Shown: one piece after another, positions 1 to 64,000 of the stretch
Layout of the letters: each line of letters begins with the position of its first letter
How positions within the stretch are numbered: position 1 is the stretch's first letter
Assembly (NCBI RefSeq): GCF_006716095.1
Contig: NZ_VFOK01000001.1
Span: 1,395,375 to 1,459,374 of the forward strand
Direction of reading: 5' to 3'
From: Barrientosiimonas humi
GTDB taxonomy: Bacteria; Actinomycetota; Actinomycetes; Actinomycetales; Dermatophilaceae
Length of the DNA: 64,000 bases
Notes under the pieces: generated by a model
What the model saw: only the letters and a program-made list of their open reading frames with translations
The model's database searches: none
Told to the model about the DNA's origin: nothing
Translations under genes and position numbers: made by a program

Positions 1-781
1 GATGATCGGCGTCGCCCTGATCCGGCTCCCTCCGGGATACGGCGGCCACGACGACGAGGTCGCCCACCAGCCGGGTTACGGCGGGGCGCTCGTGCGGGCC
101 ACCGAGGCCATGCGCACCCGGCAGTTCTGGTTCCTGTGGGTCGTGCTGTTCTGCAACGTGACGGCCGGCATCGGCATCCTCGAGCAGGCCGCGCCGATGA
201 TCCAGGACTTCTTCCGCGAGAACGGCGCGTCGACCGTATCCGCAGCAGTGGCAGCCGGATTCGTCGGAATGCTCAGCGTGGCGAACATGCTCGGCCGGTT
301 CGCGTGGTCGACGACGTCGGACATCATCGGCCGGCGACGGACGTACATGATGTATCTGGGCGTCGGGGCCGTGATGTACGCCCTGCTCGCGACCGTCGGC
401 AACTCCGCCACCGGCATCTTCGTGGTGCTGGCGCTGGTGATCATCTCGTTCTACGGCGGCGGGTTCGCCACCGTGCCGGCCTACCTGAAGGACCTGTTCG
501 GCACGCTCGAGGTCGGGGCGATCCACGGCCGGCTGCTCACCGCGTGGTCCGCGGCCGGTGTTGTCGGCCCGCTGATCGTCAACGGGTTCCTCGACGCCGC
601 AGGGCATCCCGGCAACCTGGTGGCGTCGGACTACCGCCCGGCGCTGCTCACGATGGTGGCGATCCTGGTGGTCGGCTTCGTCGCGAACCTGCTGATCCGG
701 CCGGTCGACGAGAAGCACTTCGACCCGCTGGCGCACGCTGCGCGTGACGCCGAGCCCGTGACCGATGGAGGTGTGCGATGA
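1..781 (+). CDS. MFS transporter, OFA (oxalate/formate antiporter-like) family, C-terminal part
   Basis: The left window edge cuts this gene, so only about 259 C-terminal residues are seen. They contain the end of the central loop, then about six hydrophobic helices starting near FWFLWVVLFCNV. The MFS signature DIIGRRR follows the second of these, matching the motif-A repeat between helices 8 and 9. The closing PALLTMVAILVVGFVANLLIRP helix and charged tail are typical of the OFA group that moves oxalate, formate or other monocarboxylates across the inner membrane. The actual substrate cannot be read from sequence. Its stop overlaps the start of a 50-codon membrane gene (ATGA), which supports an OFA assignment because OFA carriers often have such a small partner. 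Confidence 0.8.
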   Translation, partial: MIGVALIRLPPGYGGHDDEVAHQPGYGGALVRATEAMRTRQFWFLWVVLFCNVTAGIGILEQAAPMIQDFFRENGASTVSAAVAAGFVGMLSVANMLGRFAWSTTSDIIGRRRTYMMYLGVGAVMYALLATVGNSATGIFVVLALVIISFYGGGFATVPAYLKDLFGTLEVGAIHGRLLTAWSAAGVVGPLIVNGFLDAAGHPGNLVASDYRPALLTMVAILVVGFVANLLIRPVDEKHFDPLAHAARDAEPVTDGGVR

Positions 782-930
782 ACGACCGCGGAAACGACGA
801 GCTCGAGGTCCCGGGCGGGTCCGACAGCAGCATGGCCCTGGTGGTGGCCGCGTGGGTGGTCGTCGCCATCCCGCTCCTGTACGGCGTGTGGCAGGCGATC
901 CTGAAGGCGCTGCAGCTGTTCGGTGGCTGA
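778..930 (+). CDS. MFS transporter small-subunit-like membrane protein (50 aa)
   Basis: Fifty codons from an ATG that overlaps the transporter stop codon (ATGA), so the two are probably translationally coupled. The protein has a short acidic N-terminus (MNDRGNDELEV), one hydrophobic helix (about residues 19-38, MALVVAAWVVVAIPLLYGVW) and a short amphipathic tail ending LFGG. Position, size and topology match the small 'MFS transporter small subunit' proteins that sit directly downstream of OFA-family carriers in many bacteria. That family is known by genomic association, and its mechanism is not settled. The role here, as a stabiliser or regulator of the carrier, is inference. Confidence 0.65.
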   Translation: MNDRGNDELEVPGGSDSSMALVVAAWVVVAIPLLYGVWQAILKALQLFGG

Positions 931-988
931 GCGCTGAGCGCTGAGCGGTCGGGCCGACAGGTCGGGGCCTGGCCCTAGGCTCGGCCGG

Positions 989-2137
989 GTGACCGCTCCC
1001 GCACCGGTGACCGTCCGACCGCGCCGCGACGACGACCTGCCTCGGCTGGTCGAGGTCCTCGCCGCGCAGCAGCCGACGTCGCGCTACCCGCTGCGCTGGC
1101 CGCTCCCGTTCCCGCCGGAGCACTTCGTGCGGCGCGCGACCGAGCGCTCCACGTGGGTGGCCGAGGTCGACGGCACCGTGGTGGGTCACGTGTCGTTGAC
1201 ACAGGTCCTTCCCGACGACCCGTTCGCCGAGCAGTGGTCCCGCGGCGCGGACCGGCCGGTCGCCGAGCTGCTTTGCGTGTCAGTGCTTTTCGTGGCTCAC
1301 GACGTCGTCGGGAGCGGTGTCGGCGGGCGGTTGCTGGACGTGGCGGTGAGCGCCGCGCGAGGCGAGGGCGCCGCGCCGGTCCTCAATGTCGTACAGCGGC
1401 ACTCGCGGGCGGCCGCCGTCTATCGGCACCGCGGCTGGGTCGAGGTCGGCACCGGCCGGCCGGACTGGCTGGGCAACGAAGAGCCCGACGTGCTGCTGAT
1501 GGTGCTTCCGGACGGCGTGGCCGGCGACGACGCGCCGGCGAACGATCGATCCGCCTGGCTGACCACCACGCACCGCTGGAGCAACGACGTCGACGGCGAG
1601 CATCTGGCGCAGGTGCGCGAGCGGCTGAGCCGCCCTGGGGTCGCCGGCGGGCGACGCCACCTGATCCTCGAGGTGCTCGCGTACGCCGACGACGAGGCTG
1701 CCCGGCTGGGGCGCGTCGGGACGGCCGTGGTGACGACCCATCCCGACGGGACGGTCACGATCAGCGACGACGGCCGGGGCACCGACACCCGCCGTGACGG
1801 GCAGGGCCGCGTCGTGCGCAAACCGGTGATGGCGACGCCGGACGTCCGTTTCCAGGACGAGGCCGCCGCTCCCCTGCTCCCCGACGGGCTCCCGCGGCGC
1901 GGCATGTCGAGCGTTGCTGCGCTCAGCAGCGTGCTCGTGCACGAGAACCGTCGCGCGGACGGGTCGTGGTCACAGACCTATCGGCACGGCCTCCCCGACC
2001 GCGAGCTCGCCCCGGTCGCGGGTGGCGGGCGGCCCGGGACGAGCGTGTCGTTCCGGGCCGACCTGGACGGACCGGTCGACCTGACCCCGGAGGACCTGCA
2101 CGCCTTCCGCTGGCTGCGGGTCGAGCTGGGCACCTGA
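989..2137 (+). CDS. GNAT N-acetyltransferase fused to a GyrB-like (Bergerat) ATPase remnant
   Basis: A 382-residue protein from a GTG start 58 bp after the previous gene. Residues 1-180 form a GNAT acetyltransferase domain: TWVAEVDGTVVGHVSL on strands 2-3, then VLFVAHDVVGSGVGGRLLD, which contains the acetyl-CoA-binding pyrophosphate loop. Residues about 185-382 resemble the N-terminal ATPase domain of DNA gyrase B: HLILEVLAYADDEA in place of the gyrase E-x2-DN-x2-DEA helix, TVTISDDGRGTD in place of the EDDGRGIP loop, and GTSVSFRAD near the end. The Asp-Asn magnesium pair of the gyrase helix and the GxHGxG lid motif (here LPRRGMSS) are lost, so ATP hydrolysis looks unlikely. No topoisomerase C-terminus is present. 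Substrate unknown. Confidence 0.75.
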   Translation: MTAPAPVTVRPRRDDDLPRLVEVLAAQQPTSRYPLRWPLPFPPEHFVRRATERSTWVAEVDGTVVGHVSLTQVLPDDPFAEQWSRGADRPVAELLCVSVLFVAHDVVGSGVGGRLLDVAVSAARGEGAAPVLNVVQRHSRAAAVYRHRGWVEVGTGRPDWLGNEEPDVLLMVLPDGVAGDDAPANDRSAWLTTTHRWSNDVDGEHLAQVRERLSRPGVAGGRRHLILEVLAYADDEAARLGRVGTAVVTTHPDGTVTISDDGRGTDTRRDGQGRVVRKPVMATPDVRFQDEAAAPLLPDGLPRRGMSSVAALSSVLVHENRRADGSWSQTYRHGLPDRELAPVAGGGRPGTSVSFRADLDGPVDLTPEDLHAFRWLRVELGT

Positions 2138-2152
2138 CACGACGCACAGTGC

Positions 2153-2323
2153 TCAGCGATCGGCGGCGTTGATTCGGTGGTTCGTGATGCAGAAGCCGTC
2201 ACGCAGCATCTTGTACGCGCTCTGGACCTGCTCCCCTTCCAGCAACCATGGGCCGTACTCGGCCGCCGCCTGCTGCTGGTCGATCTGCTGCATGTTTCCT
2301 GCGAGCCCGTGAAGAATCCCCAT
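2153..2323 (-). pseudogene. Truncated PH-domain (bPH_1-like) gene remnant
   Basis: Reading from an ATG at 2323, the first ~50 residues (MGILHGLAGNMQQID, then LLEGEQVQSAYKMLRDGFCITNHRI) closely follow the N-terminus of the ~125-residue bacterial PH-domain proteins (typically MGLLDGLLGNASEVD, then GEQVEKAYKLIRDLFVFTNKRL). After FCITNHRI the protein should continue LLVDKQG, but it diverges and stops within six codons, right beside the convergent GNAT gene. More than half of the domain is missing. The start codon lies in one arm of a perfect 16-bp inverted repeat (2314-2352), which could mark a rearrangement breakpoint. Called a pseudogene from family length; the family match is by recognition only. 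Confidence 0.6.
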
Positions 2324-2352
2324 GCGCAGATCCTGCCTGCGCATGGGGATTC
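2314..2352. repeat. Perfect 16-bp inverted repeat at the start of the PH-domain remnant
   Basis: Arms 2314-2329 (GAATCCCCATGCGCAG) and 2337-2352 are exact reverse complements with a 7-base loop. One arm contains the ATG of the truncated PH-domain gene. It has no T-run, so it is not a classic terminator. It may have arisen by inverted duplication at the breakpoint that truncated the gene. Confidence 0.75.
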
Positions 2353-2491
2353 CAGGGGCCGTTTCGTCGAACCGGCCAGCCGGCTGACTACTTCGAGGTA
2401 AACGTCACGTCTGCGCGCTCGAAGTTGTCGTTGTTGAGCACGGTCACACCGAACATCACATGCTTGACGTCCTCGGTTATCGCTCGGCTGG

Positions 2492-3535
2492 TCACAGTCG
2501 CACCAGCACCTTCAGGCTGCGCCGCTCGTCCATGTCCCGGTAGCCACCGGGCACTCCGGCGAGGTCGGTCTCGACGTCGAACACCTTCCCGGGCTCGATC
2601 GTCCCGTCGAGGATGTCGGGCAGCAGCTCCTCGATGTACGCCCGCACCGGCGCAGGCCCGCCGGCCAGCCGGACGTTGTGCCGGAACAGGCTGCCGAACC
2701 CGATCGGCGCCTCCTCGTACTGCGGGACTCCGACCCGGCTGATCACCCCGCCCGGGCGGACGACGCCGAAGGCCTGCTCGTAGGCCGGCAGGTGCCCGAC
2801 CGCCTCGAGCACCGCGTGCGTCCCCTGGCCGCCGGTCAGCTCGCGCACCCGGGCGACGCCCTCCTCGCCGCGCTCGGCGACGACGTCGGTCGCGCCGAGC
2901 TCGCGCCCGAGGTCGGTGCGCGCCGGGTGCCGCCCCATCAGGATGATCTGCTCGGCGCCGAGCCGCTTCGCCGACAGGACCGCGAGCAGTCCCACCGCGC
3001 CGTCGCCGATCACGGTCACCCGGTGGCCGGGTCGGACGCCAGCCATCTTCGCGGCGTGGTAGCCCGTCCCGAGCACGTCGGCCAGCGTCAGCAGCGACGG
3101 GACCAGCGCCGAGTCGGCGGCCACCGGCAGCTTCACGAGCGTGCCGTCGGCGAGCGGCACGCGCACGGCCTCGGCCTGCCCGCCCTCGTCGTCGATGCCG
3201 TCCCAGAAGCTCGCCTCGTGGTGGGCGCAGGAGGTGTGCAGCCCCTCGCGGCAGAACGCGCAGGTGCTGTCCGAGATCGCGAACGGCGCGACGACCAGGT
3301 CGCCCGGTCGCAGCGTCACCACCTCGGGGCCGACGTCCTCGACGACGCCGATGAGCTCGTGCCCCATCCGCGCCGGGCCGCTCCCGGGCGCCATCGAGCG
3401 ATAGGGGTGCAGGTCGGACCCGCAGACGCAGGACGCGGTGATCCGCACCAGAGCATCCGTGGGGTTCTTGATCCGCGAGTCGGGGACGTCCTCGATCCGG
3501 ACGTCGCCGGCGGAGTGCATGAGGGTTGCGCGCAT
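2492..3535 (-). CDS. Zinc-dependent alcohol dehydrogenase (MDR superfamily)
   Basis: A 347-residue medium-chain dehydrogenase/reductase. The catalytic-zinc ligands are visible as C38 in CGSD and H59-E60 in GHE. The structural-zinc lobe keeps Cys at about 92, 95 and 103 (STCAFCREGLHTSC), with Asp where the first of four Cys normally lies. The NAD(P)-binding Rossmann turn is GDGAVGLLAV near 180. Enzymes of this type interconvert alcohols and aldehydes or ketones; the substrate is not readable. It is co-directional with the MFS exporter upstream (50-bp gap), and both are divergent from the HTH regulator at 4980. That arrangement suggests a small regulated detoxification or solvent-response operon. 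Confidence 0.9.
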   Translation of the reverse strand: MRATLMHSAGDVRIEDVPDSRIKNPTDALVRITASCVCGSDLHPYRSMAPGSGPARMGHELIGVVEDVGPEVVTLRPGDLVVAPFAISDSTCAFCREGLHTSCAHHEASFWDGIDDEGGQAEAVRVPLADGTLVKLPVAADSALVPSLLTLADVLGTGYHAAKMAGVRPGHRVTVIGDGAVGLLAVLSAKRLGAEQIILMGRHPARTDLGRELGATDVVAERGEEGVARVRELTGGQGTHAVLEAVGHLPAYEQAFGVVRPGGVISRVGVPQYEEAPIGFGSLFRHNVRLAGGPAPVRAYIEELLPDILDGTIEPGKVFDVETDLAGVPGGYRDMDERRSLKVLVRL

Positions 3536-3584
3536 CGTTGAATCTCTTTCTGTGACAGCGTGATTGGTGTACGTATGGCGCAGG

Positions 3585-4838
3585 TCAGCGCGACCCGGCC
3601 GGGGAGCCCGCGGCCCGGCCCGATCGGCGAGCCAGGAGAGCGAGCACGCCGACCGGGATCAGCGTGAGCGCGACGAATGCGGCGCCGACCAGGGTGGGTC
3701 CGGTCAGCCCGAGCGGGGTCGCGATGACCGCCCCGGCAACCGCGGTGCCGATCGCGGTCCCGACGTTGAAGGCCGCGACGCTGAGCGCCGAACCGAGGGT
3801 CGCCGCGCGTCCCGCGAACCCGACGGCGAGGTGGATGAGCACGCTGTTGGCGCTGAGCCCGAACAGACCGAGCACCACCAGCAGGGCGACCGTGGCTCCG
3901 GTCGAGCCGGTGAGCAGCGCCATCGCGAGCAGGACGAGCGTGGTCACCGCGGGCGTCACGACCGTCACCAGGTGCGGGTGCGCGTCGCCGAGACGGCCGC
4001 CGACGATCGTGCCGACGAACGACCCGACGCCGAACCCGGTGAGGACGAGCGGCACGAGCGACGCGGACAGGCCCGCCCGCTCGACGAGCACCGGAGCGAC
4101 GAAGGAGTAGGCCGCCAGCACCCCGCCCGTGGTCGTCACGCACGCGGCGAGCACGAGCCACAGCCGCCCGGAGCGCAGGTCGACGAGCTCGGACAGCATC
4201 GTCGCCGACGGCGCGTGCGGCTCGTCGCGTGGGACGAGCCGCTCGACGAGGACCACGGCCAGCGCGGCCGCAGCCGCCAGCGCCCAGAAGGTGCCTCGCC
4301 ATCCGACCTGCTGAGCGACGTACGCCCCCAGGGGCACTCCGAGGACGGTCGCCAGCGAACCGCCCGCAGCGACGATCCCCACGGCGCGCGAGCCGAGCGC
4401 GGGTCCGGCGGCGCGGGAGGCCACGACGGCCGCGACCGCCCAGAAGGCGCCGGTGGCGAGGGCGGTGACGAACCGCGCCACGAGCAGGGCGGAGAGGCTC
4501 GAGCCCAGCGCGACGAAGACGTGCCCTGCGACGAAGACCACCAGCGCCAGGAGCAGCGTGAGCTTCTGCGAGATGCGCATCGTGGCCAGGGTCATCACCG
4601 GAGCCCCGATGATCATGCCGACCGCGAAGACGGTGATGAGCGAGCCGGCCTGGCCCCACGAGATGCCGAGGTCGCCGGCGATCTCGGGGAGGATCCCCGC
4701 GACGACGAACTCGGTGGTGAGCATGAGGAACGTGCCGAGCGCGAGCACGTGCACGACGAGCGGGAGGCGCCGGTCGGGCGTGGCCGCGTCGGGGGTGCGC
4801 GGGCCGCCGGCCGGGGCCAGGGTGGATGTGTCTGACAT
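3585..4838 (-). CDS. MFS transporter (DHA1/AraJ-like drug or sugar efflux)
   Basis: A 417-residue protein with about 12 hydrophobic segments, starting LPLVVHVLALGTFLMLTTEFVVAGILPEI. The TEFVVAGILP region is characteristic of the AraJ/YdhP-type DHA1 efflux group. Motif-A-like turns occur after helix 2 and at GTIVGGRLGD in the second half. A small Arg/Gly-rich cytoplasmic tail follows. It is probably a proton-driven exporter in the cytoplasmic membrane, substrate unknown. It shares a 141-bp divergent promoter region with the HTH regulator at 4980 and is followed by an alcohol dehydrogenase. Confidence 0.88.
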   Translation of the reverse strand: MSDTSTLAPAGGPRTPDAATPDRRLPLVVHVLALGTFLMLTTEFVVAGILPEIAGDLGISWGQAGSLITVFAVGMIIGAPVMTLATMRISQKLTLLLALVVFVAGHVFVALGSSLSALLVARFVTALATGAFWAVAAVVASRAAGPALGSRAVGIVAAGGSLATVLGVPLGAYVAQQVGWRGTFWALAAAAALAVVLVERLVPRDEPHAPSATMLSELVDLRSGRLWLVLAACVTTTGGVLAAYSFVAPVLVERAGLSASLVPLVLTGFGVGSFVGTIVGGRLGDAHPHLVTVVTPAVTTLVLLAMALLTGSTGATVALLVVLGLFGLSANSVLIHLAVGFAGRAATLGSALSVAAFNVGTAIGTAVAGAVIATPLGLTGPTLVGAAFVALTLIPVGVLALLARRSGRAAGSPAGSR

Positions 4839-4979
4839 GGAAGAACTACCTCAGCGGGTGCGGACGTGGATCGGTCGTGATCCATCGGACCGCCGTTCCC
4901 GCGGGTGGGGAAGGTCGGAGTTATGGGGGCAGAATCTCGACCCCTCTCCGGGCGGCGGGTGCGCGTAGCGTCGTCGGTC
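4839..4979. promoter_or_regulatory. Divergent promoter/operator region between MFS-ADH operon and HTH regulator
   Basis: This 141-bp gap separates two divergently read start codons and must hold promoters for both. A short inverted repeat, GGATC-N6-GATCC, near 4868-4883 is a possible operator half-site pair. No convincing -35/-10 pair can be assigned by eye in this GC-rich sequence. Confidence 0.4.
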
Positions 4980-5873
4980 ATGGACAACCGCGCCGACATC
5001 CGCGACTTCCTCGCCACCAGGCGGGCGAGGCTCACCCCCGACCAGGTCGGCCTGCCCACGAGCGCCCGGCGCAGGGTGCCCGGGCTGCGCCGCGAGGAGG
5101 TCGCCGTGCTCGCCGGCGTGAGCACCGAGTGGTACACCCGGCTGGAGAAGGGGCACATCGCCGAGGTGTCGGCCGAGGTGCTCGACGCGGTGGCGGCGGC
5201 GCTACGCCTCGACGACGACGAGCGCACCTACCTGCACGACATGGCCCGCGCCGCCAAGCCCGCGCACCGCCGGGCGGACCGCCGGCGCCGCGACGCCACG
5301 GTCGCCCCGCAGGTGCAGTGGATGCTCGACTCGGTGACGATGTCGGCCGCGTTCGTGCGCAACGGCCACCTCGACGTCCTCGGGTCGAACGCGCTGGGGC
5401 GGGCCCTGCACGCGCCGATGTTCGCCAGCCCGACGACGACGGCGGCGGGCGTCCCGAACTTCGCGAGATACCACTTCCTCGACGAGTCCTCGAAGGACTT
5501 CTTCGTCGAATGGGCCGACGGCGCGGCCGCCACCGTGGCGCTGCTGCGCGCCGAGGCCGGCCGCGAGCCGTACGACAAGGCGCTGCGTGAGCTGATCGGC
5601 GAGCTGTCCACGGCCAGCGAGGAGTTCGCCTCCTTCTGGGCCGCGCACGACATCCGGATCCGGCACGAGGGGATCAAGCGGTTGCGGCACCCGGCCGTCG
5701 GCGAGATCGAGCTCACCTATCAGTCCGTGACGCTTCCCACCGGGCAGCGCGCCTGGCACGACCTGTCGTTCTACACCGCCGAGCCGGGGTCGGCGCACGA
5801 GCAGCAGCTGCAGCTCCTGGCGAGCTGGGCGGCGCCGGCCGGTCCGGAGACGAGCCCGCGCACCGTGGGCTGA
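4980..5873 (+). CDS. HTH (XRE-like) regulator with MmyB-type ligand-binding domain
   Basis: A 297-residue protein from ATG 4980 (MDNRADIRDFLATRRARLTP). Residues ~5-75 form a Cro/C1-type helix-turn-helix (VPGLRREEVAVLAGVSTEWYTRLEKG), the signature of the actinobacterial helix-turn-helix plus MmyB-like group. Residues ~105-270 form the MmyB-like ligand-binding domain (VQWMLDSVTMSAAFVRNGHLDVLGSNALGRAL, later GEIELTYQSVTLP). Members of this family usually lie divergent from a dehydrogenase/reductase or MFS gene and regulate it, as here. An in-frame upstream start is possible, but the chosen ATG begins the canonical N-terminus. Confidence 0.88.
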   Translation: MDNRADIRDFLATRRARLTPDQVGLPTSARRRVPGLRREEVAVLAGVSTEWYTRLEKGHIAEVSAEVLDAVAAALRLDDDERTYLHDMARAAKPAHRRADRRRRDATVAPQVQWMLDSVTMSAAFVRNGHLDVLGSNALGRALHAPMFASPTTTAAGVPNFARYHFLDESSKDFFVEWADGAAATVALLRAEAGREPYDKALRELIGELSTASEEFASFWAAHDIRIRHEGIKRLRHPAVGEIELTYQSVTLPTGQRAWHDLSFYTAEPGSAHEQQLQLLASWAAPAGPETSPRTVG

Positions 5874-5905
5874 CGTCCGGTCGGCAGCTCAGGCTGCGGC
5901 CGGGG

Positions 5906-6853
5906 TCACAAGCCGCGGTCGGCCAGCCGGGTGAACTCCGTGGCGTGCTCGGTGCCGCCCGACTTCGACCACGGGACGTTGATGCCGACCATCGCGTCGC
6001 CGAGGCCGCGCGACACCTTGGCGATCACGTCGGGGTCGTCGAAGAAGGTGGTCGCCTTGACGATCGCCGCGGCGCGCTCGGCGGGGTTGCCGGACTTGAA
6101 GATGCCCGAGCCCACGAACACGCCCTCGGCGCCGAGCTGCATCATCATCGCGGCGTCGGCGGGGGTCGCGATGCCGCCGGCGGTGAACAGCACGACCGGC
6201 AGCTTGCCCTGCTCGGCCACCTCGCGGACGAGGTCGTGCGGCGCCTGGAGCTCCTTCGCGGCGACGTACAGCTCGTCGGGGGCCATGCTGCGCAGCCGGT
6301 TGATCTCGGCCCGGAGCGTGCGCATGTGCGTGGTCGCGTTGGACACGTCACCGGTGCCGGCCTCCCCCTTGGACCGGATCATCGCCGCGCCCTCGGTGAT
6401 GCGGCGCAGCGCCTCGCCCAGGTTGGTCGCGCCGCACACGAACGGCACGGTGAACTCCCACTTGTCGATGTGGTGGGCGTAGTCGGCGGGGGTCAGCACC
6501 TCGGACTCGTCGATGTAGTCCACGCCCAGGCTCTGCAGCACCTGCGCCTCGACGAAGTGGCCGATGCGCGCCTTGGCCATCACCGGGATCGAGACCGCCT
6601 CGACGATGCCCTCGATCATGTCGGGATCGCTCATCCGCGAGACGCCGCCCTCGGCGCGGATGTCGGCCGGCACCCGCTCGAGCGCCATGACCGCGACGGC
6701 GCCGGAGTCCTCGGCGATCTTGGCCTGCTCGGCGGTGACGACGTCCATGATCACGCCGCCCTTGAGCATCTCGGCCATGCCGCGCTTGACCCGGGCGGTG
6801 CCGGTCTCGCGGGTGGTGTCGGGCGCGGTGGTGCTGGGGAGCGTGGCAGTCAT
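5906..6853 (-). CDS. pdxS: Pyridoxal 5'-phosphate synthase, PdxS subunit
   Basis: PdxS is a (beta-alpha)8 barrel that makes PLP from ribose 5-phosphate, glyceraldehyde 3-phosphate and ammonia delivered by PdxT. Diagnostic stretches are [53 protein letters not shown] (containing the Schiff-base Lys) and the phosphate loop [13 protein letters not shown] followed by [11 protein letters not shown]. The family start is taken as ATG 6853 (315 aa), because the 19 extra upstream codons look non-coding. It is convergent with the HTH gene, so no pdxT lies immediately downstream, unlike mycobacteria where pdxT is close by. PdxT must lie elsewhere. Confidence 0.95.
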
Positions 6854-6939
6854 GCGGCCAGCGTACGACCACGCGGAGGCAGCAAACGGCCATCGCGGCT
6901 CTCGTGGCACCTAGAGGCCACGGCCGGTTGGGGCAGTGA

Positions 6940-7515
6940 CTACAGCGTCGCCGGCAGCGAGTCGTCGAAGTCGATCGACTGCGGCAGGGCCGTGCGGCCG
7001 GCGAGCCGGAACCAGCGCACCAGTCGCTTGGCCCGCACCCGGCGTACGTCCCGCACGGCGTCGTTGTAGAACCGCCGCGACAGCTGCACCCGCTTGCCCG
7101 CGCTCGCGATGAGCGCGACCCCCTCGGCGCCCGCTCCCCCGCGCTCGCGCAGGTCGGCGACCACCTCCGGCGTGAGCACCTCCGCCAGCGCCTCGGTGAG
7201 CGCGTTCTCGGCGGCCTCCCGGTCGGGGCGGATGCCCTGCTCGCGCACCTCGCTGGTGACCTCTTCGTGGTCGGCCATCTCCAGCGAGGCCGTCGCGGCC
7301 GCGCCCAGGAACAGGGACGACACCTGGTCCAGCCCACCGGACCGGGCCAGCTCCAGGCTCGCCTCGGCGCGCCGCACCAGCTGGGCGTCCAGCGCCGACA
7401 CGGTGCCCTCGACACGCCCGTGCAGCCGGTCGAGCCGGGCCGCCGTGTAGGTCAGCCGCCACGCGATCAACGACACCAGGGTCACGACCAGCGCGACCCA
7501 CGCGACGATCTCCAT
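6940..7515 (-). CDS. Membrane-anchored LemA-like protein at the end of the PIM operon
   Basis: A 191-residue protein whose ATG overlaps the pimA stop (TGATG). It has one N-terminal membrane helix (MEIVAWVALVVTLVSLIAW), then a long helical region with the LemA-like pattern: LDRLHGRVEGTVSALDAQLVRRAEASLELA early, and RFYNDAVRDVRRVRAKRLVRWFRLAG before the C-terminus. LemA proteins are N-terminally anchored four-helix bundles of unknown function. In mycobacteria the gene in this position (after pimA) encodes a membrane protein with a Nudix domain. No Nudix box is visible here, so this could be only the membrane/helical part of that architecture. Co-translation with pimA suggests a role near PIM synthesis, which is inference. 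Confidence 0.6.
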   Translation of the reverse strand: MEIVAWVALVVTLVSLIAWRLTYTAARLDRLHGRVEGTVSALDAQLVRRAEASLELARSGGLDQVSSLFLGAAATASLEMADHEEVTSEVREQGIRPDREAAENALTEALAEVLTPEVVADLRERGGAGAEGVALIASAGKRVQLSRRFYNDAVRDVRRVRAKRLVRWFRLAGRTALPQSIDFDDSLPATL

Positions 7516-8672
7516 CAGCCGCTCCCCCAGCGCCGCAGGGTCCGGCCCGAGGCCGGCGGGGCGTAGCCGGCGATGGCCGTCTCGTAGACCGCGAGGATCT
7601 CGTGCGTCACGACCGACCAGTCGAACTGCCGCGCCCGCGCGAGCCCGTCGGCGCGCAGCCGTGCGCGCCGGGTCTCGTCGCGCAGGAGCGAGATCGCTTC
7701 TGCCGCAAGGCTTTCGGGGTCCTCGTTGCGGAAGTGCGCACCGACGCGGCCGTCGTCGAGCACCCGCCGGAAGGCTCCCAGGTCGCTCGCCAGCACCGGC
7801 GCGCCGGCGCTCATCGCCTCGATGAGGATGATCCCGAAGCTCTCGCCGCCGGTGTTGGGCGCGCAGTAGACGTCGGCCGACGCGAGCAGGCGTGGCTTGT
7901 CGGCGTCGCTCACCGCGCCGAGCATCTCGCAGGCCGCCACGACCTCGCGCGGCTGGCCCGCCAGCGCCTCCTTGGCGTCGCCGGGACCGGCGACCAGCAG
8001 GCGCAGCCCGGGGATCTCGCGCAGCATGCGGGGCATCGCCCGCAGCAGCACCGGCAGCCCCTTGCGCGGCTCGTTGATGCGACCGAGGAAGGCGATCGTC
8101 GGCCGCTCGGGCGTCCCCTGCCACTCCGGACGGGGCGTCGCTCCGGCGAACCGGTCGACGAACACGCCGTTGGGGATGATCACGGCGTCGCCGCCCAGGT
8201 GCGTGGTCACGGTGCGGCGGGCGTCCTCGGAGACGGCGATGCGCGCGCTGAGCTTCTCCAGGCTCGGCTGCAGGAAGCCGCCGAGGGTGACCAGCAGGCG
8301 CGATCGCAGCTGGGAGGTGTGGAACGTGGCGACCACCGGACCCTCGACGGCGAACATCGCGAGCATGGACACGCTGGTGGTGATGGGCTCGTGCACGTGG
8401 ATGACGTCGAATCCGCCGCGCTCGATCCAGCGGCTGACCCGGGCGGCGGTGACCGGCCCGAACGTCAGGCGGGAGACCGACCCGTTGTACGGCACGGGCA
8501 CCGCCTTGCCCGCCGACGTCACGAAGTCCGGCACGGGGGTGCCGTCGTCGGCCGGCGCGAGCACGCTCACCTCGTGCCCGAGGCCGATCAGGCTCTCGGC
8601 GAGGTCCTGCACGTGCAGGTTGACCCCGCCCGGCACGTCGAAGGAGTACGGGCTGACGATCCCGATCCTCAT
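7515..8672 (-). CDS. pimA: Phosphatidylinositol alpha-mannosyltransferase PimA
   Basis: A GT4-family GT-B glycosyltransferase of 385 residues that transfers mannose from GDP-mannose to phosphatidylinositol, the first step of PIM/lipomannan synthesis at the inner face of the membrane. It opens MRIGIVSPYSFDVPGGVNLHVQDLAESL, with the Gly-Gly acceptor loop. Later come VIHVHEP, PNGVFVDRF, FLGRINEPRKGL and the nucleotide-sugar EX7E motif in GGESFGIILIEAMSAG. Start ATG 8672 overlaps the patA stop (ATGA), and its own stop overlaps the next gene, so pgsA-patA-pimA-lemA-like is one coupled operon. Confidence 0.93.
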   Translation of the reverse strand: MRIGIVSPYSFDVPGGVNLHVQDLAESLIGLGHEVSVLAPADDGTPVPDFVTSAGKAVPVPYNGSVSRLTFGPVTAARVSRWIERGGFDVIHVHEPITTSVSMLAMFAVEGPVVATFHTSQLRSRLLVTLGGFLQPSLEKLSARIAVSEDARRTVTTHLGGDAVIIPNGVFVDRFAGATPRPEWQGTPERPTIAFLGRINEPRKGLPVLLRAMPRMLREIPGLRLLVAGPGDAKEALAGQPREVVAACEMLGAVSDADKPRLLASADVYCAPNTGGESFGIILIEAMSAGAPVLASDLGAFRRVLDDGRVGAHFRNEDPESLAAEAISLLRDETRRARLRADGLARARQFDWSVVTHEILAVYETAIAGYAPPASGRTLRRWGSG

Positions 8673-9589
8673 CCGGGCCTCCGCCGCGGGAGGTCGTCGG
8701 TGAAGACCCGCTGCATCACGTGCCAGTCCTCGGTGTGCTCGCGGATGATCACCGACAGGTCGTCGACGCACCGCTGGGTCAGCGCCGCGATCTGGGCGTC
8801 CCGGGCGAGCCCCTCGGGCGGGTCGTACGGCCCGCCGAACGTGCCGACGACGTCGTACCTGCCGTCCGGGCGTCGTTCGTAGTGCACCCCGAGGCTGAAC
8901 AGCGGCGCCCCGGAGGCCACGGCCAGCGCGGCGGGCCCGGCGGCGGCACTGGCGGCGTGGCCGCAGAGGGTGACCGGGATCCCGCTGGTCGTGAGGTCGC
9001 GGTCGGCGAGCAGCGGGATGAGGGCGCCGTCGCGGGCGGCGCGCAGCAGCTGGCCGAACGCGCTCTGCCCACCGGTGAGCGGCAGGATCGTCATGCCGAG
9101 CGCCTCGCGGAAGGACAGGAACTCCTCGAACAGCTCCTCGGGCTCGAGCCGCTCGGCGACGGTCGTCACGGGGGCCAGCTGGGTGGTGGCCCAGGCTCCG
9201 AGCATGTCCCAGTTGCCGAGGTGCCCGAGGAACAGCACCCCCGGGCCGCCGGAGTCGAGCTGGGCCCGCAGCGCCTCGATGCCGGGCAGGCGCACCCGGT
9301 CGACGAGCTCGTCGATCGTCATGTCGGGCAACCGGAAGGCCTCGCACCAGTACCTCATGTACGACCGCAGCCCGGCGAGCACCAGCGCGTCCAGCTCCGC
9401 GGGCCCCAGCTCGGGGCGGACCCGTGCGTAGTTGGCCCGCAACCGGTCCACGCCCTTGCCGCCGCGCCGGTGCATGACGCGGGCGATCCCGTCGAAGGCG
9501 GCGTACGCAGCCCGCTCGGGCATCCGGCGTACGGCCGCCCAGCCCAGGCGATAGGCAGCCAGCGTCGCCCGGTCGGCGAAGCGGCTCAT
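8669..9589 (-). CDS. patA: Phosphatidylinositol mannoside acyltransferase PatA
   Basis: A 306-residue LpxL/HtrB-like acyltransferase that, in mycobacteria and relatives, palmitoylates the 6-position of the mannose PimA adds. The catalytic HX4D motif is visible as GHLGNWDMLG near residue 120. LADRDLTTSGIPVTLCG near 195 holds the second conserved acidic region. A hydrophobic stretch AAAGPAALAVASGAPLF follows. Its ATG at 9589 overlaps the pgsA stop, and its stop overlaps the pimA start, both as ATGA. The position between pgsA and pimA matches the mycobacterial locus exactly. Confidence 0.9.
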   Translation of the reverse strand: MSRFADRATLAAYRLGWAAVRRMPERAAYAAFDGIARVMHRRGGKGVDRLRANYARVRPELGPAELDALVLAGLRSYMRYWCEAFRLPDMTIDELVDRVRLPGIEALRAQLDSGGPGVLFLGHLGNWDMLGAWATTQLAPVTTVAERLEPEELFEEFLSFREALGMTILPLTGGQSAFGQLLRAARDGALIPLLADRDLTTSGIPVTLCGHAASAAAGPAALAVASGAPLFSLGVHYERRPDGRYDVVGTFGGPYDPPEGLARDAQIAALTQRCVDDLSVIIREHTEDWHVMQRVFTDDLPRRRPG

Positions 9590-10212
9590 GACTCCGGGGT
9601 GGCGGCCGGGCCGAGCGCCTGCCGGCGGACGGTCAGGATGCGCTGCAGCACGGTGACGAGGCTGGCGACGGCGAGCAGCGCGAGCACGACGGTCAGCACG
9701 ACCTCGGGCAGCCCCAGGCCCACCAGCCCGGTGGTGACGAGCACGGCGACCAGCCGGTCGGCGCGCTCGGCGATGCCGACGTTGGCGGTCATGCCGAGGC
9801 CCTCGGCGCGCGCCTTGGCGTAGCTCACGACGCTGCCGAGGATGAGGCAGGCCAGGGCCAGGGCGGCCATCAGCGTGTTGGCGCCGTCGCCGGCGTAGTA
9901 CATGACCAGCGCGCCGAAGATCGCGGCGTCGCCGACCCGGTCGAGGGTGGAGTCGAGATAGGCACCCCACTTGCTGGAGCGCCCCGACATGCGCGCCATG
10001 ACCCCGTCGATCGTGTCGGAGAAGACGAAGAGCGTGATGATCAGCGTCCCGAGGAAGAACTCGCCGCGGGGGTAGAAGGCCAGCGCCCCGAGGCTCACGC
10101 CGAGGGTGCCGACCAGGGTGACGACGTCCGGACTGATGCCGAGACGCAGGAAGAGCCGGGCCAGCGGGGTGAACAGCTTGGTGAACAGCGCCCGCGCGAA
10201 TCGGTTCAGCAT
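9586..10212 (-). CDS. pgsA: Phosphatidylinositol phosphate synthase (CDP-alcohol phosphatidyltransferase)
   Basis: A 208-residue integral membrane enzyme with about six helices. The CDP-alcohol phosphotransferase signature D-x2-DG-x2-AR-x8-G-x3-D-x3-D is complete in SDTIDGVMARMSGRSS followed by KWGAYLDSTLDR. In actinobacteria with this gene order it makes phosphatidylinositol phosphate from CDP-diacylglycerol and inositol 1-phosphate, feeding PimA. It lies 28 bp downstream of the HIT gene and overlaps patA. Confidence 0.92.
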   Translation of the reverse strand: MLNRFARALFTKLFTPLARLFLRLGISPDVVTLVGTLGVSLGALAFYPRGEFFLGTLIITLFVFSDTIDGVMARMSGRSSKWGAYLDSTLDRVGDAAIFGALVMYYAGDGANTLMAALALACLILGSVVSYAKARAEGLGMTANVGIAERADRLVAVLVTTGLVGLGLPEVVLTVVLALLAVASLVTVLQRILTVRRQALGPAATPES

Positions 10213-10240
10213 GGTGCGCTCAGCGTACTGACCGCGCAGC

Positions 10241-10783
10241 TCAGGACGGCCACGCCTCGACCAGGGCCTGTCGCGTGTCTTCCAGCAGCACTGGCAGGGC
10301 CTTGGTCTGGCCGACGATCGGGAGGAAGTTGGAGTCGCCTCCCCAGCGCGGCACGACGTGCTGGTGCAGGTGCGCGGCCACCCCGGCTCCGGCGATCTCG
10401 CCCTGGTTCATCCCGAGGTTGAACCCCATCGGCGCCGACGCGCGCTGCAGCGCGCGCACGGTCGCCTTGGTGAGCGCGGTGAACTCCAGCGTCTCCTCGT
10501 CGGTGAGCCCGACGTACGCCGGTTCGTGGCGGTAGGGACAGATCAGCGCGTGCCCGGGGTTGTAGGGGAACAGGTTGAGCACGACGTAGCAGGTCTCGCC
10601 GCGGTGGACGATGAGTCCGTCGGCGTCGGACTTGTGCGGCGCGGCGCAGAACGGGCAGCCTTCCCCCGGCTCGTCGGCCGGCTTCTCCCCCTGGATGTAC
10701 GCCATCCGGTGCGGGGTCCACAGCCGCTGGAAGCCGTCCGGCACCCGCGCGAAGTCGGTCTCGGGCTCGGTGGCGTCGGTCAC
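10241..10783 (-). CDS. HIT-family protein, Ap4A phosphorylase-like
   Basis: About 180 residues from a GTG at 10783 (VTDATEPETDFARVPDGFQRLW). It contains a zinc-binding CPFCAAPHK segment and the histidine triad HLHQHVVPRWGGDSNF near residue 145. The mycobacterial protein in the same position (next to pgsA) is a diadenosine tetraphosphate phosphorylase, and the conserved HQHVVPRW context supports the same activity. Alternative GTG starts lie a few codons upstream. In mycobacteria thrS is directly upstream, but here thrS is about 4.6 kb away. Confidence 0.88.
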   Translation of the reverse strand: MTDATEPETDFARVPDGFQRLWTPHRMAYIQGEKPADEPGEGCPFCAAPHKSDADGLIVHRGETCYVVLNLFPYNPGHALICPYRHEPAYVGLTDEETLEFTALTKATVRALQRASAPMGFNLGMNQGEIAGAGVAAHLHQHVVPRWGGDSNFLPIVGQTKALPVLLEDTRQALVEAWPS

Positions 10784-10870
10784 GGGCACGATCCTAGGCG
10801 GAGCCGGAATCGAGTCCGGACCCGCGATGTTGTCGCGATGGACGCCTGTCCCCAGACGAGAGGAACACCG

Positions 10871-11308
10871 ATGCCCCTTCACGGAGAGCTCGCCGAGGAG
10901 AAGACCCCCTGGGTCGCCGAGCAGCTGGCCGCCATCGACGCCGCCGGGACCACCGAGGTCGCCGACGTGCAGGGCATGAGCGTGGCCGTGTTCACGATCC
11001 GCGGCCGCAAGTCGGGCAAGCTGCGCCGCGTGCCGCTGATGCGGGTCGAGCACGACGGGGCGTACGCCCTCGTCGCCTCCAAGGGCGGCGCGCCCGAGCA
11101 CCCGACCTGGTACCTCAACGTGACGGCTCACCCTGAGGTCGAGGTGCAGGACGGCACGCAGCGGTTCGACGGGGTCGTGCGTGAGCTCAGCGGCGACGAG
11201 CGCGAGCAGTGGTGGGAGCGCGCGGTCGCGGCCTACCCGCCCTACGCGGAGTACCAGACGAAGACCGACCGGCAGATCCCCGTGCTGGTGGTGGAGCGCA
11301 CCGCCTGA
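10871..11308 (+). CDS. Nitroreductase/deazaflavin (F420)-dependent oxidoreductase, DUF385-like
   Basis: A 145-residue single-domain split-beta-barrel protein from ATG 10871, preceded by a purine-rich GAGAGGAA. Conserved family segments are FTIRGRKSGKLRRVPLMRVEHDGAYALVASKGGAPEHPTWYLNV, with the cofactor phosphate-binding Arg/Lys near GRKSG, and the TDRQIPVLVVERT end, all typical of Ddn-like deazaflavin-dependent reductases. Substrate unknown. It is divergent from the HIT gene and lies in the block that separates thrS from the PIM operon. Confidence 0.88.
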   Translation: MPLHGELAEEKTPWVAEQLAAIDAAGTTEVADVQGMSVAVFTIRGRKSGKLRRVPLMRVEHDGAYALVASKGGAPEHPTWYLNVTAHPEVEVQDGTQRFDGVVRELSGDEREQWWERAVAAYPPYAEYQTKTDRQIPVLVVERTA

Positions 11309-11567
11309 GCGGGGCGACGCCGCCGGTCACTCCGGCCGCGGTCATCCGTGAGGGCGGCGAGCTGGTCGAGAACGACGGCGAGCGGCTGCCCGTGATGTGG
11401 CGGGATCTCCGGCGCGACGCCGGGGATCGCGACGCCGGGGATCCCGCCGAGCGGGGCGCTGGCGACGGTGGCGAGGCCGGCGGACTCCCTGGTGCTGTGC
11501 GAACCGTGCTTGCGCTCTATCCGGAAGCCGTCCTGCCGCTGCTGCGCGGCGCCGCCCGGGCGCACGG

Positions 11568-13937
11568 TCAGAAGGGTGGCGGGTCGTGGTCGGGGTAGGT
11601 GATGAGGGTGTGGCCGGCGAGGTTGGTCCAGGTCATGACGCCGTCGGGGCTGATGGTCACGGTCCAGGCGCCGGAGTGCTTGGCGAGGTGGTGGCTGCGG
11701 CACAGGCGCGCGAGGTTGGTCGGGGTGGTCTTGCCGTGGCGCGGCCGGCCGTAGGGGTCGACGTGGTCGTTGTCGGCGTACTCGGCCGGGCGGGTGCAGC
11801 CGGGGAAGCGGCAGGTTCGGTCGCGGAGGCCGACGAAGGCGGCGATGCCTGCGGTGGGCCGGTAGGCGTGGGTGGTGTGCTCGCGCAGGGTGCCGGTGGT
11901 CTCGGACAGCAGGGCCCGGCCGGCGGTGTGGCCGACGGCGTCGAGCAGGCCGGGGACCAGGTCGGCCGGGATGACGCCGACGCCGTCGACGGTGATGTCT
12001 CCGGGGTGGCCGGGTGCCCAGGGGTGTCCCGGCCCGCCGCGAGGGTTGCCGGCGGTGTCACCACTGCTGTCGTCCGCGGCGCCGTCCAGGGCGGGGCGGC
12101 CGGGGCGTAGCAGGTGGTTGAGCAGGCTCAGGTTGTCGATGGTGCCGGTGACGGCTTCGAGCCAGGGGTCGGGCCGCACCCGCCGCCCGGGCGGCACCCA
12201 CGGCGGCAGGGCGTCGCTGCTGTCCAGCGCGCCGGACCCGTCGGCCTCGCTCGACCCGTTGCCTACGTGGGCTGCACCGGTCGCGACCGTGGCAGCCTGG
12301 GCATCGCGGGCAGCCTGGAGCAGGGGTCCGAGGTCGGCGGGTGTGCCGTCGGGCCCCGCGGGCCAGTCCGGCGGGATCTCGATCACGAGGGGTTCGTCCT
12401 CGGGCGCCACGATGTCGTCCTCGTGCGGCGCCTCGAGGTCGTGATCGGGCGGCCGAGTCTCGAGGTCGCAACAAGTCGGCCGAGCCTCGAAGGGTTCGAG
12501 GTGCCCCGCCCTGTCCTCGTCCTGATCGCGACGTTCGGGGTCAGGGTGGTCCGGGGGCGGAGGGTGGTGCTCGAGCCAGGTGGTGAAGCTGTCGGGGTCG
12601 ATGATGACTTCTTGCGTGGGTCGCAGCGCCAGGCTCATGCCGGTGGCTTGCATGGCCGGGCCGAGGTCTTCCCAGGCGCGTAGCGCGGCGTGGTCCTCAG
12701 GGGCGCGGACCGGGATCAGGAAGGTGCAGTCGGCCTGCACCTGGGCGTTGGCCAGCAGCAGGTCGCTCAGGGCCTGGGTGCGGCACTGCGCCAGGCTCGG
12801 CGCCTGCCGCTGCGCCCCCTCACGGGCCTGATGGGCGGCCTGGTCGACCACCCCGACCGGCTGCTCCTCACCCGGCTGCTCCTCGCGGGGCTGCTCCTCA
12901 CCCGGCCGCTCTTCGCGGGGCTGCGCCTGGCCCAGCTGCTCCTGGTCGAGGCGTTCCGTGCCGGCCTGGTCCGGCACGGCCCGGGCGAGCTGGCGCTCTT
13001 CCTCGGGGGTGCCGTCGGCGGGCTGCTGCTGGTGTTGGGTGCGGTAGGCCCAGGCGAGCTTTTCGATCGCGGTCTTGATCTGCGCGGCTTGTTCGGTGCG
13101 CAGGGTGGCTTTGAGGTCGGTGGTGCCACGGACCTTGCCGGGGGCGAACCAGACGCCTTCGGCCTGCCGGATCCGCCGTTCCCGGGACCGGGCGGTGACA
13201 CCGGCGTCGATCTCGGCGACCGCAGCGGCGGCGCGTTTGCGGGTGGTGGTCGCGGTCCAGGACCCGATCCCACCGCGGGCACCGGTCAGCATCGCGTGCT
13301 CCAGCTGGGCCCCGGCCCAGGCCTGGTCGGGCTCGGCCACATCGATCAGCGCATCGGTGACCGCGGCCACGCGGGCCCGGTCGATGGTGCCGTCGGCGAG
13401 CTCGTCGACCAGGACCGGTGTCAGGCACACCGCATCCACGGCCTCGCGCATCCGTCGTGCCGCGGTGCGCGGCCCCCACTGCAGCAGCGCAGCGACGTCG
13501 CTGACCGCGCGGTCTGTCAGGTCACCCAGCCGCCCCCGAGCGGCCCGGTGCCCCGCCGCGGGGCGCCCGTCGCCCAGCGGCAGCATCGCGCCCAGCCGGC
13601 CCTGCTCTTGGAGCGCCTCGACATCCGCGCCCGCCGCGACGTCACCGCCGGGGTCCGTGCTGCCGGTGGTGACGCCACCGTCGGTGTGCGGGTCGTAGTG
13701 GGTGATGGTGCCGGCGTGCTGGGCCAGGCGGTGGGTCTGGATCGCTTCGGTCAGGTCGATCAGCGTCTGGGTGTCGCGGATCTGGGCCAGGACCTCCCCC
13801 GGCCCGGGGGCGGGTTCGGTGCTGTTGCGGATCTGGGCGTAGGCCGCTTCCAGGGCGTCGCGTGCGGTGGCCAGGTGGGCAGCGACCGGCCCGTTGCCGG
13901 GGTGCCCGGCGTGGGTGGCGGGGTGTGCGCTGCTCAT
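11568..13937 (-). CDS. DUF222-containing HNH endonuclease (13E12-like)
   Basis: A 789-residue protein from ATG 13937 (MSSAHPATHAGHPGNGPVAAHL). The N-terminal ~450 residues carry the DUF222 region (ALEAAYAQIRNS, VAALLQWGPRTAARRMREAV, LADGTIDRARVAAVTDAL). A low-complexity GEEQPREEQPGEEQP stretch separates it from the rest. The C-terminus is a complete HNH nuclease: RDRTCRFPGCTRPAEYADNDHVDPYGRPR, then NLARLCRSHHLAKH. These genes form large actinobacterial families (mycobacterial 13E12 repeats), are often scattered in variable regions and are sometimes SOS-controlled. A predicted SOS box lies 8 bp upstream. DNA target unknown. Confidence 0.88.
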   Translation of the reverse strand: MSSAHPATHAGHPGNGPVAAHLATARDALEAAYAQIRNSTEPAPGPGEVLAQIRDTQTLIDLTEAIQTHRLAQHAGTITHYDPHTDGGVTTGSTDPGGDVAAGADVEALQEQGRLGAMLPLGDGRPAAGHRAARGRLGDLTDRAVSDVAALLQWGPRTAARRMREAVDAVCLTPVLVDELADGTIDRARVAAVTDALIDVAEPDQAWAGAQLEHAMLTGARGGIGSWTATTTRKRAAAAVAEIDAGVTARSRERRIRQAEGVWFAPGKVRGTTDLKATLRTEQAAQIKTAIEKLAWAYRTQHQQQPADGTPEEERQLARAVPDQAGTERLDQEQLGQAQPREERPGEEQPREEQPGEEQPVGVVDQAAHQAREGAQRQAPSLAQCRTQALSDLLLANAQVQADCTFLIPVRAPEDHAALRAWEDLGPAMQATGMSLALRPTQEVIIDPDSFTTWLEHHPPPPDHPDPERRDQDEDRAGHLEPFEARPTCCDLETRPPDHDLEAPHEDDIVAPEDEPLVIEIPPDWPAGPDGTPADLGPLLQAARDAQAATVATGAAHVGNGSSEADGSGALDSSDALPPWVPPGRRVRPDPWLEAVTGTIDNLSLLNHLLRPGRPALDGAADDSSGDTAGNPRGGPGHPWAPGHPGDITVDGVGVIPADLVPGLLDAVGHTAGRALLSETTGTLREHTTHAYRPTAGIAAFVGLRDRTCRFPGCTRPAEYADNDHVDPYGRPRHGKTTPTNLARLCRSHHLAKHSGAWTVTISPDGVMTWTNLAGHTLITYPDHDPPPF

Positions 13938-13944
13938 GCCCCTA

Positions 13945-13960
13945 TCGTACACGTGTTCGA
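13945..13960. promoter_or_regulatory. Predicted LexA/SOS box upstream of the HNH endonuclease gene
   Basis: The 16 bases TCGTACACGTGTTCGA differ at one position from the mycobacterial-type SOS consensus TCGAAC-N4-GTTCGA. They end 8 bp upstream of the ATG at 13937, so LexA bound here would block expression. The right half is part of GTTCGAAC (13955-13962), and a second GTTCGAAC lies exactly 20 bp further out (13975-13982), two helical turns away on the same face. SOS control of 13E12-family genes is established in M. tuberculosis; here it is a prediction. Confidence 0.6.
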
Positions 13961-14166
13961 ACAGTGTGCAAGCGGTTCGAACGGATGAATTTTGCTGCGG
14001 GACAAGGCTTTTCGCTGCTCAGGGTCGTTCTGTGGGGCAGGTGCAATCGCGGCCGGGCGACCAGGCCGTGGCGTCGGTGTGTCGACGTGGCCCAGGTCTA
14101 GCAGCAGGCACCGACAACGACCTGTCGGCAGCGTCGAGAGGGTCTCGATACGCGCTCCTTCGTCGC

Positions 14167-14250
14167 GCTACTCGACCAGCGTGGACGTGCCACTCGACCA
14201 GCGTGGGTGCTACTCGACCAGCATGGACGTGCTACTCGACCAGCGTGGGA
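14167..14250. repeat. Tandem CTCGACCAGCGTGG repeat (two 42-bp units)
   Basis: Four copies of a 20-22 bp unit, GCTACTCGACCAGCGTGG plus 2-4 bases, make two near-identical 42-bp units (14167-14208 and 14209-14250, three mismatches). The sequence just before (14140-14166) reads GGTCTCGATACGCGCTCCTT and then CGTCGC, the start of an intergenic repeat seen widely in actinobacterial genomes. The 316-bp gap between the HNH and GNAT genes holds this and the SOS box and no gene. Confidence 0.8.
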
Positions 14251-14253
14251 GCG

Positions 14254-14754
14254 CTACGGACGTGGCGGGACGCGCAGCTCCATCAGCCGCTCACCGGGCG
14301 CGGTGAAGCCGACCCGCTCGTACAGCGTCCGAGCCTTCGGCTCCGCGTTGAGCTGGAAGCGCTCGACGCCCTGCGCCACTCCCCACTCGACCGCGTCGCG
14401 CAGCATCCGCTCGGCGATACCTCTCCCCCGGTGCGTCGGGCGCACGAACACCAGCGCCACGTGCATCCAGGCCGTCGTGGGGCGCCGCAGCGACGGCAGC
14501 TTGCGCACCATCGCGGTCTGCACCAGGCCGACCGGGTTGCCGTCGGACTCCTCGGCCAGCCACGTCGGCCGGCGGTCGACGTCGAGGAGCCAGGCGTCGG
14601 CGTACTCGGTGAGGAAGCCGGGCCGGGCGTCGGCGCCGTCCTCGCGGTCCATGGCCAGGACGAGGGCTGCGACGCCCAGCGCGTCGTCTCGCTCGGCCTG
14701 CCGCACCTGAATCGGGTCCACGGCGGCAGTGAAGCACAGCCGCCGTGGACCCAT
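14254..14754 (-). CDS. GNAT family N-acetyltransferase
   Basis: Up to 166 residues. The GNAT core is clear: HVALVFVRPTHRGRGIAERMLRDAVEWG carries the acetyl-CoA-binding R/Q-x2-G-x-G/A loop, followed by VERFQLNAEPKARTLYERVGFTAPGERLMEL. A GTG at 14721 (VDPIQVRQAERDD) starts at a more typical family N-terminus than the ATG at 14754. It lies 20 bp after the DoxX gene in the same direction. Substrate unknown. Confidence 0.87.
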   Translation of the reverse strand: MGPRRLCFTAAVDPIQVRQAERDDALGVAALVLAMDREDGADARPGFLTEYADAWLLDVDRRPTWLAEESDGNPVGLVQTAMVRKLPSLRRPTTAWMHVALVFVRPTHRGRGIAERMLRDAVEWGVAQGVERFQLNAEPKARTLYERVGFTAPGERLMELRVPPRP

Positions 14755-14774
14755 CGATGGTCAGTCGTACGAGA

Positions 14775-15227
14775 TCAGGCGGCGGCCGTTGCCGGCTGGC
14801 TCACCCGGGAGCGCCCGAGGACGACCTGGTCGACGCTGAAGCGCCCCGCCCCGGTCGCAGCGAGCAGGAGGCCCAGCGCGCCGATGACGGCGACGAGCTC
14901 CCAGCCGCCGTCGGTCACGAACACGCCGGCCTCGCGGTGGGCGAACCAGAAGGCGCCGAACATGTTGATCGCCACGAGCACCCCGACCAGCGGCATCAGG
15001 GCGCCGACGATCAGCAGGATGCCCCCGCCGAACTCGACCAGCGCGGCGAACCACGCGGCCGCCTGGGGCACCGGGATGCCCATCTGGCCGAATCCGTCTG
15101 CGGTTGCGGCGATTCCGTTGTCGAACAGTTTCTGCGCCCCGTGGGCCACGAGCACTACTCCCAGGATGACCCGGGCGATCAGCAGGGCGGTATCGGTGAG
15201 AACGGGCGGCTGCGACAGTCGCTTCAT
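14775..15227 (-). CDS. DoxX family membrane protein
   Basis: A 150-residue protein with four hydrophobic helices. The family pattern is plain: ARVILGVVLVAHGAQKLFDN, then FGQMGIPVPQAAAWFAALVEFGGGILLIVGALMPLVG, AINMFGAFWFAHREAGVF and GWELVAVIGALGLLLAATGAGRFSVD. DoxX/DoxD-like proteins are small inner-membrane redox-associated proteins of uncertain role. It is probably co-transcribed with the downstream GNAT gene. Confidence 0.9.
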   Translation of the reverse strand: MKRLSQPPVLTDTALLIARVILGVVLVAHGAQKLFDNGIAATADGFGQMGIPVPQAAAWFAALVEFGGGILLIVGALMPLVGVLVAINMFGAFWFAHREAGVFVTDGGWELVAVIGALGLLLAATGAGRFSVDQVVLGRSRVSQPATAAA

Positions 15228-15381
15228 GCGGCCAGAGCGTAAGCGAATCGACGCTTATCAAACACCTTCAGCCTGTGTATGAAAGTTCACGCGCGACAAG
15301 GGAACTCGCGCCCTGACAGCGAGTCTCTCGACAGGCTGTGACGCACCTGTGACTTCACGCGGACCGCCACGAACGAGCCGG

Positions 15382-17379
15382 TCACTCCGGCGAGGTCGTC
15401 ACCTGCTCCTTGCCCTCGACCGCGGCCAGGATCTCCTCGATCGCCTGGTCGACAGGCACCCCGTTGCGCTGCGACCCGTCGCGGTAGCGGAACGACACCG
15501 CACCGGCGTCGCGGTCCTCACCGCCGGCGATGAGGACGTACGGCACCTTCGCCTTGCTCGCGTTGCGGATCTTCTTGGGGAAGCGGTCGTCGCTGTCGTC
15601 GAGCTCGACGCGAATCCCCTTGGCGCGCATGCGATCCAGCACCTCGCTCAGGTACGGGGCGAACTCCTCGGCCACCGGCACCCCGAGCACCTGGACCGGC
15701 GAGAGCCAGACCGGGAACGCTCCGGCGTAGTGCTCGACCAGCACGCCCAGGAAGCGCTCGATCGAGCCGAACTTCGCCGAGTGGATCATCACCGGACGCT
15801 GGCGGCTGCCGTCGGACGCGGTGTAGGTGAGGTCGAACCGCTCGGGCTGGTTGAAGTCGTACTGGATCGTCGACATCTGCCAGGTGCGGCCGATGGCGTC
15901 GCGCGCCTGCACCGAGATCTTCGGGCCGTAGTACGCGGCGCCGCCCGGGTCGGGCACCAGCTCCAGGCCGGAGCGCGTCGCGACGTCCTCGAGAACCCTT
16001 GTGGCTTCTTCCCATTCGGCGTCAGAGCCGATGAACTTGTCCTTCTTGTCGCCCTCGGTCTCGCGGGTCGACAGCTCGAGGTAGAAGTCGTCGAGGCCGA
16101 AGTCGCGCAGCAGCGACAGCACGAAGTCCAGCAGGTGCTGGATCTCCTCGGCCGCCTGCTCGCGCGTGACGTAGGAGTGGCTGTCGTCCTGGGCGAAGCC
16201 GCGCACCCGGGTGAGCCCGTGCACGACGCCGGACTTCTCGGCGCGGTAGACGTGCCCGAACTCGAAGAGCCGCAGGGGCAGCTCGCGGTAGGACCGGCCG
16301 CGCGAGCGGAAGATCAGGTTGTGCATCGGGCAGTTCATCGCCTTGAGCCGGTAGTCGGTCTCGTCGACCTTGAACGGCGCGAACATGCTCTCGGCGTAGT
16401 ACGGCAGGTGGCCGGAGGTGTGGAAGAGCGCTTCCTTGGAGATGTGCGGGGTTCCGACGTACTCGAAGCCCTCGTCGATGTGCCGCTGGCGGACGTAGTC
16501 CTCCATCTGCCGCTTGATGACGCCGCCGCGGGGGTGGAAGACCGGCAGGCCGGAGCCGAGCTCCTCGGGGAAGGAGAACAGGTCCAGCTCCGCGCCGAGC
16601 TTGCGGTGGTCGCGCTTCTCGGCCTCGGCGAGCCGGTCGAGATAGGTCTTCAGCTCCTCCTTGGTCGGCCAGGCGGTGCCGTAGATCCGCTGCAGCTGCG
16701 GGTTCTTCTCCGACCCGCGCCAGTAGGCACCGCCCGAGCGCAGCAGCTTGAACGCGTTGCCGAGCACCTTGGTCGTCGGCACGTGCGGCCCGCGGCACAG
16801 GTCGCCCCACGCGCGCGAGCCGTCGCGCCGCAGGTTGTCGTAGATCGTCAGCTCGCCGGCGCCGACCTCGGCGTCGGCCCCCTCTGCCGCGTCGGCGGCG
16901 CCGCCCTTGAGGCCGATCAGCTCGATCTTGTACGGCTCGCCGGCCAGCTCGGTGCGCGCCTCGTCGTCGCCGACGACGCGCCGGGCGAAGGTCTGCCCCT
17001 CGTTGACGATCTTCTGCATCGCCTTCTCGAGAGCCTTGAGGTCCTCGGGCTGGAAGGGCTCGGCGACGTCGAAGTCGTAGTAGAAGCCGTCCGTGACGGG
17101 CGGGCCGATGCCGAGCTTCGCGTCGGGGTTGACCTGCTGCACGGCCTGGGCGAGCACGTGCGCGGCGGAGTGCCGCATGATCGCAAGACCCGCCTCGGAG
17201 TCGACGGTGATCGGCTCGACCGCCGCGCCGTCGGCCAGCTCGCGGAACAGGTCCTGCTGCTCACCGTCGACGAGCATCGCGACGACCGCGCGGTCGTCGC
17301 CGAACAGGTCGGTGCCCGTCGTGCCCTGCTCGACCGATCGCTCGTCTCCGGAGACGGTCAGGGTGAGCTGCGCGGGCAT
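15382..17379 (-). CDS. thrS: Threonyl-tRNA synthetase
   Basis: A 665-residue class II aminoacyl-tRNA synthetase. It has an N-terminal TGS domain (residues 1-60), an editing-domain HxxxH motif ([13 protein letters not shown]) and a catalytic core with motif 2 ([27 protein letters not shown]). Zinc ligands include the Cys in KAMNCPMHN, and [12 protein letters not shown] opens the anticodon-binding domain. In mycobacteria thrS is directly followed by the HIT gene and pgsA. Here DoxX, GNAT and the HNH gene intervene. No T-box leader is evident upstream. Confidence 0.97.
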
Positions 17380-17495
17380 GGGTACTCCTGGCTGATCGAG
17401 GTGATCGGTGTGGGGCGTACGGCCGGTCAGGCGGGCGTACGTCGGTCCAGGCTAGCGATCCGCGCCGGCCGGCGGCGCACCGACCGTGGGACCGG

Positions 17496-18782
17496 TCAGG
17501 CCTCCACCTCGAGCTGGTCGGCCATCCGACGCGCCACCCGCTCCCACCGGTCCAGGGCGGGGACGTGCTCGGGAAGGGCTGCCGGGCGCACGGCACGGCA
17601 GATGCTCAGGACCCGACGCGGGATCTGTGGCGACTCCTCGCCGTAGTGCAGCACCTCTTCCAGCGCGAGGTCGACGAGCTCGGCGACCCGCTGCGGCCGG
17701 TGGACCAGGCGGACCGTGCCGTCGCGCTCGACGACGTCGGGCAGGTCGCGGCGGGCGACCAGGGCGCGCAGGATGCGGTGCAGCTCGTCGAGCACCTCGC
17801 TGGCCGTCGTCGGGTCGTTGATCCCGGGGCTGAGGGCCCGCTCGGCGATGTCGACCAGCTTGCGCACGCCGAAGCCGGGGTCCTGGTGCATGACCCGGTC
17901 CTGCTCGACCACCACCGTCCGGCGCAGCTCGTCGGCCTCGTCCTCCGGGGGCGCCGGCCAGATGCGCAGCGCGGGCGAGCCCTCGGTGACGAAGCGGCCG
18001 ACGGGCAGCAGCACCTGCACGACGGCGTCGTGCTCGACGGCCCAGTCGAGCAGCCGGCGCAGCGCGATCTCGGCGATGTAGCCGTGCTCGACCGCGTCGA
18101 TCTGGTGCGGGGCGGACGTCGGCGGCTCCCACTCCGGCTGCTGCGGTGCGCCGCGGTCGCCCGGCGGGAAGTAGCGCCCGATGACGTCCATCGTGTCCTC
18201 GCCCAGGTGCGACACGATCGAGGAGACCTTGATGGCGGTGGTGATGTGGTGGATGAAGGCGAGGAACATCACGACGCTGCCGAGCACGAGCAGGAACGCC
18301 AGGGTGATCGACAGCTGGGGCACGAACGACTCGGTGTCGGACGTCCCCTCGACCGAGCGCAGCACGGTCAGCGCGTAGACGAACGTCGCGGTGAAGACGC
18401 CGAGGGTGGCCTGCGTGACCCGGCTGGAGAGGAAGTCGCCCAGCACGCGCGGACTGAACTGGCTGCTGGCGAGCTGCACCACGACCATCGTGATGGAGAA
18501 GACCAGGCCGGTGACCGAGATCATCGCCCCCGCGATGGTGCCGAGCACGCTGCGCGCCCCGTCGGCCCCGCCCTGGAAGACGAACGGGAGGTCGTCGACG
18601 GCACCGCGCTCCCACTCCGGCAGCAGCACCCCGACGACGAGGGCGACGGCCACGACCGCGAGCGGCAGCGCCCAGAAGGGGCGCCACATCCGCCCCCACG
18701 TCGTGCTGCTGCGCACGGCGGGCAGGCCGCTGTCGCTCTCGCTGCCGGACGGTCGGTGCCGGTCGTCCTGTACGTCGTCCAC
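17496..18782 (-). CDS. DUF2254 family membrane protein
   Basis: A 428-residue protein. Four hydrophobic segments lie in the first ~180 residues (WALPLAVVAVALVVGVLLPEW, ITGLVFSITMVVVQLASSQFSPRVLGDFLSS and others), followed by a soluble C-terminal half (HDAVVQVLLPVGRFVTEGSPALRIWP, then DIAERALSPGINDPTTASEVLDELH). The SSQFSPRVL and ALSPGINDPTTA stretches are diagnostic of DUF2254. Function unknown. It lies about 120 bp upstream of thrS in the same direction. Confidence 0.9.
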   Translation of the reverse strand: MDDVQDDRHRPSGSESDSGLPAVRSSTTWGRMWRPFWALPLAVVAVALVVGVLLPEWERGAVDDLPFVFQGGADGARSVLGTIAGAMISVTGLVFSITMVVVQLASSQFSPRVLGDFLSSRVTQATLGVFTATFVYALTVLRSVEGTSDTESFVPQLSITLAFLLVLGSVVMFLAFIHHITTAIKVSSIVSHLGEDTMDVIGRYFPPGDRGAPQQPEWEPPTSAPHQIDAVEHGYIAEIALRRLLDWAVEHDAVVQVLLPVGRFVTEGSPALRIWPAPPEDEADELRRTVVVEQDRVMHQDPGFGVRKLVDIAERALSPGINDPTTASEVLDELHRILRALVARRDLPDVVERDGTVRLVHRPQRVAELVDLALEEVLHYGEESPQIPRRVLSICRAVRPAALPEHVPALDRWERVARRMADQLEVEA

Positions 18783-18836
18783 GCCTGGTGATGCTAGGGC
18801 GTGGGTTCAGCCGGTCCGGCCGGCGGGCGGCATGAC

Positions 18837-18870
18837 AACGGGCCGCGGAGTCTGCGCTCCGCGGCCCGTT
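18837..18870 (-). terminator. Hairpin terminator downstream of tRNA-Val(CAC)
   Basis: Perfect 14-bp stem (18837-18850 with 18857-18870, AACGGGCCGCGGAG) and 6-base loop, immediately 3' of the tRNA on the minus strand. AA/TT flanks the stem, but there is no long U-run. Confidence 0.8.
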
Positions 18871-18872
18871 CG

Positions 18873-18949
18873 TGGTGGACGTGAAGGGACTCGAACCCCT
18901 GACCTCTCGCGTGTGAAGCGAACGCTCTAACCAACTGAGCTACACGTCC
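18873..18949 (-). tRNA. tRNA-Val(CAC)
   Basis: Reverse complement folds as a 77-nt tRNA: acceptor GGACGTG/CACGTCC, D-arm TAGCTCAGTTGGTTAGAGC, anticodon stem TTCGC/GCGAG around loop TTCACAC (anticodon CAC), T-arm with GGTTCGAGTCC, and encoded CCA at 18873-18875. It is followed by a strong hairpin terminator. Confidence 0.96.
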
Positions 18950-18999
18950 TGGTGCGTCGGGAAGGATAGCCCGTCCCGGCGCCACAACCGAAATCGGGG

Positions 19000-19488
19000 C
19001 TACGCGCCGCCCAGCCCCGGCACCTGGCGCAGCCAGGTCTCCACCGCGTCGGGGAAGAACCCCGGGATCCCGCTGAACCGGAACAGCGCCCAGAAGATCG
19101 CGAGCACCAGGGCGAAGGTCAGCAACCCGAAGATGGCCTGCACCACGATCGACTGCCGCCGCAGCCAGCGCTCCCAGGCGCGCACCTTGCCGCGCACCCA
19201 CTCCAGCACCTTCTGCGCCCACTCGAACTCCGAGGCCCAGATGCCGAGGCCGAGGAAGACGATGAGCCAGCCCGGTCCGGGGAACGGGATCGCCACGAGA
19301 CCGCCGAGGACGACGATCGTGCCGATGACGGCGACCGCGATGCGATAGATCCGGCGCGACCGGGGGTTGGCGCGGATGCGCGCCCGCCAGGCCCAGTCGT
19401 CCTCGTCGGCGTCGAGCGTGCGGTTGCGGTCGACGTACTTCGCGCTGGGGTCGACGGGGCGGGACTCGTCGAACTTCGAGTCGGTCAT
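19000..19488 (-). CDS. TIGR02611 family (PGPGW) transmembrane protein
   Basis: A 162-residue protein whose ATG overlaps the pabC stop (TGATG). Family signature: PRSRRIYRIAVAVIGTIVVLGGLVAIPFPGPGWLIVFLGLGIWASEFEWAQ, with the FPGPGW loop between two helices, and a further hydrophobic pair near AIFGLLTFALVLAIFWALF. Such proteins are actinobacterial inner-membrane proteins of unknown function. The last gene of the pabB-pabC operon. Confidence 0.85.
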   Translation of the reverse strand: MTDSKFDESRPVDPSAKYVDRNRTLDADEDDWAWRARIRANPRSRRIYRIAVAVIGTIVVLGGLVAIPFPGPGWLIVFLGLGIWASEFEWAQKVLEWVRGKVRAWERWLRRQSIVVQAIFGLLTFALVLAIFWALFRFSGIPGFFPDAVETWLRQVPGLGGA

Positions 19489-20333
19489 CAGGCGGGGTCC
19501 TTCTCCTTCGCGGCGGCCGCCGCGAACGCGCGGGCCATGGCCTCGGTGAGAGGACGATCGGCGGGCAGCGAACGTTCCCCGATGGCGCTGACGCCCTGGA
19601 TGTCGCGGGTCGAGGAGGTGATGAACGCCTCGTCGCAGGTGTCGAGCACCGACATGGGCAGCGTGCGCTCGCGCACCGGCAGCCCTGCGTCCTGGCCCCA
19701 CTCGAGGGCGAGCGCGCGGGTGATCCCGGCCAGCGCGCCGGACTCCAGCGGCGGCGTCAGGACCTCGCCGTCGACGACGACGAAGATGTTGGACCCGGTG
19801 CCCTCGCACAGCTCGCCGCGCGTGTTGGGCAGGATCGCCTCGGTGGCGCCGGCCTCGCGGGCGGCTCGCAGCGCGACGACGTTCTCGGCGTACGACGTCG
19901 TCTTCAGCCCCGCGACCGCGCTGCGCTCGTTGCGCGTCCAGTCGACCGGGAGCACGGTCGTGGTCGCCGGAGGTGCGTCGATGGGAGAGGCCATCACGAC
20001 GTACGTCATGGGCTCGCCGATGCGCTCGGAACCGAGCGGGCCCAGGCCGCCGGTGACCGTGTAGCGCAGCCGCACGAGGCCGCTCAGTCCGTCGAGCACG
20101 GCGGCGATGCCCTCGTCGAGGTAACCGCGGTCGGCGGCGGGCAGGCCGAGCCCCGCGAGCGAGCGGTCGAGCCGGTCGTGGTGCCTCGTGCGAGCGAACA
20201 CCTCGCCGTCGACGACCTTGCACGTCTCGAAGACGCCGTCGCCGACCGTGAGCCCGTGATCGGTCGCGACGATCGACGGCTTGTCGTCGACCAGCTCTCC
20301 GTTGACCCACACCGTGATGGTCACGCGTGTCAC
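19488..20333 (-). CDS. pabC: Aminodeoxychorismate lyase (class IV aminotransferase fold)
   Basis: A 281-residue PLP enzyme. The PLP Lys lies in AGLKTTSYAENVVALR near residue 158, the cofactor Glu in CEGTGSNIFVVVDGEVLTPPLESGALAGITRALALE, and the N-terminal DHGLTVGDGVFETCKVV is family-typical. The adjacent pabB (4-bp gap) makes 4-amino-4-deoxychorismate, so release of p-aminobenzoate for folate is the likely role. Branched-chain or D-amino-acid aminotransferase activity is the alternative within the fold. Confidence 0.85.
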   Translation of the reverse strand: MTRVTITVWVNGELVDDKPSIVATDHGLTVGDGVFETCKVVDGEVFARTRHHDRLDRSLAGLGLPAADRGYLDEGIAAVLDGLSGLVRLRYTVTGGLGPLGSERIGEPMTYVVMASPIDAPPATTTVLPVDWTRNERSAVAGLKTTSYAENVVALRAAREAGATEAILPNTRGELCEGTGSNIFVVVDGEVLTPPLESGALAGITRALALEWGQDAGLPVRERTLPMSVLDTCDEAFITSSTRDIQGVSAIGERSLPADRPLTEAMARAFAAAAAKEKDPA

Positions 20334-20337
20334 CCCG

Positions 20338-21405
20338 TTAGTCGTTCTCCGTGACGGTGCGCGCCAGCCCCACGAGGCGACGCGCCTTCAGGGCAGTCTC
20401 CCACCACTCGCCCTCCGGGTCCGAGCCCCACGTGATGCCCGCGCCGGTGCCGAACCGCAGCCACCGCCGTCCCGCCCGGTCGTGCTCGGCCCAGAACGTG
20501 CGGATCCCTACGGCGAGTCGCGCCTCCCCCGCGTCGGCGTCGACCCAGCCGACGGCCCCGCAGTAGGGACCGCGCGGCACCGTCTCGAGGTCCCGGATCG
20601 CTGTGAGCGCAGTCGATTTCGGCGCGCCGGAGACCGAGCCGGGCGGGAAGGTGGCGGCGAGGATATCCGTCCAGGCGACGTCCGGGCGCAGCCTGCTGGT
20701 GACGGTCGAGACGAGGTGCACGAGGCCCGGGTGGTGCTCCAGCGCGCAGAGCCCGTCGACGGCCACCGTGCCCGGCTGCGCGACGTGTGACAGGTCGTTG
20801 CGCACCAGGTCGGTGATCATGACGTTCTCGGTGCGGTCCTTCGGCAGCAGCTCGTCGGCCGTCGGCGCGGTGCCCTTGATCGGCGCCGAGGTGAGCGTGT
20901 CGCCGACGCGCTCCAGGAAGAGCTCCGGCGAGGCGCACACCAGGTCGAGGCCGGCCTCGGGGATGTCGATGCGTGCGGCGTAGGGAGCCGGATTCCCTTG
21001 CCGCACAACCTGATCCAGCAGGTCCAGATCGGTCTCGGGAGCGATCTGCGTCGACAGCACCCGGCAGAGGTTGACCTGATAGACCTCGCCGGTCGAGATC
21101 CGGCGGCGGATCTCCTCCACGCCCGCGCGGTAGTCCGCCTCCGTCAGCGAGGACGTCCACGCCGCGGCCGGGTCGGCACCGTCCGGCCCGGACAGGTGGG
21201 GTTCGGGCAGGTGAGGCCCGGACAGGTGCGGGGCGGGGGTCACCTGCTCCCGACGTACGTCATCCATCCGGACGGCGGTCAGCTCGCCCTCGAAGGTGGC
21301 CACGACGACCCAGAACCCGCCGGCGTCGAGGCGCGCCGGGTCATGGGTGATCTCCGCGACGCCGCGGGCGCTGCGGTCCCCGAAGACCGCCCGCGCCCGA
21401 CTCAT
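20338..21405 (-). CDS. pabB: Aminodeoxychorismate synthase component I-like (chorismate-binding enzyme)
   Basis: A 355-residue chorismate-utilising enzyme, shorter than typical PabB/TrpE (~450) because most of the N-terminal half-domain is missing. Core motifs are intact: SLTEADYRAGVEEIRRRISTGEVYQVNLCR, AASPELFLERVGDTLTSAPIKGTAPT-like region (read here as CASPELFLERV), FPPGSVSGAPKSTALTAIRDLE and YCGAVGWVD. It sits directly upstream of pabC. No glutaminase (pabA) gene is visible nearby. Confidence 0.87.
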   Translation of the reverse strand: MSRARAVFGDRSARGVAEITHDPARLDAGGFWVVVATFEGELTAVRMDDVRREQVTPAPHLSGPHLPEPHLSGPDGADPAAAWTSSLTEADYRAGVEEIRRRISTGEVYQVNLCRVLSTQIAPETDLDLLDQVVRQGNPAPYAARIDIPEAGLDLVCASPELFLERVGDTLTSAPIKGTAPTADELLPKDRTENVMITDLVRNDLSHVAQPGTVAVDGLCALEHHPGLVHLVSTVTSRLRPDVAWTDILAATFPPGSVSGAPKSTALTAIRDLETVPRGPYCGAVGWVDADAGEARLAVGIRTFWAEHDRAGRRWLRFGTGAGITWGSDPEGEWWETALKARRLVGLARTVTEND

Positions 21406-21457
21406 GGCGCACAGGGTGGCACGGCCGGTCGCGGCGCGAGGCGCGGGTCAGCTCGGG

Positions 21458-21565
21458 CCCGGGAGGGGGCCGTCTCAGATCGTGCGAGGACGTACGAAAT
21501 GCAGAAGGGTCTCCGCGGAATCCCGGGAGGGGGCCGTCTCAGATCGTGCGAGAACGTACGAAATG
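21458..21565. repeat. 44-bp direct repeat pair beside the left attachment site
   Basis: Copies at 21458-21501 and 21522-21565 are identical except for one base, starting CCCGGGAGGGGGCCGTCTCA and ending CGTACGAAATG. They lie on the chromosome side, 15 bp outside the left att core. They occupy most of the gap between pabB and the element; no gene is seen here. Confidence 0.85.
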
Positions 21566-21579
21566 TGGCGCCGCTCAAC

Positions 21580-21658
21580 GCAAACGGCCCCTGATCCGCG
21601 TTTCCGCAGGTCAGGGGCCGTTCCGTGCTGGTGGGCGATACTGGGTTTGAACCAGTGA
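21580..21658. other. Left attachment site (attL core), displaced tRNA-Val 3' end
   Basis: Carries the T-arm, acceptor 3' strand, CCA and the 12-bp-stem terminator (21583-21594 with 21611-21622) of tRNA-Val(GAC), identical over 79 bp to 31125-31203. The 5' half of the tRNA is absent, so this is not a tRNA gene. The integrase gene begins 148 bp inside it. Confidence 0.9.
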
Positions 21659-21681
21659 ACACGGCGTGTCGCACCCCGACC

Positions 21682-21712
21682 TCTGACCTGCACCAACAGG
21701 CGTCTGACCTGC
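21682..21712. repeat. TCTGACCTGC direct repeats near attL
   Basis: Two exact copies at 21682-21691 and 21703-21712, 21 bp apart start to start, i.e. two helical turns, between the att core and int. Candidate arm-type binding sites for the integrase or excisionase. Confidence 0.45.
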
Positions 21713-21773
21713 TGATACGTGGCACAGTATCGCGGAACCGTGCGGAACGCAACGGAACGGAATACCATTCAGT

Positions 21774-21792
21774 TCTGGCACGGATCTGGCAC
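21774..21792. promoter_or_regulatory. 19-bp terminal sequence (left copy), candidate integrase arm site
   Basis: TCTGGCACGGATCTGGCAC holds two TCTGGCAC octamers 11 bp apart. The same 19 bases occur at 31105-31123, next to the right att core and nowhere else noticed in the element. The left copy ends 13 bp upstream of the int start codon, so binding there could also repress int. Confidence 0.5.
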
Positions 21793-21805
21793 GGGAAGGG
21801 ACACT

Positions 21806-22963
21806 GTGAAGCACACTGGGGGCGGCAACAGCCGCGGTCGACGAGCGACCTTCGGCAGCGTCCGCAAGCTGCCCTCGGGCCGCTGGCAGGCTCGCTACAC
21901 CGGCCCCGACGGCCGAGAGCACCGCGCGGAGCACACCTTCACCACCAAGACCGACGCGAACGCCTGGCTGGGCACCCGGTACGCCGACATCACTCGCGAT
22001 GACTGGAAGGCCGAACGACCGCGCCGCGAAGGCATCACGTTCGCCGAGTTCGTGAAGCCGTGGGTGGAGAATCGGCGGACCAAGGACGGAGAGCCGCTCA
22101 AGCCTCGCACCCGCGACCACTACAACCGCCTGCTCGAGCGGGTACTGCTTCCGGCGTTCGGCGACCTGCGCGTCACCGACATCACGGTCGAGCACGTCGA
22201 GCAGTGGCGCACCGACATGGGGGTCAAGACGCCCACTCTGCGAGCACACTCCTACAGCCTGCTGCAGACGATCCTGGCCGACGCCGTGCAGGCGCAACAC
22301 CTGAAAGCCAACCCCTGTGTGATCCAAGGAGCAGGCACCTCCCGCCGGCGCAAGAAGATCAAGCCGGCCACGCTCAGCGAGCTGGCAGCGATCGTTGAGC
22401 ACATGCCCGAGCGGCTACGCGCACTGGTCCTGGTCTGCGCCTGGTGCGCCCTTCGCTTCGGCGAGGCGACCGAGCTGCGCCGCGCAGACCTTGACCTCGA
22501 CACCGAGCGCAGACGCGGACTGATCCACGTCGAGCGCGGCGTGACCCGTGTCAGCGGCGAGTTCGTTGTCGGCGACCCGAAGAGTGACGCCGGCAAGCGC
22601 ACCGTGGCGGTGCCCCCACACCTCGTACCGCTGCTGCAGGACCACCTCGACCGACACGTGGGCCGCGGCAAGAACGCACTGCTGTTCCCCGCAGCCGACG
22701 GCAGGACGCACCTGCAGCCGAGCAGCCTCTACCGGTCCTACTACCCCGCCCGAGAGGCTGCCGGTCGGCCAGACCTGCGCTGGCACGACCTGCGGCATAC
22801 CGGGGCGGTCTTCGCAGCACAGACCGGGGCGACTCTGGCCGAGCTGATGGAGCGGCTGGGGCACGCCACCCCAGCGGCGGCGCTGCGCTACCAGCACAGC
22901 GCCGAGGGCCGAGACGCAAAGATTGCGGCCGCACTGTCGAAGATCGCGGAGGGCGAGAAGTGA
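21806..22963 (+). CDS. int: Tyrosine-type site-specific integrase
   Basis: A 385-residue phage integrase from GTG 21806, preceded by GGGAAGGGA at good spacing. It has an N-terminal arm-binding region (FGSVRKLPSGRWQARYTGPDG), a SAM-like core-binding domain (TFAEFVKPWVENRR, to about residue 160) and a catalytic domain with the full set: Arg in CALRFGEATELRR, Lys in GDPKSDAGKR, HxxR in WHDLRHTG, His in MERLGHATPAAALRYQHS, and the Tyr in LRYQHS. It recombines the 79-bp tRNA-Val core. The gene lies beside attL and transcribes into the element. Confidence 0.95.
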   Translation: MKHTGGGNSRGRRATFGSVRKLPSGRWQARYTGPDGREHRAEHTFTTKTDANAWLGTRYADITRDDWKAERPRREGITFAEFVKPWVENRRTKDGEPLKPRTRDHYNRLLERVLLPAFGDLRVTDITVEHVEQWRTDMGVKTPTLRAHSYSLLQTILADAVQAQHLKANPCVIQGAGTSRRRKKIKPATLSELAAIVEHMPERLRALVLVCAWCALRFGEATELRRADLDLDTERRRGLIHVERGVTRVSGEFVVGDPKSDAGKRTVAVPPHLVPLLQDHLDRHVGRGKNALLFPAADGRTHLQPSSLYRSYYPAREAAGRPDLRWHDLRHTGAVFAAQTGATLAELMERLGHATPAAALRYQHSAEGRDAKIAAALSKIAEGEK

Positions 22964-23388
22964 GCGACTACCCAGATCGGTGGCGCGACACCCCGCCACC
23001 GAGCGGCCACTCAACAGCCCGGAACCTGGACGGGTCGCGGCCCAGGATTCGAAACTCCTTCCACGCCAGCAAGTGGTCGCGCAAGACGCGGAGCCTCGAA
23101 CTGCTGTGCCACCGCCCTGGCCACCAGCGACCATCCCTCGTTGCCCTCGTCGTGGCACCCCAGGAACGACCTTCGCGCCGCTGGGTATCCGTGAACTCTG
23201 TCAGCGGCACGGTCTGGGCGTCTGACGACTTCATCGCGAGCTGCCGCTGCGGCTTCGACTATTCGGTCTCTGGGGCGCTCTTGGTGGAGGCACTGCGCAA
23301 TCGGCCGGAGACGGGACGCCAGAGCGGCAAGGTGCCCAGCATGGACATCGCCCGCGTGTCTGTTCCGGAAGCGTCGGCCAAGGGGTAG
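22960..23388 (+). CDS. Hypothetical protein, overlaps int
   Basis: A 142-codon frame whose GTG overlaps the int stop (GTGA). I do not recognise it. The N-terminal half is Arg/Ser/His-rich. The second half has a more protein-like stretch (VSVNSVSGTVWASDDFIASCRCGFDYSVSGALLVEALRNR) with a CxC. Translational coupling supports expression, but GC-rich shadow coding cannot be ruled out. Confidence 0.5.
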   Translation: MSDYPDRWRDTPPPSGHSTARNLDGSRPRIRNSFHASKWSRKTRSLELLCHRPGHQRPSLVALVVAPQERPSRRWVSVNSVSGTVWASDDFIASCRCGFDYSVSGALLVEALRNRPETGRQSGKVPSMDIARVSVPEASAKG

Positions 23389-23505
23389 TACGCTGCGTGC
23401 ACCAAGTTGATAGTCACTTGTCCTGTCGCGTGAGAGCGAGCCCGACGCGGGGTTAAGCGTCAAAGCCTGAGGACTGGCTGAGACCCGAGAAGGGGATCGC
23501 TGGTC

Positions 23506-23823
23506 ATGCCTCAATCGATTTCTCGTCGTTGGCTCACCCAGGCTGAGGCTGCTGAGCAGCTGGGGGTCACCGACCGTACGATCCGCAAGTTCATCGCGAC
23601 CGGTCGACTCACCGGTTACAGGCTCGGCGCGAGAGCGGTTCGCGTCGACGCTGGCGAGCTCGAGACCCTGCTCTCCCCCATTCCCACCGGCGGTTCATCA
23701 CCGCCGCCAGGGCGGTCACCCGCAGCTGGTGGCAAGAGCACCAGCCGGCGCCGACCGAATCGAACCGAGCCGCCCGAGAGGGCACCGCGTAGCGGCGGAG
23801 CTGTCGGCGGTGACGCGGCGTGA
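23506..23823 (+). CDS. Excisionase/MerR-like helix-turn-helix DNA-binding protein
   Basis: A 105-residue protein preceded by AGAAGGGG. Residues ~8-58 (RWLTQAEAAEQLGVTDRTIRKFIATGRLTGYRLGARAVRVDAGELETLL) are a textbook excisionase-family winged HTH, where the second helix TDRTIRKFIATG reads DNA and RLTGYRLG is the wing. A Pro/Ser/Arg-rich tail follows. In integrative elements such proteins direct excision by the integrase and/or repress early genes. It heads a run of five genes whose ends overlap. Confidence 0.85.
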   Translation: MPQSISRRWLTQAEAAEQLGVTDRTIRKFIATGRLTGYRLGARAVRVDAGELETLLSPIPTGGSSPPPGRSPAAGGKSTSRRRPNRTEPPERAPRSGGAVGGDAA

Positions 23824-24149
23824 GGGCAAACGAGCGCCGCCCCGGCGTGGGAACCGAGGCGGCAGAGCACGTTTCAGCAGGCGACTTCAACGGCGCTTCA
23901 ACTATCCCACAGACCACCGACAACAGGGCTGAGCGCCGCGCGGGGCTGATCGAACTCTCTCGACGTCGAGACTTCGCCGTGCGGTGCTGGACCGAGCGCG
24001 CCGACGGTGCGCTGGTCGAGCAACTGTTCGTGAACCTCGACTCTGCCGCCAAGAAGGCGGACCGCGCGCGGGCTCGAGGCCTGGCGGCCCGGCTCGAGCT
24101 GGTGCGCGTCGTACCCGTACAGCCGCTTGACGGCGGTGATCTGCGATGA
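23820..24149 (+). CDS. Hypothetical protein of the element's early block
   Basis: A 109-residue protein from a GTG that overlaps the preceding stop (GTGA), with a stop overlapping the next ATG (ATGA). The N-terminal third is unremarkable. From ~40 on it has DNRAERRAGLIELSRRRDFAVRCWTERADGALVEQLFVNLDSAAKKADRARARGL, with a helix of Lys/Arg/Ala spacing. Unrecognised; the overlaps on both sides argue it is translated. Confidence 0.65.
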   Translation: MRANERRPGVGTEAAEHVSAGDFNGASTIPQTTDNRAERRAGLIELSRRRDFAVRCWTERADGALVEQLFVNLDSAAKKADRARARGLAARLELVRVVPVQPLDGGDLR

Positions 24150-24829
24150 GCGCAAACACCGAGTCCGTCGTGGGCTGGAGGTTCGATCTCATCACGGGCG
24201 CGGGTTGGGTAACGAACCCCACCACCGACGACCCCAGGCCGGAGATGAACATTCACGAGGTTGCCTGGTACTACCGGGCACGGGCGATCTGCCCCCGGAG
24301 TGATCACCGCCCTCCGCACCCTGGGTGCTACTGCGGATACCACGCCGTGACCGACCTCGCTGCGCTGGGCGGGTGGGACTTCCTCGCGGATGCGGAGCGT
24401 CACATCCGGACGCGACGGCGCTGGGATGTCGCGCTGGCCGTGACGCGAGTCCGGCTGGTTGGAGACATTCTTCCCGGCGCCGACCCGCGCGACCCGGAGA
24501 CTACGGTGCGAGGTCACCGTCTGCAGGTGCTGGGCCCCGTGCTGACTCACGGCTCGGCGAACCTGGTGCGCCTGTGGCACTGCAACCTGGGCCTCGAGGT
24601 CCGCCAGGTCCGCAACGTCGTGGAGACATGCCGCCGGCGGGCTGGCGAGCCGGATGGCTGGTGGCGCGACTACGACACGTGGGACCACGTGCGGAGCTGC
24701 TCGCGCCCGGAGCACGTCTTCCATCACGAGGTCGTGCCGGGCTGGAACGTTCTCCTGTGTCCGGAGTGCAACGGTCAGCTCGTCGAGAATGAGGAGTACC
24801 GTCGGCGGCTGCTGGGTGACGACCGATGA
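24146..24829 (+). CDS. Hypothetical protein with a Cys/His-rich CxCGYxA motif
   Basis: A 227-residue protein overlapping both neighbours (ATGA at each end). Residues ~50-72 (ICPRSDHRPPHPGCYCGYHAVTDL) match a C-x-H-x-P-x-C-x-CG-x-x-A pattern common in uncharacterised actinobacterial and phage proteins. The following DVALAVTRVRLVGDILPG is part of the same fold in those proteins. A second Cys pair near the end (LLCPECNGQLVENEEYRR) looks like a zinc knuckle. Probably a metal-binding protein; function unknown. Confidence 0.68.
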   Translation: MSANTESVVGWRFDLITGAGWVTNPTTDDPRPEMNIHEVAWYYRARAICPRSDHRPPHPGCYCGYHAVTDLAALGGWDFLADAERHIRTRRRWDVALAVTRVRLVGDILPGADPRDPETTVRGHRLQVLGPVLTHGSANLVRLWHCNLGLEVRQVRNVVETCRRRAGEPDGWWRDYDTWDHVRSCSRPEHVFHHEVVPGWNVLLCPECNGQLVENEEYRRRLLGDDR

Positions 24830-25149
24830 GCGCACCCCTGATTACCCATCTGGGTAGTGACGCCCCGGTCGACCTCGCGGCTCTGTCCGAGGACGCCTGG
24901 CGGCTCTGGCTCGACGGGCACGCCTGCGGCTACGCGGCCGGCCTCGAGCGGGGCCGCCAGCTACAGGACGCCGAGCTCGGTGCGCTGCAGCGTGCTGCGG
25001 CCGCGGTCGTGCACGCGGCCGCGCAGCTGCCGGACCGCGGCCACGAGCTGAGCGTCGAGGCGGCTGCCCGTCGCGAGGCCGCGGGCGTCGCAGCGTTCCG
25101 GGCCGACCATGCTCGTCGGCGCGGGCAGGCGGGTGGTGCCCATGCTTGA
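24826..25149 (+). CDS. Small helical hypothetical protein
   Basis: A 107-residue, Ala-rich, mostly helical protein (ALSEDAWRLWLDGHACGYAAGLERGRQLQDAELGALQRAAAAV). It starts in an ATGA overlap with the upstream gene and overlaps the start of the ATPase gene by 8 bp. Not recognised. Its coupling to the ATPase gene hints at a partner role in replication of the element. Confidence 0.65.
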   Translation: MSAPLITHLGSDAPVDLAALSEDAWRLWLDGHACGYAAGLERGRQLQDAELGALQRAAAAVVHAAAQLPDRGHELSVEAAARREAAGVAAFRADHARRRGQAGGAHA

Positions 25150-26536
25150 GCACTACGACGGCCCGGTGCCGCCGCCGGACGCGCCGGCCAACCTGGCCGA
25201 GGTGCACGAGGTGTTCCGCAAGTGGCTGGGCCAGGACTACGACACCGACGCGCTCGACGCGGTGCTCGCGGTCTGCGCGGTCGAGCGGATGAGCGGCGAC
25301 CCGTTGTGGCTGCTCCTGGTCAGCGGCTCCGGCAACGCGAAAACCGAGACGGTGCAGGCGCTCTCGGGCGCCGGCGCGCTACCGATCAGCACCATCAGCG
25401 GTGAGGCCGGGCTGCTGTCCGCGACCCCGAAGAAGGACCGCACCGAGGGCGCGACCGGAGGGCTGTTGCGCGAGATCGGCTCCTCCGGCGTGCTCGTCGT
25501 CAAGGACATGACCTCGATCCTGAGCATGAACCGGGACCGCCGGGACGAGGTGCTCGGTGCCCTGCGCGAGGTCTACGACGGCGCGTGGTCCCGCCCGGTC
25601 GGAGCCGACGGTGGGCGGCGGCTCACCTGGTCCGGGCGAATCGGCCTGGCCGGCGCGGTCACGACCGCCTGGGACAGTGCGCACGCCGTCATCGCCCGGT
25701 GCGGTGACCGGTTCGTGCTGGTCCGGGTCGACAGTCACCAGGGACGGCAGGCCGCTGGGCGACAGGCGATCCGCAACACCGGCAGCGAGGAGCAGATGCG
25801 CGGCGAGCTGGCTGAGGCGGTGACCGCGGTGATCACCCAGCTCGACCCGGACGTGCCACCAGCGACCGAGGCCGAGATCGAGGTGCTGCTCGCCGCCGCG
25901 GACCTGGTGACGCTGGCCCGGACCGCGGTCGAGTACGACTACCGCGGTGACGTGGTGAACGCGCACGCCCCGGAGGCACCGACCCGGTTCGCCAAGCAGC
26001 TCGGGCAGGTGATGCGCGGCGCTGCCGCGCTGGGCCTGGACCGGGCGGCCGCGCTCGCGCTGGCGATCCGTTGCGCCCGGGACTCGATGCCGCCGCTGCG
26101 GCTCGCGATCGTCGACGACCTCGCCGAGCACCCCGACTCCACCACGGCCGAGGTGCGCAAGCGGCTGGCCAAGCCGCGCGCGACCGTCGACCGGCAGCTG
26201 CAGGCGTTGCACATGCTCGGCGTGCTCGCCTGCGACGAGGAGGAGATCGAGTGGGCCGGGAAGCCGGCGACGAGGTGGCACTACCGGCTCGCCGAAGGCA
26301 TCGACCCGTCGGCCCTACAGATCAGTGCCAGAAATGACCAACCAAGCACACGTGCACACCAAGAAGAGGAGAGGGAGACCCCTCGCCCAGGTTTGGACGT
26401 TCTTGGCACTGATTCGACCGGCACGTGCGGTCTCTGCTCCCGCCCCATCACCGGCCCCAAGGCCGCCCCGTTCGAACCGGCCTGCCTCGGATGCGGCCGG
26501 CCAGCCAGCGCCGACCGAGAGGAAGCAACCCCATGA
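25142..26536 (+). CDS. ATPase (AAA-type/helicase-like) fused to a winged helix and zinc ribbon
   Basis: A 464-residue protein from ATG 25142. A Walker A-like GSGNAKTE lies at residues 62-69, a Walker B-like VLVVKDM at ~117-123, and a sensor-like IGLAGAVTTAWD plus FVLVRVD follow, as in helicase/primase-associated ATPases. Around residues 330-375 a winged helix is seen (STTAEVRKRLAKPRATVDRQLQALHMLGVL). The C-terminus has two CxxC knuckles (CGLCSRP, CLGCGRP). It is the best candidate for the element's replication initiator/helicase. Annotation pipelines may call it only a 'helix-turn-helix protein'. Biochemical role is inference. Confidence 0.7.
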   Translation: MLEHYDGPVPPPDAPANLAEVHEVFRKWLGQDYDTDALDAVLAVCAVERMSGDPLWLLLVSGSGNAKTETVQALSGAGALPISTISGEAGLLSATPKKDRTEGATGGLLREIGSSGVLVVKDMTSILSMNRDRRDEVLGALREVYDGAWSRPVGADGGRRLTWSGRIGLAGAVTTAWDSAHAVIARCGDRFVLVRVDSHQGRQAAGRQAIRNTGSEEQMRGELAEAVTAVITQLDPDVPPATEAEIEVLLAAADLVTLARTAVEYDYRGDVVNAHAPEAPTRFAKQLGQVMRGAAALGLDRAAALALAIRCARDSMPPLRLAIVDDLAEHPDSTTAEVRKRLAKPRATVDRQLQALHMLGVLACDEEEIEWAGKPATRWHYRLAEGIDPSALQISARNDQPSTRAHQEEERETPRPGLDVLGTDSTGTCGLCSRPITGPKAAPFEPACLGCGRPASADREEATP

Positions 26537-26949
26537 CCGACGACACCAAGCACTGCCCCCGCTGCGGCGGGGAATGGCTGTGGTCCTTCACGTTCCAGCA
26601 CCGGCTGAGCTGCCCGCTGCTGGCCGAGGAGGACGTCACGAAGGTGGCCGACTCGACCAAGCTGCGCGCACGCTCCGGGTTCGCCCGGCACGCCACAGCG
26701 GCCGAGCTCGAGCTCGCAGCCGTCTGGGAGCCGGCCGCGGCCCTGGCGCTCGACGGGTCGACTCAGACCAGCGCCGAGACCACGGTGCGCGGCACCCCTG
26801 CGGTGGTGTTCCGCGTCGTGGTGTTCGAGGCGACGGGCATCACCTACACCGTCGACCCGCGCCGTGACCCACCGGTCACGACCGGCGACGCACCCGAACC
26901 GTTCGGCCCACCTCGACACACCGACTGGAACGACCAGTACGGGTTCTGA
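26533..26949 (+). CDS. Zinc-ribbon hypothetical protein
   Basis: A 138-residue protein starting in an ATGA overlap with the ATPase gene. It opens MTDDTKHCPRCGGEWLW, then HRLSCPLL, giving a probable zinc knuckle of three Cys and His. The rest (VVFEATGITYTVDPRRDPP) is a small beta-rich domain. Not recognised. The last gene of the overlapping early block. Confidence 0.65.
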   Translation: MTDDTKHCPRCGGEWLWSFTFQHRLSCPLLAEEDVTKVADSTKLRARSGFARHATAAELELAAVWEPAAALALDGSTQTSAETTVRGTPAVVFRVVVFEATGITYTVDPRRDPPVTTGDAPEPFGPPRHTDWNDQYGF

Positions 26950-26961
26950 AGGAGATTCACC

Positions 26962-27552
26962 ATGACCGACAGCACGAGCACCACTACCGAAACTCCAGAG
27001 GTCGACCTGGAACCCCGCGCCGACCTCATTGGGCAATCGCCCAATGAGACGCCCGAGACCAACGACGGGAACGACCTGGCCGAAGCATCGGGCACGCCCG
27101 TGCTCGACGACCCGCAGACCGCCGAGGAGGCCCTGACCGACACGCGCCTCGCGAAGGTCCGCAACGAGGCCAAGGGTCTGCGGGAACGGCTGCGCGCCAC
27201 CGAGACCGAGGCGCAGGCACTGCGCGAGCAGATCGGGGCGATGCGCCAGGCCGAGGTCGTGCGCGCCGCGACCGAGCACGGCATGGCCGACGGCCTCGAC
27301 CTGTTCCGCACCGACGGCGACCCGCTCGACCTCGACAGCCTGTACGGCGACGACGGTGCGCTTGACCGCGAACGGTTGCTCAAGACGGTCAACGCGACGC
27401 TGGAGAAGCACCCCCACTGGCAGCGGCAGCAGGCAAGACCCGGACGCAAGCAGCCGCTCACCAACCTGCGCTCTGGCGCGTCGGATACCGATATCGGTCA
27501 GGGGCCCCGCCCGATGACGTGGCAAGACGCGCTGCAGGGCCGGCGAAGCTGA
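26962..27552 (+). CDS. Phage scaffold-like protein
   Basis: A 196-residue, strongly acidic protein with a near-ideal ribosome site (GAAGGAGA, 7 bp spacing). The N-terminus (to ~60) is Thr/Glu/Asp-rich and looks disordered. Residues ~62-95 are a coiled coil (RLAKVRNEAKGLRERLRATETEAQALREQIGAMRQ). A basic C-terminus (HWQRQQARPGRKQPL) could bind the capsid interior. Position directly before the major capsid gene and this architecture match scaffolding proteins of HK97-type phages. There is no protease motif. Confidence 0.72.
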   Translation: MTDSTSTTTETPEVDLEPRADLIGQSPNETPETNDGNDLAEASGTPVLDDPQTAEEALTDTRLAKVRNEAKGLRERLRATETEAQALREQIGAMRQAEVVRAATEHGMADGLDLFRTDGDPLDLDSLYGDDGALDRERLLKTVNATLEKHPHWQRQQARPGRKQPLTNLRSGASDTDIGQGPRPMTWQDALQGRRS

Positions 27553-27568
27553 CACCCCGAGGGGGTAT

Positions 27569-27621
27569 CCTCACTGGTGAGAGCGGCCCCGGCCCGGAGC
27601 CACCCGCTCTCACCAGTGAGG
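27569..27621. repeat. Perfect 18-bp inverted repeat between scaffold and capsid genes
   Basis: Arms 27569-27586 (CCTCACTGGTGAGAGCGG) and 27604-27621 are exact reverse complements with a GC-rich 17-base loop. It lies in the 157-bp gap between scaffold and capsid genes. There is no U-run, so a strong intrinsic terminator is uncertain. It could tune the capsid-to-scaffold ratio by attenuation or RNA processing. Confidence 0.75.
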
Positions 27622-27709
27622 CCCGGGAGGCCGACACCGCGGACGACGTGCCAGGAGCCGTGCTCCGCACCCACCAGATTCCGCCTGCCTCCCGAAGGAG
27701 CCCAGCATC

Positions 27710-28549
27710 ATGCTGACCACCAGCAACGCCAACGCGATCGTCCCCGACACCCGGGGCCAGCTACTCATCCAGTCCGTCGCCGAGAAGTCCATCGCGGCCC
27801 AGGTCGCCACCGTCGTCAACATCGCCACCCACGACTTCCGCCTCCCCCGGGTCACCAAGGACCCCACCGCCGCATGGACGGCCGAGGGCGAGGAGATCGT
27901 GCCCAGCGACATGACCATCGACGAGGTGGCCTCCACCCCGAGCAAGGTCGCCGGCCTGTCCATCATCACCCGGGAGCTGGCCAACGACTCCAGCCCCGCC
28001 GCCACCGAGGCGATCGGCCAGGGCCTCGCCCGCGAGATCGCCCGCCAGGTCGACCGGGCCTTCTTCGGAGATCTGCCCGCGCCGGCACCCAAGGGCCTGT
28101 ACTCCGTGGCAGGGAAGTCCACCGTCGCGACCAGCAGCGGCTACACCAACATCGACCCGTTCATCGAGGCGCTGACCATGGCCGAGGTCGTCGGCGCGAA
28201 GCTCACAGCGTTCGTCACCAGCCCGCTGACCGCTCTCGCGCTGGCCAAGCTGAAGAAGGGCACCAGCTCCAACGAGCCGCTGCTCGCAGCCGACCCGTCA
28301 GTTCCGACCGGGCGCGTGATCCAGGGTGTCCCGCTGTTCGTGACCCCGTTCATCGAGGACGGTTCCGTTTGGGGTATCCCGAAGGACCACGCGTTCCTGC
28401 TGATCCGCGAGAACGCCAAGATCGAGACCGACGGCAGCGTCTTCTTCACCAGCGATCGCGTCGCGGTCAAGGGCACCATGCGCGTCGGCACCCTGTTCCC
28501 GCACGAGGCGGCCATCGTGCACGTCCCGGCCGCGCAGCCCGCGGGCTGA
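27710..28549 (+). CDS. HK97-fold phage major capsid protein
   Basis: A 279-residue protein with GAAGGAG upstream of ATG 27710. It follows the HK97/T7-like short capsid pattern: IPDTRGQLLIQ-like N-arm (read as IVPDTRGQLLIQSV), LPRVTKDPTAAWTAEGEEIVPSDMTIDEV (E-loop region), KVAGLSIITRELANDS, GLAREIARQVDRAFFGD (spine helix), AFVTSPLTALALAKLK and GVPLFVTPFIEDGSVWGIPKDHAFLLIREN. It has no N-terminal delta/protease domain, consistent with a separate scaffold gene. It would form the shell of a virus-like particle. No portal, terminase or tail genes are in the element. Confidence 0.85.
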   Translation: MLTTSNANAIVPDTRGQLLIQSVAEKSIAAQVATVVNIATHDFRLPRVTKDPTAAWTAEGEEIVPSDMTIDEVASTPSKVAGLSIITRELANDSSPAATEAIGQGLAREIARQVDRAFFGDLPAPAPKGLYSVAGKSTVATSSGYTNIDPFIEALTMAEVVGAKLTAFVTSPLTALALAKLKKGTSSNEPLLAADPSVPTGRVIQGVPLFVTPFIEDGSVWGIPKDHAFLLIRENAKIETDGSVFFTSDRVAVKGTMRVGTLFPHEAAIVHVPAAQPAG

Positions 28550-28557
28550 CCCACGAA

Positions 28558-28584
28558 CAGCCTGCAGGCTGACGACCTGCAGGT
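28558..28584. repeat. Paired palindromes just after the capsid gene
   Basis: CAGCCTGCAGGCTG (28558-28571) and ACCTGCAGGT (28575-28584) are perfect palindromes sharing the CCTGCAGG core, 9 bp after the capsid stop codon. Confidence 0.6.
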
Positions 28585-28626
28585 GCGCTGAGCATCGGCG
28601 TTTGACCTTTCCGCCGGACCCAGCGC

Positions 28627-28676
28627 CGAGCGGCCCTTCCCCCGGATGAGTCTCCCTGGGGGGAGGGCCCAGCTCG
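28627..28676 (+). terminator. Probable hairpin terminator of the capsid transcript
   Basis: A long GC-rich stem: CGAGCGGCCCTTCCCCC pairs with GGGGGGAGGGCCCAGCTCG with one or two mismatches and a ~15-base loop. No U-run. It lies in the 274-bp non-coding stretch between the capsid gene and the next ORF, in which no gene is seen. Confidence 0.5.
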
Positions 28677-28823
28677 ACCCGGCCCAACCACCTCCGGCAC
28701 AGGGCCGCTTGCACACACAGAGCTTCTGAGAGCCGACGTCCGCCGGGGTCGCGCCAGGGCGAAAAAACTCTCAGGGATAGAGCCGGCCCTATGCCGGAGG
28801 TTGCCGGCCGTCCAGGTCCGGGG

Positions 28824-29057
28824 TCACCCCCCAGGGGTTCCGTTGCGCTTCGCGATCTTCGTGTACTCCGAGGCTGAGACGCGGGCGACCTCAATCCTGG
28901 ACCAGTCGCCGCCGCTGGTGAGGTCGTACTGGATGACGACGATCTCATCACCGTCATGCTCGACGTCGAAGCGCCGGTACTCATCGGCCGCCTCGAACCG
29001 CAGGTCTTCGCCGCCGGGGACAGCGATGAGCACGACCTGACTCGATCCGGTTCTCAT
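28824..29057 (-). CDS. Small hypothetical protein of the element
   Basis: A 77-residue frame from ATG 29057 (MRTGSSQVVLIAVPGGEDLRFEAADEYRRFD). It is a compact alpha/beta-like sequence, acidic in the middle (VEHDGDEIVVIQYDLTSGGDWSRIEVARVS). Not recognised. It is divergent from the 107-residue gene at 29086 with only 28 bp between starts. Confidence 0.5.
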   Translation of the reverse strand: MRTGSSQVVLIAVPGGEDLRFEAADEYRRFDVEHDGDEIVVIQYDLTSGGDWSRIEVARVSASEYTKIAKRNGTPGG

Positions 29058-29085
29058 GGTCGCCCAGCCTCGCATAGCCTGCGGC

Positions 29086-29409
29086 ATGAGCGACGCACAG
29101 AGACACAGAAATGCACTGCACCGCGCGGTGGCGCTAACGACGAGCTACCTGCGTGAGGAGGGCGCGGAACAGGGGCCCCTCGAGACGATCAGGCTGGCAA
29201 ATGAGGAGACGGTCGACAGCGCCGCTGACACGCTGACCGCACAGGCACATCTCATGTCCCGACTGTTGAAGCACATCGTGAATCTCGATCGAGTCATGCG
29301 AGACGAGGGCATCGAGGTCGACCACGGCTTCGATGGGCCAGTGACGTCGCAGGCGATGCTGCAGGAAATCGCGCGGCAGATCATCCAGAGCGAGGCCGAA
29401 GACGGCTGA
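29086..29409 (+). CDS. Small helical hypothetical protein of the element
   Basis: A 107-residue protein from ATG 29086 (MSDAQRHRNALHRAVALTTSYLREEG). It is largely helical and acidic (SAADTLTAQAHLMSRLLKHIVNLDRVMRDEGIEVDHG). No motif recognised. It is less GC-skewed at third positions than the chromosome's housekeeping genes, as usual for mobile-element genes. Confidence 0.6.
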   Translation: MSDAQRHRNALHRAVALTTSYLREEGAEQGPLETIRLANEETVDSAADTLTAQAHLMSRLLKHIVNLDRVMRDEGIEVDHGFDGPVTSQAMLQEIARQIIQSEAEDG

Positions 29410-29439
29410 GCCCGCGCCAGCCAGCACGCGAGCCTGGCG

Positions 29440-29634
29440 CTAGCCGCCGCCTTGCTTGCGTCGGTGCTCGGCGATGTGGCCACGGACCAGCCACCAGACG
29501 CCGCCGGCCAGGGCGACAGCCGTGCCGACGTAGAACAGGGCCTGTCCCTGGGTGTCCCGGCCGAGCAGGAGCGCGATCACCATCACCGCGGCCCCGAGCA
29601 GCATCATCTCGACCGGGGAGCCGAGTCGCTTCAT
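29440..29634 (-). CDS. Small two-helix membrane protein
   Basis: Sixty-four residues with two hydrophobic helices (MMLLGAAVMVIALLLG, ALFYVGTAVALAGGVWWLV) joined by a short polar turn, and a basic tail (HRRKQGGG). Size and topology are holin-like, but many small membrane proteins look alike and no endolysin gene is present. Function not assigned. Confidence 0.55.
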   Translation of the reverse strand: MKRLGSPVEMMLLGAAVMVIALLLGRDTQGQALFYVGTAVALAGGVWWLVRGHIAEHRRKQGGG

Positions 29635-29706
29635 GGCGGCACGCTACGCGCTCGCCGTCACTCAATGGCGGAATCCGGCATTCAGCCCTTCCCCGTCGAG
29701 CAAGGT

Positions 29707-30006
29707 GAGCAAAGTTGCTCTCCTGCAGGTGAGTCATATGACTCACCACCTCTCCCTGCGCGCGGGGTCCTCACTTCCCAAGATCATTGGAATCGATCGA
29801 TCCGTACCACCTCTCCCTGCGCGCGGGGTCCTCACGATCTGAGGACCCTTCGGCAGGCGGGTCTCAGCATTCCTGAGACCGCTTGGAATGTCGGGCAGCC
29901 CGGCCACCGTGGTGGTGACCGGGCGGTAGTGGAGGGTCCTCCACTACCGCCCGGTATTCAGGGATCCCGTAATACCGGATCTGGTAGTTCAGGATCGCGG
30001 ACTACC
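29707..30006. other. Non-coding array of inverted repeats in the element
   Basis: The ~367-bp gap 29635-30001 holds no gene but a chain of inverted repeats: 29707-29720 (6-bp stem), 29728-29747 (perfect 20-bp palindrome), 29826-29848 (9-bp stem, 5-base loop), 29860-29880 (8 bp), 29899-29923 (10 bp, one mismatch), 29918-29955 (perfect 18-bp arms, 2-base loop), 29951-29978 (8 bp around GGGATCCC) and 29983-30006 (6 bp, at the end of the minus-strand genes). Several share bases, so alternative folds compete. Candidates: replication origin, packaging site or structured RNA. Confidence 0.75.
29745..29835. repeat. CRISPR-like repeat pair: two identical 30-bp repeats, 31-bp spacer
   Basis: Exact copies at 29745-29774 and 29806-29835, separated by 31 bp of unique sequence, a 61-bp period. 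Each starts ACCACCTCTCCCTGCGCGCG and ends GGGTCCTCAC and contains a CCCTG-CGCG-CGGGG hairpin, reminiscent of type I-E CRISPR repeats (about 28-29 bp repeat, 32-33 bp spacer). There are no cas genes in the window. It could equally be two protein-binding iterons. Confidence 0.5.
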
Positions 30007-30577
30007 CCTGTGACTCGAGCTCGCGCCTGGGGTACCAACCGAAGGCGCTCTCGACGACCCACGCGGCCTTGGTCAGGCAGTGCGCGAGCTGTCGGGCCTC
30101 GTCAGGCTGCAGCGTGACGTCGGCCCGGGTGTCGTGCATCGCCTCGTTCTCGAGGTCGAGCACGACGACGGTGCGGCCGTGGTCCAGGCCGCAGCTGACG
30201 TGCTCGTCGTGGCGCACCGTGACCTCGGCCCGCACGTCGTCCAGGTCGGGGCGCAGCACGAAGTCGGAGCCGCGGTGCTCGATGTAGCGACGATCAGCCT
30301 CCGGGGCGCACTCCGGGCCGAGGCGGCACCACGTGGGGTGGTGGTCGGCCTGGTGGACGTGCGGGCCACGGTCACGGCCCGCCGGCACCACCGGATACTC
30401 GACCGGCCGGTGCGGCAACAGGTCGCTGGGGATGCCGAACAGGTTCCCGTCGACCATCGTCAGGTCGCAGACGGCTCGCCACACCTTGGCGTCGTGGTCC
30501 AGCACCTCTATGCGGCCCTCGTGGGTGATCCGGTAGGTGTGCCCGTCCTTGGAGCACCATGACCTGGGGTTGCTCAT
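30002..30577 (-). CDS. DUF6907-like hypothetical protein
   Basis: A 191-residue protein whose ATG overlaps the upstream gene's stop (ATGA). It has Cys/His pairs (RSWCSKDGHTYRI; HHPTWCRLGPEC) and a C-terminal TLQPDEARQLAHCLTKAAWVVESAFGW. The last segment matches the L-x-P-x-EAR-x-LA-x-x-L-x-x-AA tail of the DUF6907 group, as in its neighbour. The two look like diverged paralogs. Actinobacterial genomes and phages carry many such proteins; function unknown. Confidence 0.65.
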   Translation of the reverse strand: MSNPRSWCSKDGHTYRITHEGRIEVLDHDAKVWRAVCDLTMVDGNLFGIPSDLLPHRPVEYPVVPAGRDRGPHVHQADHHPTWCRLGPECAPEADRRYIEHRGSDFVLRPDLDDVRAEVTVRHDEHVSCGLDHGRTVVVLDLENEAMHDTRADVTLQPDEARQLAHCLTKAAWVVESAFGWYPRRELESQG

Positions 30578-31083
30578 CGGGCCACCTCCGGCTGCTGACC
30601 GCTCTCCAACGACTCGGCGGCCCGCAGCAGCGCCCCGGCGAGCGTCCGCGCCTCCGCGGCCGTCAGCTCCTGTACGTCGCCGCCGACCACAGTCAGGGTC
30701 GGGGCGACGCCGGTGGTCTCACCGGCGGGCCAGGTCGCCTCGCAGAGCCAGATCTCGGTCTCCTGGTCCTTGTCGAGCACGCCGTGGTGCACGACCTGCC
30801 CCTCCATGTCGCGCAGGTCCGCGACGTGCTGCTCGTGCGGCGTCGTGCACCAGCCGGGGCAGACGAACCTCGGCGGGTACGCCCGCACGCGGCCGTCGTG
30901 CGAATCCAACAGATCCGACGGATCTGTTGGATTCATCGGCCAGACCTCGGTACTGGCCTCCGGGCAGATATCCGAGTGCTGCTCGGTCAGGTCGCCGGCC
31001 TCGACGTAGCGCGCTGGTTCGGTCTTCCAGCCGCACGTCGCGCAGCTGCCGACGTACAGGGTCGGGGGGTGGGTGGTGGTCAT
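30574..31083 (-). CDS. DUF6907-like hypothetical protein
   Basis: A 169-residue protein from ATG 31083 (MTTTHPPTLYVGSCATCGWKTEPARYVEAGDLTEQHSDICPEA). An N-terminal CxxC...H...C zinc-binding segment precedes the DUF6907 pattern PRFVCPGWCTTPHEQHVADLRDMEGQVVHHG, a beta-strand region and ELTAAEARTLAGALLRAAESLESG. It contains a perfect 33-bp inverted repeat within the coding sequence (30902-30934). First gene of a two-gene operon reading inward from the right end. Confidence 0.7.
   Translation of the reverse strand: MTTTHPPTLYVGSCATCGWKTEPARYVEAGDLTEQHSDICPEASTEVWPMNPTDPSDLLDSHDGRVRAYPPRFVCPGWCTTPHEQHVADLRDMEGQVVHHGVLDKDQETEIWLCEATWPAGETTGVAPTLTVVGGDVQELTAAEARTLAGALLRAAESLESGQQPEVAR
30902..30934. 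repeat. Perfect 15-bp inverted repeat inside a DUF6907-like gene
   Basis: Arms 30902-30916 (GAATCCAACAGATCC) and 30920-30934 with a GAC loop. The stretch is AT-richer than its surroundings and encodes NPTDPSDLLDS. It lies between two Cys-rich segments of the protein and could be an insertion. Confidence 0.8.
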
Positions 31084-31104
31084 GGCGTGCCTTTCGGAAT
31101 CCGA

Positions 31105-31123
31105 TCTGGCACGGATCTGGCAC
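31105..31123. promoter_or_regulatory. 19-bp terminal sequence (right copy), candidate integrase arm site
   Basis: Identical to 21774-21792 and in the same orientation, ending one base before the right att core. Two TCTGGCAC octamers 11 bp apart. It also lies ~20 bp upstream of the start of the minus-strand DUF6907-like operon. Confidence 0.5.
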
Positions 31124-31124
31124 A

Positions 31125-31203
31125 GCAAACGGCCCCTGATCCGCGTTTCCGCAGGTCAGGGGCCGTTCCGTGCTGGTGGGCGATACTGGGTTTGAACCAG
31201 TGA
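31125..31203. other. Right attachment site (attR core) within tRNA-Val(GAC)
   Basis: Identical over 79 bp to 21580-21658. It covers the terminator, CCA, acceptor 3' strand and T-arm of the intact tRNA-Val(GAC). The core therefore restores both the tRNA 3' end and its terminator after integration. Confidence 0.9.
31128..31167 (-). terminator. Terminator of tRNA-Val(GAC), inside the att core
   Basis: 12-bp stem AACGGCCCCTGA (31128-31139) with 31156-31167 and a 16-base loop, 7 bp beyond the tRNA 3' end on the minus strand. The same hairpin is duplicated at 21583-21622 in attL. Confidence 0.75.
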
Positions 31204-31248
31204 CCTCTTCCGTGTCAAGGAAGCGCGCTACCACTGCGCCAATCGCCC
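31174..31248 (-). tRNA. tRNA-Val(GAC)
   Basis: 75 nt with encoded CCA. Acceptor GGGCGAT/ATCGCCC, D-arm TGGCGCAGTGGTAGCGC, anticodon stem CTTCC/GGAAG around TTGACAC (anticodon GAC), T-arm CTGGTTCAAACCCAG. It is the attachment gene for the integrated element; its 3' 30 nt belong to the duplicated att core. Confidence 0.96.
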
Positions 31249-31274
31249 TGGCGGTCTCCCCGAGGGGCGACCGG

Positions 31275-31347
31275 AGCGGACAACCGGGCTCGAACCGGCG
31301 ACCTCAACCTTGGCAAGGTTGCGCTCTACCAACTGAGCTATGTCCGC
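31275..31347 (-). tRNA. tRNA-Gly(GCC), copy 1
   Basis: 73 nt, acceptor GCGGACA/TGTCCGC with U discriminator and no encoded CCA. Anticodon stem CAACC/GGTTG around TTGCCAA, anticodon GCC. Identical in sequence to the second copy at 31667-31739. Confidence 0.95.
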
Positions 31348-31501
31348 CTGCTGCGTGGCCCCTGGGGGCCGGTGCAACGAGAGTGAACTGTAGCCGAACG
31401 ACCCGGCCACTCCAAAACCGGCCCGGCGCGCGCCGCTCCCCCGCCTGCCCTACCGGGTCGACCCGCCGGCCGGAGCGGCTCCCGTCCGCCCGGAACGCGT
31501 C

Positions 31502-31530
31502 GAGGCCCGGACCGATCCGGTCCGGGCCTC
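31502..31530 (-). terminator. Hairpin downstream of tRNA-Cys
   Basis: Perfect 13-bp stem GAGGCCCGGACCG with 3-base loop, 3' of tRNA-Cys on the minus strand. No U-run. It separates the Gly-Cys pair from the Gly-Val pair. Confidence 0.7.
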
Positions 31531-31553
31531 GCTCGACGTACGTCGTCGTCACC

Positions 31554-31627
31554 TGGAGGTGGAGACGGGATTTGAACCCGTGTAGACGGCTTTGCAGGCC
31601 GTTGCCTCGCCTCTCGGCCACTCCACC
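31554..31627 (-). tRNA. tRNA-Cys(GCA)
   Basis: 74 nt with encoded CCA. Acceptor GGTGGAG/CTCCACC, anticodon stem and loop ACGGCC-TGCAAA with anticodon GCA, T-arm ACGGGTTCAAATCCCGT. Lies between two tRNA-Gly genes. Confidence 0.95.
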
Positions 31628-31666
31628 AGGCGCCCGGCGGACCGGGCGGTCCCCTGCGGGACTCAG

Positions 31667-31739
31667 AGCGGACAACCGGGCTCGAACCGGCGACCTCAAC
31701 CTTGGCAAGGTTGCGCTCTACCAACTGAGCTATGTCCGC
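31667..31739 (-). tRNA. tRNA-Gly(GCC), copy 2
   Basis: 73 nt, identical to 31275-31347 and without encoded CCA. First gene of the minus-strand cluster Gly-Cys-Gly-Val. Confidence 0.95.
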
Positions 31740-31784
31740 GCGTGCGCACGCCCCGAACCTGCGGGGCTGCTGTGCCTCACGAGG

Positions 31785-32882
31785 CTAACGGATCGCCCGA
31801 GACTCGTCCAAGCCGACCTCGCCGCCGCGCGCGTCGGGGCCCGCGTCGTCGGCGGCGTCGCGCCGGGCCACCCCGTTCGCAGAACCGTTCGCGGAGCCGT
31901 TCACCGGGTCGGCCGTCGCGCTCCTGCCCCCGAGCGGCATCACCCGCACGATCCCGTCGCCGATCTTCTCGATCGCGCGGGCCGCGGCCGGCACCTGCTC
32001 GACCGGCGGCCACAGGCGGTGCGAGGCGGCGTTCAGCGCAGCGCCGATGAGCACGCCGATGCCGAGGAAGTACAGCCAGATCAGCACCACGATCGTCGCC
32101 GCCAGCGGTCCGTAGATGCTCGTGCCGCCGATGGAGTTGCCGAGGAACCAGCGCAGGACGTACGACGCCCCCACCCAGATCACGAGCGTCAGCGCAGCGC
32201 CGGGCAGGTCGCGCACCCAGCTGACCCGTTGCGGCACGGCGACGTAGAACAGCGTCGCGAACCCCAGCACGGTGAGGCCGCCGACCAGCGGCCAGTACAG
32301 CAGCATCAGGAACTGCAGCCGCCCGGGCACGATGCGCGAGAGCAGGTCGGGGCCGACCACGATCAGCGGGAACAGCACCGCGCCGAACAGCATCGAGACG
32401 AAGTAGATCGACAGGCTCATCACGCGCGTCTTGACGATCCCGCGCACCCCGCCCTGGCCGTACATGATCGAGATGGTGTCGAGCAGCACGTTCAGGCAGC
32501 GCGACCCGGACCACAGGCTCAGCAGGAAACCGATGGAGATCACGTCGGGGCGACCGCTGGAGAGCGCGTCGTCGAGTGTGGGCATGATCACCTGGTTGAG
32601 GCTCTCGGCGGTGAGGAACTGCTCGGCGTAGCGGTGCACGTTGATCGTCACCTGCTCGACCACGTCGGAGCCGAGCCAGCTGCCGAGATAACCCACCGCA
32701 CCGAGCAGCCCGAAGATGAGCGGCGGCAGCGACAGGAGCGCGAAAAAGCCTGCCTCTGCTGCAAGTCCGGTGACGCGCCACCGCATGCAGATGCGCACCG
32801 TCTCGAGCGTCAGGCGAGCCAGGCCGAGGAGCCCGGGGATCTGCGCCAGCAGGTCCTTGATGCGGGCCTTCCAGTCGCTCAC
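31785..32882 (-). CDS. YihY/BrkB family inner-membrane protein
   Basis: A 365-residue protein from GTG 32882 (VSDWKARIKDLLAQIPG). About six helices, with the family pattern GLAAEAGFFALLSLPPLIFGLLGAVGYLG, LSLWSGSRCLNVLLDTISIMYGQ, TVLGFATLFYVAVPQ and GPLAATIVVLIWLYFLGIGVLIGAALNAA. The C-terminal ~70 residues are polar, low-complexity and carry GSANGSANG. These proteins were once labelled ribonuclease BN; that label is wrong for the family, and function is unknown. Confidence 0.88.
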   Translation of the reverse strand: MSDWKARIKDLLAQIPGLLGLARLTLETVRICMRWRVTGLAAEAGFFALLSLPPLIFGLLGAVGYLGSWLGSDVVEQVTINVHRYAEQFLTAESLNQVIMPTLDDALSSGRPDVISIGFLLSLWSGSRCLNVLLDTISIMYGQGGVRGIVKTRVMSLSIYFVSMLFGAVLFPLIVVGPDLLSRIVPGRLQFLMLLYWPLVGGLTVLGFATLFYVAVPQRVSWVRDLPGAALTLVIWVGASYVLRWFLGNSIGGTSIYGPLAATIVVLIWLYFLGIGVLIGAALNAASHRLWPPVEQVPAAARAIEKIGDGIVRVMPLGGRSATADPVNGSANGSANGVARRDAADDAGPDARGGEVGLDESRAIR

Positions 32883-33040
32883 GGGTGCTCGGCCCACGAT
32901 GCGTTCCTGGTCACGCGCACCACGGTAGCCGCGTTGTGCGCTGCGGCCGTGCACCACAATGGGGGCCGTGTCGGCGTGCCCCGGCACACCCCTCACCGAG
33001 CGGGCCGCGGCCCGCTGCCCGACGCGACAAGGAGCGGCCC

Positions 33041-35158
<2,118 letters not shown>

Positions 35159-35184
35159 CCGGTCGGGTCGGTGACGCCGCGGCG

Positions 35185-36144
35185 TCAGGTCGCCGCGAGG
35201 CGCTCCTTCTCGACGTCGACGTCGTAGGTCGCCGACGGCCACTGCGGGTCCAGGTCGCGCAGCGTCTCCAGCAGCAGCTGCTGCACGGCGAGCCGGGCGT
35301 ACCACTTGCGGTCGGCGGGGACGACGTACCACGGGGCGTCGTCGGTCGACGTCTTGTCGACGACGGCCTGGTATGCCTCCTCGTACGCCGGCCACAGCTC
35401 CCGCTCGTCGACGTCACCGGGGTTGTACTTCCAGTGCTTGTCGGGGCGGTCGAGGCGCTCCTGCAGGCGCGCCTTCTGCTCCTCCGAGGAGATGCGCAGC
35501 ATCACCTTGATCAGCGTCGTGCCCTTGCTCTGCACGCTCTTCTCGAAGGTGTTGATCTGGCCGTAGCGGCGCGACCAGGTCGACGGCGGCACGAGGTTGT
35601 GCACCCGCACGATCAGCACGTCTTCGTACTGAGAGCGGTCGAACACCCCGATGTAGCCCGGCTTCGGCAGCGCCTGCCGGATGCGCCACAGGAACGGCTT
35701 GCGCTTCTCCGCCGCGGTCGGTGCCTTGAACGCGGTGAGCTCGACGCCCTGCGGGTCGACCGCGCCGATCACGTGGCGGATGATGCCGCCCTTGCCCGAG
35801 GTGTCCATGCCCTGGATCACCAGCAGCACCGAGCGCCCGTCGCCGTCGCGACCGTCGGCGTAGAGGCGCTCCTGCAGGTCGGCCAGCTCCTCGTCGACGC
35901 CGGCCATGATCTCGGCGGCGAGCTCCTTGTCGCCGTCGAACGCGGGCGTCGAGCGTGGGTCGATGTCGGCGAGCAGCGTGCCGGGCTCGACGCGCAGCGC
36001 CTCGCGCATCGACCCGGTGAGCCCCCCGGCCTCCGTGACCTTCTTCGCGGCCTTCTTGGCCTCGGCCTTCGCCTCGGCGAGCTTGGCCTCTGCCTTCTTG
36101 CGGTCCTTCTTGGAGGACTTCTTGTCGTTCTTCTTCTTGCCCAT
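35185..36144 (-). CDS. PPK2-family polyphosphate kinase with Lys-rich N-terminus
   Basis: A 319-residue enzyme. Walker A is GMDTSGKGG, followed by FKAPTAAEKRKPFLWRIRQALPKPGYIGVFDRSQYEDVLIVRVHNLV and the lid region RISSEEQKARLQERLDRPDKHWKYNPGDVDERE. PPK2 enzymes move phosphate between polyphosphate and nucleotides. The first ~38 residues (KKKNDKKSSKKDRKKAEAKL, AEAKAEAKKAAKK) are an extra, highly basic coiled-coil-like tail that could bind polyphosphate. A perfect TGACGCCG/CGGCGTCA palindrome overlaps the stop codon (35172-35187). Confidence 0.9.
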   Translation of the reverse strand: MGKKKNDKKSSKKDRKKAEAKLAEAKAEAKKAAKKVTEAGGLTGSMREALRVEPGTLLADIDPRSTPAFDGDKELAAEIMAGVDEELADLQERLYADGRDGDGRSVLLVIQGMDTSGKGGIIRHVIGAVDPQGVELTAFKAPTAAEKRKPFLWRIRQALPKPGYIGVFDRSQYEDVLIVRVHNLVPPSTWSRRYGQINTFEKSVQSKGTTLIKVMLRISSEEQKARLQERLDRPDKHWKYNPGDVDERELWPAYEEAYQAVVDKTSTDDAPWYVVPADRKWYARLAVQQLLLETLRDLDPQWPSATYDVDVEKERLAAT

Positions 36145-36180
36145 GGTGCATCCTCTCACGCCACCCGGTTTGATGGCCCT

Positions 36181-36840
36181 ATGCGCGAGTTGTACCCAGG
36201 CACAACGCAGTCCGACGACAACACCGAATCCGAGCGTGAGCTGCTGCTGCGTCTGTACGACGCACCCGGCCCGCTCCTGCGGCTGAACTTCGTCAGCACG
36301 CTCGACGGAGCAGCCACCGGTGAGGACAACCGCTCCGGCACGATCAACACCGAGGCCGACACCCGGGTGTTCGCGCTGCTGCGCGCCTGGGCCGACGCCA
36401 TCGTCGTGGGTGCGGGCACCGCACGCGCCGAGCGCTACGAGGTGCCCGACATCGACGAGGAGTGGCAACCGCTGCGCACCGGGCGCCCGGCCCGTCCGCT
36501 GCTGGTGGTCGTCTCCGCCCAGGACCAGCTGCCCCCGCTCCTCGCCGACGCCGCCGAGGACGAGGTGCTGCTCATCAGCGGCGATCCGGTCGCCCCCCGA
36601 GACGCGGTGCGCACCCTGCGCGATCTCGGGCACGAGCGGATCCTCGTCGAGGGCGGGCCGCACCTCGCCCACGACTTCGTCGCCGCCGGCGCGGTCGACG
36701 AGCTGTGCCTCACCTGGTCACCGCGCATTATCGGCGGCGAGCACCCGCGCATCTTCGTCGGCGACCCGCTGCAGGCGCAGGGCCGGCTGCTCTCGCTGCT
36801 CGAGGCAGACGACGCCCTGATCTCCCGCTGGGGGCTCTAG
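36181..36840 (+). CDS. RibD-like pyrimidine/dihydrofolate reductase family protein
   Basis: A 219-residue RibD C-terminal-domain protein. LRLNFVSTLDGAATGEDNRSGTIN, then DTRVFALLRAWADAIVVGAGTARAERY and ILVEGGPHLAHDFVAAGAVDELCLTWSPRIIGG, are all conserved in stand-alone actinobacterial reductases of this fold. These use NAD(P)H or F420 cofactors on flavin-pathway or unknown substrates. It is divergent from ppk2 (36-bp gap) and convergent with the methyltransferase. It is not part of a rib operon here. Confidence 0.85.
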   Translation: MRELYPGTTQSDDNTESERELLLRLYDAPGPLLRLNFVSTLDGAATGEDNRSGTINTEADTRVFALLRAWADAIVVGAGTARAERYEVPDIDEEWQPLRTGRPARPLLVVVSAQDQLPPLLADAAEDEVLLISGDPVAPRDAVRTLRDLGHERILVEGGPHLAHDFVAAGAVDELCLTWSPRIIGGEHPRIFVGDPLQAQGRLLSLLEADDALISRWGL

Positions 36841-36841
36841 C

Positions 36842-37648
36842 TCAGACCCGCAGCGCCCACATCGCCACGGCCGCCGCGGCCGCGACGTTGAGGGAGTCGA
36901 CCCCGCCGCCCATCGGGATGCGCACGGCCAGGTCGGCCGCCGCGACCGTACGCCGTCCCAGCCCGTCGCCCTCGGCGCCCAGCACGACCGCGAGCCGCTC
37001 CGGCGGGTCGGCGACGAGGTCGTCGAGCGTGACACCGTCGGGGTCCAGCGCCAGCGCGGCCACCCGCCAGCCGAGCTCCTGCAGCTCGCCGATGCCCTGC
37101 GGCCACGGCTCGATGCGCGTCCACGGCACCTGGAAGACCGTGCCCATCGACACGCGCACGCTGCGGCGGTAGAGCGGGTCGGCGCAGCGCGGCGTCACCA
37201 GCACCGCGTCCACCCCCAGCGCGGCGGCCGAGCGGAAGACGGCGCCGACGTTGGTGTGGTCGACGATGTCCTCCAGCACGACGACGCGGCTCGCGTCGGC
37301 GAGCAGGTCACGCACCGCCGGGAGCTGCGGCCGCTGCATCGAGGCCAGCGCCCCGCGGTGCAGGTGGAAGCCGGTCATCGTCTCGATCACCGGGGCGTCG
37401 GCGACGAAGACCGGCACCCCGTCGGCCTCGGCCTGCGCCACCAGGTCGGCCAGGTCGGTGAGCCAGCGCTCCCCCATCAGGAACGACCGGGGCCGGTGCC
37501 CAGCCGCCAGCGCGCGACGGATCACCTTCTCGCTCTCAGCGAGGTAGAGCCCGCGCTCGGGCTCGAGACGGCGTCGCAGGGCGACGTCGGTCAGCGAGAA
37601 GTAGTCGGCCACCCGCTCGTCGGCCGGGTCGGTGATGCGTTCGGGCAC
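36842..37648 (-). CDS. TrmH/SpoU family RNA 2'-O-methyltransferase
   Basis: About 268 residues from GTG 37648 (VPERITDPADERVADYFSLTD). The SPOUT knot signature is complete: LEDIVDHTNVGAVFRSAAALGVDAVLV (motif 1), LAVVLGAEGDGLG (motif 2) and RIPMGGGVDSLNVAAAAAVAMWAL (motif 3). The N-terminal substrate-binding region has YLAESEKVIRRALAAGH. The target (rRNA or tRNA ribose) is not determined. Confidence 0.9.
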   Translation of the reverse strand: MPERITDPADERVADYFSLTDVALRRRLEPERGLYLAESEKVIRRALAAGHRPRSFLMGERWLTDLADLVAQAEADGVPVFVADAPVIETMTGFHLHRGALASMQRPQLPAVRDLLADASRVVVLEDIVDHTNVGAVFRSAAALGVDAVLVTPRCADPLYRRSVRVSMGTVFQVPWTRIEPWPQGIGELQELGWRVAALALDPDGVTLDDLVADPPERLAVVLGAEGDGLGRRTVAAADLAVRIPMGGGVDSLNVAAAAAVAMWALRV

Positions 37649-37824
37649 GTCGAGCAGGGTAGGTGAGCGCGGCGCAGATCCTTGCGAGCACGGCGTTCTC
37701 GGTGGCGAACACACATCGTGCGTTCTTATCGAACTGCGACGTTCCTGTGACCGCGGCGACACCTGTGACCGGCGTCACCGGCCATACCTTGCGAACTCTC
37801 TCGACATCTCCCCCGAGGATGGCC

Positions 37825-38922
37825 ATGCGCCGCACGCTGCCGCTCCTGTCGATCCTGCTCACCGCACTCACTAGTCTCGCGCTGGTGCTCACCGGCCCGA
37901 CCCCGTCCGCGGCCGCCGCGACGACTCGTGAGGTCGGGCTGAACCTCGACATCGCCCGCCGTTACTGGTCGCCCGAGGCGATCAAGACGATGATCGGTCG
38001 CCACGCGGCCGCCGGCGGGACCTATCTGCACCTGCACGCCTCCGACGACGAGGCGTACGGCATCGAGTCGCCCCTGCTCGGACAGACCGCCGGCACGGCC
38101 CGGGTCAGCGGGTCGCGCTACGTCAACCCCCGCACCGGCAAGCCGTTCCTGACCACCGCCCAGCTGCGCGACCTGCGCAGCTACGCGGCGAGCTTCGGCG
38201 TCGAGGTCTTCCTCGAGGTCGACACCCCCGGTCACATGCGCTCCGTGCGCGAGCTGATGCAGCTGTCGCCCTCGAGCACCTACCCGGTCTCGCAGGTGTT
38301 CTCCTCCTACGCGCCGTACGAGCTCGACGTGCACTCCCCCACCGCGCTCGCCTTCGCGAAGCGCCTCTACACCGAGGTCAGCGGCGTGCTGCCCGGCGCG
38401 CGGATGCACATCGGCGGTGACGAGTTCGCCGGGGGCAAGGCCGAGCAGAAGGCCTGGACGGCGTACGCCAACTCCATCGCCTCGATGCTCTACGGGCGCG
38501 GCGTGCCCGACGTGCTGGTCTGGAACGACTCGCTGACCAAGACCACCCTCGGCCAGCTGAACACCCGCATCACCGTGACCTACTGGAACTACGACGTGTG
38601 GGGCAAGCCGAACGGCAAGTCGACCATGCCGCAGGTCATGGACGCCGGCCACAAGGTCATCAACTACAACGGCTACTACCAGTACTGGGTGCCGAGCCTG
38701 GACGAGCCGCAGTCCGACCGCGACTACACGATCAACGACCTGCGCACGAAGTGGAACCGCGGCACGTGGACGCAGACGCGCGCGATCGACCCGAACGACC
38801 CGCGGCTGCTCGGCGCGACGTTCTCGATCTGGGGCGAGCACTCGGCCGGCATGACCGACCAGATGCTCATCGACCGCGGCACGCCGATCCTCACCGCCCT
38901 CGCCCAGCGCGCCCGCGGCTGA
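37825..38922 (+). CDS. Secreted dispersin-B-like GH20 beta-N-acetylhexosaminidase
   Basis: A 365-residue protein from ATG 37825 (GAGGA 5 bp upstream) with a signal peptide MRRTLPLLSILLTALTSLALVL followed by a SAAAA-type cleavage region. The whole mature part tracks dispersin B, the PNAG-cleaving enzyme of Aggregatibacter: GLNLDIARRYWSPEAIKTMI, GTYLHLHASDDEAYGIES, NPRTGKPFLTTAQLRDLRSYA, EVFLEVDTPGHMRS, the catalytic HIGGDEF near residue 200, VWNDSLTKTT, TYWNYDVWG and FSIWGEHSAGMTDQ. It probably hydrolyses beta-1,6-linked N-acetylglucosamine polymers outside the cell. Chitobiose-type GH20 activity is the alternative. Confidence 0.88.
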   Translation: MRRTLPLLSILLTALTSLALVLTGPTPSAAAATTREVGLNLDIARRYWSPEAIKTMIGRHAAAGGTYLHLHASDDEAYGIESPLLGQTAGTARVSGSRYVNPRTGKPFLTTAQLRDLRSYAASFGVEVFLEVDTPGHMRSVRELMQLSPSSTYPVSQVFSSYAPYELDVHSPTALAFAKRLYTEVSGVLPGARMHIGGDEFAGGKAEQKAWTAYANSIASMLYGRGVPDVLVWNDSLTKTTLGQLNTRITVTYWNYDVWGKPNGKSTMPQVMDAGHKVINYNGYYQYWVPSLDEPQSDRDYTINDLRTKWNRGTWTQTRAIDPNDPRLLGATFSIWGEHSAGMTDQMLIDRGTPILTALAQRARG

Positions 38923-38949
38923 GAACCTCCCACCGGGGCGGGGCCGCCG

Positions 38950-40401
38950 TCAGCGCAGCAGGAAACGCGCCACCTGCGCGTTCACGGACGGGTGCCGGTT
39001 CCCGACCTGGACGGAGTGCCCGGCGCCGGGCACGACGATCAGCCGGCTGCCGGGGATGCGCTGCTGCGCCCCCCGCGCCCAGACGAGCGGCGTGCCCAGG
39101 TCGAGCTCGCCGGCCAGGATCAGGGTGGGGACGCGCACCTGCTGCGCGGACGCCGGCACGGTCTTGTCCGTGACGCGCGGCCAGTACTCGCACAGCAGCA
39201 TCTCGCCGTTGGACCGCGCGGTCTCCCGGTTGAAGGGGAACAGGCTCGCCGGCGCCAACCCCTGGACGGCGTGGTCGGCACGTCGGTCGCGCACCTGCTC
39301 GGGCGACTGGGCGCCGCCCCACGGGAAGACGGAGTCGGCGCACAGCGTCGCGGCCTGGACGCCCTGGCTGTACTGCGTCGCCGGCGCCGCCAGCGCGCCG
39401 CGGCTGAGCCGGATCGCCTCGTCGAGCGGACCGAGATCGCCCTCCGCGGCCGAGCGAAGCCGCTCGGGCAGGTCCAGCAGCCGGGTGGGGTCGGCGTACG
39501 ACATCGCGGTCACCACGTTCAGCAGCTGCGGGCCGTAGGACGGCCGGCGCGCAAGGACCGTCGCCAGGTCGGCCGGCGGGTCGCCGGCGCAACGACGCCC
39601 CGGGGAGGCGCACACCGCGCGCATGACCCGGGTGAACTCGGGGTAGATGTCGGCGAGCGTCGCGCTCACGCCCTCGACGGGCACCACCGAGTCGAGCACC
39701 AACGCGCTCACCCGGTCGGGGTGCGCGGCGGCGTAACGCTGACCGACGTACGTCCCGTAGGACACCCCGTTGACCGCCCAGCGGTCCACCCCCAGCGCCC
39801 GGCGCAGGGACTCCAGGTCGGCCACCGTGTCGGTCGTGGCGTAGTGCTCCCGGTCCGGTCCGATCAGCCGCGCGCACTCGCGCACGGCGGCGCGGCTCGG
39901 GATGCCCAGGTCGGCGCCCCCGCGCTCGTCCTGCAGCTGCGGGCAGCTCAGCGCCCGCGCACCCGTGCCCCGCTGGTCGAGCATCACGACCCGGTAGTCC
40001 CCGCCGAGCCCGGCGAACGCGGGCAGGACCCGAGGCGCGAAGACGGGGCCGGGCTGGCCGGGACCGCCGGTCAGCATCAGCATGGTGCGCGAGGCGTCCG
40101 CACGACCCGCGACCAGGACGTCCAGCTCCAGCGAGGGTCCGCGCGGCCGCGACCGGTCCACCGGCACCCGGAGCACGCCGCAGCGGTACGCGCGCAGCGC
40201 CGGGTCGACGCAGCCCGCCAGGCCCGACCACGTCCCCGGCTGCGGTGCGCCCGGCCTCGCGGCGTCCGCCGATGCGGCCGCGGCGGTCGACGACGACAGG
40301 GACGTGGTGGGCGAAGCCGTGCCGGGCGGGGCGGACCCGCTGCAGCCGAGGAGCGCGAGCAGCCCGACGACGACTGCGGCGAGGCGGGAACGGGTGGCCA
40401 T
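38950..40401 (-). CDS. Lipoprotein alpha/beta hydrolase, tripeptidyl-aminopeptidase (S33) type
   Basis: A 483-residue protein from ATG 40401, preceded by AGGAGG. The lipobox LLALLGC ends a short signal peptide, so it is predicted to be lipid-anchored outside the membrane; a Ser/Thr/Ala-rich linker follows. Catalytic parts are MLMLTGGPGQPGP (oxyanion region), NGVSYGTYVG (nucleophile Ser), LAGELDLGTP (Asp) and PGAGHSVQVGNRHPSVN (His). This fits the actinobacterial SlpD/Tap-like peptidase group that trims tripeptides from secreted proteins. Substrate not proven. Confidence 0.87.
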   Translation of the reverse strand: MATRSRLAAVVVGLLALLGCSGSAPPGTASPTTSLSSSTAAAASADAARPGAPQPGTWSGLAGCVDPALRAYRCGVLRVPVDRSRPRGPSLELDVLVAGRADASRTMLMLTGGPGQPGPVFAPRVLPAFAGLGGDYRVVMLDQRGTGARALSCPQLQDERGGADLGIPSRAAVRECARLIGPDREHYATTDTVADLESLRRALGVDRWAVNGVSYGTYVGQRYAAAHPDRVSALVLDSVVPVEGVSATLADIYPEFTRVMRAVCASPGRRCAGDPPADLATVLARRPSYGPQLLNVVTAMSYADPTRLLDLPERLRSAAEGDLGPLDEAIRLSRGALAAPATQYSQGVQAATLCADSVFPWGGAQSPEQVRDRRADHAVQGLAPASLFPFNRETARSNGEMLLCEYWPRVTDKTVPASAQQVRVPTLILAGELDLGTPLVWARGAQQRIPGSRLIVVPGAGHSVQVGNRHPSVNAQVARFLLR

Positions 40402-40565
40402 GGTGGCCTCCTGAGGCTCGGTGGGTGCCCCCCATCCCACGGCCCCGTCGGCGCGGGAGCCAACGATTCGACAAACCTCGAACGGTCGGGTCGCCACCAC
40501 CGCGCGCATCACCCACGATGGAATGACCCGGACGAGCTGGCCCGGGCGTCGGTCAGGAGGAGCGC

Positions 40566-41636
40566 GTGATCCGCATCAGCCTCACCACCGCCCAGCTGGC
40601 GACGGCGAGGTTCAGCGTCTCGCCCCTGCTGCACCTGGTGACCGGGCTCGTCCTGGTCCGCTCCGGCCGACCCACCCCGGCCTGGCTGCGTCAGGGCTGG
40701 TGCGCGCTGCCGCCCGGCACCCGCGCCGTGCTCGAGCACCTCATCGACCCGTCGGTGCACTACGTCCCCGACTTCGTCACGCCCGTCCCGCCCGGACCGA
40801 GGCCGAGCATCGAGAGCGAGCTGCAGGCCGTGCGCGACGTGCCTGCAGACCGGCTCCGCATGCAGCTGTCGTGCTACCTGCGCCTGGGGAAGGTCCCGCG
40901 CGGCTACACCGCTGCCCGGGGATACACCCACGCCGAGGGAGAGGGGTTCCGGAGCGACCCGACGGCAGCAGACCGACGAGCGTGGGAGGGCGACCCCACC
41001 GCCGTGAGCGGCCCGGCCGCCGACGCGCTGGCGCAGGCGTGGTCGGCGATCCTGGCCCCGCGCTGGCCGCGGCTGCGCGCGGTGCTCGAGACCGACGTCC
41101 TGCACTGCACGACCCGCGCGGCGGCCGTCGGCGTGACCCGGGCGGTGCTCGACGTCATCGAGGCGGTCGACTGGGACGGGGCCTCGGCCGAGCTCGCCAG
41201 CCCGGTGCGGGCCGACATCGGGGAGCACGACGGGGCGCTGGTGCTGGCCCCGCTGGCCCTGCCCGTCGCCCCCCGCGACTTCACCGTGGTGATGGGGGCG
41301 GGGTTCGGCGAGGTCATGGTCGTCTACCCCGCCCGCGGACGCGGCGTGCTGCGCTCGCAGTCCACGCACCCGCGGGCGGTCGCGGCGCCCGATCGTGCCG
41401 GCGGCACCCTGGCCACCCTGCTGCCAGGCACCCGTGGCGACGTCCTGCGCGCCGTGGCCACGCCGACCGCCGGGCACGTGGTGGCGACCACGTTGGCGGT
41501 CTCGGCCGCGACGGTGTCCTACCACCTCGAGCGCCTACGTCGCGCCGGCCTGGTCCAGGCGCACCGGCGCGGCAAGGAGGTTCTCTACGTGCAGACCGAC
41601 ACCGCGCGTCGGCTGACCGCACCTGACCTGACCTGA
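40566..41636 (+). CDS. ArsR-type winged-helix regulator with DUF5937-like N-terminal domain
   Basis: A 356-residue protein from GTG 40566 with AGGAGGAGC upstream. The long N-terminal domain (MIRISLTTAQLATARFSVSPLLHLV, later VLETDVLHCTTRAA) is the DUF5937-like region found in actinobacterial ArsR-family regulators. The C-terminal ~60 residues are a winged helix (TTLAVSAATVSYHLERLRRAGLVQAHRRGKEVLYVQTD). Ligand unknown. The stop codon lies inside a (ACCTG)6 microsatellite, so slippage would alter the last residues. Confidence 0.8.
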   Translation: MIRISLTTAQLATARFSVSPLLHLVTGLVLVRSGRPTPAWLRQGWCALPPGTRAVLEHLIDPSVHYVPDFVTPVPPGPRPSIESELQAVRDVPADRLRMQLSCYLRLGKVPRGYTAARGYTHAEGEGFRSDPTAADRRAWEGDPTAVSGPAADALAQAWSAILAPRWPRLRAVLETDVLHCTTRAAAVGVTRAVLDVIEAVDWDGASAELASPVRADIGEHDGALVLAPLALPVAPRDFTVVMGAGFGEVMVVYPARGRGVLRSQSTHPRAVAAPDRAGGTLATLLPGTRGDVLRAVATPTAGHVVATTLAVSAATVSYHLERLRRAGLVQAHRRGKEVLYVQTDTARRLTAPDLT

Positions 41637-41653
41637 CCTGACCTGACCTGACC
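41621..41653. repeat. (ACCTG)6 pentanucleotide microsatellite over a stop codon
   Basis: Six perfect ACCTG units plus ACC. It encodes the last residues and the TGA of the upstream regulator and extends 17 bp past it. The only pure simple-sequence repeat of this length noticed in the window. Confidence 0.95.
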
Positions 41654-41719
41654 GAGCAGGCAGCACGCAGCACGACCTACGCTGGCCCTGCAGCCACCGC
41701 CCGGGAAGGAGCCCGCCCG

Positions 41720-43300
41720 ATGGAGCCGTCGGCGCCGTCCACCCCGGACGCGGTCGTGATCGGGGCCGGACCCAACGGGCTGGTCGCGGCCAACCTGCTC
41801 GCCGACGCCGGCTGGTCGGTGCTCCTGCTCGAGGCGCAGCCCGACATCGGGGGCGCGGTGCGCAGCACGCGCGAGGTGCACCCGGCGTACGTCCACGACA
41901 CGTTCAGCTCCTTCTACCCCCTGGGCGCCGCGTCCCCGATCATCCGCGGCCTCGGGCTCGAGGACCACGGGCTGGTCTGGGAGCAGGCGCCGGCACCCTT
42001 CGGCACGCCGTACGTCGGTGGCGGCTGGGCGTTGGTCCACCGCGATCGCGAGGCGACCGCGGAGGCGCTGGAGCGCCAGCACCCCGGTGACGGTCGCGCG
42101 TGGTTGCGGCTGTGCCGGCAGTGGGACCGCGTCGGCCCCTCGCTGGTCGGGGCGCTGCTCAGCCCGTTCCCGCCCGTGCGGCACGGGATCGGCATGCTCG
42201 CCCGGCTGCCGGGCGCCGGCGGGCTGGGCCTCGTGCGCGAGCTGCTGTCACCGGTGCGCACCGTGCTCGACTCGGAGCTGCGCGGCACCGCGCCGCGGCT
42301 GCTGCTGGCCGGCAACGCGCTGCACGCCGACATCCCGCTGGACTCCCCCGGCTCGGGGCTGATGGGGCTGCTGCTGACCATGCTGGCGCAGGACGTCGGC
42401 TTCCCCGTGCCGCGCGGCGGGGCGGGGCAGCTCACCGGCGCCATGGGCCGCCGGCTGGAGCAGCGCGGCGGGCAGCTGCGCACGGACGCCCGGGTCGAGC
42501 AGGTGCTCGTCGAGCGCGGCCGGGCCGTCGGGGTGCGGCTGGCCGGCGGTGAGGTGGTGCGGGCGGGGCGCGCCGTGCTGGCCGACGTCAGCGCGCCGGC
42601 GCTCTACGGCGACCTGGTCGCGCCCGACCAGCTGCCGGACCGGGTGCTGCGGGCGATGCGCCGCTTCGAGTGGGACCCCGCCACCGTCAAGGTCGACTGG
42701 GCGCTCGACGGGCCGATCCCGTGGGCGAGCGCTCCCGAGGCCGCCCCCGGGACGGTGCACGTGCTCGACTCGATCGACGACCTGCACCGCTTCGAGACCG
42801 AGCTGCGCGCCGGGCACGTGTCCGACCGGCCCTACCTCGTGATGGGGCAGATGGCCACTGCCGACCCCACCCGGGCCCCGGCGGGCGGGGAGTCGGTGTG
42901 GGCGTACACCCACGTGCCGCAGGACGCCCGCAGCGGCCCGCCCGGGTTCACCGGACGCTGGGACGAGGCCGACAAGGACCTCGTCGCCGGCCTGTTCGAG
43001 CGCCGGATCGCCGAGCTGGCACCGGGATTCGCCGACCGGGTCGTCGCGCGCCGGGTGCTCGGGCCGCCCGACCTGCAGGCTCGCGACGCGAACCTCGTCG
43101 GGGGTGCGCTGGGCGGCGGCACCGCGGCGCTGCAGCAGCAGCTGATCTTCCGTCCGGTGCCGGGGTGGGGCCGGGCGGAGACGCCGGTGGGGCGGCTGTT
43201 CCTGGCGTCCGCGTCGGCGCACCCGGGCGGCGGGGTGCACGGGGCGCCGGGGGCCAACGCGGCCCGCGCGGCGCTGCTGCATGCACGGCTACCGGGCTAG
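41720..43300 (+). CDS. FAD-dependent oxidoreductase (phytoene desaturase-like)
   Basis: A 526-residue flavoprotein with GAAGGAG upstream of ATG 41720. The dinucleotide-binding motif is VVIGAGPNGLVAANLLADAGWSVLLLEAQ. A second FAD segment (GGGTAALQQQLIFRPVPGWGRAETPVGRLFLASASAHPGGGVHGAPGANAARAAL) sits at the C-terminus as in CrtI-like enzymes. There are no crt genes nearby, so a carotenoid role is not supported; many actinobacterial paralogs of unknown substrate exist. Confidence 0.87.
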   Translation: MEPSAPSTPDAVVIGAGPNGLVAANLLADAGWSVLLLEAQPDIGGAVRSTREVHPAYVHDTFSSFYPLGAASPIIRGLGLEDHGLVWEQAPAPFGTPYVGGGWALVHRDREATAEALERQHPGDGRAWLRLCRQWDRVGPSLVGALLSPFPPVRHGIGMLARLPGAGGLGLVRELLSPVRTVLDSELRGTAPRLLLAGNALHADIPLDSPGSGLMGLLLTMLAQDVGFPVPRGGAGQLTGAMGRRLEQRGGQLRTDARVEQVLVERGRAVGVRLAGGEVVRAGRAVLADVSAPALYGDLVAPDQLPDRVLRAMRRFEWDPATVKVDWALDGPIPWASAPEAAPGTVHVLDSIDDLHRFETELRAGHVSDRPYLVMGQMATADPTRAPAGGESVWAYTHVPQDARSGPPGFTGRWDEADKDLVAGLFERRIAELAPGFADRVVARRVLGPPDLQARDANLVGGALGGGTAALQQQLIFRPVPGWGRAETPVGRLFLASASAHPGGGVHGAPGANAARAALLHARLPG

Positions 43301-43371
43301 CGACGCAGCGCGCCCCGATCGCACAGGCCGATGTGCCGGCGCGCCGACGTCGACCTGGCCGGGCAGGCGCG

Positions 43372-43818
43372 TCAGTCCGTCTCGCGGCCCTCGGCCAGCA
43401 GCGCCAGGCGGCGCAGCGACTCCCGGTTGCGCAGTGACAGGGCGACCGTGCGCAGCGGCTTGGGGACCAGGCGCTGCGGGCCGGCGACGGCGTCCTCCCA
43501 GATGGTGACGTCGGTCCCTCCCGAGACCGGTTCGCAGCGCACGACCACCCGGGCCGCGCCGGTCGGCCAGGCCCGCGCCGTGAGCACGGCCTGGCGCGGC
43601 GGGTCCCACGACTCCACCGCGGTGGTGTCGCTGAGCAGCAGCGGCCAGACGCCGATGGAGTGGTGCACGTGCGTGCCCGGCTGCGGGAAGCCGTCGTCGA
43701 CGGCACGGATGCGTGCGGCGCCGACCACCCACTGGGCATAGGCCCAGCCGTCGGCGAGCACGGCGAAGACGGCGTCCGGCGACGCCTGGACGCGGCGGCG
43801 GTTCGTGGCCATGCCCAC
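43372..43818 (-). CDS. SRPBCC (polyketide cyclase/START-like) family protein
   Basis: A 148-residue protein (or 146 from the second ATG at 43812). MATNRRRVQASPDAVFAVLADGWAYAQWVVGAARIRAVDDGFPQPGTHVHHSIGVWPL follows the SRPBCC start (RVxASPDxVFAVLADGxxYxxWVVG). A cavity-forming alpha/beta barrel with a long C-terminal helix is expected. Ligand unknown. It is convergent with the FAD oxidoreductase, whose small hydrophobic substrate it might bind, but that is speculation. Confidence 0.85.
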   Translation of the reverse strand: MGMATNRRRVQASPDAVFAVLADGWAYAQWVVGAARIRAVDDGFPQPGTHVHHSIGVWPLLLSDTTAVESWDPPRQAVLTARAWPTGAARVVVRCEPVSGGTDVTIWEDAVAGPQRLVPKPLRTVALSLRNRESLRRLALLAEGRETD

Positions 43819-43987
43819 GTTCTACGCCGCCGCCGTACGCCCTCGGCACCTCCGCACGGGCGGTCGCCCCGAGCGGTCGCCCGAGCGGTCGCCAACCGGC
43901 GGTCGCCGCGCGGAGTCTGCACAGGCGTACGCGACACCGGACCCCCGCGCGGCAGCGATCTCGGCAGGCGCCGGTTAGATTGCCAGG

Positions 43988-45943
43988 GTGGTGGGGGCAC
44001 AGGGGGACGTCATCGACGGACGCTTCGAGCTGGTCGGCCGGCTCGGGAGCGGAGGCATGGGCACGGTCTGGCGTGCCCGCGACCTGGCGCTGCAGCGCGA
44101 GGTCGCGCTCAAGGAGGTGCGCACGCCCGACGGCGACGTCGAGGACACCAGACTCACCCGCGGCCGGGTGACCCGCGAGGCGCAGGCCCTCGCGCGGCTG
44201 AGCCACCCCAACGTCGTCAGCATCCACCACCTCGTCGAGGACGACCCGCACCCGTGGCTCGTCATGGAGCTGGTGCCCGGGGAGAGCCTGCACGAGCGGC
44301 TGGTGCGCGACGGCGCGCTGCCCCCCGACGAGGTCGCGCGCATCGGGCTCGACGTGTGCCGCGCGCTGCAGGCGGCGCACGACGCCGGCGTGCACCACCG
44401 CGACGTCAAGCCCGGCAACGTGCTGCTGCGGCCCGACGGCGCCGCGGTGCTCACCGACTTCGGCATCGCCGCGCTCATCGACGAGACCCGGCTGACGGGC
44501 ACGGGTCAGGTCGTGGGGTCGCCGGAGTTCATGGCGCCCGAGCGGCTGCGCGGCGAGCCCGACGACCCGGCGTCCGACCTCTACTCGCTCGGCATGCTGA
44601 TGTTCGTCGCCGTCGACGGGCACAGCCCGCTGCGCCGGTCCTCCCCTGTCTCGACGCTGTCGGCGGTCCTGCACGAGCCGCCGCCGGTGCCGACCAACGC
44701 CGGGCCGCTCGAACCGCTGATCTCCGCTCTGCTGCAACGGGATCCGGCGTCGCGACCGACCGCGGCGCAGGTCACCGAGACGCTGCGCGGCCTGCTCAGC
44801 GGCGGTGTCGCGACGCAGCCGCGCACGACCGTGCAGCACCGCCTCCCGGCCACCGCGTTGGCGCCGCAGCCGCCGGTCGCGGACCGACCCGACCCCGCGG
44901 CGTACGCCGCCCCCGTGTCGTACGCCGCCCCCGGGCAAGTGCCGCAGCGCCCGGTCGCCGAGCAGCGGGTCACCGAACAACCCGTCGACCAGCGCGCGAC
45001 CGAGCCGCGCCCACAGGCGCCGGCGTCGTACGAGGAGTCGCCGACCGGGTCGGCCGAGCCGGTCGCGCCGGTCGCGCCCGGCCGGCCCCAGGCGTACGCG
45101 CCGCGGGAGGACGACCGGAGCTTCCGCGACCCGGCGGGTCCACCGCCCGAGCCCCCGACCTACGACTCCGGCGAGGGCCGCTCGCCCCGCACCCGGGGCG
45201 TGCTGGCGGCGCTGCTCGGGCTGGTCCTGGTGGTCGCGGGTGCCTTCGCGGGGTGGCGGATCCTGGACCGCCCGGACCGGGACCCGGCCACCGCAGCCGC
45301 CACCGGCACCCGGTCGCCCTCGCCCGGCGCCACACCGACCACCCAGGCGCCGCCGACGCCCGGGGCGAGCTTCTCGACGCTTCCCGAGCCCACGAGTCCG
45401 CCGACCAGCGGTCTGCTGCCACCCGCCCCGACGCCGAGCCCGAGCGAGCCGGCGCCGGAGCCCACCCCGGAGCCGGAGACCCCGTCGGAGCCGACCGAGC
45501 CACAGACCAGCGACCCCGAGCCGTCCCCCTCGCCCGAGACCCAGCCGGAGCCCGAGCCGACACCGAGCCCCACGTCCTCGGAGCCGGCCGAACCGCCGGT
45601 GAGCAACGCCGTGCGCAACCCGCCGTCGGGCAGCTGGATCGCCCAGCTCGCGTCGGTGCCGATCTCCTCGGGCACCGAGGCCCGCGACCGGCGGCTGCGC
45701 CAGATCCGCCAGTCGTTCCCGAGCGCGGGGGTGTTCAGCTCCAGCAGCTACGCCTCGCTCCGGGCGGGCTACTGGGTGGTCTGGGTCGGGCCGTACGCCG
45801 ACGGCAACGCCGCGCTGGGCGCGTGCCAGTCCGCGGGCGTGTCGGGCGGCAGCAACTGCCTGGGCCGGCTGGTGAGCAACGACGGCTCGGACCGGCAGTA
45901 CGTCTGCTCCAGCAGCGGCTCCTCGGGCTGCACCAAGGAGTGA
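43988..45943 (+). CDS. Membrane Ser/Thr protein kinase with extracellular SPOR-like domain
   Basis: A 651-residue PknB-type kinase from GTG 43988. The kinase core is residues ~10-265: GRLGSGGMGTVWRARD, VALKEV (ATP Lys), HHRDVKPGNVLL (catalytic loop), TDFGIAALID, GSPEFMAPERL. A Pro/Ala/Thr-rich linker leads to one membrane helix (GVLAALLGLVLVVAGAFAGWRIL, ~410-432), then ~110 residues of Pro/Ser/Glu-rich stalk and a terminal domain (SWIAQLASVPISSGTEARDRRLRQIR, YASLRAGYWVVWVGPYADGNAAL) resembling SPOR peptidoglycan-binding folds, with a Cys-rich end. Likely a cell-wall-sensing kinase; there is no PASTA repeat. Confidence 0.88.
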   Translation: MVGAQGDVIDGRFELVGRLGSGGMGTVWRARDLALQREVALKEVRTPDGDVEDTRLTRGRVTREAQALARLSHPNVVSIHHLVEDDPHPWLVMELVPGESLHERLVRDGALPPDEVARIGLDVCRALQAAHDAGVHHRDVKPGNVLLRPDGAAVLTDFGIAALIDETRLTGTGQVVGSPEFMAPERLRGEPDDPASDLYSLGMLMFVAVDGHSPLRRSSPVSTLSAVLHEPPPVPTNAGPLEPLISALLQRDPASRPTAAQVTETLRGLLSGGVATQPRTTVQHRLPATALAPQPPVADRPDPAAYAAPVSYAAPGQVPQRPVAEQRVTEQPVDQRATEPRPQAPASYEESPTGSAEPVAPVAPGRPQAYAPREDDRSFRDPAGPPPEPPTYDSGEGRSPRTRGVLAALLGLVLVVAGAFAGWRILDRPDRDPATAAATGTRSPSPGATPTTQAPPTPGASFSTLPEPTSPPTSGLLPPAPTPSPSEPAPEPTPEPETPSEPTEPQTSDPEPSPSPETQPEPEPTPSPTSSEPAEPPVSNAVRNPPSGSWIAQLASVPISSGTEARDRRLRQIRQSFPSAGVFSSSSYASLRAGYWVVWVGPYADGNAALGACQSAGVSGGSNCLGRLVSNDGSDRQYVCSSSGSSGCTKE

Positions 45944-45949
45944 CCCGGC

Positions 45950-46678
45950 TCAGCCGAGCAGCAGCGCCCGCACGATCACGCCGACGCCGGCGACGGTCGC
46001 GAGGACGAGCACGAGCTGGCGCAACCGGTCGATCGAGACGAGCCGGCGCACCGGCATCGCCAGCGCCAGCCCGAGCACGGTGAACGGCGCCCAGACGAGC
46101 CCGGCGGTCAGCTGCTGCCGGGTCAGCTCCCCGGCCACCGCGAGCCCGATCAGCGAGGTGGTCGCGCCGACGGCGAAGAACACCGCGAGGGTCGAGCGGA
46201 TCCGGTCGGGTCGCTCGCGCTGCATCACCAGGCCGAGGAACGGCCCGCCGATGGAGGCCGCGGTGCCGCTGACCCCGGTGAGCAGACCGGCGACGAACGC
46301 CGGGCCCCGGCTCGGGCGCACCTCGACCGCCCAGACCGACGCCGCGACGGCGACCAGCACCATCACGCCGACCACGACGGCGATCGCGGTCGCCGGCAAC
46401 CAGGCGACGATCGCAACACCCAACGGCATCAACAGGATTCGGCCCGCGAGGGCCCAGGTGAGCACCGGTCGGTCGATGTCGACGTTCTCGCGTGCGAGCT
46501 GCACGAGCGGCAGCGTCAGGCTCGTCAGCAGCAGCGCGCCGGGCATCAGGTCGGGGGCGAGCACCACCACGAACGGCGCGCTGACCACGGCGATCCCGAA
46601 ACCCACGACGGCCTGCACGAGCGAGCCGATCACGACGATCACGCCCAGCAGCAGCACGATCCCCCAGTCGAGACCCAT
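45950..46678 (-). CDS. TauE/SafE family membrane permease, second of a pair
   Basis: A 242-residue protein from ATG 46678, overlapping the stop of its upstream paralog (TGATG). Eight hydrophobic segments, beginning MGLDWGIVLLLGVIVVIGSLVQAVVGFGIAVVSAPFVVVLAPDLMPGALLLTSLTLPL and, in the second half, FVAGLLTGVSGTAASIGGPFLGLVMQRE, the two pseudo-symmetrical TauE repeats. The family exports sulfite and organosulfonates in some members; substrate here unknown. Confidence 0.85.
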   Translation of the reverse strand: MGLDWGIVLLLGVIVVIGSLVQAVVGFGIAVVSAPFVVVLAPDLMPGALLLTSLTLPLVQLARENVDIDRPVLTWALAGRILLMPLGVAIVAWLPATAIAVVVGVMVLVAVAASVWAVEVRPSRGPAFVAGLLTGVSGTAASIGGPFLGLVMQRERPDRIRSTLAVFFAVGATTSLIGLAVAGELTRQQLTAGLVWAPFTVLGLALAMPVRRLVSIDRLRQLVLVLATVAGVGVIVRALLLG

Positions 46679-47445
46679 CAGCCGCGCAGCAGGTTGACGA
46701 TCGCGACGAGCCCGATCACCACGATGAAGGCGCGCAGGCCCCATGCCGGGAGCCGGCGGCCGACCCGGGCGCCGATCACCCCGCCCGCCAGCGCGCCGAG
46801 GGCGATGAGGCCGGCGACGGCCCAGTCGATGTCACCCCAGGCGACGATCATGAAGGTGATGGCGGCGACGCCGTTGACGATGGTGCCGAGCACGTTCTTG
46901 ATGCCGTTGACCTGCTGCAGCGGGTTGGGCAGCAGCACGCTCATCAGGCCCATCAGCAGCACACCCTGCGCCGCCCCGAAGTAGCCGCCGTAGACCCCTG
47001 CCAGGTAGATCCCGACGAGCAGCACCGCCCGGCGCACCGGGGAGTCGTGGTCGGTGTGCGCGGCGGCCGCGCGGCGCTGCAGCGACGGGCCGACGATCAC
47101 CAGGAGCACCCCGACGCCGATCAGCGCCGGCACGATCGCGTCGAACGCCTCGGGCGGCAGCCACAGCAGCAGCAGCGCACCGGTGACGGCGCCGAGCAGG
47201 CTCATCGGGGCGAGCCGGCGCAGCAGGTCACCCGACCCCTTGAGCTCCTTGCGATAGCCCCACGTGCCGGTCACCCCGCCCGCGACCAGGCCGACCGTGT
47301 TGGACATGTTCGCCACGACCGGCGGATAACCGAACGCCAGCAGCGTGGGGAAGGTGACCAGGGTGCCGGAGCCGACGATGGTGTTGATGGTGCCGGCGGC
47401 CATGCCTGCCAGCAGGATCAGCACGGCTTCGAGCAGAGACACCAC
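46678..47445 (-). CDS. TauE/SafE family membrane permease, first of a pair
   Basis: A 255-residue protein from GTG 47445. The signature NTIVGSGTLVTFPTLLAFGYPPVVANMSNTVGLVAGGVTGTWGYRKEL and the second repeat YLAGVYGGYFGAAQGVLLMGLMSVLLPNPLQQVNGIKNVLGTIVNGVAA are classic TauE/SafE. Overlap with the downstream paralog implies co-translation; tandem TauE genes may act as a heteromeric permease, which is inference. Confidence 0.9.
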   Translation of the reverse strand: MVSLLEAVLILLAGMAAGTINTIVGSGTLVTFPTLLAFGYPPVVANMSNTVGLVAGGVTGTWGYRKELKGSGDLLRRLAPMSLLGAVTGALLLLWLPPEAFDAIVPALIGVGVLLVIVGPSLQRRAAAAHTDHDSPVRRAVLLVGIYLAGVYGGYFGAAQGVLLMGLMSVLLPNPLQQVNGIKNVLGTIVNGVAAITFMIVAWGDIDWAVAGLIALGALAGGVIGARVGRRLPAWGLRAFIVVIGLVAIVNLLRG

Positions 47446-47499
47446 GGCAGACTATCCACCGGCGCGGCAGGTGCCGCGCCAGGTCTCAGGCGGTGGCGC

Positions 47500-48294
47500 T
47501 CAGGCCGTCGGCCGCTCGGCCCGGGCGCTCCAGCGGTCGCCGTGCCGGTCCAGCACGAGCGGCATCCCGAAGGTCTCCGAGAGGTTCTCGGCCGTCAGCG
47601 TCGGCTCCAGCGGGCCGGCAGCCACGACCCGCCCCTCGCGCAGCATCAGCACGTCGGTGAACCCGGGCGGGATCTCCTCGACGTGGTGGGTGACCAGCAC
47701 CAGCGCGGGCGCGGCGACGTCGAGCGCGAGAGTCCCGAGACGGCGTACGAGATCTTCGCGGCCGCCCAGGTCGAGACCGGCAGCCGGCTCGTCGAGCAGC
47801 ATCAGCTCGGGGTCGGTCATCAGGGCCCGGGCGATCTGCACCCGCTTGCGCTCACCCTCGCTGAGCGTGCCGAACGTGCGGTCGACCAGGTGCGCGGCGC
47901 CGAGCGCCTCGAGCAGCTCGCCCGCGCGCTCGTGGTCGAGCTCGTCGTAGGACTCCCGCCAGCGTCCGACCACGCCGTAGGACGCGGTGACCACGACGTC
48001 GCCCACGCGCTCGCCGCCCGGGATCCGGTCGGCGATCAGCGCCGAGGCCAGACCGATGCGCGGTCGCAGCTCGAAGACGTCGACCGCACCCAGCACCTCG
48101 CCGAGCACGCCCGCGACGCCGCTGGTCGGGTGCAAGCGACCCGCCGCGACCTGCAGCAGGGTGGTCTTGCCGGCGCCGTTGGGGCCCAGCACGACCCAGC
48201 GCTCGCCCTCCTCGACCTCCCAGGAGACCTCGTCGAGCAGGCGGCGCCCGCCGCGCACCACGCTCACCCCTGCCAGGGCCAGGACGTCACTCAT
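47500..48294 (-). CDS. ABC transporter ATP-binding protein
   Basis: A 264-residue ATPase from ATG 48294. Walker A GPNGAGKTT, Q-loop region, signature LSEGERKRVQIARALM (LSxGx), Walker B LMLLDEPAAGLD and the H-loop LVTHHVEEIP are all intact. No permease or binding protein is adjacent, so it may act with distant membrane subunits or as a stand-alone ATPase. The family resembles YlmA-like/molybdate-type single ATPases of actinobacteria. Confidence 0.88.
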   Translation of the reverse strand: MSDVLALAGVSVVRGGRRLLDEVSWEVEEGERWVVLGPNGAGKTTLLQVAAGRLHPTSGVAGVLGEVLGAVDVFELRPRIGLASALIADRIPGGERVGDVVVTASYGVVGRWRESYDELDHERAGELLEALGAAHLVDRTFGTLSEGERKRVQIARALMTDPELMLLDEPAAGLDLGGREDLVRRLGTLALDVAAPALVLVTHHVEEIPPGFTDVLMLREGRVVAAGPLEPTLTAENLSETFGMPLVLDRHGDRWSARAERPTA

Positions 48295-48318
48295 GGCCTC
48301 GACCCTAGGGCACCTACG

Positions 48319-49089
48319 ATGACGTCGATGCCCAGCCTGCCCGCCTCCGTCCGGCTGTCGCTGTGGACCACCGCAGCCTTCGCCGGACACCTCGATCTCG
48401 ACGACGCCGTGCGCCGCGCGCTGCCCGACCTCGACGCCGTCGACGGGCTGCTCGAACCGCTGCGGCTGTGGGGCGACCTCGGCGAGCAGGTGCTGTGCGT
48501 CGCGCTCCCCCGCCCGGGCCAGATCGCCACGATGCCGCGCTCCAGCGCCGAGCTCGTGGCCGCCGCCACCGAGGCCGGCGAGTGCGTGTTCGTGCCCGCG
48601 CTCGGCGGGGCGCTGGTGCCGACGTTCGAGCAGTTCGGGCCGGCCGGCGACACCGGCTGGCGCGTCGACTGGACGACGTACGACACCGAGCCGGTCCCCG
48701 TGCACCAGCTCGCCGCGCTGGACGAGCGGGAGATCGAGCGCGGCCTGCGCGAGCAGCTGATCGACGTCGCCGGCGAGCTCGACGCGCTGGACGCGCCCCC
48801 GTGGGCCGGCTCCGGCCTGCGCGGCGAGGCCGACGAGCGCACCGCGCTGCGCCTGTGGGGTCTGCCGCCGGGGGTGCCGCCGCGCGCGCTGCGGGTGATC
48901 CAGCTGGCCGGCACGGTCGCCGCCGCCTGCGAGCTCGGGCTGGAGCAGGCCCCCACCCTCGACGGCACCACGCACGCCCGCCGCGAACGGCTGCTGCGCG
49001 ACCTGCTGGTCAACGCCGAGACCGCCCTGGCCGGCGCCACCACCGCCGGCGCGCAGACCCTCGCGGGCCTCAGACATACGCGTTCCTGA
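48319..49089 (+). CDS. Conserved hypothetical protein
   Basis: About 256 residues (or 253 from ATG 48328). I do not recognise a named domain. The sequence is well structured: SVRLSLWTTAAFAGHLDLDDAVRRALPDLDAVDGLLEPLRLWGDLGEQVLCVALPRPG, then GECVFVPALGGALVPTF and LRVIQLAGTVAAACELGLEQAP. Divergent from the ABC ATPase (24 bp between starts) and convergent with glgM/glgA. Codon use is like the neighbours, supporting a real gene. Confidence 0.75.
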   Translation: MTSMPSLPASVRLSLWTTAAFAGHLDLDDAVRRALPDLDAVDGLLEPLRLWGDLGEQVLCVALPRPGQIATMPRSSAELVAAATEAGECVFVPALGGALVPTFEQFGPAGDTGWRVDWTTYDTEPVPVHQLAALDEREIERGLREQLIDVAGELDALDAPPWAGSGLRGEADERTALRLWGLPPGVPPRALRVIQLAGTVAAACELGLEQAPTLDGTTHARRERLLRDLLVNAETALAGATTAGAQTLAGLRHTRS

Positions 49090-49134
49090 TTCGTCCGCGC
49101 CCAGACCCCTCCGTCGAAGCGGGACCTCCGGACC

Positions 49135-50382
49135 TCAGGTGCCTTCCGTGAGCACCTCGCGGTAGACCTTCTCGGTGCGGGCGCCGATGGTGTCCCAGCC
49201 GAACTGCTCCACGGCACGGCGCCGGCCGGCCTCGCCGCGCCGGCGCGCCTCGGCGGTGTCGGACACCGCGGCCGACAGGGTGCGGCCCAGGTCGTCGACG
49301 AACCGGTCGGGGTCGACCGGGGTGCCCGTGCCGTCGTCGACCTGCTCGATCGGCACCAGCCAGCCGGTGGCCGGGCCGGTGGACGCCGGGGCGTCGACGC
49401 CGCCGCCCCAGTCCGGGTCGACGACCACCTCGGGGATGCCGCCGGTCGCCGTCGCGACGACCGCCGCCTCGCAGGCCATCGCCTCGAGGTTGACGATGCC
49501 GAGCGGCTCGTAGATCGAGGGGCACACGAACACCGTCGCGAACGACAGCAGCGCCACCACCTCGGCGCGCGGCAGCATGTCCGCGATCCACACCACCCCG
49601 TCGCGGGTCTGCCGCAGCTCGGCGACCAGCTGCTCGACCTCGGCGGCGATCTCGGGGGTGTCCGGCGCGCCCGCGCACAGCACGAGCTGCGCCTCGGGCG
49701 GCAGCTGCGCGGCGGCGCGCAGCAGGTAGGGCAGGCCCTTCTGCCGCGTGATCCGCCCGACGAACACCACGCTCGGCCGGTCCGGGTCGACCCCGTGCCG
49801 ACGCAGGACCTCCTCGGCCTGCGCGGACCGGTCGCGCTGCCACAGCTGAGCGTCGATTCCGTTGTGCACCACGTGAACTCGCGCCGGGTCGAGCGCCGGA
49901 TAGCTGCGCAGCACGTCGCGGCGCATGCCCTCGGAGACGGCGATCACGGCCGCCGCGGACTCGTAGGCGGAGCGCTCGACGAACGAGGAGACCCGATAGC
50001 CGCCGCCCAGCTGCTCGGCCTTCCACGGCCGCAGCGGCTCGAGGCTGTGCGCGGTGATGACGTGCGGCACCCCGTGCAGCAGGCTGGCGAGGTGCCCGGC
50101 GAAGTTGGCGTACCAGGTGTGGGAGTGCACCAGGTCGGCGCCGGCGCAGTCCTGCGCGATCGCGAGGTCGACCCCCATCGTGCGCAGCGCCGCGTTGGCG
50201 TCGGCCAGCTCGGGCAGGTCGGGGTAGCCGTAGGTCCCCGGCTCGTCGACCGGCTCCCCGAACGCACGCACTCGCACGTCGGTCCCCTCGGCCCGCAACG
50301 CCTTCACCAGCTCGCTCACGTGGACGCCGGCGCCGCCGTAGATGTTGGGCGGGTACTCCTTCGTCAGCAGGTCGACTCTCAC
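49135..50382 (-). CDS. glgM: Glycogen synthase-like GT4, actinobacterial GlgM/GlgA (maltose-1-phosphate synthase)
   Basis: A 415-residue GT-B enzyme. MRVDLLTKEYPPNIYGGAGVHVSELVKAL opens the sugar-acceptor domain, FVGRITRQKGLPYL begins the nucleotide domain, and PSIYEPLGIVNLEAMACEAAVVATATGGIPEVV holds the EX7E motif. Proteins of this length in actinobacteria, divergent from glgC, were first called GlgA; the mycobacterial ortholog mainly makes alpha-maltose 1-phosphate from ADP-glucose (GlgM), feeding GlgE. Which activity applies here needs a GlgE/GlgA census of the genome. Divergent from glgC with 61 bp between starts. Confidence 0.9.
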   Translation of the reverse strand: MRVDLLTKEYPPNIYGGAGVHVSELVKALRAEGTDVRVRAFGEPVDEPGTYGYPDLPELADANAALRTMGVDLAIAQDCAGADLVHSHTWYANFAGHLASLLHGVPHVITAHSLEPLRPWKAEQLGGGYRVSSFVERSAYESAAAVIAVSEGMRRDVLRSYPALDPARVHVVHNGIDAQLWQRDRSAQAEEVLRRHGVDPDRPSVVFVGRITRQKGLPYLLRAAAQLPPEAQLVLCAGAPDTPEIAAEVEQLVAELRQTRDGVVWIADMLPRAEVVALLSFATVFVCPSIYEPLGIVNLEAMACEAAVVATATGGIPEVVVDPDWGGGVDAPASTGPATGWLVPIEQVDDGTGTPVDPDRFVDDLGRTLSAAVSDTAEARRRGEAGRRRAVEQFGWDTIGARTEKVYREVLTEGT

Positions 50383-50443
50383 CCCCCGAACGCTAGCCCC
50401 GAGGAGGCTGCCGCGACAGGGCAGTCCGGCCTAGGGTGCAGCT

Positions 50444-51694
50444 ATGGCTGCGCGCGGAGGTCCCAAGGTTCTGGCGGTCGTGCTGGCGGGCGGCGAGGGC
50501 AAGCGCCTGATGCCGCTCACCACCGACCGCGCCAAGCCGGCCGTCCCGTTCGGTGGCATCTACCGCCTCATCGACTTCGCGCTGTCCAACCTCGCCAACA
50601 GCGGCTACCTGCAGATGGTCGTGCTCACGCAGTACAAGTCGCACAGCCTCGACCGGCACGTCACCAAGACCTGGCGGATGTCGACGATGCTCGGCAACTA
50701 CGTCGCGCCGGTGCCGGCCCAGCAGCGCGTGGGCAAGCACTGGTTCGCCGGCTCGGCCGACGCGATCTTCCAGAGCCTCAACCTCATCCACGACGAGAAG
50801 CCCGACTACGTCGTGGTCGTCGGCGCCGACCACGTCTACCGGATGGACTTCAGCGACATGGTCGCCCAGCACGTCGAGAGCGGTGCGAGCGTGACGGTGG
50901 CGGCCATCCGGCAGCCCATCGGCCTCGCCGACCAGTTCGGCGTCATCGAGGTCTCCGGCGACGACCCGTCGCGCATCGCGCAGTTCCGCGAGAAGCCGAG
51001 CGACCCCCAGCCGCTGCCCGACAGCCCCGGCGAGGTGCTCGCCTCGATGGGCAACTACGTCTTCACCGCCGCCGACCTGGTCGACGCCGTCACTCGCGAC
51101 GCCGACGACGAGGAGTCCAAGCACGACATGGGCGGCGACATCGTGCCGTGGTTCGTCGAGCAGGGCCGGGCCGCGGTCTTCGACTTCAGCACCAGCACGA
51201 TCCCGGGCGCGACCGACCGCGACCGCGGCTACTGGCGCGACGTCGGGACGCTCGACTCCTACTACGACGCGCACATGGACCTGGTGTCGATCCACCCGGT
51301 CTTCAACCTCTACAACTACGCCTGGCCGATCATGACCGAGGCCGGCCACTTCCCGCCGGCCAAGTTCGTCGTCGGCGCCAGCCAGCGCGACGGCGTCGCG
51401 GTCAACTCCATCGTCTCCCCCGGGTGCATCGTCTCCGGCTCGACCGTGAGCGACTCGGTGCTGTCGCCCAACGTGCGCACGCACAGCTTCTCGGCGGTCA
51501 CCGGGTCGGTGCTGCTCGACAACGTCGAGGTCGGTCGCAGCGCGCAGGTCAACCGGGCCATCGTCGACAAGGACGTGGTGATCCCCGAGGGCGTGTCGAT
51601 CGGGGTCGACCCCGAGCTGGACCGCCGTCGCGGTTTCACCGTGACCGAGTCGGGCATCACCGTCATCGGCAAGGGCACGGTCATCGAGCGGTGA
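50444..51694 (+). CDS. glgC: Glucose-1-phosphate adenylyltransferase
   Basis: A 416-residue ADP-glucose pyrophosphorylase. [47 protein letters not shown] is the nucleotide-binding start; [26 protein letters not shown] holds the catalytic Asp; [10 protein letters not shown] carries the glucose-1-phosphate Lys. The C-terminal left-handed beta-helix ([38 protein letters not shown]) is complete. It supplies ADP-glucose for glycogen. Its stop overlaps the serB start (GTGA). Confidence 0.96.
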
Positions 51695-52926
51695 GCACGC
51701 CCGCACCCGCTCCCCAGACCCTTCTCGTCACCCTCTCCGGCCCCGACCGCCCCGGCGTCACCAGCGAGATCTTCGCGACGGTCGAGCAGTGCGGCGGTGC
51801 CAGCGTGCTCGACGTCGAGCAGGTCGTCGTGCGCGGGCAGCTCACCATCGCGGTGCTGCTGACCTCGCCCGACGGCTGCACCGACCTGCGCGACCGGGTC
51901 GTGGCCACCGGCGCCCGGCTCGGCCTCTCGGCCACGGCCGTGCTCGGGCAGGGCGACAACGCCGAGCGTCGCGGCGGGCGCGCCTCGGTCGTGGTCATCG
52001 GTTCGCCGCTGACCTCCTCGGCCGTGCTCGCGATCTCCTCGACGCTCGCCGACGAGGGCGCCAACATCGACCGCATCCGGCGGCTCGCCCGCGACCCGGT
52101 CACCACCCTGGAGCTCGACGTGTCCGGGGCAGCGCTGGAACGGCTGCGGCCGGCGCTCGCGCTCGTGGCCGCGCGCGAACGCGTCGACGTCGCGGTCTCC
52201 CCCGGCGGCCTGGCCCGGCGCGGGCGGCGCCTCGTCGTCATGGACGTCGACAGCACCCTGATCCAGGACGAGGTCATCGAGCTGCTGGCCCGGCGCGCCG
52301 GCCGCGAGGCGGAGGTCGCGGCCGTCACCGAGGCGGCCATGCGCGGCGAGATCGACTTCGCCGAGAGCCTGCACCGCCGGGTCGAGGCGCTCGCCGGGCT
52401 GCCGGCGAGCGTGTTCGCGCAGGTGCGCGAGGACGTACGCCTGACGCCGGGTGCCGAGACACTGGTGCGCACCCTCAAGCGGCTCGGGTTCACCGTCGCC
52501 GTCGTGTCCGGCGGGTTCATCGAGATCGTCCAGCCGCTGGCCGAGCACCTCGGCATCGACCACGCGCACGCCAACCGGCTCGAGGTCGTCGACGGCCGGC
52601 TCACCGGTCGCGTCGACGGGCCCGTGGTCGACCGGGCCGAGAAGGCCGCGGCGCTGCAGCGGTTCGCCGCGCAGGAGCGGCTGCCGCTGAGCCGCACCGT
52701 CGCCGTCGGAGACGGCGCCAACGACCTCGACATGCTGTCGGTCGCCGGGCTCGGGGTGGCGTTCAACGCCAAACCCGTCGTGCAGCAGCAGGCCGACACC
52801 ACCGTCAACGTGCCCTACCTCGACACCGTGCTCTACATGCTGGGCCTGTCCCGCGACGACATCGACGAGGCCGAGGCCGCCGAGCAGGAGCAGCGCCTCG
52901 CGGTCGCCGACCGACCCCGCACCTAG
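51691..52926 (+). CDS. serB: Phosphoserine phosphatase with N-terminal ACT domains
   Basis: A 411-residue protein from GTG 51691 (overlapping glgC). Residues 1-180 hold ACT-like regulatory repeats ([34 protein letters not shown] and [33 protein letters not shown]), probable serine sensors. The HAD phosphatase follows: [16 protein letters not shown] (nucleophile DxDST), [13 protein letters not shown], and [25 protein letters not shown]. Last step of serine synthesis. Co-translation with glgC is unusual metabolically but common in actinobacterial gene orders. Confidence 0.95.
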
Positions 52927-52935
52927 ACTCCCCCC

Positions 52936-53820
52936 ATGCCCGAATCGCCACGACGCAGCCTGCTGATCATCGGTGGGGCGGAGGACAAGGTCGGCCGGGT
53001 CACCGTCCTGCGGCGCTTCGTCCGGCTCGCCGGGGGCCGCAGCTCCCGCCTGGTGGTGATCCCCACCGCCTCCTCGGTGCCCGACGAGGTCGTCGACGTC
53101 TACAGCACGATCTTCACGCGGCTGGGCGCGCCCGAGGTCACCGCGGTCGACCCGCCGACCCGGCAGGCCAGCTCCGACCCGCAGATCGCCGAGCAGGTCG
53201 ATGGCGCCACCGGCATCTTCATCTCCGGCGGCAACCAGCTGAAGCTGTCCCAGCTCATCGTCGGCACCCCGCTCGGCGCCGCGCTGCTGCGGGCCTACCA
53301 ACGGGGCGCGGTCATCGCCGGCACCTCGGCCGGCGCCTCGATCATGAGCCAGTTCATGATCTCGATGGGCGACGAGGGCGTCACCCCGCGGCAGCGCTCC
53401 AGCCAGCTCACCGCCGGTCTCGGGCTGCTGCCCGGTGTCATCGTCGACCAGCACTTCGACCAGCGCGCCCGCTACGGCCGGTTGCTGTCGCTGGTCGCCG
53501 GCTCGCCCAACCTGCTCGGCATGGGCATCGACGAGGACACCGCCGCCGAGATCCACGACGAGCGCACGATGACCGTCGTCGGCTCCGGCGCGGTGTTCGT
53601 CGTCGACGCCCGCACGGCCACCACCGACGCCCACCTCGCGCGCCGCGACGCGCCGCTGCTGGTGAGCGGGGCGGTCGTGCACACGCTGCCCTACGGCGCG
53701 ACGTTCGACCTGGAGAGCGCGACGCTGGTCGACTTCGTCGAGAAGTACGCCGACACCGCCGTCACCTCCTCGCGCGACCGGCACGACACCGCCACCGCGG
53801 CCGCCGCGCTGCACCACTGA
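52936..53820 (+). CDS. cphB: Cyanophycinase
   Basis: A 294-residue serine peptidase (S51) that cuts cyanophycin to beta-Asp-Arg dipeptides. The nucleophile Ser lies in VIAGTSAGASIMSQFMI near residue 131. Other family parts are LLIIGGAEDKVGRVTVLRRFV, IFISGGNQLKLSQLI, GLGLLPGVIVDQHFDQRARYGRLLSLV and LGMGIDEDTAAEIHDERTMTVVGSGAVFVVD. It lies 9 bp after serB and 40 bp before cphA, an operon for making and breaking the polymer. Confidence 0.95.
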   Translation: MPESPRRSLLIIGGAEDKVGRVTVLRRFVRLAGGRSSRLVVIPTASSVPDEVVDVYSTIFTRLGAPEVTAVDPPTRQASSDPQIAEQVDGATGIFISGGNQLKLSQLIVGTPLGAALLRAYQRGAVIAGTSAGASIMSQFMISMGDEGVTPRQRSSQLTAGLGLLPGVIVDQHFDQRARYGRLLSLVAGSPNLLGMGIDEDTAAEIHDERTMTVVGSGAVFVVDARTATTDAHLARRDAPLLVSGAVVHTLPYGATFDLESATLVDFVEKYADTAVTSSRDRHDTATAAAALHH

Positions 53821-53860
53821 CCACCCACGCCCGACCACCCACGTCACGAAGGGAGTGCCC

Positions 53861-56716
53861 GTGACCTCCGACCGGCCGACCCCCACCGGCCCGGCGGCTC
53901 CCGAGCTGCGCATCGTCGAGCAGCGGGTCTACCGCGGCCCCAACGTCTGGTCCTACGAGCCGGCCGTGCACCTGGTCGTCGACCTCGGCGTGCTCGAGGG
54001 ATACCCCACCGACGCGCTGCCCGGCTTCACCGAGCGGCTGCTGCAGATCCTCCCCGGGCTCGAGGGGCACACCTGCTCGCGCGGCCACCGTGGCGGGTTC
54101 GTCGAGCGGCTCGTCGAGGGCACCTGGCTCGGCCACGTCGCCGAGCACGTCGCGCTGCAGCTGCAGCAGGAGGTCGGCCACGACCTGCGCCGGGGCAAGA
54201 CGCGCGGCGTGCGCGGCCGGCCCGGCGTCTACAACGTCATCTACGCCTACACCGACGAGCGGGTCGCGCTCGCCGCCGGCGAGCTGGCCGTACGCCTGGT
54301 GAACCACCTCGTCCAGCCCGAGGAGGGCTTCGACGTCGACGCCGCGCTCGAGGAGTTCCAGCTGCGCGCGCAGCGCAGCTCCTTCGGCCCCTCGACCGCC
54401 GCGATCATCGAGGAGGCGGTGAGCCGCGACATCCCGTTCACCCGGCTCAACGAGCACTCGCTGGTGCAGCTCGGTCAGGGCGTGCACGCCCAGCGCATCC
54501 GCGCCACGATGACCTCGCGCACCTCGGCGCTGGCCGTCGACATCGCCGGCGACAAGAACCTCACGGCCCGGATCCTGGGGTCGGCCGGGCTCCCGGTGCC
54601 GAAGGCCGAGACCGTGCGGTCGGCCGACGGTGCGGTCTCCGCCGCGCGCCGGGTCGGCTTCCCCGTCGTGCTCAAGCCGCTCGACGGCAACCACGGTCGC
54701 GGCGTCTGCCTCGACCTGCGCTCCGACGAGCAGGTGCGCGAGGCGTTCGGCATCGCCGAGGCGCAGTCGCGGCGCGGCATCGTGCAGGTCGAGAGCTTCA
54801 TCACCGGCAAGGACTACCGCTGCCTGATCATCGGCGGCCGGATGGCGGCCATCGCCGAGCGCGTGCCCGCCCACGTCATCGGCGACGGCGAGCACAGCGT
54901 GCGCGAGCTGGTCGACCTCACCAACGCCGACCCGCGGCGCGGCGTCGGCCACGAGAAGGTGCTCACCCGGATCACCGTCGACGACGCGGCGATCGAGCTG
55001 GTGCGCGAGCAGGGCTTCGAGCTCGACGACGTCCCCTCGCGCGACACCATGGTCAAGCTCGTGATGACCGGCAACATGTCGACCGGCGGCATCAGCGTCG
55101 ACCGCACCTTCGACGCCCACCCCGACAACGTCGAGATCGCCGAGGAGGCCGCCCAGCTCATCGGCCTCGACGTCGCCGGCATCGACTTCATCTGCCCCGA
55201 CATCACCGTGCCGGTGCGCGAGACCGGCGGGGCGATCTGCGAGGTCAACGCCGCCCCGGGGTTCCGGATGCACACCCACCCGACGGTCGGCGAGCCGCAG
55301 TTCATCGCCAAGCCGGTCGTCGACCTGCTCTTCCCGCCCGGCTCGCCCTCGCGGGTGCCGATCGTCGCGGTGACCGGCACCAACGGCAAGACCACGACGT
55401 CGCGCATGCTGGCGCACATCATGAAGGGCCTCGGCCGCAAGGTCGGGATGACCTCGACCGACGGCATCGTCATCGACGAGCGGCTGGTCATCAAGGCCGA
55501 CGCCTCCGGGCCGCGCTCGGCCAAGATGGTGCTGCAGAACCCGCGGGTCGACCTCGCGGTCATGGAGGTCGCTCGCGGCGGCATCCTGCGCGAGGGCCTC
55601 GGCTACGACCGCAACGACGTCGCCGTCGTCACCAACGTGCAGCCCGACCACCTCGGCATGCGCGGCATCGACACCGTCGAACAGCTGGCTCGCGTGAAAT
55701 CCGTTGTCGTCGAAGCGGTTCCGCGTGACGGCTATGCCGTGCTCAACGCCGACGACCCGCTCGTACGCGAGATGCGGCGACGCTGCAGCGGCACCGTCGT
55801 GTGGTTCAGCCTCGAGCCGCCGGGCAGCGAGACGCGGGAGTTCATCGAGGAGCGGCTGCGCCGCGGCGCCCGGGCGGTCGTGCTCGACCCGACAGACCGC
55901 GGCGAGATGATCGTGCTGCGCCAGGGGCGTCGGGCCATGCCGCTGGCGTGGACCCACCTGCTGCCCTCGACGTTCGGCGGCGCAGCCCGGATGAACGTCG
56001 CCAACGCCCTGGCCGCCGCGGGCGCGGCGTTCGCGCTCGACGCCCCGCTGCACGACATCCGCCAGGGGCTGCGCACGTTCAACACCAGCTACTACCAGTC
56101 CCCCGGACGGCTCAACCGCCTCGACGTCAACAACATCGAGGTGTTCGTCGACTACTGCCACAACCCGCCCGGCATGGAGCGGCTCGGCGAGTTCGTCGAG
56201 GGCTACGTCAAGCACAAGCAGGGCTCGACCACGCACCGCATCTCGCGCATCGGCATGGTCGGCGCTGCCGGCGACCGGCGCGACGAGGACATCCGCGAGC
56301 TCGGCTACGTCGCCGCGAAGTTCTTCGACGTGCTCGTGCTGCGCGAGGACGACAACCTGCGTCGCCGCCCGCCCGGCGAGGCCGCCGGCCTCCTCGACGA
56401 GGGGGCGCAGAAGGCGATGGCCGAGGGCGCCCGCTGCCGCACGACCGAGATCGTGCTCGACGAGCCGACGGCCACCCGGCACGCCATCGTGCGGGCCAAC
56501 GCCGGCGACCTGGTGGTGCTGTGCGTCGACAAGCACGCACGGGTGCTCTCCCAGCTGGAGGGCTACACCCACCAGGCCGCCGCCGGCAGCCGCGCCGACG
56601 AGGAGCAGGCCGGCGACCCCGACCTGGACGCGAGCGACCTGGTGCTGCACGACGTGCAGGCGACGTCGATGGACGACCCCGAGGTGCGGGCCGCCGTCGA
56701 GCCGCGCGACGGGTGA
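53861..56716 (+). CDS. cphA: Cyanophycin synthetase
   Basis: A 951-residue enzyme from GTG 53861 with GAAGGGA upstream. Three parts are visible: the N domain (1-~160, RVYRGPNVWSYEPAVHLVVDLG), the ATP-grasp domain (~210-480, VAFPVVLKPLDGNHGRGV-type region reading RVGFPVVLKPLDGNHGRGVC, AGIDFICPDI, AICEVNAAPGFRMH) and a Mur-ligase-like domain (~500-900, IVAVTGTNGKTTTSRMLAHI, DVAVVTNVQPDHLG, FGGAARMNVANALAAAG). ATP-grasp adds Asp to the backbone and the Mur part adds Arg to its side chain, storing N and C in the cytoplasm. Confidence 0.96.
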   Translation: MTSDRPTPTGPAAPELRIVEQRVYRGPNVWSYEPAVHLVVDLGVLEGYPTDALPGFTERLLQILPGLEGHTCSRGHRGGFVERLVEGTWLGHVAEHVALQLQQEVGHDLRRGKTRGVRGRPGVYNVIYAYTDERVALAAGELAVRLVNHLVQPEEGFDVDAALEEFQLRAQRSSFGPSTAAIIEEAVSRDIPFTRLNEHSLVQLGQGVHAQRIRATMTSRTSALAVDIAGDKNLTARILGSAGLPVPKAETVRSADGAVSAARRVGFPVVLKPLDGNHGRGVCLDLRSDEQVREAFGIAEAQSRRGIVQVESFITGKDYRCLIIGGRMAAIAERVPAHVIGDGEHSVRELVDLTNADPRRGVGHEKVLTRITVDDAAIELVREQGFELDDVPSRDTMVKLVMTGNMSTGGISVDRTFDAHPDNVEIAEEAAQLIGLDVAGIDFICPDITVPVRETGGAICEVNAAPGFRMHTHPTVGEPQFIAKPVVDLLFPPGSPSRVPIVAVTGTNGKTTTSRMLAHIMKGLGRKVGMTSTDGIVIDERLVIKADASGPRSAKMVLQNPRVDLAVMEVARGGILREGLGYDRNDVAVVTNVQPDHLGMRGIDTVEQLARVKSVVVEAVPRDGYAVLNADDPLVREMRRRCSGTVVWFSLEPPGSETREFIEERLRRGARAVVLDPTDRGEMIVLRQGRRAMPLAWTHLLPSTFGGAARMNVANALAAAGAAFALDAPLHDIRQGLRTFNTSYYQSPGRLNRLDVNNIEVFVDYCHNPPGMERLGEFVEGYVKHKQGSTTHRISRIGMVGAAGDRRDEDIRELGYVAAKFFDVLVLREDDNLRRRPPGEAAGLLDEGAQKAMAEGARCRTTEIVLDEPTATRHAIVRANAGDLVVLCVDKHARVLSQLEGYTHQAAAGSRADEEQAGDPDLDASDLVLHDVQATSMDDPEVRAAVEPRDG

Positions 56717-56719
56717 GCC

Positions 56720-58438
56720 TCAGCCGAGGTCGCTGACGTCGCGCAGCTCCACCCGCTCGCCGACGTGGGCCATCTCGAGCACCACCACCTCGTTGGCGCC
56801 GGCCCGCCAGAGCGGAGCGGGGGCGTACAGCGTGCGCTGCGGCCCGGCCTCGTCGTAGCGGCCGAGCAGGAACCCGCCGAGCCACACGAAGCCGCGCCCC
56901 CAACCGGGCAGGGCGAGGAAGCCGTCGGCCGGGGCGTCGACGTGCACCGTCACCCCGGCGTACGTCGGCGCGGGCTCTCCCGCCGGCTCGCCACCGAACG
57001 CGACGGCATCGGTGAACCCGTCGGCGTCCAGCTCGATGGGCACGGTCTGCCACCCGTGGACGAACCGGTTGCCGAGCCGAACGGCGCCGACGCCCTTGCG
57101 GTCGCGGCCGAGACCCGGTCCGAAGTTGACCCGGCCCCGGTTCTCCACCAGCAGCTCGAGCCGGGTCGGTGCGCCGTCGGGGCGCGGTGCGAGCTCGATG
57201 CCCGCCGCAGCCTCCGCGGGGTCCACCACCCCGACGAGCCGGTCGTCGGCGAAGACGTGGGCGCGGTCGGCCAGGTCCTCCAGCACCAGCCGGCCACCGT
57301 CCGGCGGGACCAGCACGCTGCCGCGGTAGAGCACGAGACCCCGGCCGCTGCCGACCTCCTCCATCCAGCGCGGCGCCGGTCCGTGCACGGCGTCGCCCCA
57401 TGCCGCCGAGGCGGCGCCGAAGGGCGCCCAGCGCTCGACCGGCAGCGTCTGCGGAGCCAGCCGAGGAGGCAGGGCGGGCGGCTCGCGCTCGGGGAGGTGG
57501 GCGTACCGGCCGATGACGGTGCGGAAGGCGTGGAACTTCTCGGTGATCTCACCGGCCTCGCCGACCGGCGCGTCGTAGTCGTAGCTCGTCACGGTCGGCT
57601 GGTGCCCGGCCTCCAGGTTGGCGCCGCTCCACAGCCCGAAACTCGTGCCGCCGTGGGCCATGTAGAGGTTCACCGAGCCGCCCGCGGCGAGGATCTCCTC
57701 CAGCACCGCGGCCGCCTCGCCGGGGTCACGGGTGTGGTGCTGCTCGCCCCAGTGGTCGAACCAGCCGTGCCACAGCTCCATGCACATCTTCGGCTCACCG
57801 GGCCGGAACCGCTCCAGCTCACCGAACGCCTCCGCGACCCGGGAGCCGAAGTTCACCGTCGCGAGCGTGCCGGGCAGCGTCCCGGAGGCGAGGTGGTCCG
57901 GGCCGGGGCCGTCGGACGTGAACAGCGGGACGTCGATGCCGCGGCCGACGAGGCCGTCGCGCACGTGCCGCAGGTAGTCCGCGTCGTCGCCGAAGGAGCC
58001 GTACTCGTTCTCCACCTGCACCGCCACGACCGGCCCGCCGCGGGTCGCCTGCAGCGGCACCACCAGGGGCAGCAACCGGTCGAGGTAGTCGTCGACCGCG
58101 GCGAGGAAGGCCGGGTCGCAGCAGCGCAGCCGCAGGCCGGGGTCGCGCAGCAGCCACGCGGGGAGGCCGCCGAGGTCCCACTCGGCGCAGACGTACGGGC
58201 CCGGGCGCAGCAGCACCTGCAGCCCCTGCTCCCCCGCCAGCTCCACGAAGCGCGGGAGGTCGCGCCAGCCGGTGAAGTCGTACGTCCCCGGGGCCGGCGA
58301 GTGGAAGTTCCAGGCGACGTAGGTCTCGACGGTGTTCAGCCCCATCGCCGCCACGCGCGCCAGCCGGTCGGCCCACAGGTCGGGGTGCACGCGGAAGTAG
58401 TGCACGGCGCCGCTGATCACTCGGTCCGGGAACGTCAT
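56720..58438 (-). CDS. GH35 beta-galactosidase
   Basis: A 572-residue cytoplasmic-looking enzyme (no signal peptide). Family marks: SGAVHYFRVHPDLWADRLARVAAMGLNTVETYVAWNFHSPAPGTYDFTG, PGPYVCAEWDLGGLPAWLL, VAVQVENEYGSFGDD (acid/base Glu), PKMCMELWHGWFDHWGE (nucleophile Glu), and VNLYMAHGGTSFGLWSGAN. It lies head-to-tail with cphA (3-bp gap, convergent) and 21 bp downstream of the CphA-like Mur ligase. No sugar transporter is adjacent. Confidence 0.92.
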   Translation of the reverse strand: MTFPDRVISGAVHYFRVHPDLWADRLARVAAMGLNTVETYVAWNFHSPAPGTYDFTGWRDLPRFVELAGEQGLQVLLRPGPYVCAEWDLGGLPAWLLRDPGLRLRCCDPAFLAAVDDYLDRLLPLVVPLQATRGGPVVAVQVENEYGSFGDDADYLRHVRDGLVGRGIDVPLFTSDGPGPDHLASGTLPGTLATVNFGSRVAEAFGELERFRPGEPKMCMELWHGWFDHWGEQHHTRDPGEAAAVLEEILAAGGSVNLYMAHGGTSFGLWSGANLEAGHQPTVTSYDYDAPVGEAGEITEKFHAFRTVIGRYAHLPEREPPALPPRLAPQTLPVERWAPFGAASAAWGDAVHGPAPRWMEEVGSGRGLVLYRGSVLVPPDGGRLVLEDLADRAHVFADDRLVGVVDPAEAAAGIELAPRPDGAPTRLELLVENRGRVNFGPGLGRDRKGVGAVRLGNRFVHGWQTVPIELDADGFTDAVAFGGEPAGEPAPTYAGVTVHVDAPADGFLALPGWGRGFVWLGGFLLGRYDEAGPQRTLYAPAPLWRAGANEVVVLEMAHVGERVELRDVSDLG

Positions 58439-58459
58439 CGGTCGCCCACCCTCGCTAGC

Positions 58460-60688
58460 TCAGTCGATCTCGTCGCCGAATCTCACCAGCGCAGAACGGT
58501 ATTCGTCCATGTCGGCATCCTTCGAGCGCTGCACCAGCAGCCGCAGGACGTCGCCGAGCGCAGCGCCGTCGTCACCCAGGTCGTGCAGCGTCAGCGCCCG
58601 GAACGCCGCCACCGCCTCGCTGTCGGGCCGGTCCGCGCGCAGCGCGTCGAGGATCGCCAGCGACTCCTCCAGCCGCCCCAGGTGACGCAGCGTCGACGCC
58701 TTCTGGATGAGCGCGCGGTGGTAGTACGGCTCGCGCAGCCCGAGCCGCAGGGCGTCGTCGTACGCCGCCAGCGCCTCGTCCTCGCGGTCTGCGCTGTCGT
58801 ACGTCCCCGCCAGCTCGTAGAGCACGCGCGCGTCGTCGGGGAACGCCTCGCGCAGCTCCTGCGCCTGCACGATCCGCTCGTCGGCGTCGTCGATCGCCCA
58901 GAGCGCGGCGATGCGCTCCTCGGCCTCGTGCTCGCCTCGCGCGCGAATCACCTTGCGGCGCACCGTTGCTGGGTCGTCCTCGTGCGAACCTTGCGCGAGC
59001 AGCCAGTCGTGCAGCTGGGCCCGGTGGGAGTGGGTCATCATCGCCAGCACGTCGCCGTCGCGCGCGTCGGCGAGCAGCGCCTCGAGGCCCTCGAGCTCCG
59101 TGGGCGAGCTCGACACCGGCGTCACGCCGACCTGACCCAGGCCCTCGACGAGCAGCGCCTCGAGCTCGTCCATCGTGCGGTCGCGCAGGTACTTCTCCTT
59201 GTGCTGGACGTGCACCCGGTCGGCCTCGAGCCCGGCCATGACGCCGAGCGTGCGCAGGATCTCGTCGGTGCGGTCGCCGCCGGTGCCGAGGCCGAGGAGC
59301 AGCTGCGACCCCGGTTCGACCAGCCCTCGCCCGACGCGCAGCAGCGCCTCGAGCCCGCCCTCGTTGTGCGCCATGTCGAGGATGACGGTGACCTCCCCGC
59401 CGCCGGCGAGCGGCGTGGAGTAGATGTTCATCCGGCCGGCGTTGTGCTGCGAGTCGGGGGCGAAGGTCGCGAGCCCCTCGGCGACCGCGTCGGGCGAGAG
59501 GCCGGCGCCGAGGCCGGCCGCGGCGCCCGCGAGGGCGTTGGCGAGGTTGTGCGCCGACAGCCCGCCGAGGGTCATCGGGACGTCGAGCACCGAGACGAGC
59601 CGCTCCGGCGGGTGGCCGGGCGAGAGCACGACGAGGTCGCCGTCGAGCACGGTGATGCCGCGGCCGCCCGACTGCAGCGCCTCGCGCAGCGACGGTGAGT
59701 CGGGGTCGAGCGAGAAGCACCAGATGCGACCGCTCGCCCCGGTGCGCATCGCCCACACGCGCGGGTCGTCGCCGTTGAGCACGACCCAGCCCTGGGGCTT
59801 GGTGACCCGGGTGATGATCGCCTTGACCTCGGCCAGCTGGTCGATGGTGTCGATGCCCTGCATGCCGAGGTGGTCGGCGCTGACGTTGGTCACCACGCTG
59901 ACGTCGTTGACCGGCACCCCGAGCCCCTTGAAGAGCATCCCGCCACGAGCGGTCTCGAGCACCGCCAGCTGCACCCCGGGCGCCGACAGCACGGCCTGGG
60001 CGCCGGCCGGCCCGGAGTAGTCGCCCTTCTCGACGAGCTCCCCCTGCACGAGCACGCCGTCCGTCGAGCTCCAGCCGGTGCGCAGCCCGGCGATCATGCC
60101 CAGGTGGGCCACGAGCCGGGTCGTCGTGGTCTTGCCGTTGGTCCCGGTGATGGCCACCACGGGGACCTTGGGCGCGGTCGTGCGCGGCCGCGGACCCTCC
60201 GGCACGGCCCGGATGCCGGCGGCGGCCTCCTCGACGGCCGTCGCCACGGCCTGCTCCCCGGCGGGATCCCCCGCCGTCGTCTCCAGGACGCGCTGCAGCA
60301 GCGGCGCGATCGCCTCGCCCATCGCCTGCCCGCGCTCGCGGGAGCGCCAGGGCAGGGCGACGACGATCTCGTCGGCGGCGCCGCCGGGCCGCACACGCAC
60401 GCCCAGGCGCACGGTGCCCGCCGCAGCCGCGAGCCGGCGTACGACCCGCTCGACGAGGCGCACGACGAACCGCTGGCGGCTGGCGGTGCCGGCCGGCCCG
60501 GGCGCCGAGCGCGGCAGCCGCAGCTCGCCGGCCAGCGCCTGCATCGCCGGTTCGTCGGCCGCCAGGTAGCCCGGCAGCCGCAGGCTGACCTTGATCGCCG
60601 GGCGCGTGAAGTACAGGTTCGGCCCCTCCAGGACCCGGACCTCGGTCGCCACGACGGGCACAGGGATGCTGGGGTCGTCAACCATCAC
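58460..60688 (-). CDS. CphA-like Mur ligase lacking ATP-grasp, with C-terminal TPR domain
   Basis: A 742-residue protein. Residues 1-~165 resemble the CphA N domain (VRVLEGPNLYFTRPAIKVSLRLPGYLAADEP). The ATP-grasp domain is absent, and the sequence passes directly to a Mur-ligase ATPase and C-terminal domains (VPVVAITGTNGKTTTTRLVAHLG, DVSVVTNVSADHLGMQGIDT, VTVILDMAHNEGGLEALLRVG, to ~590). The last ~150 residues form TPR-like helices (ALWAIDDADERIVQAQELREAFPDDARVLYELAGTYDSADREDEALAAYDDALRLG). It probably ligates an amino acid to a carboxylate, but substrate and product are unknown. A paralog of the cphA Mur half, close beside it. Confidence 0.85.
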   Translation of the reverse strand: MMVDDPSIPVPVVATEVRVLEGPNLYFTRPAIKVSLRLPGYLAADEPAMQALAGELRLPRSAPGPAGTASRQRFVVRLVERVVRRLAAAAGTVRLGVRVRPGGAADEIVVALPWRSRERGQAMGEAIAPLLQRVLETTAGDPAGEQAVATAVEEAAAGIRAVPEGPRPRTTAPKVPVVAITGTNGKTTTTRLVAHLGMIAGLRTGWSSTDGVLVQGELVEKGDYSGPAGAQAVLSAPGVQLAVLETARGGMLFKGLGVPVNDVSVVTNVSADHLGMQGIDTIDQLAEVKAIITRVTKPQGWVVLNGDDPRVWAMRTGASGRIWCFSLDPDSPSLREALQSGGRGITVLDGDLVVLSPGHPPERLVSVLDVPMTLGGLSAHNLANALAGAAAGLGAGLSPDAVAEGLATFAPDSQHNAGRMNIYSTPLAGGGEVTVILDMAHNEGGLEALLRVGRGLVEPGSQLLLGLGTGGDRTDEILRTLGVMAGLEADRVHVQHKEKYLRDRTMDELEALLVEGLGQVGVTPVSSSPTELEGLEALLADARDGDVLAMMTHSHRAQLHDWLLAQGSHEDDPATVRRKVIRARGEHEAEERIAALWAIDDADERIVQAQELREAFPDDARVLYELAGTYDSADREDEALAAYDDALRLGLREPYYHRALIQKASTLRHLGRLEESLAILDALRADRPDSEAVAAFRALTLHDLGDDGAALGDVLRLLVQRSKDADMDEYRSALVRFGDEID

Positions 60689-60756
60689 GGACGAGCGTAG
60701 CCAGGAGCATCAGCGGCCCTGCCGGGTGGAGCAGGACTGGTCCGGCGACGTCGCGT

Positions 60757-60864
60757 TCACCCATCGCCCCGGTTCGGCGACGATGCCGGGAGGCCCGCCA
60801 ACCCGCAGCGGGACACGCACCCTCACCCATCGCACCGGTTCGGCGACGATGCCGGGAGGCCCGC
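60757..60864. repeat. 42-bp direct repeat pair in the fabI-Mur ligase gap
   Basis: Copies at 60757-60798 and 60823-60864 differ at one base; each runs from TCACCCATCG through GGTTCGGCGACGATGCCGGG to AGGCCCGC. The 218-bp gap 60689-60906 holds this pair and the terminator below and no gene. Confidence 0.85.
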
Positions 60865-60885
60865 AGCGCAGCAAGGGCCTCCCGG
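60852..60885 (-). terminator. Hairpin terminator of fabG-fabI
   Basis: Perfect 11-bp stem CCGGGAGGCCC (60852-60862) with 60875-60885, 12-base loop, starting 22 bp after the fabI stop. The left arm is the end of the second 42-bp repeat, so the first repeat offers a competing arm. Confidence 0.65.
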
Positions 60886-60906
60886 AGGAGGAGCCGGACC
60901 AAAGAA

Positions 60907-61668
60907 CTACTGCCCCATCGCGTGCACGCCGCCGTCGACGTGCACGATCTCGCCGGTCGTGGCCGGGAACCAGTCGCTGAGCAGCGCCACGCACGCCTTG
61001 GCGGCGGGCTCGGGGTCCTTGACGTCCCAGCCGAGCGGGGCGCGGTTGTCCCAGACCCGCTCGAACTCCTCGAACCCGGGGATCGACTTGGCGGCGGTGG
61101 TGCGGATCGGGCCGGCCGAGACCAGGTTGCAGCGCACGCCCTGCGGGCCGAGGTCGCGGGCGAGGTAGCGGTTGGTCGACTCGAACGCGGCCTTCGCGAC
61201 GCCCATCCAGTCGTACAGCGGCCAGGCGAACTTCGCGTCGAAGGTGAGCCCGACGAGCGAGGACCGGTCGGTCATCAGCGGCAGCGCCGCGGTCGCGAGG
61301 GCCTTGAGCGAGTAGGCCGAGGCCTGCATCGCCGTCGCGACGTCGTCCCAGTCGGCCTCGAGGAAGTTGAAGGCGCCCGGCGGCGCGAAGCCGATCGAGT
61401 GCAGCACGCCGTCCAGCTGCGGCGAGATCTCGCGCACCCGGTCGGCGAGGGAGTCCAGGTGCTCCTGCTCGGTGACGTCGAGCTCGAGCACCTCGGGGGT
61501 GGTCGGCAGCCGCTTGGCGATGGTCGAGGTGATCTTCATCGTGCGCCCGAAGGAGGTGAGCACCACCGTGGCGCCCTCCTCCTGCGCGAGCCGGGCGACG
61601 TGGAAGGCGATGGAGGAGTCCATCAGCACGCCGGTCACGAGGATCGTCTTGTTCTCCAACAGACCCAT
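60907..61668 (-). CDS. fabI: Enoyl-ACP reductase FabI/InhA-like
   Basis: A 253-residue short-chain dehydrogenase of the enoyl-reductase type that reduces trans-2-enoyl-ACP with NADH. MGLLENKTILVTGVLMDSSIAFHVARLAQEEGATVVLTSFGR matches the InhA-style coenzyme site, and the YDWMGVAKAAFES catalytic Tyr-x6-Lys plus NLVSAGPIRTTAAKSIPGF complete it. It lies 17 bp downstream of fabG, the same order as mycobacterial mabA-inhA. The class is inhibited by triclosan and, in InhA, isoniazid adducts. Confidence 0.93.
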   Translation of the reverse strand: MGLLENKTILVTGVLMDSSIAFHVARLAQEEGATVVLTSFGRTMKITSTIAKRLPTTPEVLELDVTEQEHLDSLADRVREISPQLDGVLHSIGFAPPGAFNFLEADWDDVATAMQASAYSLKALATAALPLMTDRSSLVGLTFDAKFAWPLYDWMGVAKAAFESTNRYLARDLGPQGVRCNLVSAGPIRTTAAKSIPGFEEFERVWDNRAPLGWDVKDPEPAAKACVALLSDWFPATTGEIVHVDGGVHAMGQ

Positions 61669-61685
61669 CGGTCGTCCTTCCCTGG

Positions 61686-62453
<768 letters not shown>

Positions 62454-62501
62454 CTACCCCGCGGTAGTCGTACCTCGTGCCACCAGGCGTACCGTTGAGG
62501 G

Positions 62502-62831
62502 ATGAGCAGGCGCACTCGCCACGACCAGACCAGCTCGGTGCCGTCGGCCACCAGCTTGCCTGCCAACCCCCGCGACGACCACGACAACCGGGTCCGCAAC
62601 TACCTGATCTCCATGGGGATCCGCACGGCGTGCTTCGTCGGGGCGTTCGTCTTCACCGGCGTGCTGCGCTGGGTGTGCGTGGCCCTCGCGGTCGTGCTGC
62701 CCTACGTCGCCGTCATCTTCGCCAACGCGGCGCAGCAGCGACGCATCGACGTGCTGGGGTCGGTGCGTCCCGACCGGCGCCAGAAGCGCATCGACGGCCC
62801 GGCCGCGCACGGCAGCTCCCGCACCTCGTGA
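62502..62831 (+). CDS. DUF3099 family small membrane protein
   Basis: A 109-residue protein with two adjacent hydrophobic helices (IRTACFVGAFVFTGVLRWVCVALAVVLPYVAVIFANAA) after a polar N-terminus. The pattern NYLISMGIRTACFV, then LPYVAVIFANA, is typical of DUF3099, an actinobacterial membrane protein of unknown function. Its stop overlaps the next gene's GTG (GTGA). Confidence 0.88.
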   Translation: MSRRTRHDQTSSVPSATSLPANPRDDHDNRVRNYLISMGIRTACFVGAFVFTGVLRWVCVALAVVLPYVAVIFANAAQQRRIDVLGSVRPDRRQKRIDGPAAHGSSRTS

Positions 62832-63043
62832 GCGGCGACGACCTGGTCTGCAGCGCCAAGGGCTGCCGGGCCGAGGCGGTGTGGGCGGTGCGCTGGAACA
62901 ACCCGACCCTGCACACACCCGAGCGCCGCAAGGTCTGGCTCGCCTGCGACCCCCACCGCGAGACGCTGTGGGAGTTCCTGTCGCTGCGCGGGTTCGCGCG
63001 CGACGTCGTGCCGGTCGACCGGCTCGAGCCCACCGACGGCTGA
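62828..63043 (+). CDS. Small conserved Cys-containing protein
   Basis: Seventy-one residues from a GTG overlapping the DUF3099 stop. VSGDDLVCSAKGCRAEAVWAVRWNNPTLHTPERRKVWLACDPHRETLWEFLSLRGFARDVVPV has a C-x4-C...C-x2-H pattern, a likely zinc site. Actinobacteria carry closely similar proteins next to DUF3099 genes, sometimes mislabelled acetone carboxylase. Function unknown. Confidence 0.75.
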   Translation: MSGDDLVCSAKGCRAEAVWAVRWNNPTLHTPERRKVWLACDPHRETLWEFLSLRGFARDVVPVDRLEPTDG

Positions 63044-63053
63044 GCACCACGCC

Positions 63054-63126
63054 CACGCTGATCGAACACGCCGGCACCCCCACGCTGATCGAGTAGGCCG
63101 GAGCGCTAGCGGTGGCCGTATCGAGA
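63054..63126. repeat. Dispersed CTGATCGA/ATCGAGTAG intergenic repeat
   Basis: CACGCTGATCGA occurs at 63054-63065 and 63081-63092, followed by GAGTAGGCCGGAGCGCTAGC and GGTGGCCGTATCGAGA. It reads like the reverse-oriented form of the element at 14140-14250. The 90-bp gap holds no gene. Confidence 0.6.
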
Positions 63127-63133
63127 TCCCCCC

Positions 63134-64000
63134 TCAGCCGCCGATCGCCGACATCGGCCGGTCGGGCTGCACGAACGACTCGTCGTCGATGCCGTGGCCG
63201 GCGCGCTTGCGCGCCATCTCGCCGGTGATCGCCGCGGCGATCGTCTCGTCGTCGGCCCCGCCGCGCAGCAGCGCGCGCAGGTCGCCCTCGCCGCGGGCGA
63301 ACAGGCAGTTGCGCACCTGCCCGTCGGCGGTCAGCCGGACGCGGTCGCACGCGCCGCAGAACGGCCGCGTCACGCTGGCAATGATCCCGACCGTCGCGGG
63401 CCCGCCGTCGACGAGGAACCGCTCGGCCGGCGCGCTCCCGCGGGAGGCGTCGGGCAGCGGAGTGAGGGTGAACCGCTCCGCGAGCCGCTCGTGCAGCTCG
63501 TCGACGGTGATCATCTCGTCGCGGGTCCACGCGTGCTGCGCGTCGAGCGGCATCTGCTCGATGAACCGCAGCTCGTAGCCGCGGTCGAGGCACCACTGCA
63601 GCAGCTCGGCGACCCGGTGCTCGTTGACGCCGCGCATCGCGACGGAGTTGACCTTGACCGGCGTGAGGCCGGCGTCGGCCGCGGCCTTCAGACCTGCCTC
63701 GACGTCGGCGAGGCGGTCGCGCAGGGTCAGCTGCTTGAACGTGTCGCGGTCGACGGTGTCGAGCGAGACGTTGACCCGGTCCAGCCCCGCCTCGGCGAGG
63801 GGCGCGGCCAGCCGGTCCAGGCCGATGCCGTTGCTGGTGAGCGCCATCTGGGGGCGCGGCTCGAGCGCCGCCACCCGGCGTACGACATCGGTCAGCGACC
63901 GGCGCAGCAGCGGCTCACCGCCGGTGAAGCGCACCTGGCGCACGCCGAGGTCGACGAAGATGCCGATGAGGCGCACCAGCTCGTCGTCGGTGAGCATCTC
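63134..64000 (-). CDS. moaA: GTP 3',8-cyclase MoaA, C-terminal part (cut by window edge)
   Basis: About 288 residues are visible; the N-terminal radical-SAM CxxxCxxC lies beyond the right edge. Seen are VRQVRFTGGEPLLRRSLTDVVRRV (radical-SAM GGEP), TSNGIGLDRLAAPLAEAGLDRVNVSLDT, and the second cluster site FCGACDRVRLTADGQVRNCLF. The protein ends SAIGG, the conserved C-terminal Gly-Gly that takes part in catalysis. It makes the first intermediate of molybdopterin from GTP, together with MoaC. Confidence 0.95.
   Translation of the reverse strand, partial: EMLTDDELVRLIGIFVDLGVRQVRFTGGEPLLRRSLTDVVRRVAALEPRPQMALTSNGIGLDRLAAPLAEAGLDRVNVSLDTVDRDTFKQLTLRDRLADVEAGLKAAADAGLTPVKVNSVAMRGVNEHRVAELLQWCLDRGYELRFIEQMPLDAQHAWTRDEMITVDELHERLAERFTLTPLPDASRGSAPAERFLVDGGPATVGIIASVTRPFCGACDRVRLTADGQVRNCLFARGEGDLRALLRGGADDETIAAAITGEMARKRAGHGIDDESFVQPDRPMSAIGG

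Follow-up and report, generated by a model that had tools for sequence, protein, structure and literature searches.

The window, a stretch of 64,000 nt from the genome of Barrientosiimonas humi, contains at positions 21580-31203 an integrated element whose ends are two copies of one direct repeat, both counted in these coordinates. The copies (21580-21658 and 31125-31203) are identical at 79 of 79 bases, and from repeat start to repeat start the unit measures 9,545 bp. A match search of the whole genome returned exactly two full copies of the repeat, together with two partial matches of 31-32 bp at 87-88% identity. Because ARAGORN sets a tRNA-Val(gac) at 31174-31248 on the minus strand, the repeat divides into 30 bp of the tRNA 3′ end and 49 bp directly downstream, the latter with a hairpin. 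Of 29 loci from relatives that were examined, 13 have a match to the 49-bp part (E<=0.01, length 28-49 bp, identity 76-95%) immediately next to tRNA-Val, which marks this part as host-derived. The initial annotation had described a perfect 79-bp repeat made from the tRNA-Val(GAC) 3′ end, and this description stands, the downstream 49 bp being added to it.

The site is also seen without the element. In two genomes of the host's family (G009 and G010) the site is syntenic and empty, pabB lying directly beside tRNA-Val with nothing between, and in a third (G004) pabC adjoins tRNA-Val at the site where our host carries the element; the genomes compared all come from the host's family, and from genera other than its own. 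Empty tRNA-Val sites, which the initial annotation had proposed to look for in related genomes, are thus found, and its contrary case, in which all relatives carry the block, does not apply. Attachment repeats and an empty site in same-family relatives are together what an integrative phage satellite should leave.

Genes of the element and its relatives

The features of the locus are given below. E2 (L020) is a second such element in the same genome, of 8.75 kb, at a tRNA-Thr and with the same architecture; L174 is a locus that, by its gene set, is presumably a phiRv1-like element.

20338-21405, minus: flanking host gene (ORF), presumably pabB-like to judge by its sequence
21580-21658, no strand: attL-like left attachment site, truncated tRNA-Val 3′ end (exact 79-bp repeat)
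21719-22963, plus: tyrosine integrase, 414 aa (Pfam Phage_integrase 8.7e-14; phrog_1 integrase 2.3e-64; 50% identity to the E2 integrase)
23506-23823, plus: excisionase or AlpA-like HTH protein (Pfam HTH_17 1.3e-7; phrog_66 excisionase 5.6e-8)
23820-24149, plus: small conserved protein (65% identity to an E2 protein)
24146-24829, plus: 227-aa protein, the longest unassigned ORF in the gene set (single marginal PHROG match, E 0.086)
24826-25149, plus: small conserved protein (72% identity to an E2 protein)
25109-26536, plus: replication helicase, with a winged helix at its C-terminus (383 aa align at 64% identity with the C-terminal half of the L174 Prim-Pol)
26533-26949, plus: zinc-ribbon-like protein beside the capsid module (L074 protein 1.7e-8; E2 protein 1.2e-4)
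26962-27552, plus: scaffold-like protein (alignment A6; AlphaFold helix 51-105)
27710-28549, plus: HK97-type major capsid protein (MCP), 279 aa (PF05065 3.2e-26; TIGR01554 3.6e-28)
28824-29087, minus: small protein (ORF; no PHROG or PADLOC family)
29056-29409, plus: 117-aa protein (ORF; no Pfam, PHROG, NCBIfam or PADLOC family)
29440-29634, minus: small membrane-like protein (ORF; hydrophobic stretch in the sequence; no PADLOC family)
30002-30577, minus: 191-aa protein common to E2 (74% identity over 73-76 aa)
30574-31128, minus: DUF6907 protein common to E2 (Pfam DUF6907 1.6e-7; 67% identity)
31125-31203, no strand: attR-like right attachment site, within the intact tRNA-Val and its downstream hairpin (exact repeat, ARAGORN)
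31174-31248, minus: tRNA-Val(GAC), the integration target, left intact by the insertion (ARAGORN)

We count about 14 genes, as the initial annotation did, and the set it described, from the integrase (21719-22963) over the HTH protein (23506-23823) to the capsid gene (27710-28549), is present. The integrase, excisionase-like and capsid genes all have open frames, and the excisionase-like protein has homologues in E2, L061, L062, L066 and L074. The helicase corresponds to just the helicase half of a primase-helicase, the primase half being absent; it has only weak HTH matches in Pfam and no match among phage records. Neither Pfam nor NCBIfam gives a family for the 227-aa protein, and the label "zinc ribbon" describes a Cys pattern in the sequence rather than a family match. 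Defence cargo was considered and set aside, since PADLOC returned for ten element proteins nothing but a marginal HTH match (Csa3 at 8e-4). A scan for regulatory signals gave 0 promoter-like sites, and 5 terminator-like sites for 2.9 expected.

Relatives occur in 14 named actinobacterial genera in one scan. Ten units with exact tRNA-linked repeats span 7,355-10,912 bp (mean 9,019, sd 1,060), statistics that leave out the broken 4.7-kb unit L071. These elements, compact and confined to a narrow range of sizes, share their core genes, have open frames and occupy eight types of tRNA across different hosts. The metagenomic contig L074 carries one at the same tRNA-Val (26-bp repeat, unit of 9,053 bp, MCP 58% identical, same architecture). 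Two relatives, L071 and L073, are broken, the capsid being split over two frames. Among the best 20 of 49 capsid matches in deposited phages, the closest are twelve Mycolicibacterium records of 10.9-11.1 kb, 33-35% identical. In the two of these that we read, deposited as phage genomes from soil, the capsids fall within the same group of MCPs as most of the elements (below), and the twelve records look like satellites themselves.

The capsid and scaffold-like proteins

The MCP has no delta domain: its Pfam capsid match begins at residue 10 and its phrog_10 match at residue 3. A Foldseek search with the AlphaFold model (pLDDT 87.4) returns HK97-fold capsids, with E 6.4e-17 at best; phage capsids are the best structural matches, and an encapsulin appears at rank 40.

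The family of the scaffold-like protein is laid out as an acidic N-terminus, a long helix and a conserved C-terminal tail (family alignment A6), and 6 of its 17 members match phrog_4708 head scaffolding, at best with 4.5e-10. The window's own member matches neither phrog_4708 nor another scaffolding family; a search of 50,697 phage records gave no match to it, nor did the PDB give one to its AlphaFold model. A scaffold-like neighbour stands beside 42 of 59 short-MCP rows, with the proviso that the model was built from 17 of the counted loci, which match by construction; a protease stands beside 8 of 13 long-MCP rows. A short MCP without delta domain, a separate scaffold and no protease together imply assembly of the scaffold type rather than the protease type.

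Nine of the ten att-bounded MCPs fall within one group of 36 rows (SH-aLRT 98), whose members are short, lack a delta domain and for the most part adjoin a scaffold-like gene. The tenth, from the att-bounded Dietzia locus L070, lies outside this group, as do 13 scaffold-flanked MCPs of unassigned context, so that having a scaffold and belonging to the capsid clade do not go hand in hand.

A probable satellite, with a proposed shell of its own and a borrowed portal

The rest of a phage is missing. Within the 9,545-bp unit no family of portal, terminase, protease or tail proteins was found, and nowhere in the window a match to portal, large terminase or tape measure. Across the host's genome as a whole, including the window, nothing matches the PF04860 or PF05133 portals, phrog_9 TerL or the PF10145 tape measure, and 17 TerL, portal and tape-measure references searched at 1e-3 gave nothing in 29 sources, again including the window. 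For the head maturation protease, phmmer with three protease-position proteins was negative in the window; a TerS model gave no match in the element. The 121 predicted proteins of nine such elements fall in Pfam at 1e-4 into 21 families, with 9 capsid and 9 integrase members, and the complete list holds none for portal, terminase, protease or tail; PHROG families for the elements' proteins come from the best 25 of 67. We therefore rejected the idea that the missing phage genes lie next door, which the initial annotation had named as the finding that would count against it, and its observation of a capsid gene without a full phage genome is supported.

A helper prophage in the same genome was likewise sought and rejected: with six families (PF05065, PF04860, phrog_2, phrog_9, PF05133, PF10145) none was detectable, the search returning only the capsids of the two satellites and a single weak match to phrog_2 (8.3e-6), far outside the window. 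Among eight genomes searched that host relatives of the element, four contain SPP1-type portals. No packaging site was recognised in the element. A conserved one common to the genome's two elements was also discarded, since the best short match between them, 46 bp at 29432-29476, runs into a small ORF.

We favour, with a probability of about 0.65, the reading that the element is an integrative phage satellite that would build its own small shell and borrow portal, terminase and tail; its excision, particles and helper are what we infer from the sequence. The satellite-like element at tRNA-Val that the initial annotation saw, with att repeats, integrase and capsid gene and no phage genome, is the observed part of this. 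Infection by a suitable phage, or induction of one, would lead the element to excise at the 79-bp core and replicate with its own helicase; capsid protein and scaffold would then form a small shell with room for about 9.5 kb, to which the helper would provide portal, packaging motor and tail. Such a particle would therefore be a small-headed phage carrying the element to a new cell. Several observations stand against this reading, namely the helicase without its primase half, the helper prophage not detected in the host's genome, the MCPs of L070 and of 13 scaffold-flanked loci outside the 36-row group, the lack of a family, phage-record or PDB match for the scaffold-like protein, and the lack of a recognised TerS or packaging site.

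The same gene set can be read in other ways. The MCP might co-assemble with a helper's capsid protein and force it into small capsids, as Ccm of SaPIbov5 does. This has a precedent in Ccm, described as a satellite capsid homologue located in pentamers (PMC8569155), and an element without portal or motor does need a helper's start of assembly. However, the same description has Ccm carrying a removable delta domain and being the sole satellite protein in the small capsids (PMC8569155), whereas our MCP has no such domain and is accompanied by its own scaffold-like protein. There is also no close MCP from a full phage: the eight non-Mycolicibacterium records among the best 20 of 49 matches are only 24-29% identical, so that mimicry of one helper's protein fits poorly, and we regard co-assembly as unlikely. 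That the element makes a complete head, in the manner of cf-PICIs, with portal and terminase too divergent to be recognised, is very unlikely. Two deposited relatives that we read are indeed annotated with a terminase gene, adaptor and stopper, and further head genes therefore occur in the family. Portals and large terminases are typically longer than 227 aa, though, so neither is likely to fit in the longest unassigned ORF, and the Pfam search of the nine elements speaks against portal, TerL and protease families more generally. Finally, element multimers may be packaged in full-size helper heads.

Two further readings dispense with a satellite particle altogether. Capsid, integrase and excisionase are all phage genes and some relatives are broken, as expected if the element were what deletion left of a full phage, but compact elements that have inserted independently in different hosts, at eight types of tRNA, and have core and open frames in common already largely refute this; as the main reading we rejected it, and we consider it highly improbable. 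Least credible to us is a role for the capsid gene outside transmission, as an encapsulin-like compartment or a decoy harming incoming phages. Encapsulins share the HK97 fold and one does appear in the Foldseek list, but the best structural matches are phage capsids, the gene has integrase, att sites and a scaffold-like gene around it, related capsids come from records deposited as soil phage genomes, and PADLOC offers only the marginal Csa3 match.

If the satellite reading is correct, the shell must accept a foreign portal, which would make it relevant to mutual recognition between portals and capsids. MCP and scaffold occur together in many genera of actinobacteria, at various tRNA genes, and the family is a handle for finding helpers in actinobacteria. 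More tentatively, and with the odds against it, these elements could form an old actinobacterial satellite lineage whose scaffold-type HK97 shell, with T=3 at most and room for genomes of 7.4-10.9 kb, is smaller than any tailed-phage capsid yet imaged and is lent to unrelated helpers through their portal and motor. A single lineage is made less sure by the MCP of L070 outside the main group. According to the 2020 account in PMC7762592, such a class of small shells had not been imaged at that date.

Comparison with known systems

The initial annotation likened the element to phiRv1/phiRv2 and to capsid-forming phage-inducible islands. Elements of the phiRv1/phiRv2 type are defined by a prohead protease and a long capsid protein. 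With L174 as their stand-in, the likeness lies in a small element with a capsid gene and in the related replication protein (64% over 383 aa, helicase half only). It does not extend to the capsid module: L174 has a prohead protease, a 464-aa capsid protein and a serine recombinase, whereas our element has its own 279-aa MCP, a separate scaffold-like protein and no protease.

The 11-kb Mycolicibacterium aichiense "phages" (OR387110-OR387121, the twelve records above), on which a literature search found no paper, share the capsid at 33-35% identity; both records read also have, directly upstream of it, a homologue of the scaffold-like gene. They differ in a serine integrase, a TerS-like terminase, an adaptor and a stopper, together with a protein of 651 aa that carries a tape-measure annotation.

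Candidate PICIs of Mycobacterium, as described in PMC10654092, also combine integrase and MCP; examples with a tyrosine integrase lie in tRNA genes, and some carry helicase, terminase or scaffold genes. They differ in being described from Mycobacteriaceae only, under a two-gene definition, and we set them beside our element by description rather than by sequence. By that broad definition (PMC10654092) the element belongs with them, having integrase and MCP in one short island and no phage genome. Because capsid-bearing candidate PICIs, some with scaffold, have been reported there (PMC10654092), the kind is already known, and the initial view that it is little described outside Mycobacterium and the classic PICI hosts has to be qualified to that extent.

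With cf-PICIs the element shares a satellite-encoded HK97-type capsid, and the modelled MCP fold resembles that of EcCI2 (9gyi). However, cf-PICIs are described as encoding protease, portal, connectors and both terminase subunits (PMC10690885), of which none was found; no portal family, TerL or TerS match or head maturation protease having been found, membership in this class, and with it that part of the initial comparison, is rejected. The SaPIbov5 protein Ccm is likewise a satellite-encoded capsid homologue without a full head module; as presented in PMC8569155, it forms no capsids alone, has a delta domain, absent from our MCP, that is removed, and is described with no dedicated scaffold. 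P4-like satellites use the helper's capsid protein and have no MCP of their own according to PMC10690885 and PMC7762592, whereas the present element encodes one; the latter source (2020) gives P4, of 11.6 kb, a T=4 shell, larger than its genome size predicts. Satellites that have been studied well either reshape the shell of a helper or, in the case of cf-PICIs, bring the whole head module with them; of the head proteins, the elements described here have only the MCP and the scaffold, the two expected to set the size of the shell.

Insertion at tRNA-Val and the empty site

The element is a genuine phage satellite integrated at a tRNA gene, and it belongs to a widespread actinobacterial family. 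It is bounded in the window by a perfect 79-bp direct repeat (21580-21658 and 31125-31203) with a spacing of 9,545 bp. These are the only full copies in the 3.65-Mb genome, where two further matches to the repeat cover 31-32 bp at 87-88% identity. The right copy overlaps the target gene:

31174-31248, minus strand, tRNA-Val(gac)

Each copy combines 30 bp of the tRNA 3' end with 49 bp downstream of it. Insertion leaves tRNA-Val whole on the right side, the truncated copy being the left one, and the G+C content of the element is about that of the flanking DNA. We infer that the element can excise. Just outside it, between pabB and the left repeat, lies a 44-bp direct repeat (98% identical) with a 64-bp period (21458-21501 and 21522-21565).

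A tRNA-Val/tRNA-Gly query was matched in 58 of 58 genomes, our own included. For the empty-site survey we fetched 30 loci, 29 of them from other genomes, all of other genera. In two of these genomes, G010 (locus L024) and G009 (L026), the site is empty: the start of a pabB homologue (61% identity in G010, 53% in G009) is directly next to tRNA-Val, at a distance of 90-91 bp, while the window has the element between these genes. A third, G004 (L028), has a pabC homologue (71%) 77 bp away from the tRNA, and locus L035 has a weaker pabB match (38%) at another place in that locus. No integrase relative was found within the 29 loci (tblastn, 1e-4); G010 carries one, 46% identical, outside its tRNA-Val locus. 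Because the 49-bp downstream segment has a match adjoining tRNA-Val in 13 of the 29 loci, the 79-bp core is host-derived; G009 and G010 lack this segment.

Gene content and a second element in the same genome

About 14 genes are carried, in the order integrase (phrog_1, 2.3e-64), excisionase-like HTH protein (phrog_66, 5.6e-8), three small or unknown proteins, helicase-like protein, zinc-ribbon-like protein, scaffold-like protein, capsid protein (Pfam Phage_capsid, 3.2e-26; TIGR01554, 3.6e-28) and five small proteins. The longest ORF without an assignment encodes 227 aa, which we take to be below the size needed for a portal or large terminase.

The Phage_capsid family has only two matches in this genome, one in the element and one in another satellite of its kind, E2, whose capsid gene (2704764-2705585 of contig C1) was found as a 51% relative:

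C1 2699183-2707966 (5184-13967 of locus L020), second satellite, E2

E2 lies at tRNA-Thr(tgt); its flanking repeat measures 31 bp, at 90% identity and with 24 exact bases, and the copies are 8,753 bp apart. The two elements share the integrase and the capsid (50% identity each), the scaffold-like protein (34%), a DUF6907 protein (67%) and two small proteins (65% and 72%), and the last two small proteins of the element, on the minus strand, are common to both. Yet the replication protein of E2 is a D5-type primase, non-homologous to the helicase-like protein of the element, and replication modules have therefore been swapped. The E2 homologue of the window gene at 30002-30577 is a partial match and may be truncated.

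The family and its capsid module

The hallmark of the family is a scaffold-type shell of its own, with no recognisable portal, protease or motor. The major capsid protein (MCP) of the element has 279 aa and no delta domain. Its AlphaFold model (pLDDT 87.4, pTM 0.84) matches HK97-fold capsids in Foldseek (best E 6.4e-17; TM 0.73/0.78 for HK97 Head II), and SaPI1 and EcCI2, a capsid-forming PICI (cf-PICI), are also listed. Directly before the MCP gene stands that of the scaffold-like protein, whose family (17 members aligned) is marked by a long helix (residues 51-105) and a conserved tail. Six of the 17 match a head-scaffolding family (best 4.5e-10). The window's own protein does not match that family, nor did it match phage records (tblastn) or, as a model, the PDB.

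Among 72 MCP rows, 59 are short, with a scaffold-like neighbour in 42, a protease in one and neither in 16, and 13 are long by an N-terminal extension, with a protease beside eight of them, a scaffold beside one and neither beside four; 17 of these loci built the scaffold model and two of three protease queries came from the set, so that these rows match by construction, and the misses include locus ends because flanks differ in length. The sole short row with a protease (L083) starts at a contig edge, and the sole long row with a scaffold (L009) is nearly identical to L016, which is short and comes from the same genome.

In a quick MCP tree (SH-aLRT support only, midpoint root) a branch with support 98 sets apart 36 rows, with no long MCP among them. 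They include nine of the ten att-bounded elements (window, E2, the element of G042, L052, L054, L055, L058, L072 and L074) and the two Mycolicibacterium records. Outside are the Dietzia element L070, on a long branch, and 13 other scaffold-flanked rows. The next group, of six long MCPs and two others, joins at a weakly supported fork (71). Eight non-Mycolicibacterium phage records among the best 20 of 49 are 24-29% identical to the element's capsid; in the three examined more closely the MCPs all measure ~400-430 aa, and a head maturation protease is annotated in one.

The missing phage functions were sought in 121 proteins from nine att-bounded elements, predicted by a script that missed some true genes (the window excisionase, the L052 scaffold gene) and added some false ones. 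Pfam at 1e-4 gave 21 families in full, among them capsid and integrase (nine members each), HTH, WhiB, and primase and helicase domains, and none of the 21 stands for a portal, terminase, protease or tail protein; the best 25 of 67 PHROG families are consistent with this. Seventeen references (four portal, 11 TerL, two of which are one gene, and two tape-measure pieces), each recovering its own source, found no match at 1e-3 in 29 sources including the window. A small-terminase model matches four of 18 elements (that of G042, L074 and L069, all three in the model, and L060), the element in the window not being one of them.

Scanning a species-genome collection with the capsid alignment gave 22 loci in 14 named genera, presumably all actinobacterial, and one Actinomycetota MAG; IMG/VR gave 61 loci, mostly distant. 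In an even sample of the class, the capsid was matched at E<=1e-20 in 23 of 394 genomes, ours included. We examined 25 sources (window, L020, L021, L052-L073), several of them cut off by contig ends. An integrase resembling the element's is present in 13, a scaffold-like protein in 17 (three being part of the model) and an exact repeat no farther than 60 bp from a tRNA in ten, that of L055 starting 37 bp beyond it. The closest capsid (58%), on metagenomic contig L074, lies at the same tRNA-Val(gac) with a 26-bp repeat. Together with nine of these ten sources (the broken L071 left out), it makes ten att-bounded units, inserted at tRNA genes of eight types and 7,355-10,912 bp long (mean 9,019); the L058 repeat, just 18 bp, could be chance.

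Several further records deserve mention. Viral contig L075 (13.5 kb) has related capsid genes at 2967-3812 and 12061-12900, ~9 kb apart, with a similar gene set before each, apparently two satellites in tandem. OR387110 and OR387121 (L018, L019; 10.9-11.1 kb), deposited as complete Mycolicibacterium phage genomes, list no portal and a single, small terminase gene, and have capsids in the element's group; they are probably satellites. Mycobacterium capsid relatives in L053 (83-4389) and L063 (1002-5789) stop a few kb short of a tRNA-Val(gac)-Cys-Gly array, which may be the integration target here too; contig ends hide the far att. The pair L071 (Blastococcus) and L073 (Geodermatophilus) has the capsid gene split over two frames and probably represents decayed elements. 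G034, of the same bacterial family, has near-identical, more distant capsid genes (C1 351182-352000 and 971513-972346; L170, L158) with scaffold-like neighbours.

Helper, replication module and known satellites

The element's own genome has no PF04860 portal, SPP1-type portal, phrog_9 TerL or PF10145 tape measure, and its one weak phrog_2 match (8.3e-6) is to a family that also matches 11 of 14 control genomes. In the hosts of relatives, PF04860 occurs in 2/20 genomes, SPP1-type portals in 4/8 and phrog_9 TerL in 7/16. The helper is probably not resident, and may arrive from outside; transfer of the element and the size of its shell are putative.

In the parts of the literature we consulted, Mycobacterium candidate PICIs are described as integrase plus MCP, with phiRv1/phiRv2 counted in; those with tyrosine integrases lie in tRNA genes, and some have a scaffold (PMC10654092). 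Actinobacterial elements below 15 kb are suspected to include satellites (PMC10023795). The gene content of cf-PICIs and satellites of Streptomyces that carry head modules (PMC10690885), and Ccm, a capsid-protein homologue of satellite SaPIbov5 (PMC8569155), are also treated. Small capsids have been predicted (PMC7762592). Among the titles and abstract openings listed, from a collection with few subscription papers and none of the preprints found only on bioRxiv, no description of this capsid-plus-scaffold family outside Mycobacterium was found.

The 475-aa helicase-like protein has no match among phage records. Over 383 aa, at 64% identity, it matches the C-terminal half of a Prim-Pol protein (729 aa) encoded in L174. 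The gene set of L174 includes a prohead protease, a 464-aa capsid protein and a serine recombinase, and is presumably that of phiRv1. The L174 match therefore ties the element to phiRv1-type islands through its replication module, whereas the capsid module, with L174 as their stand-in, is not linked to theirs.
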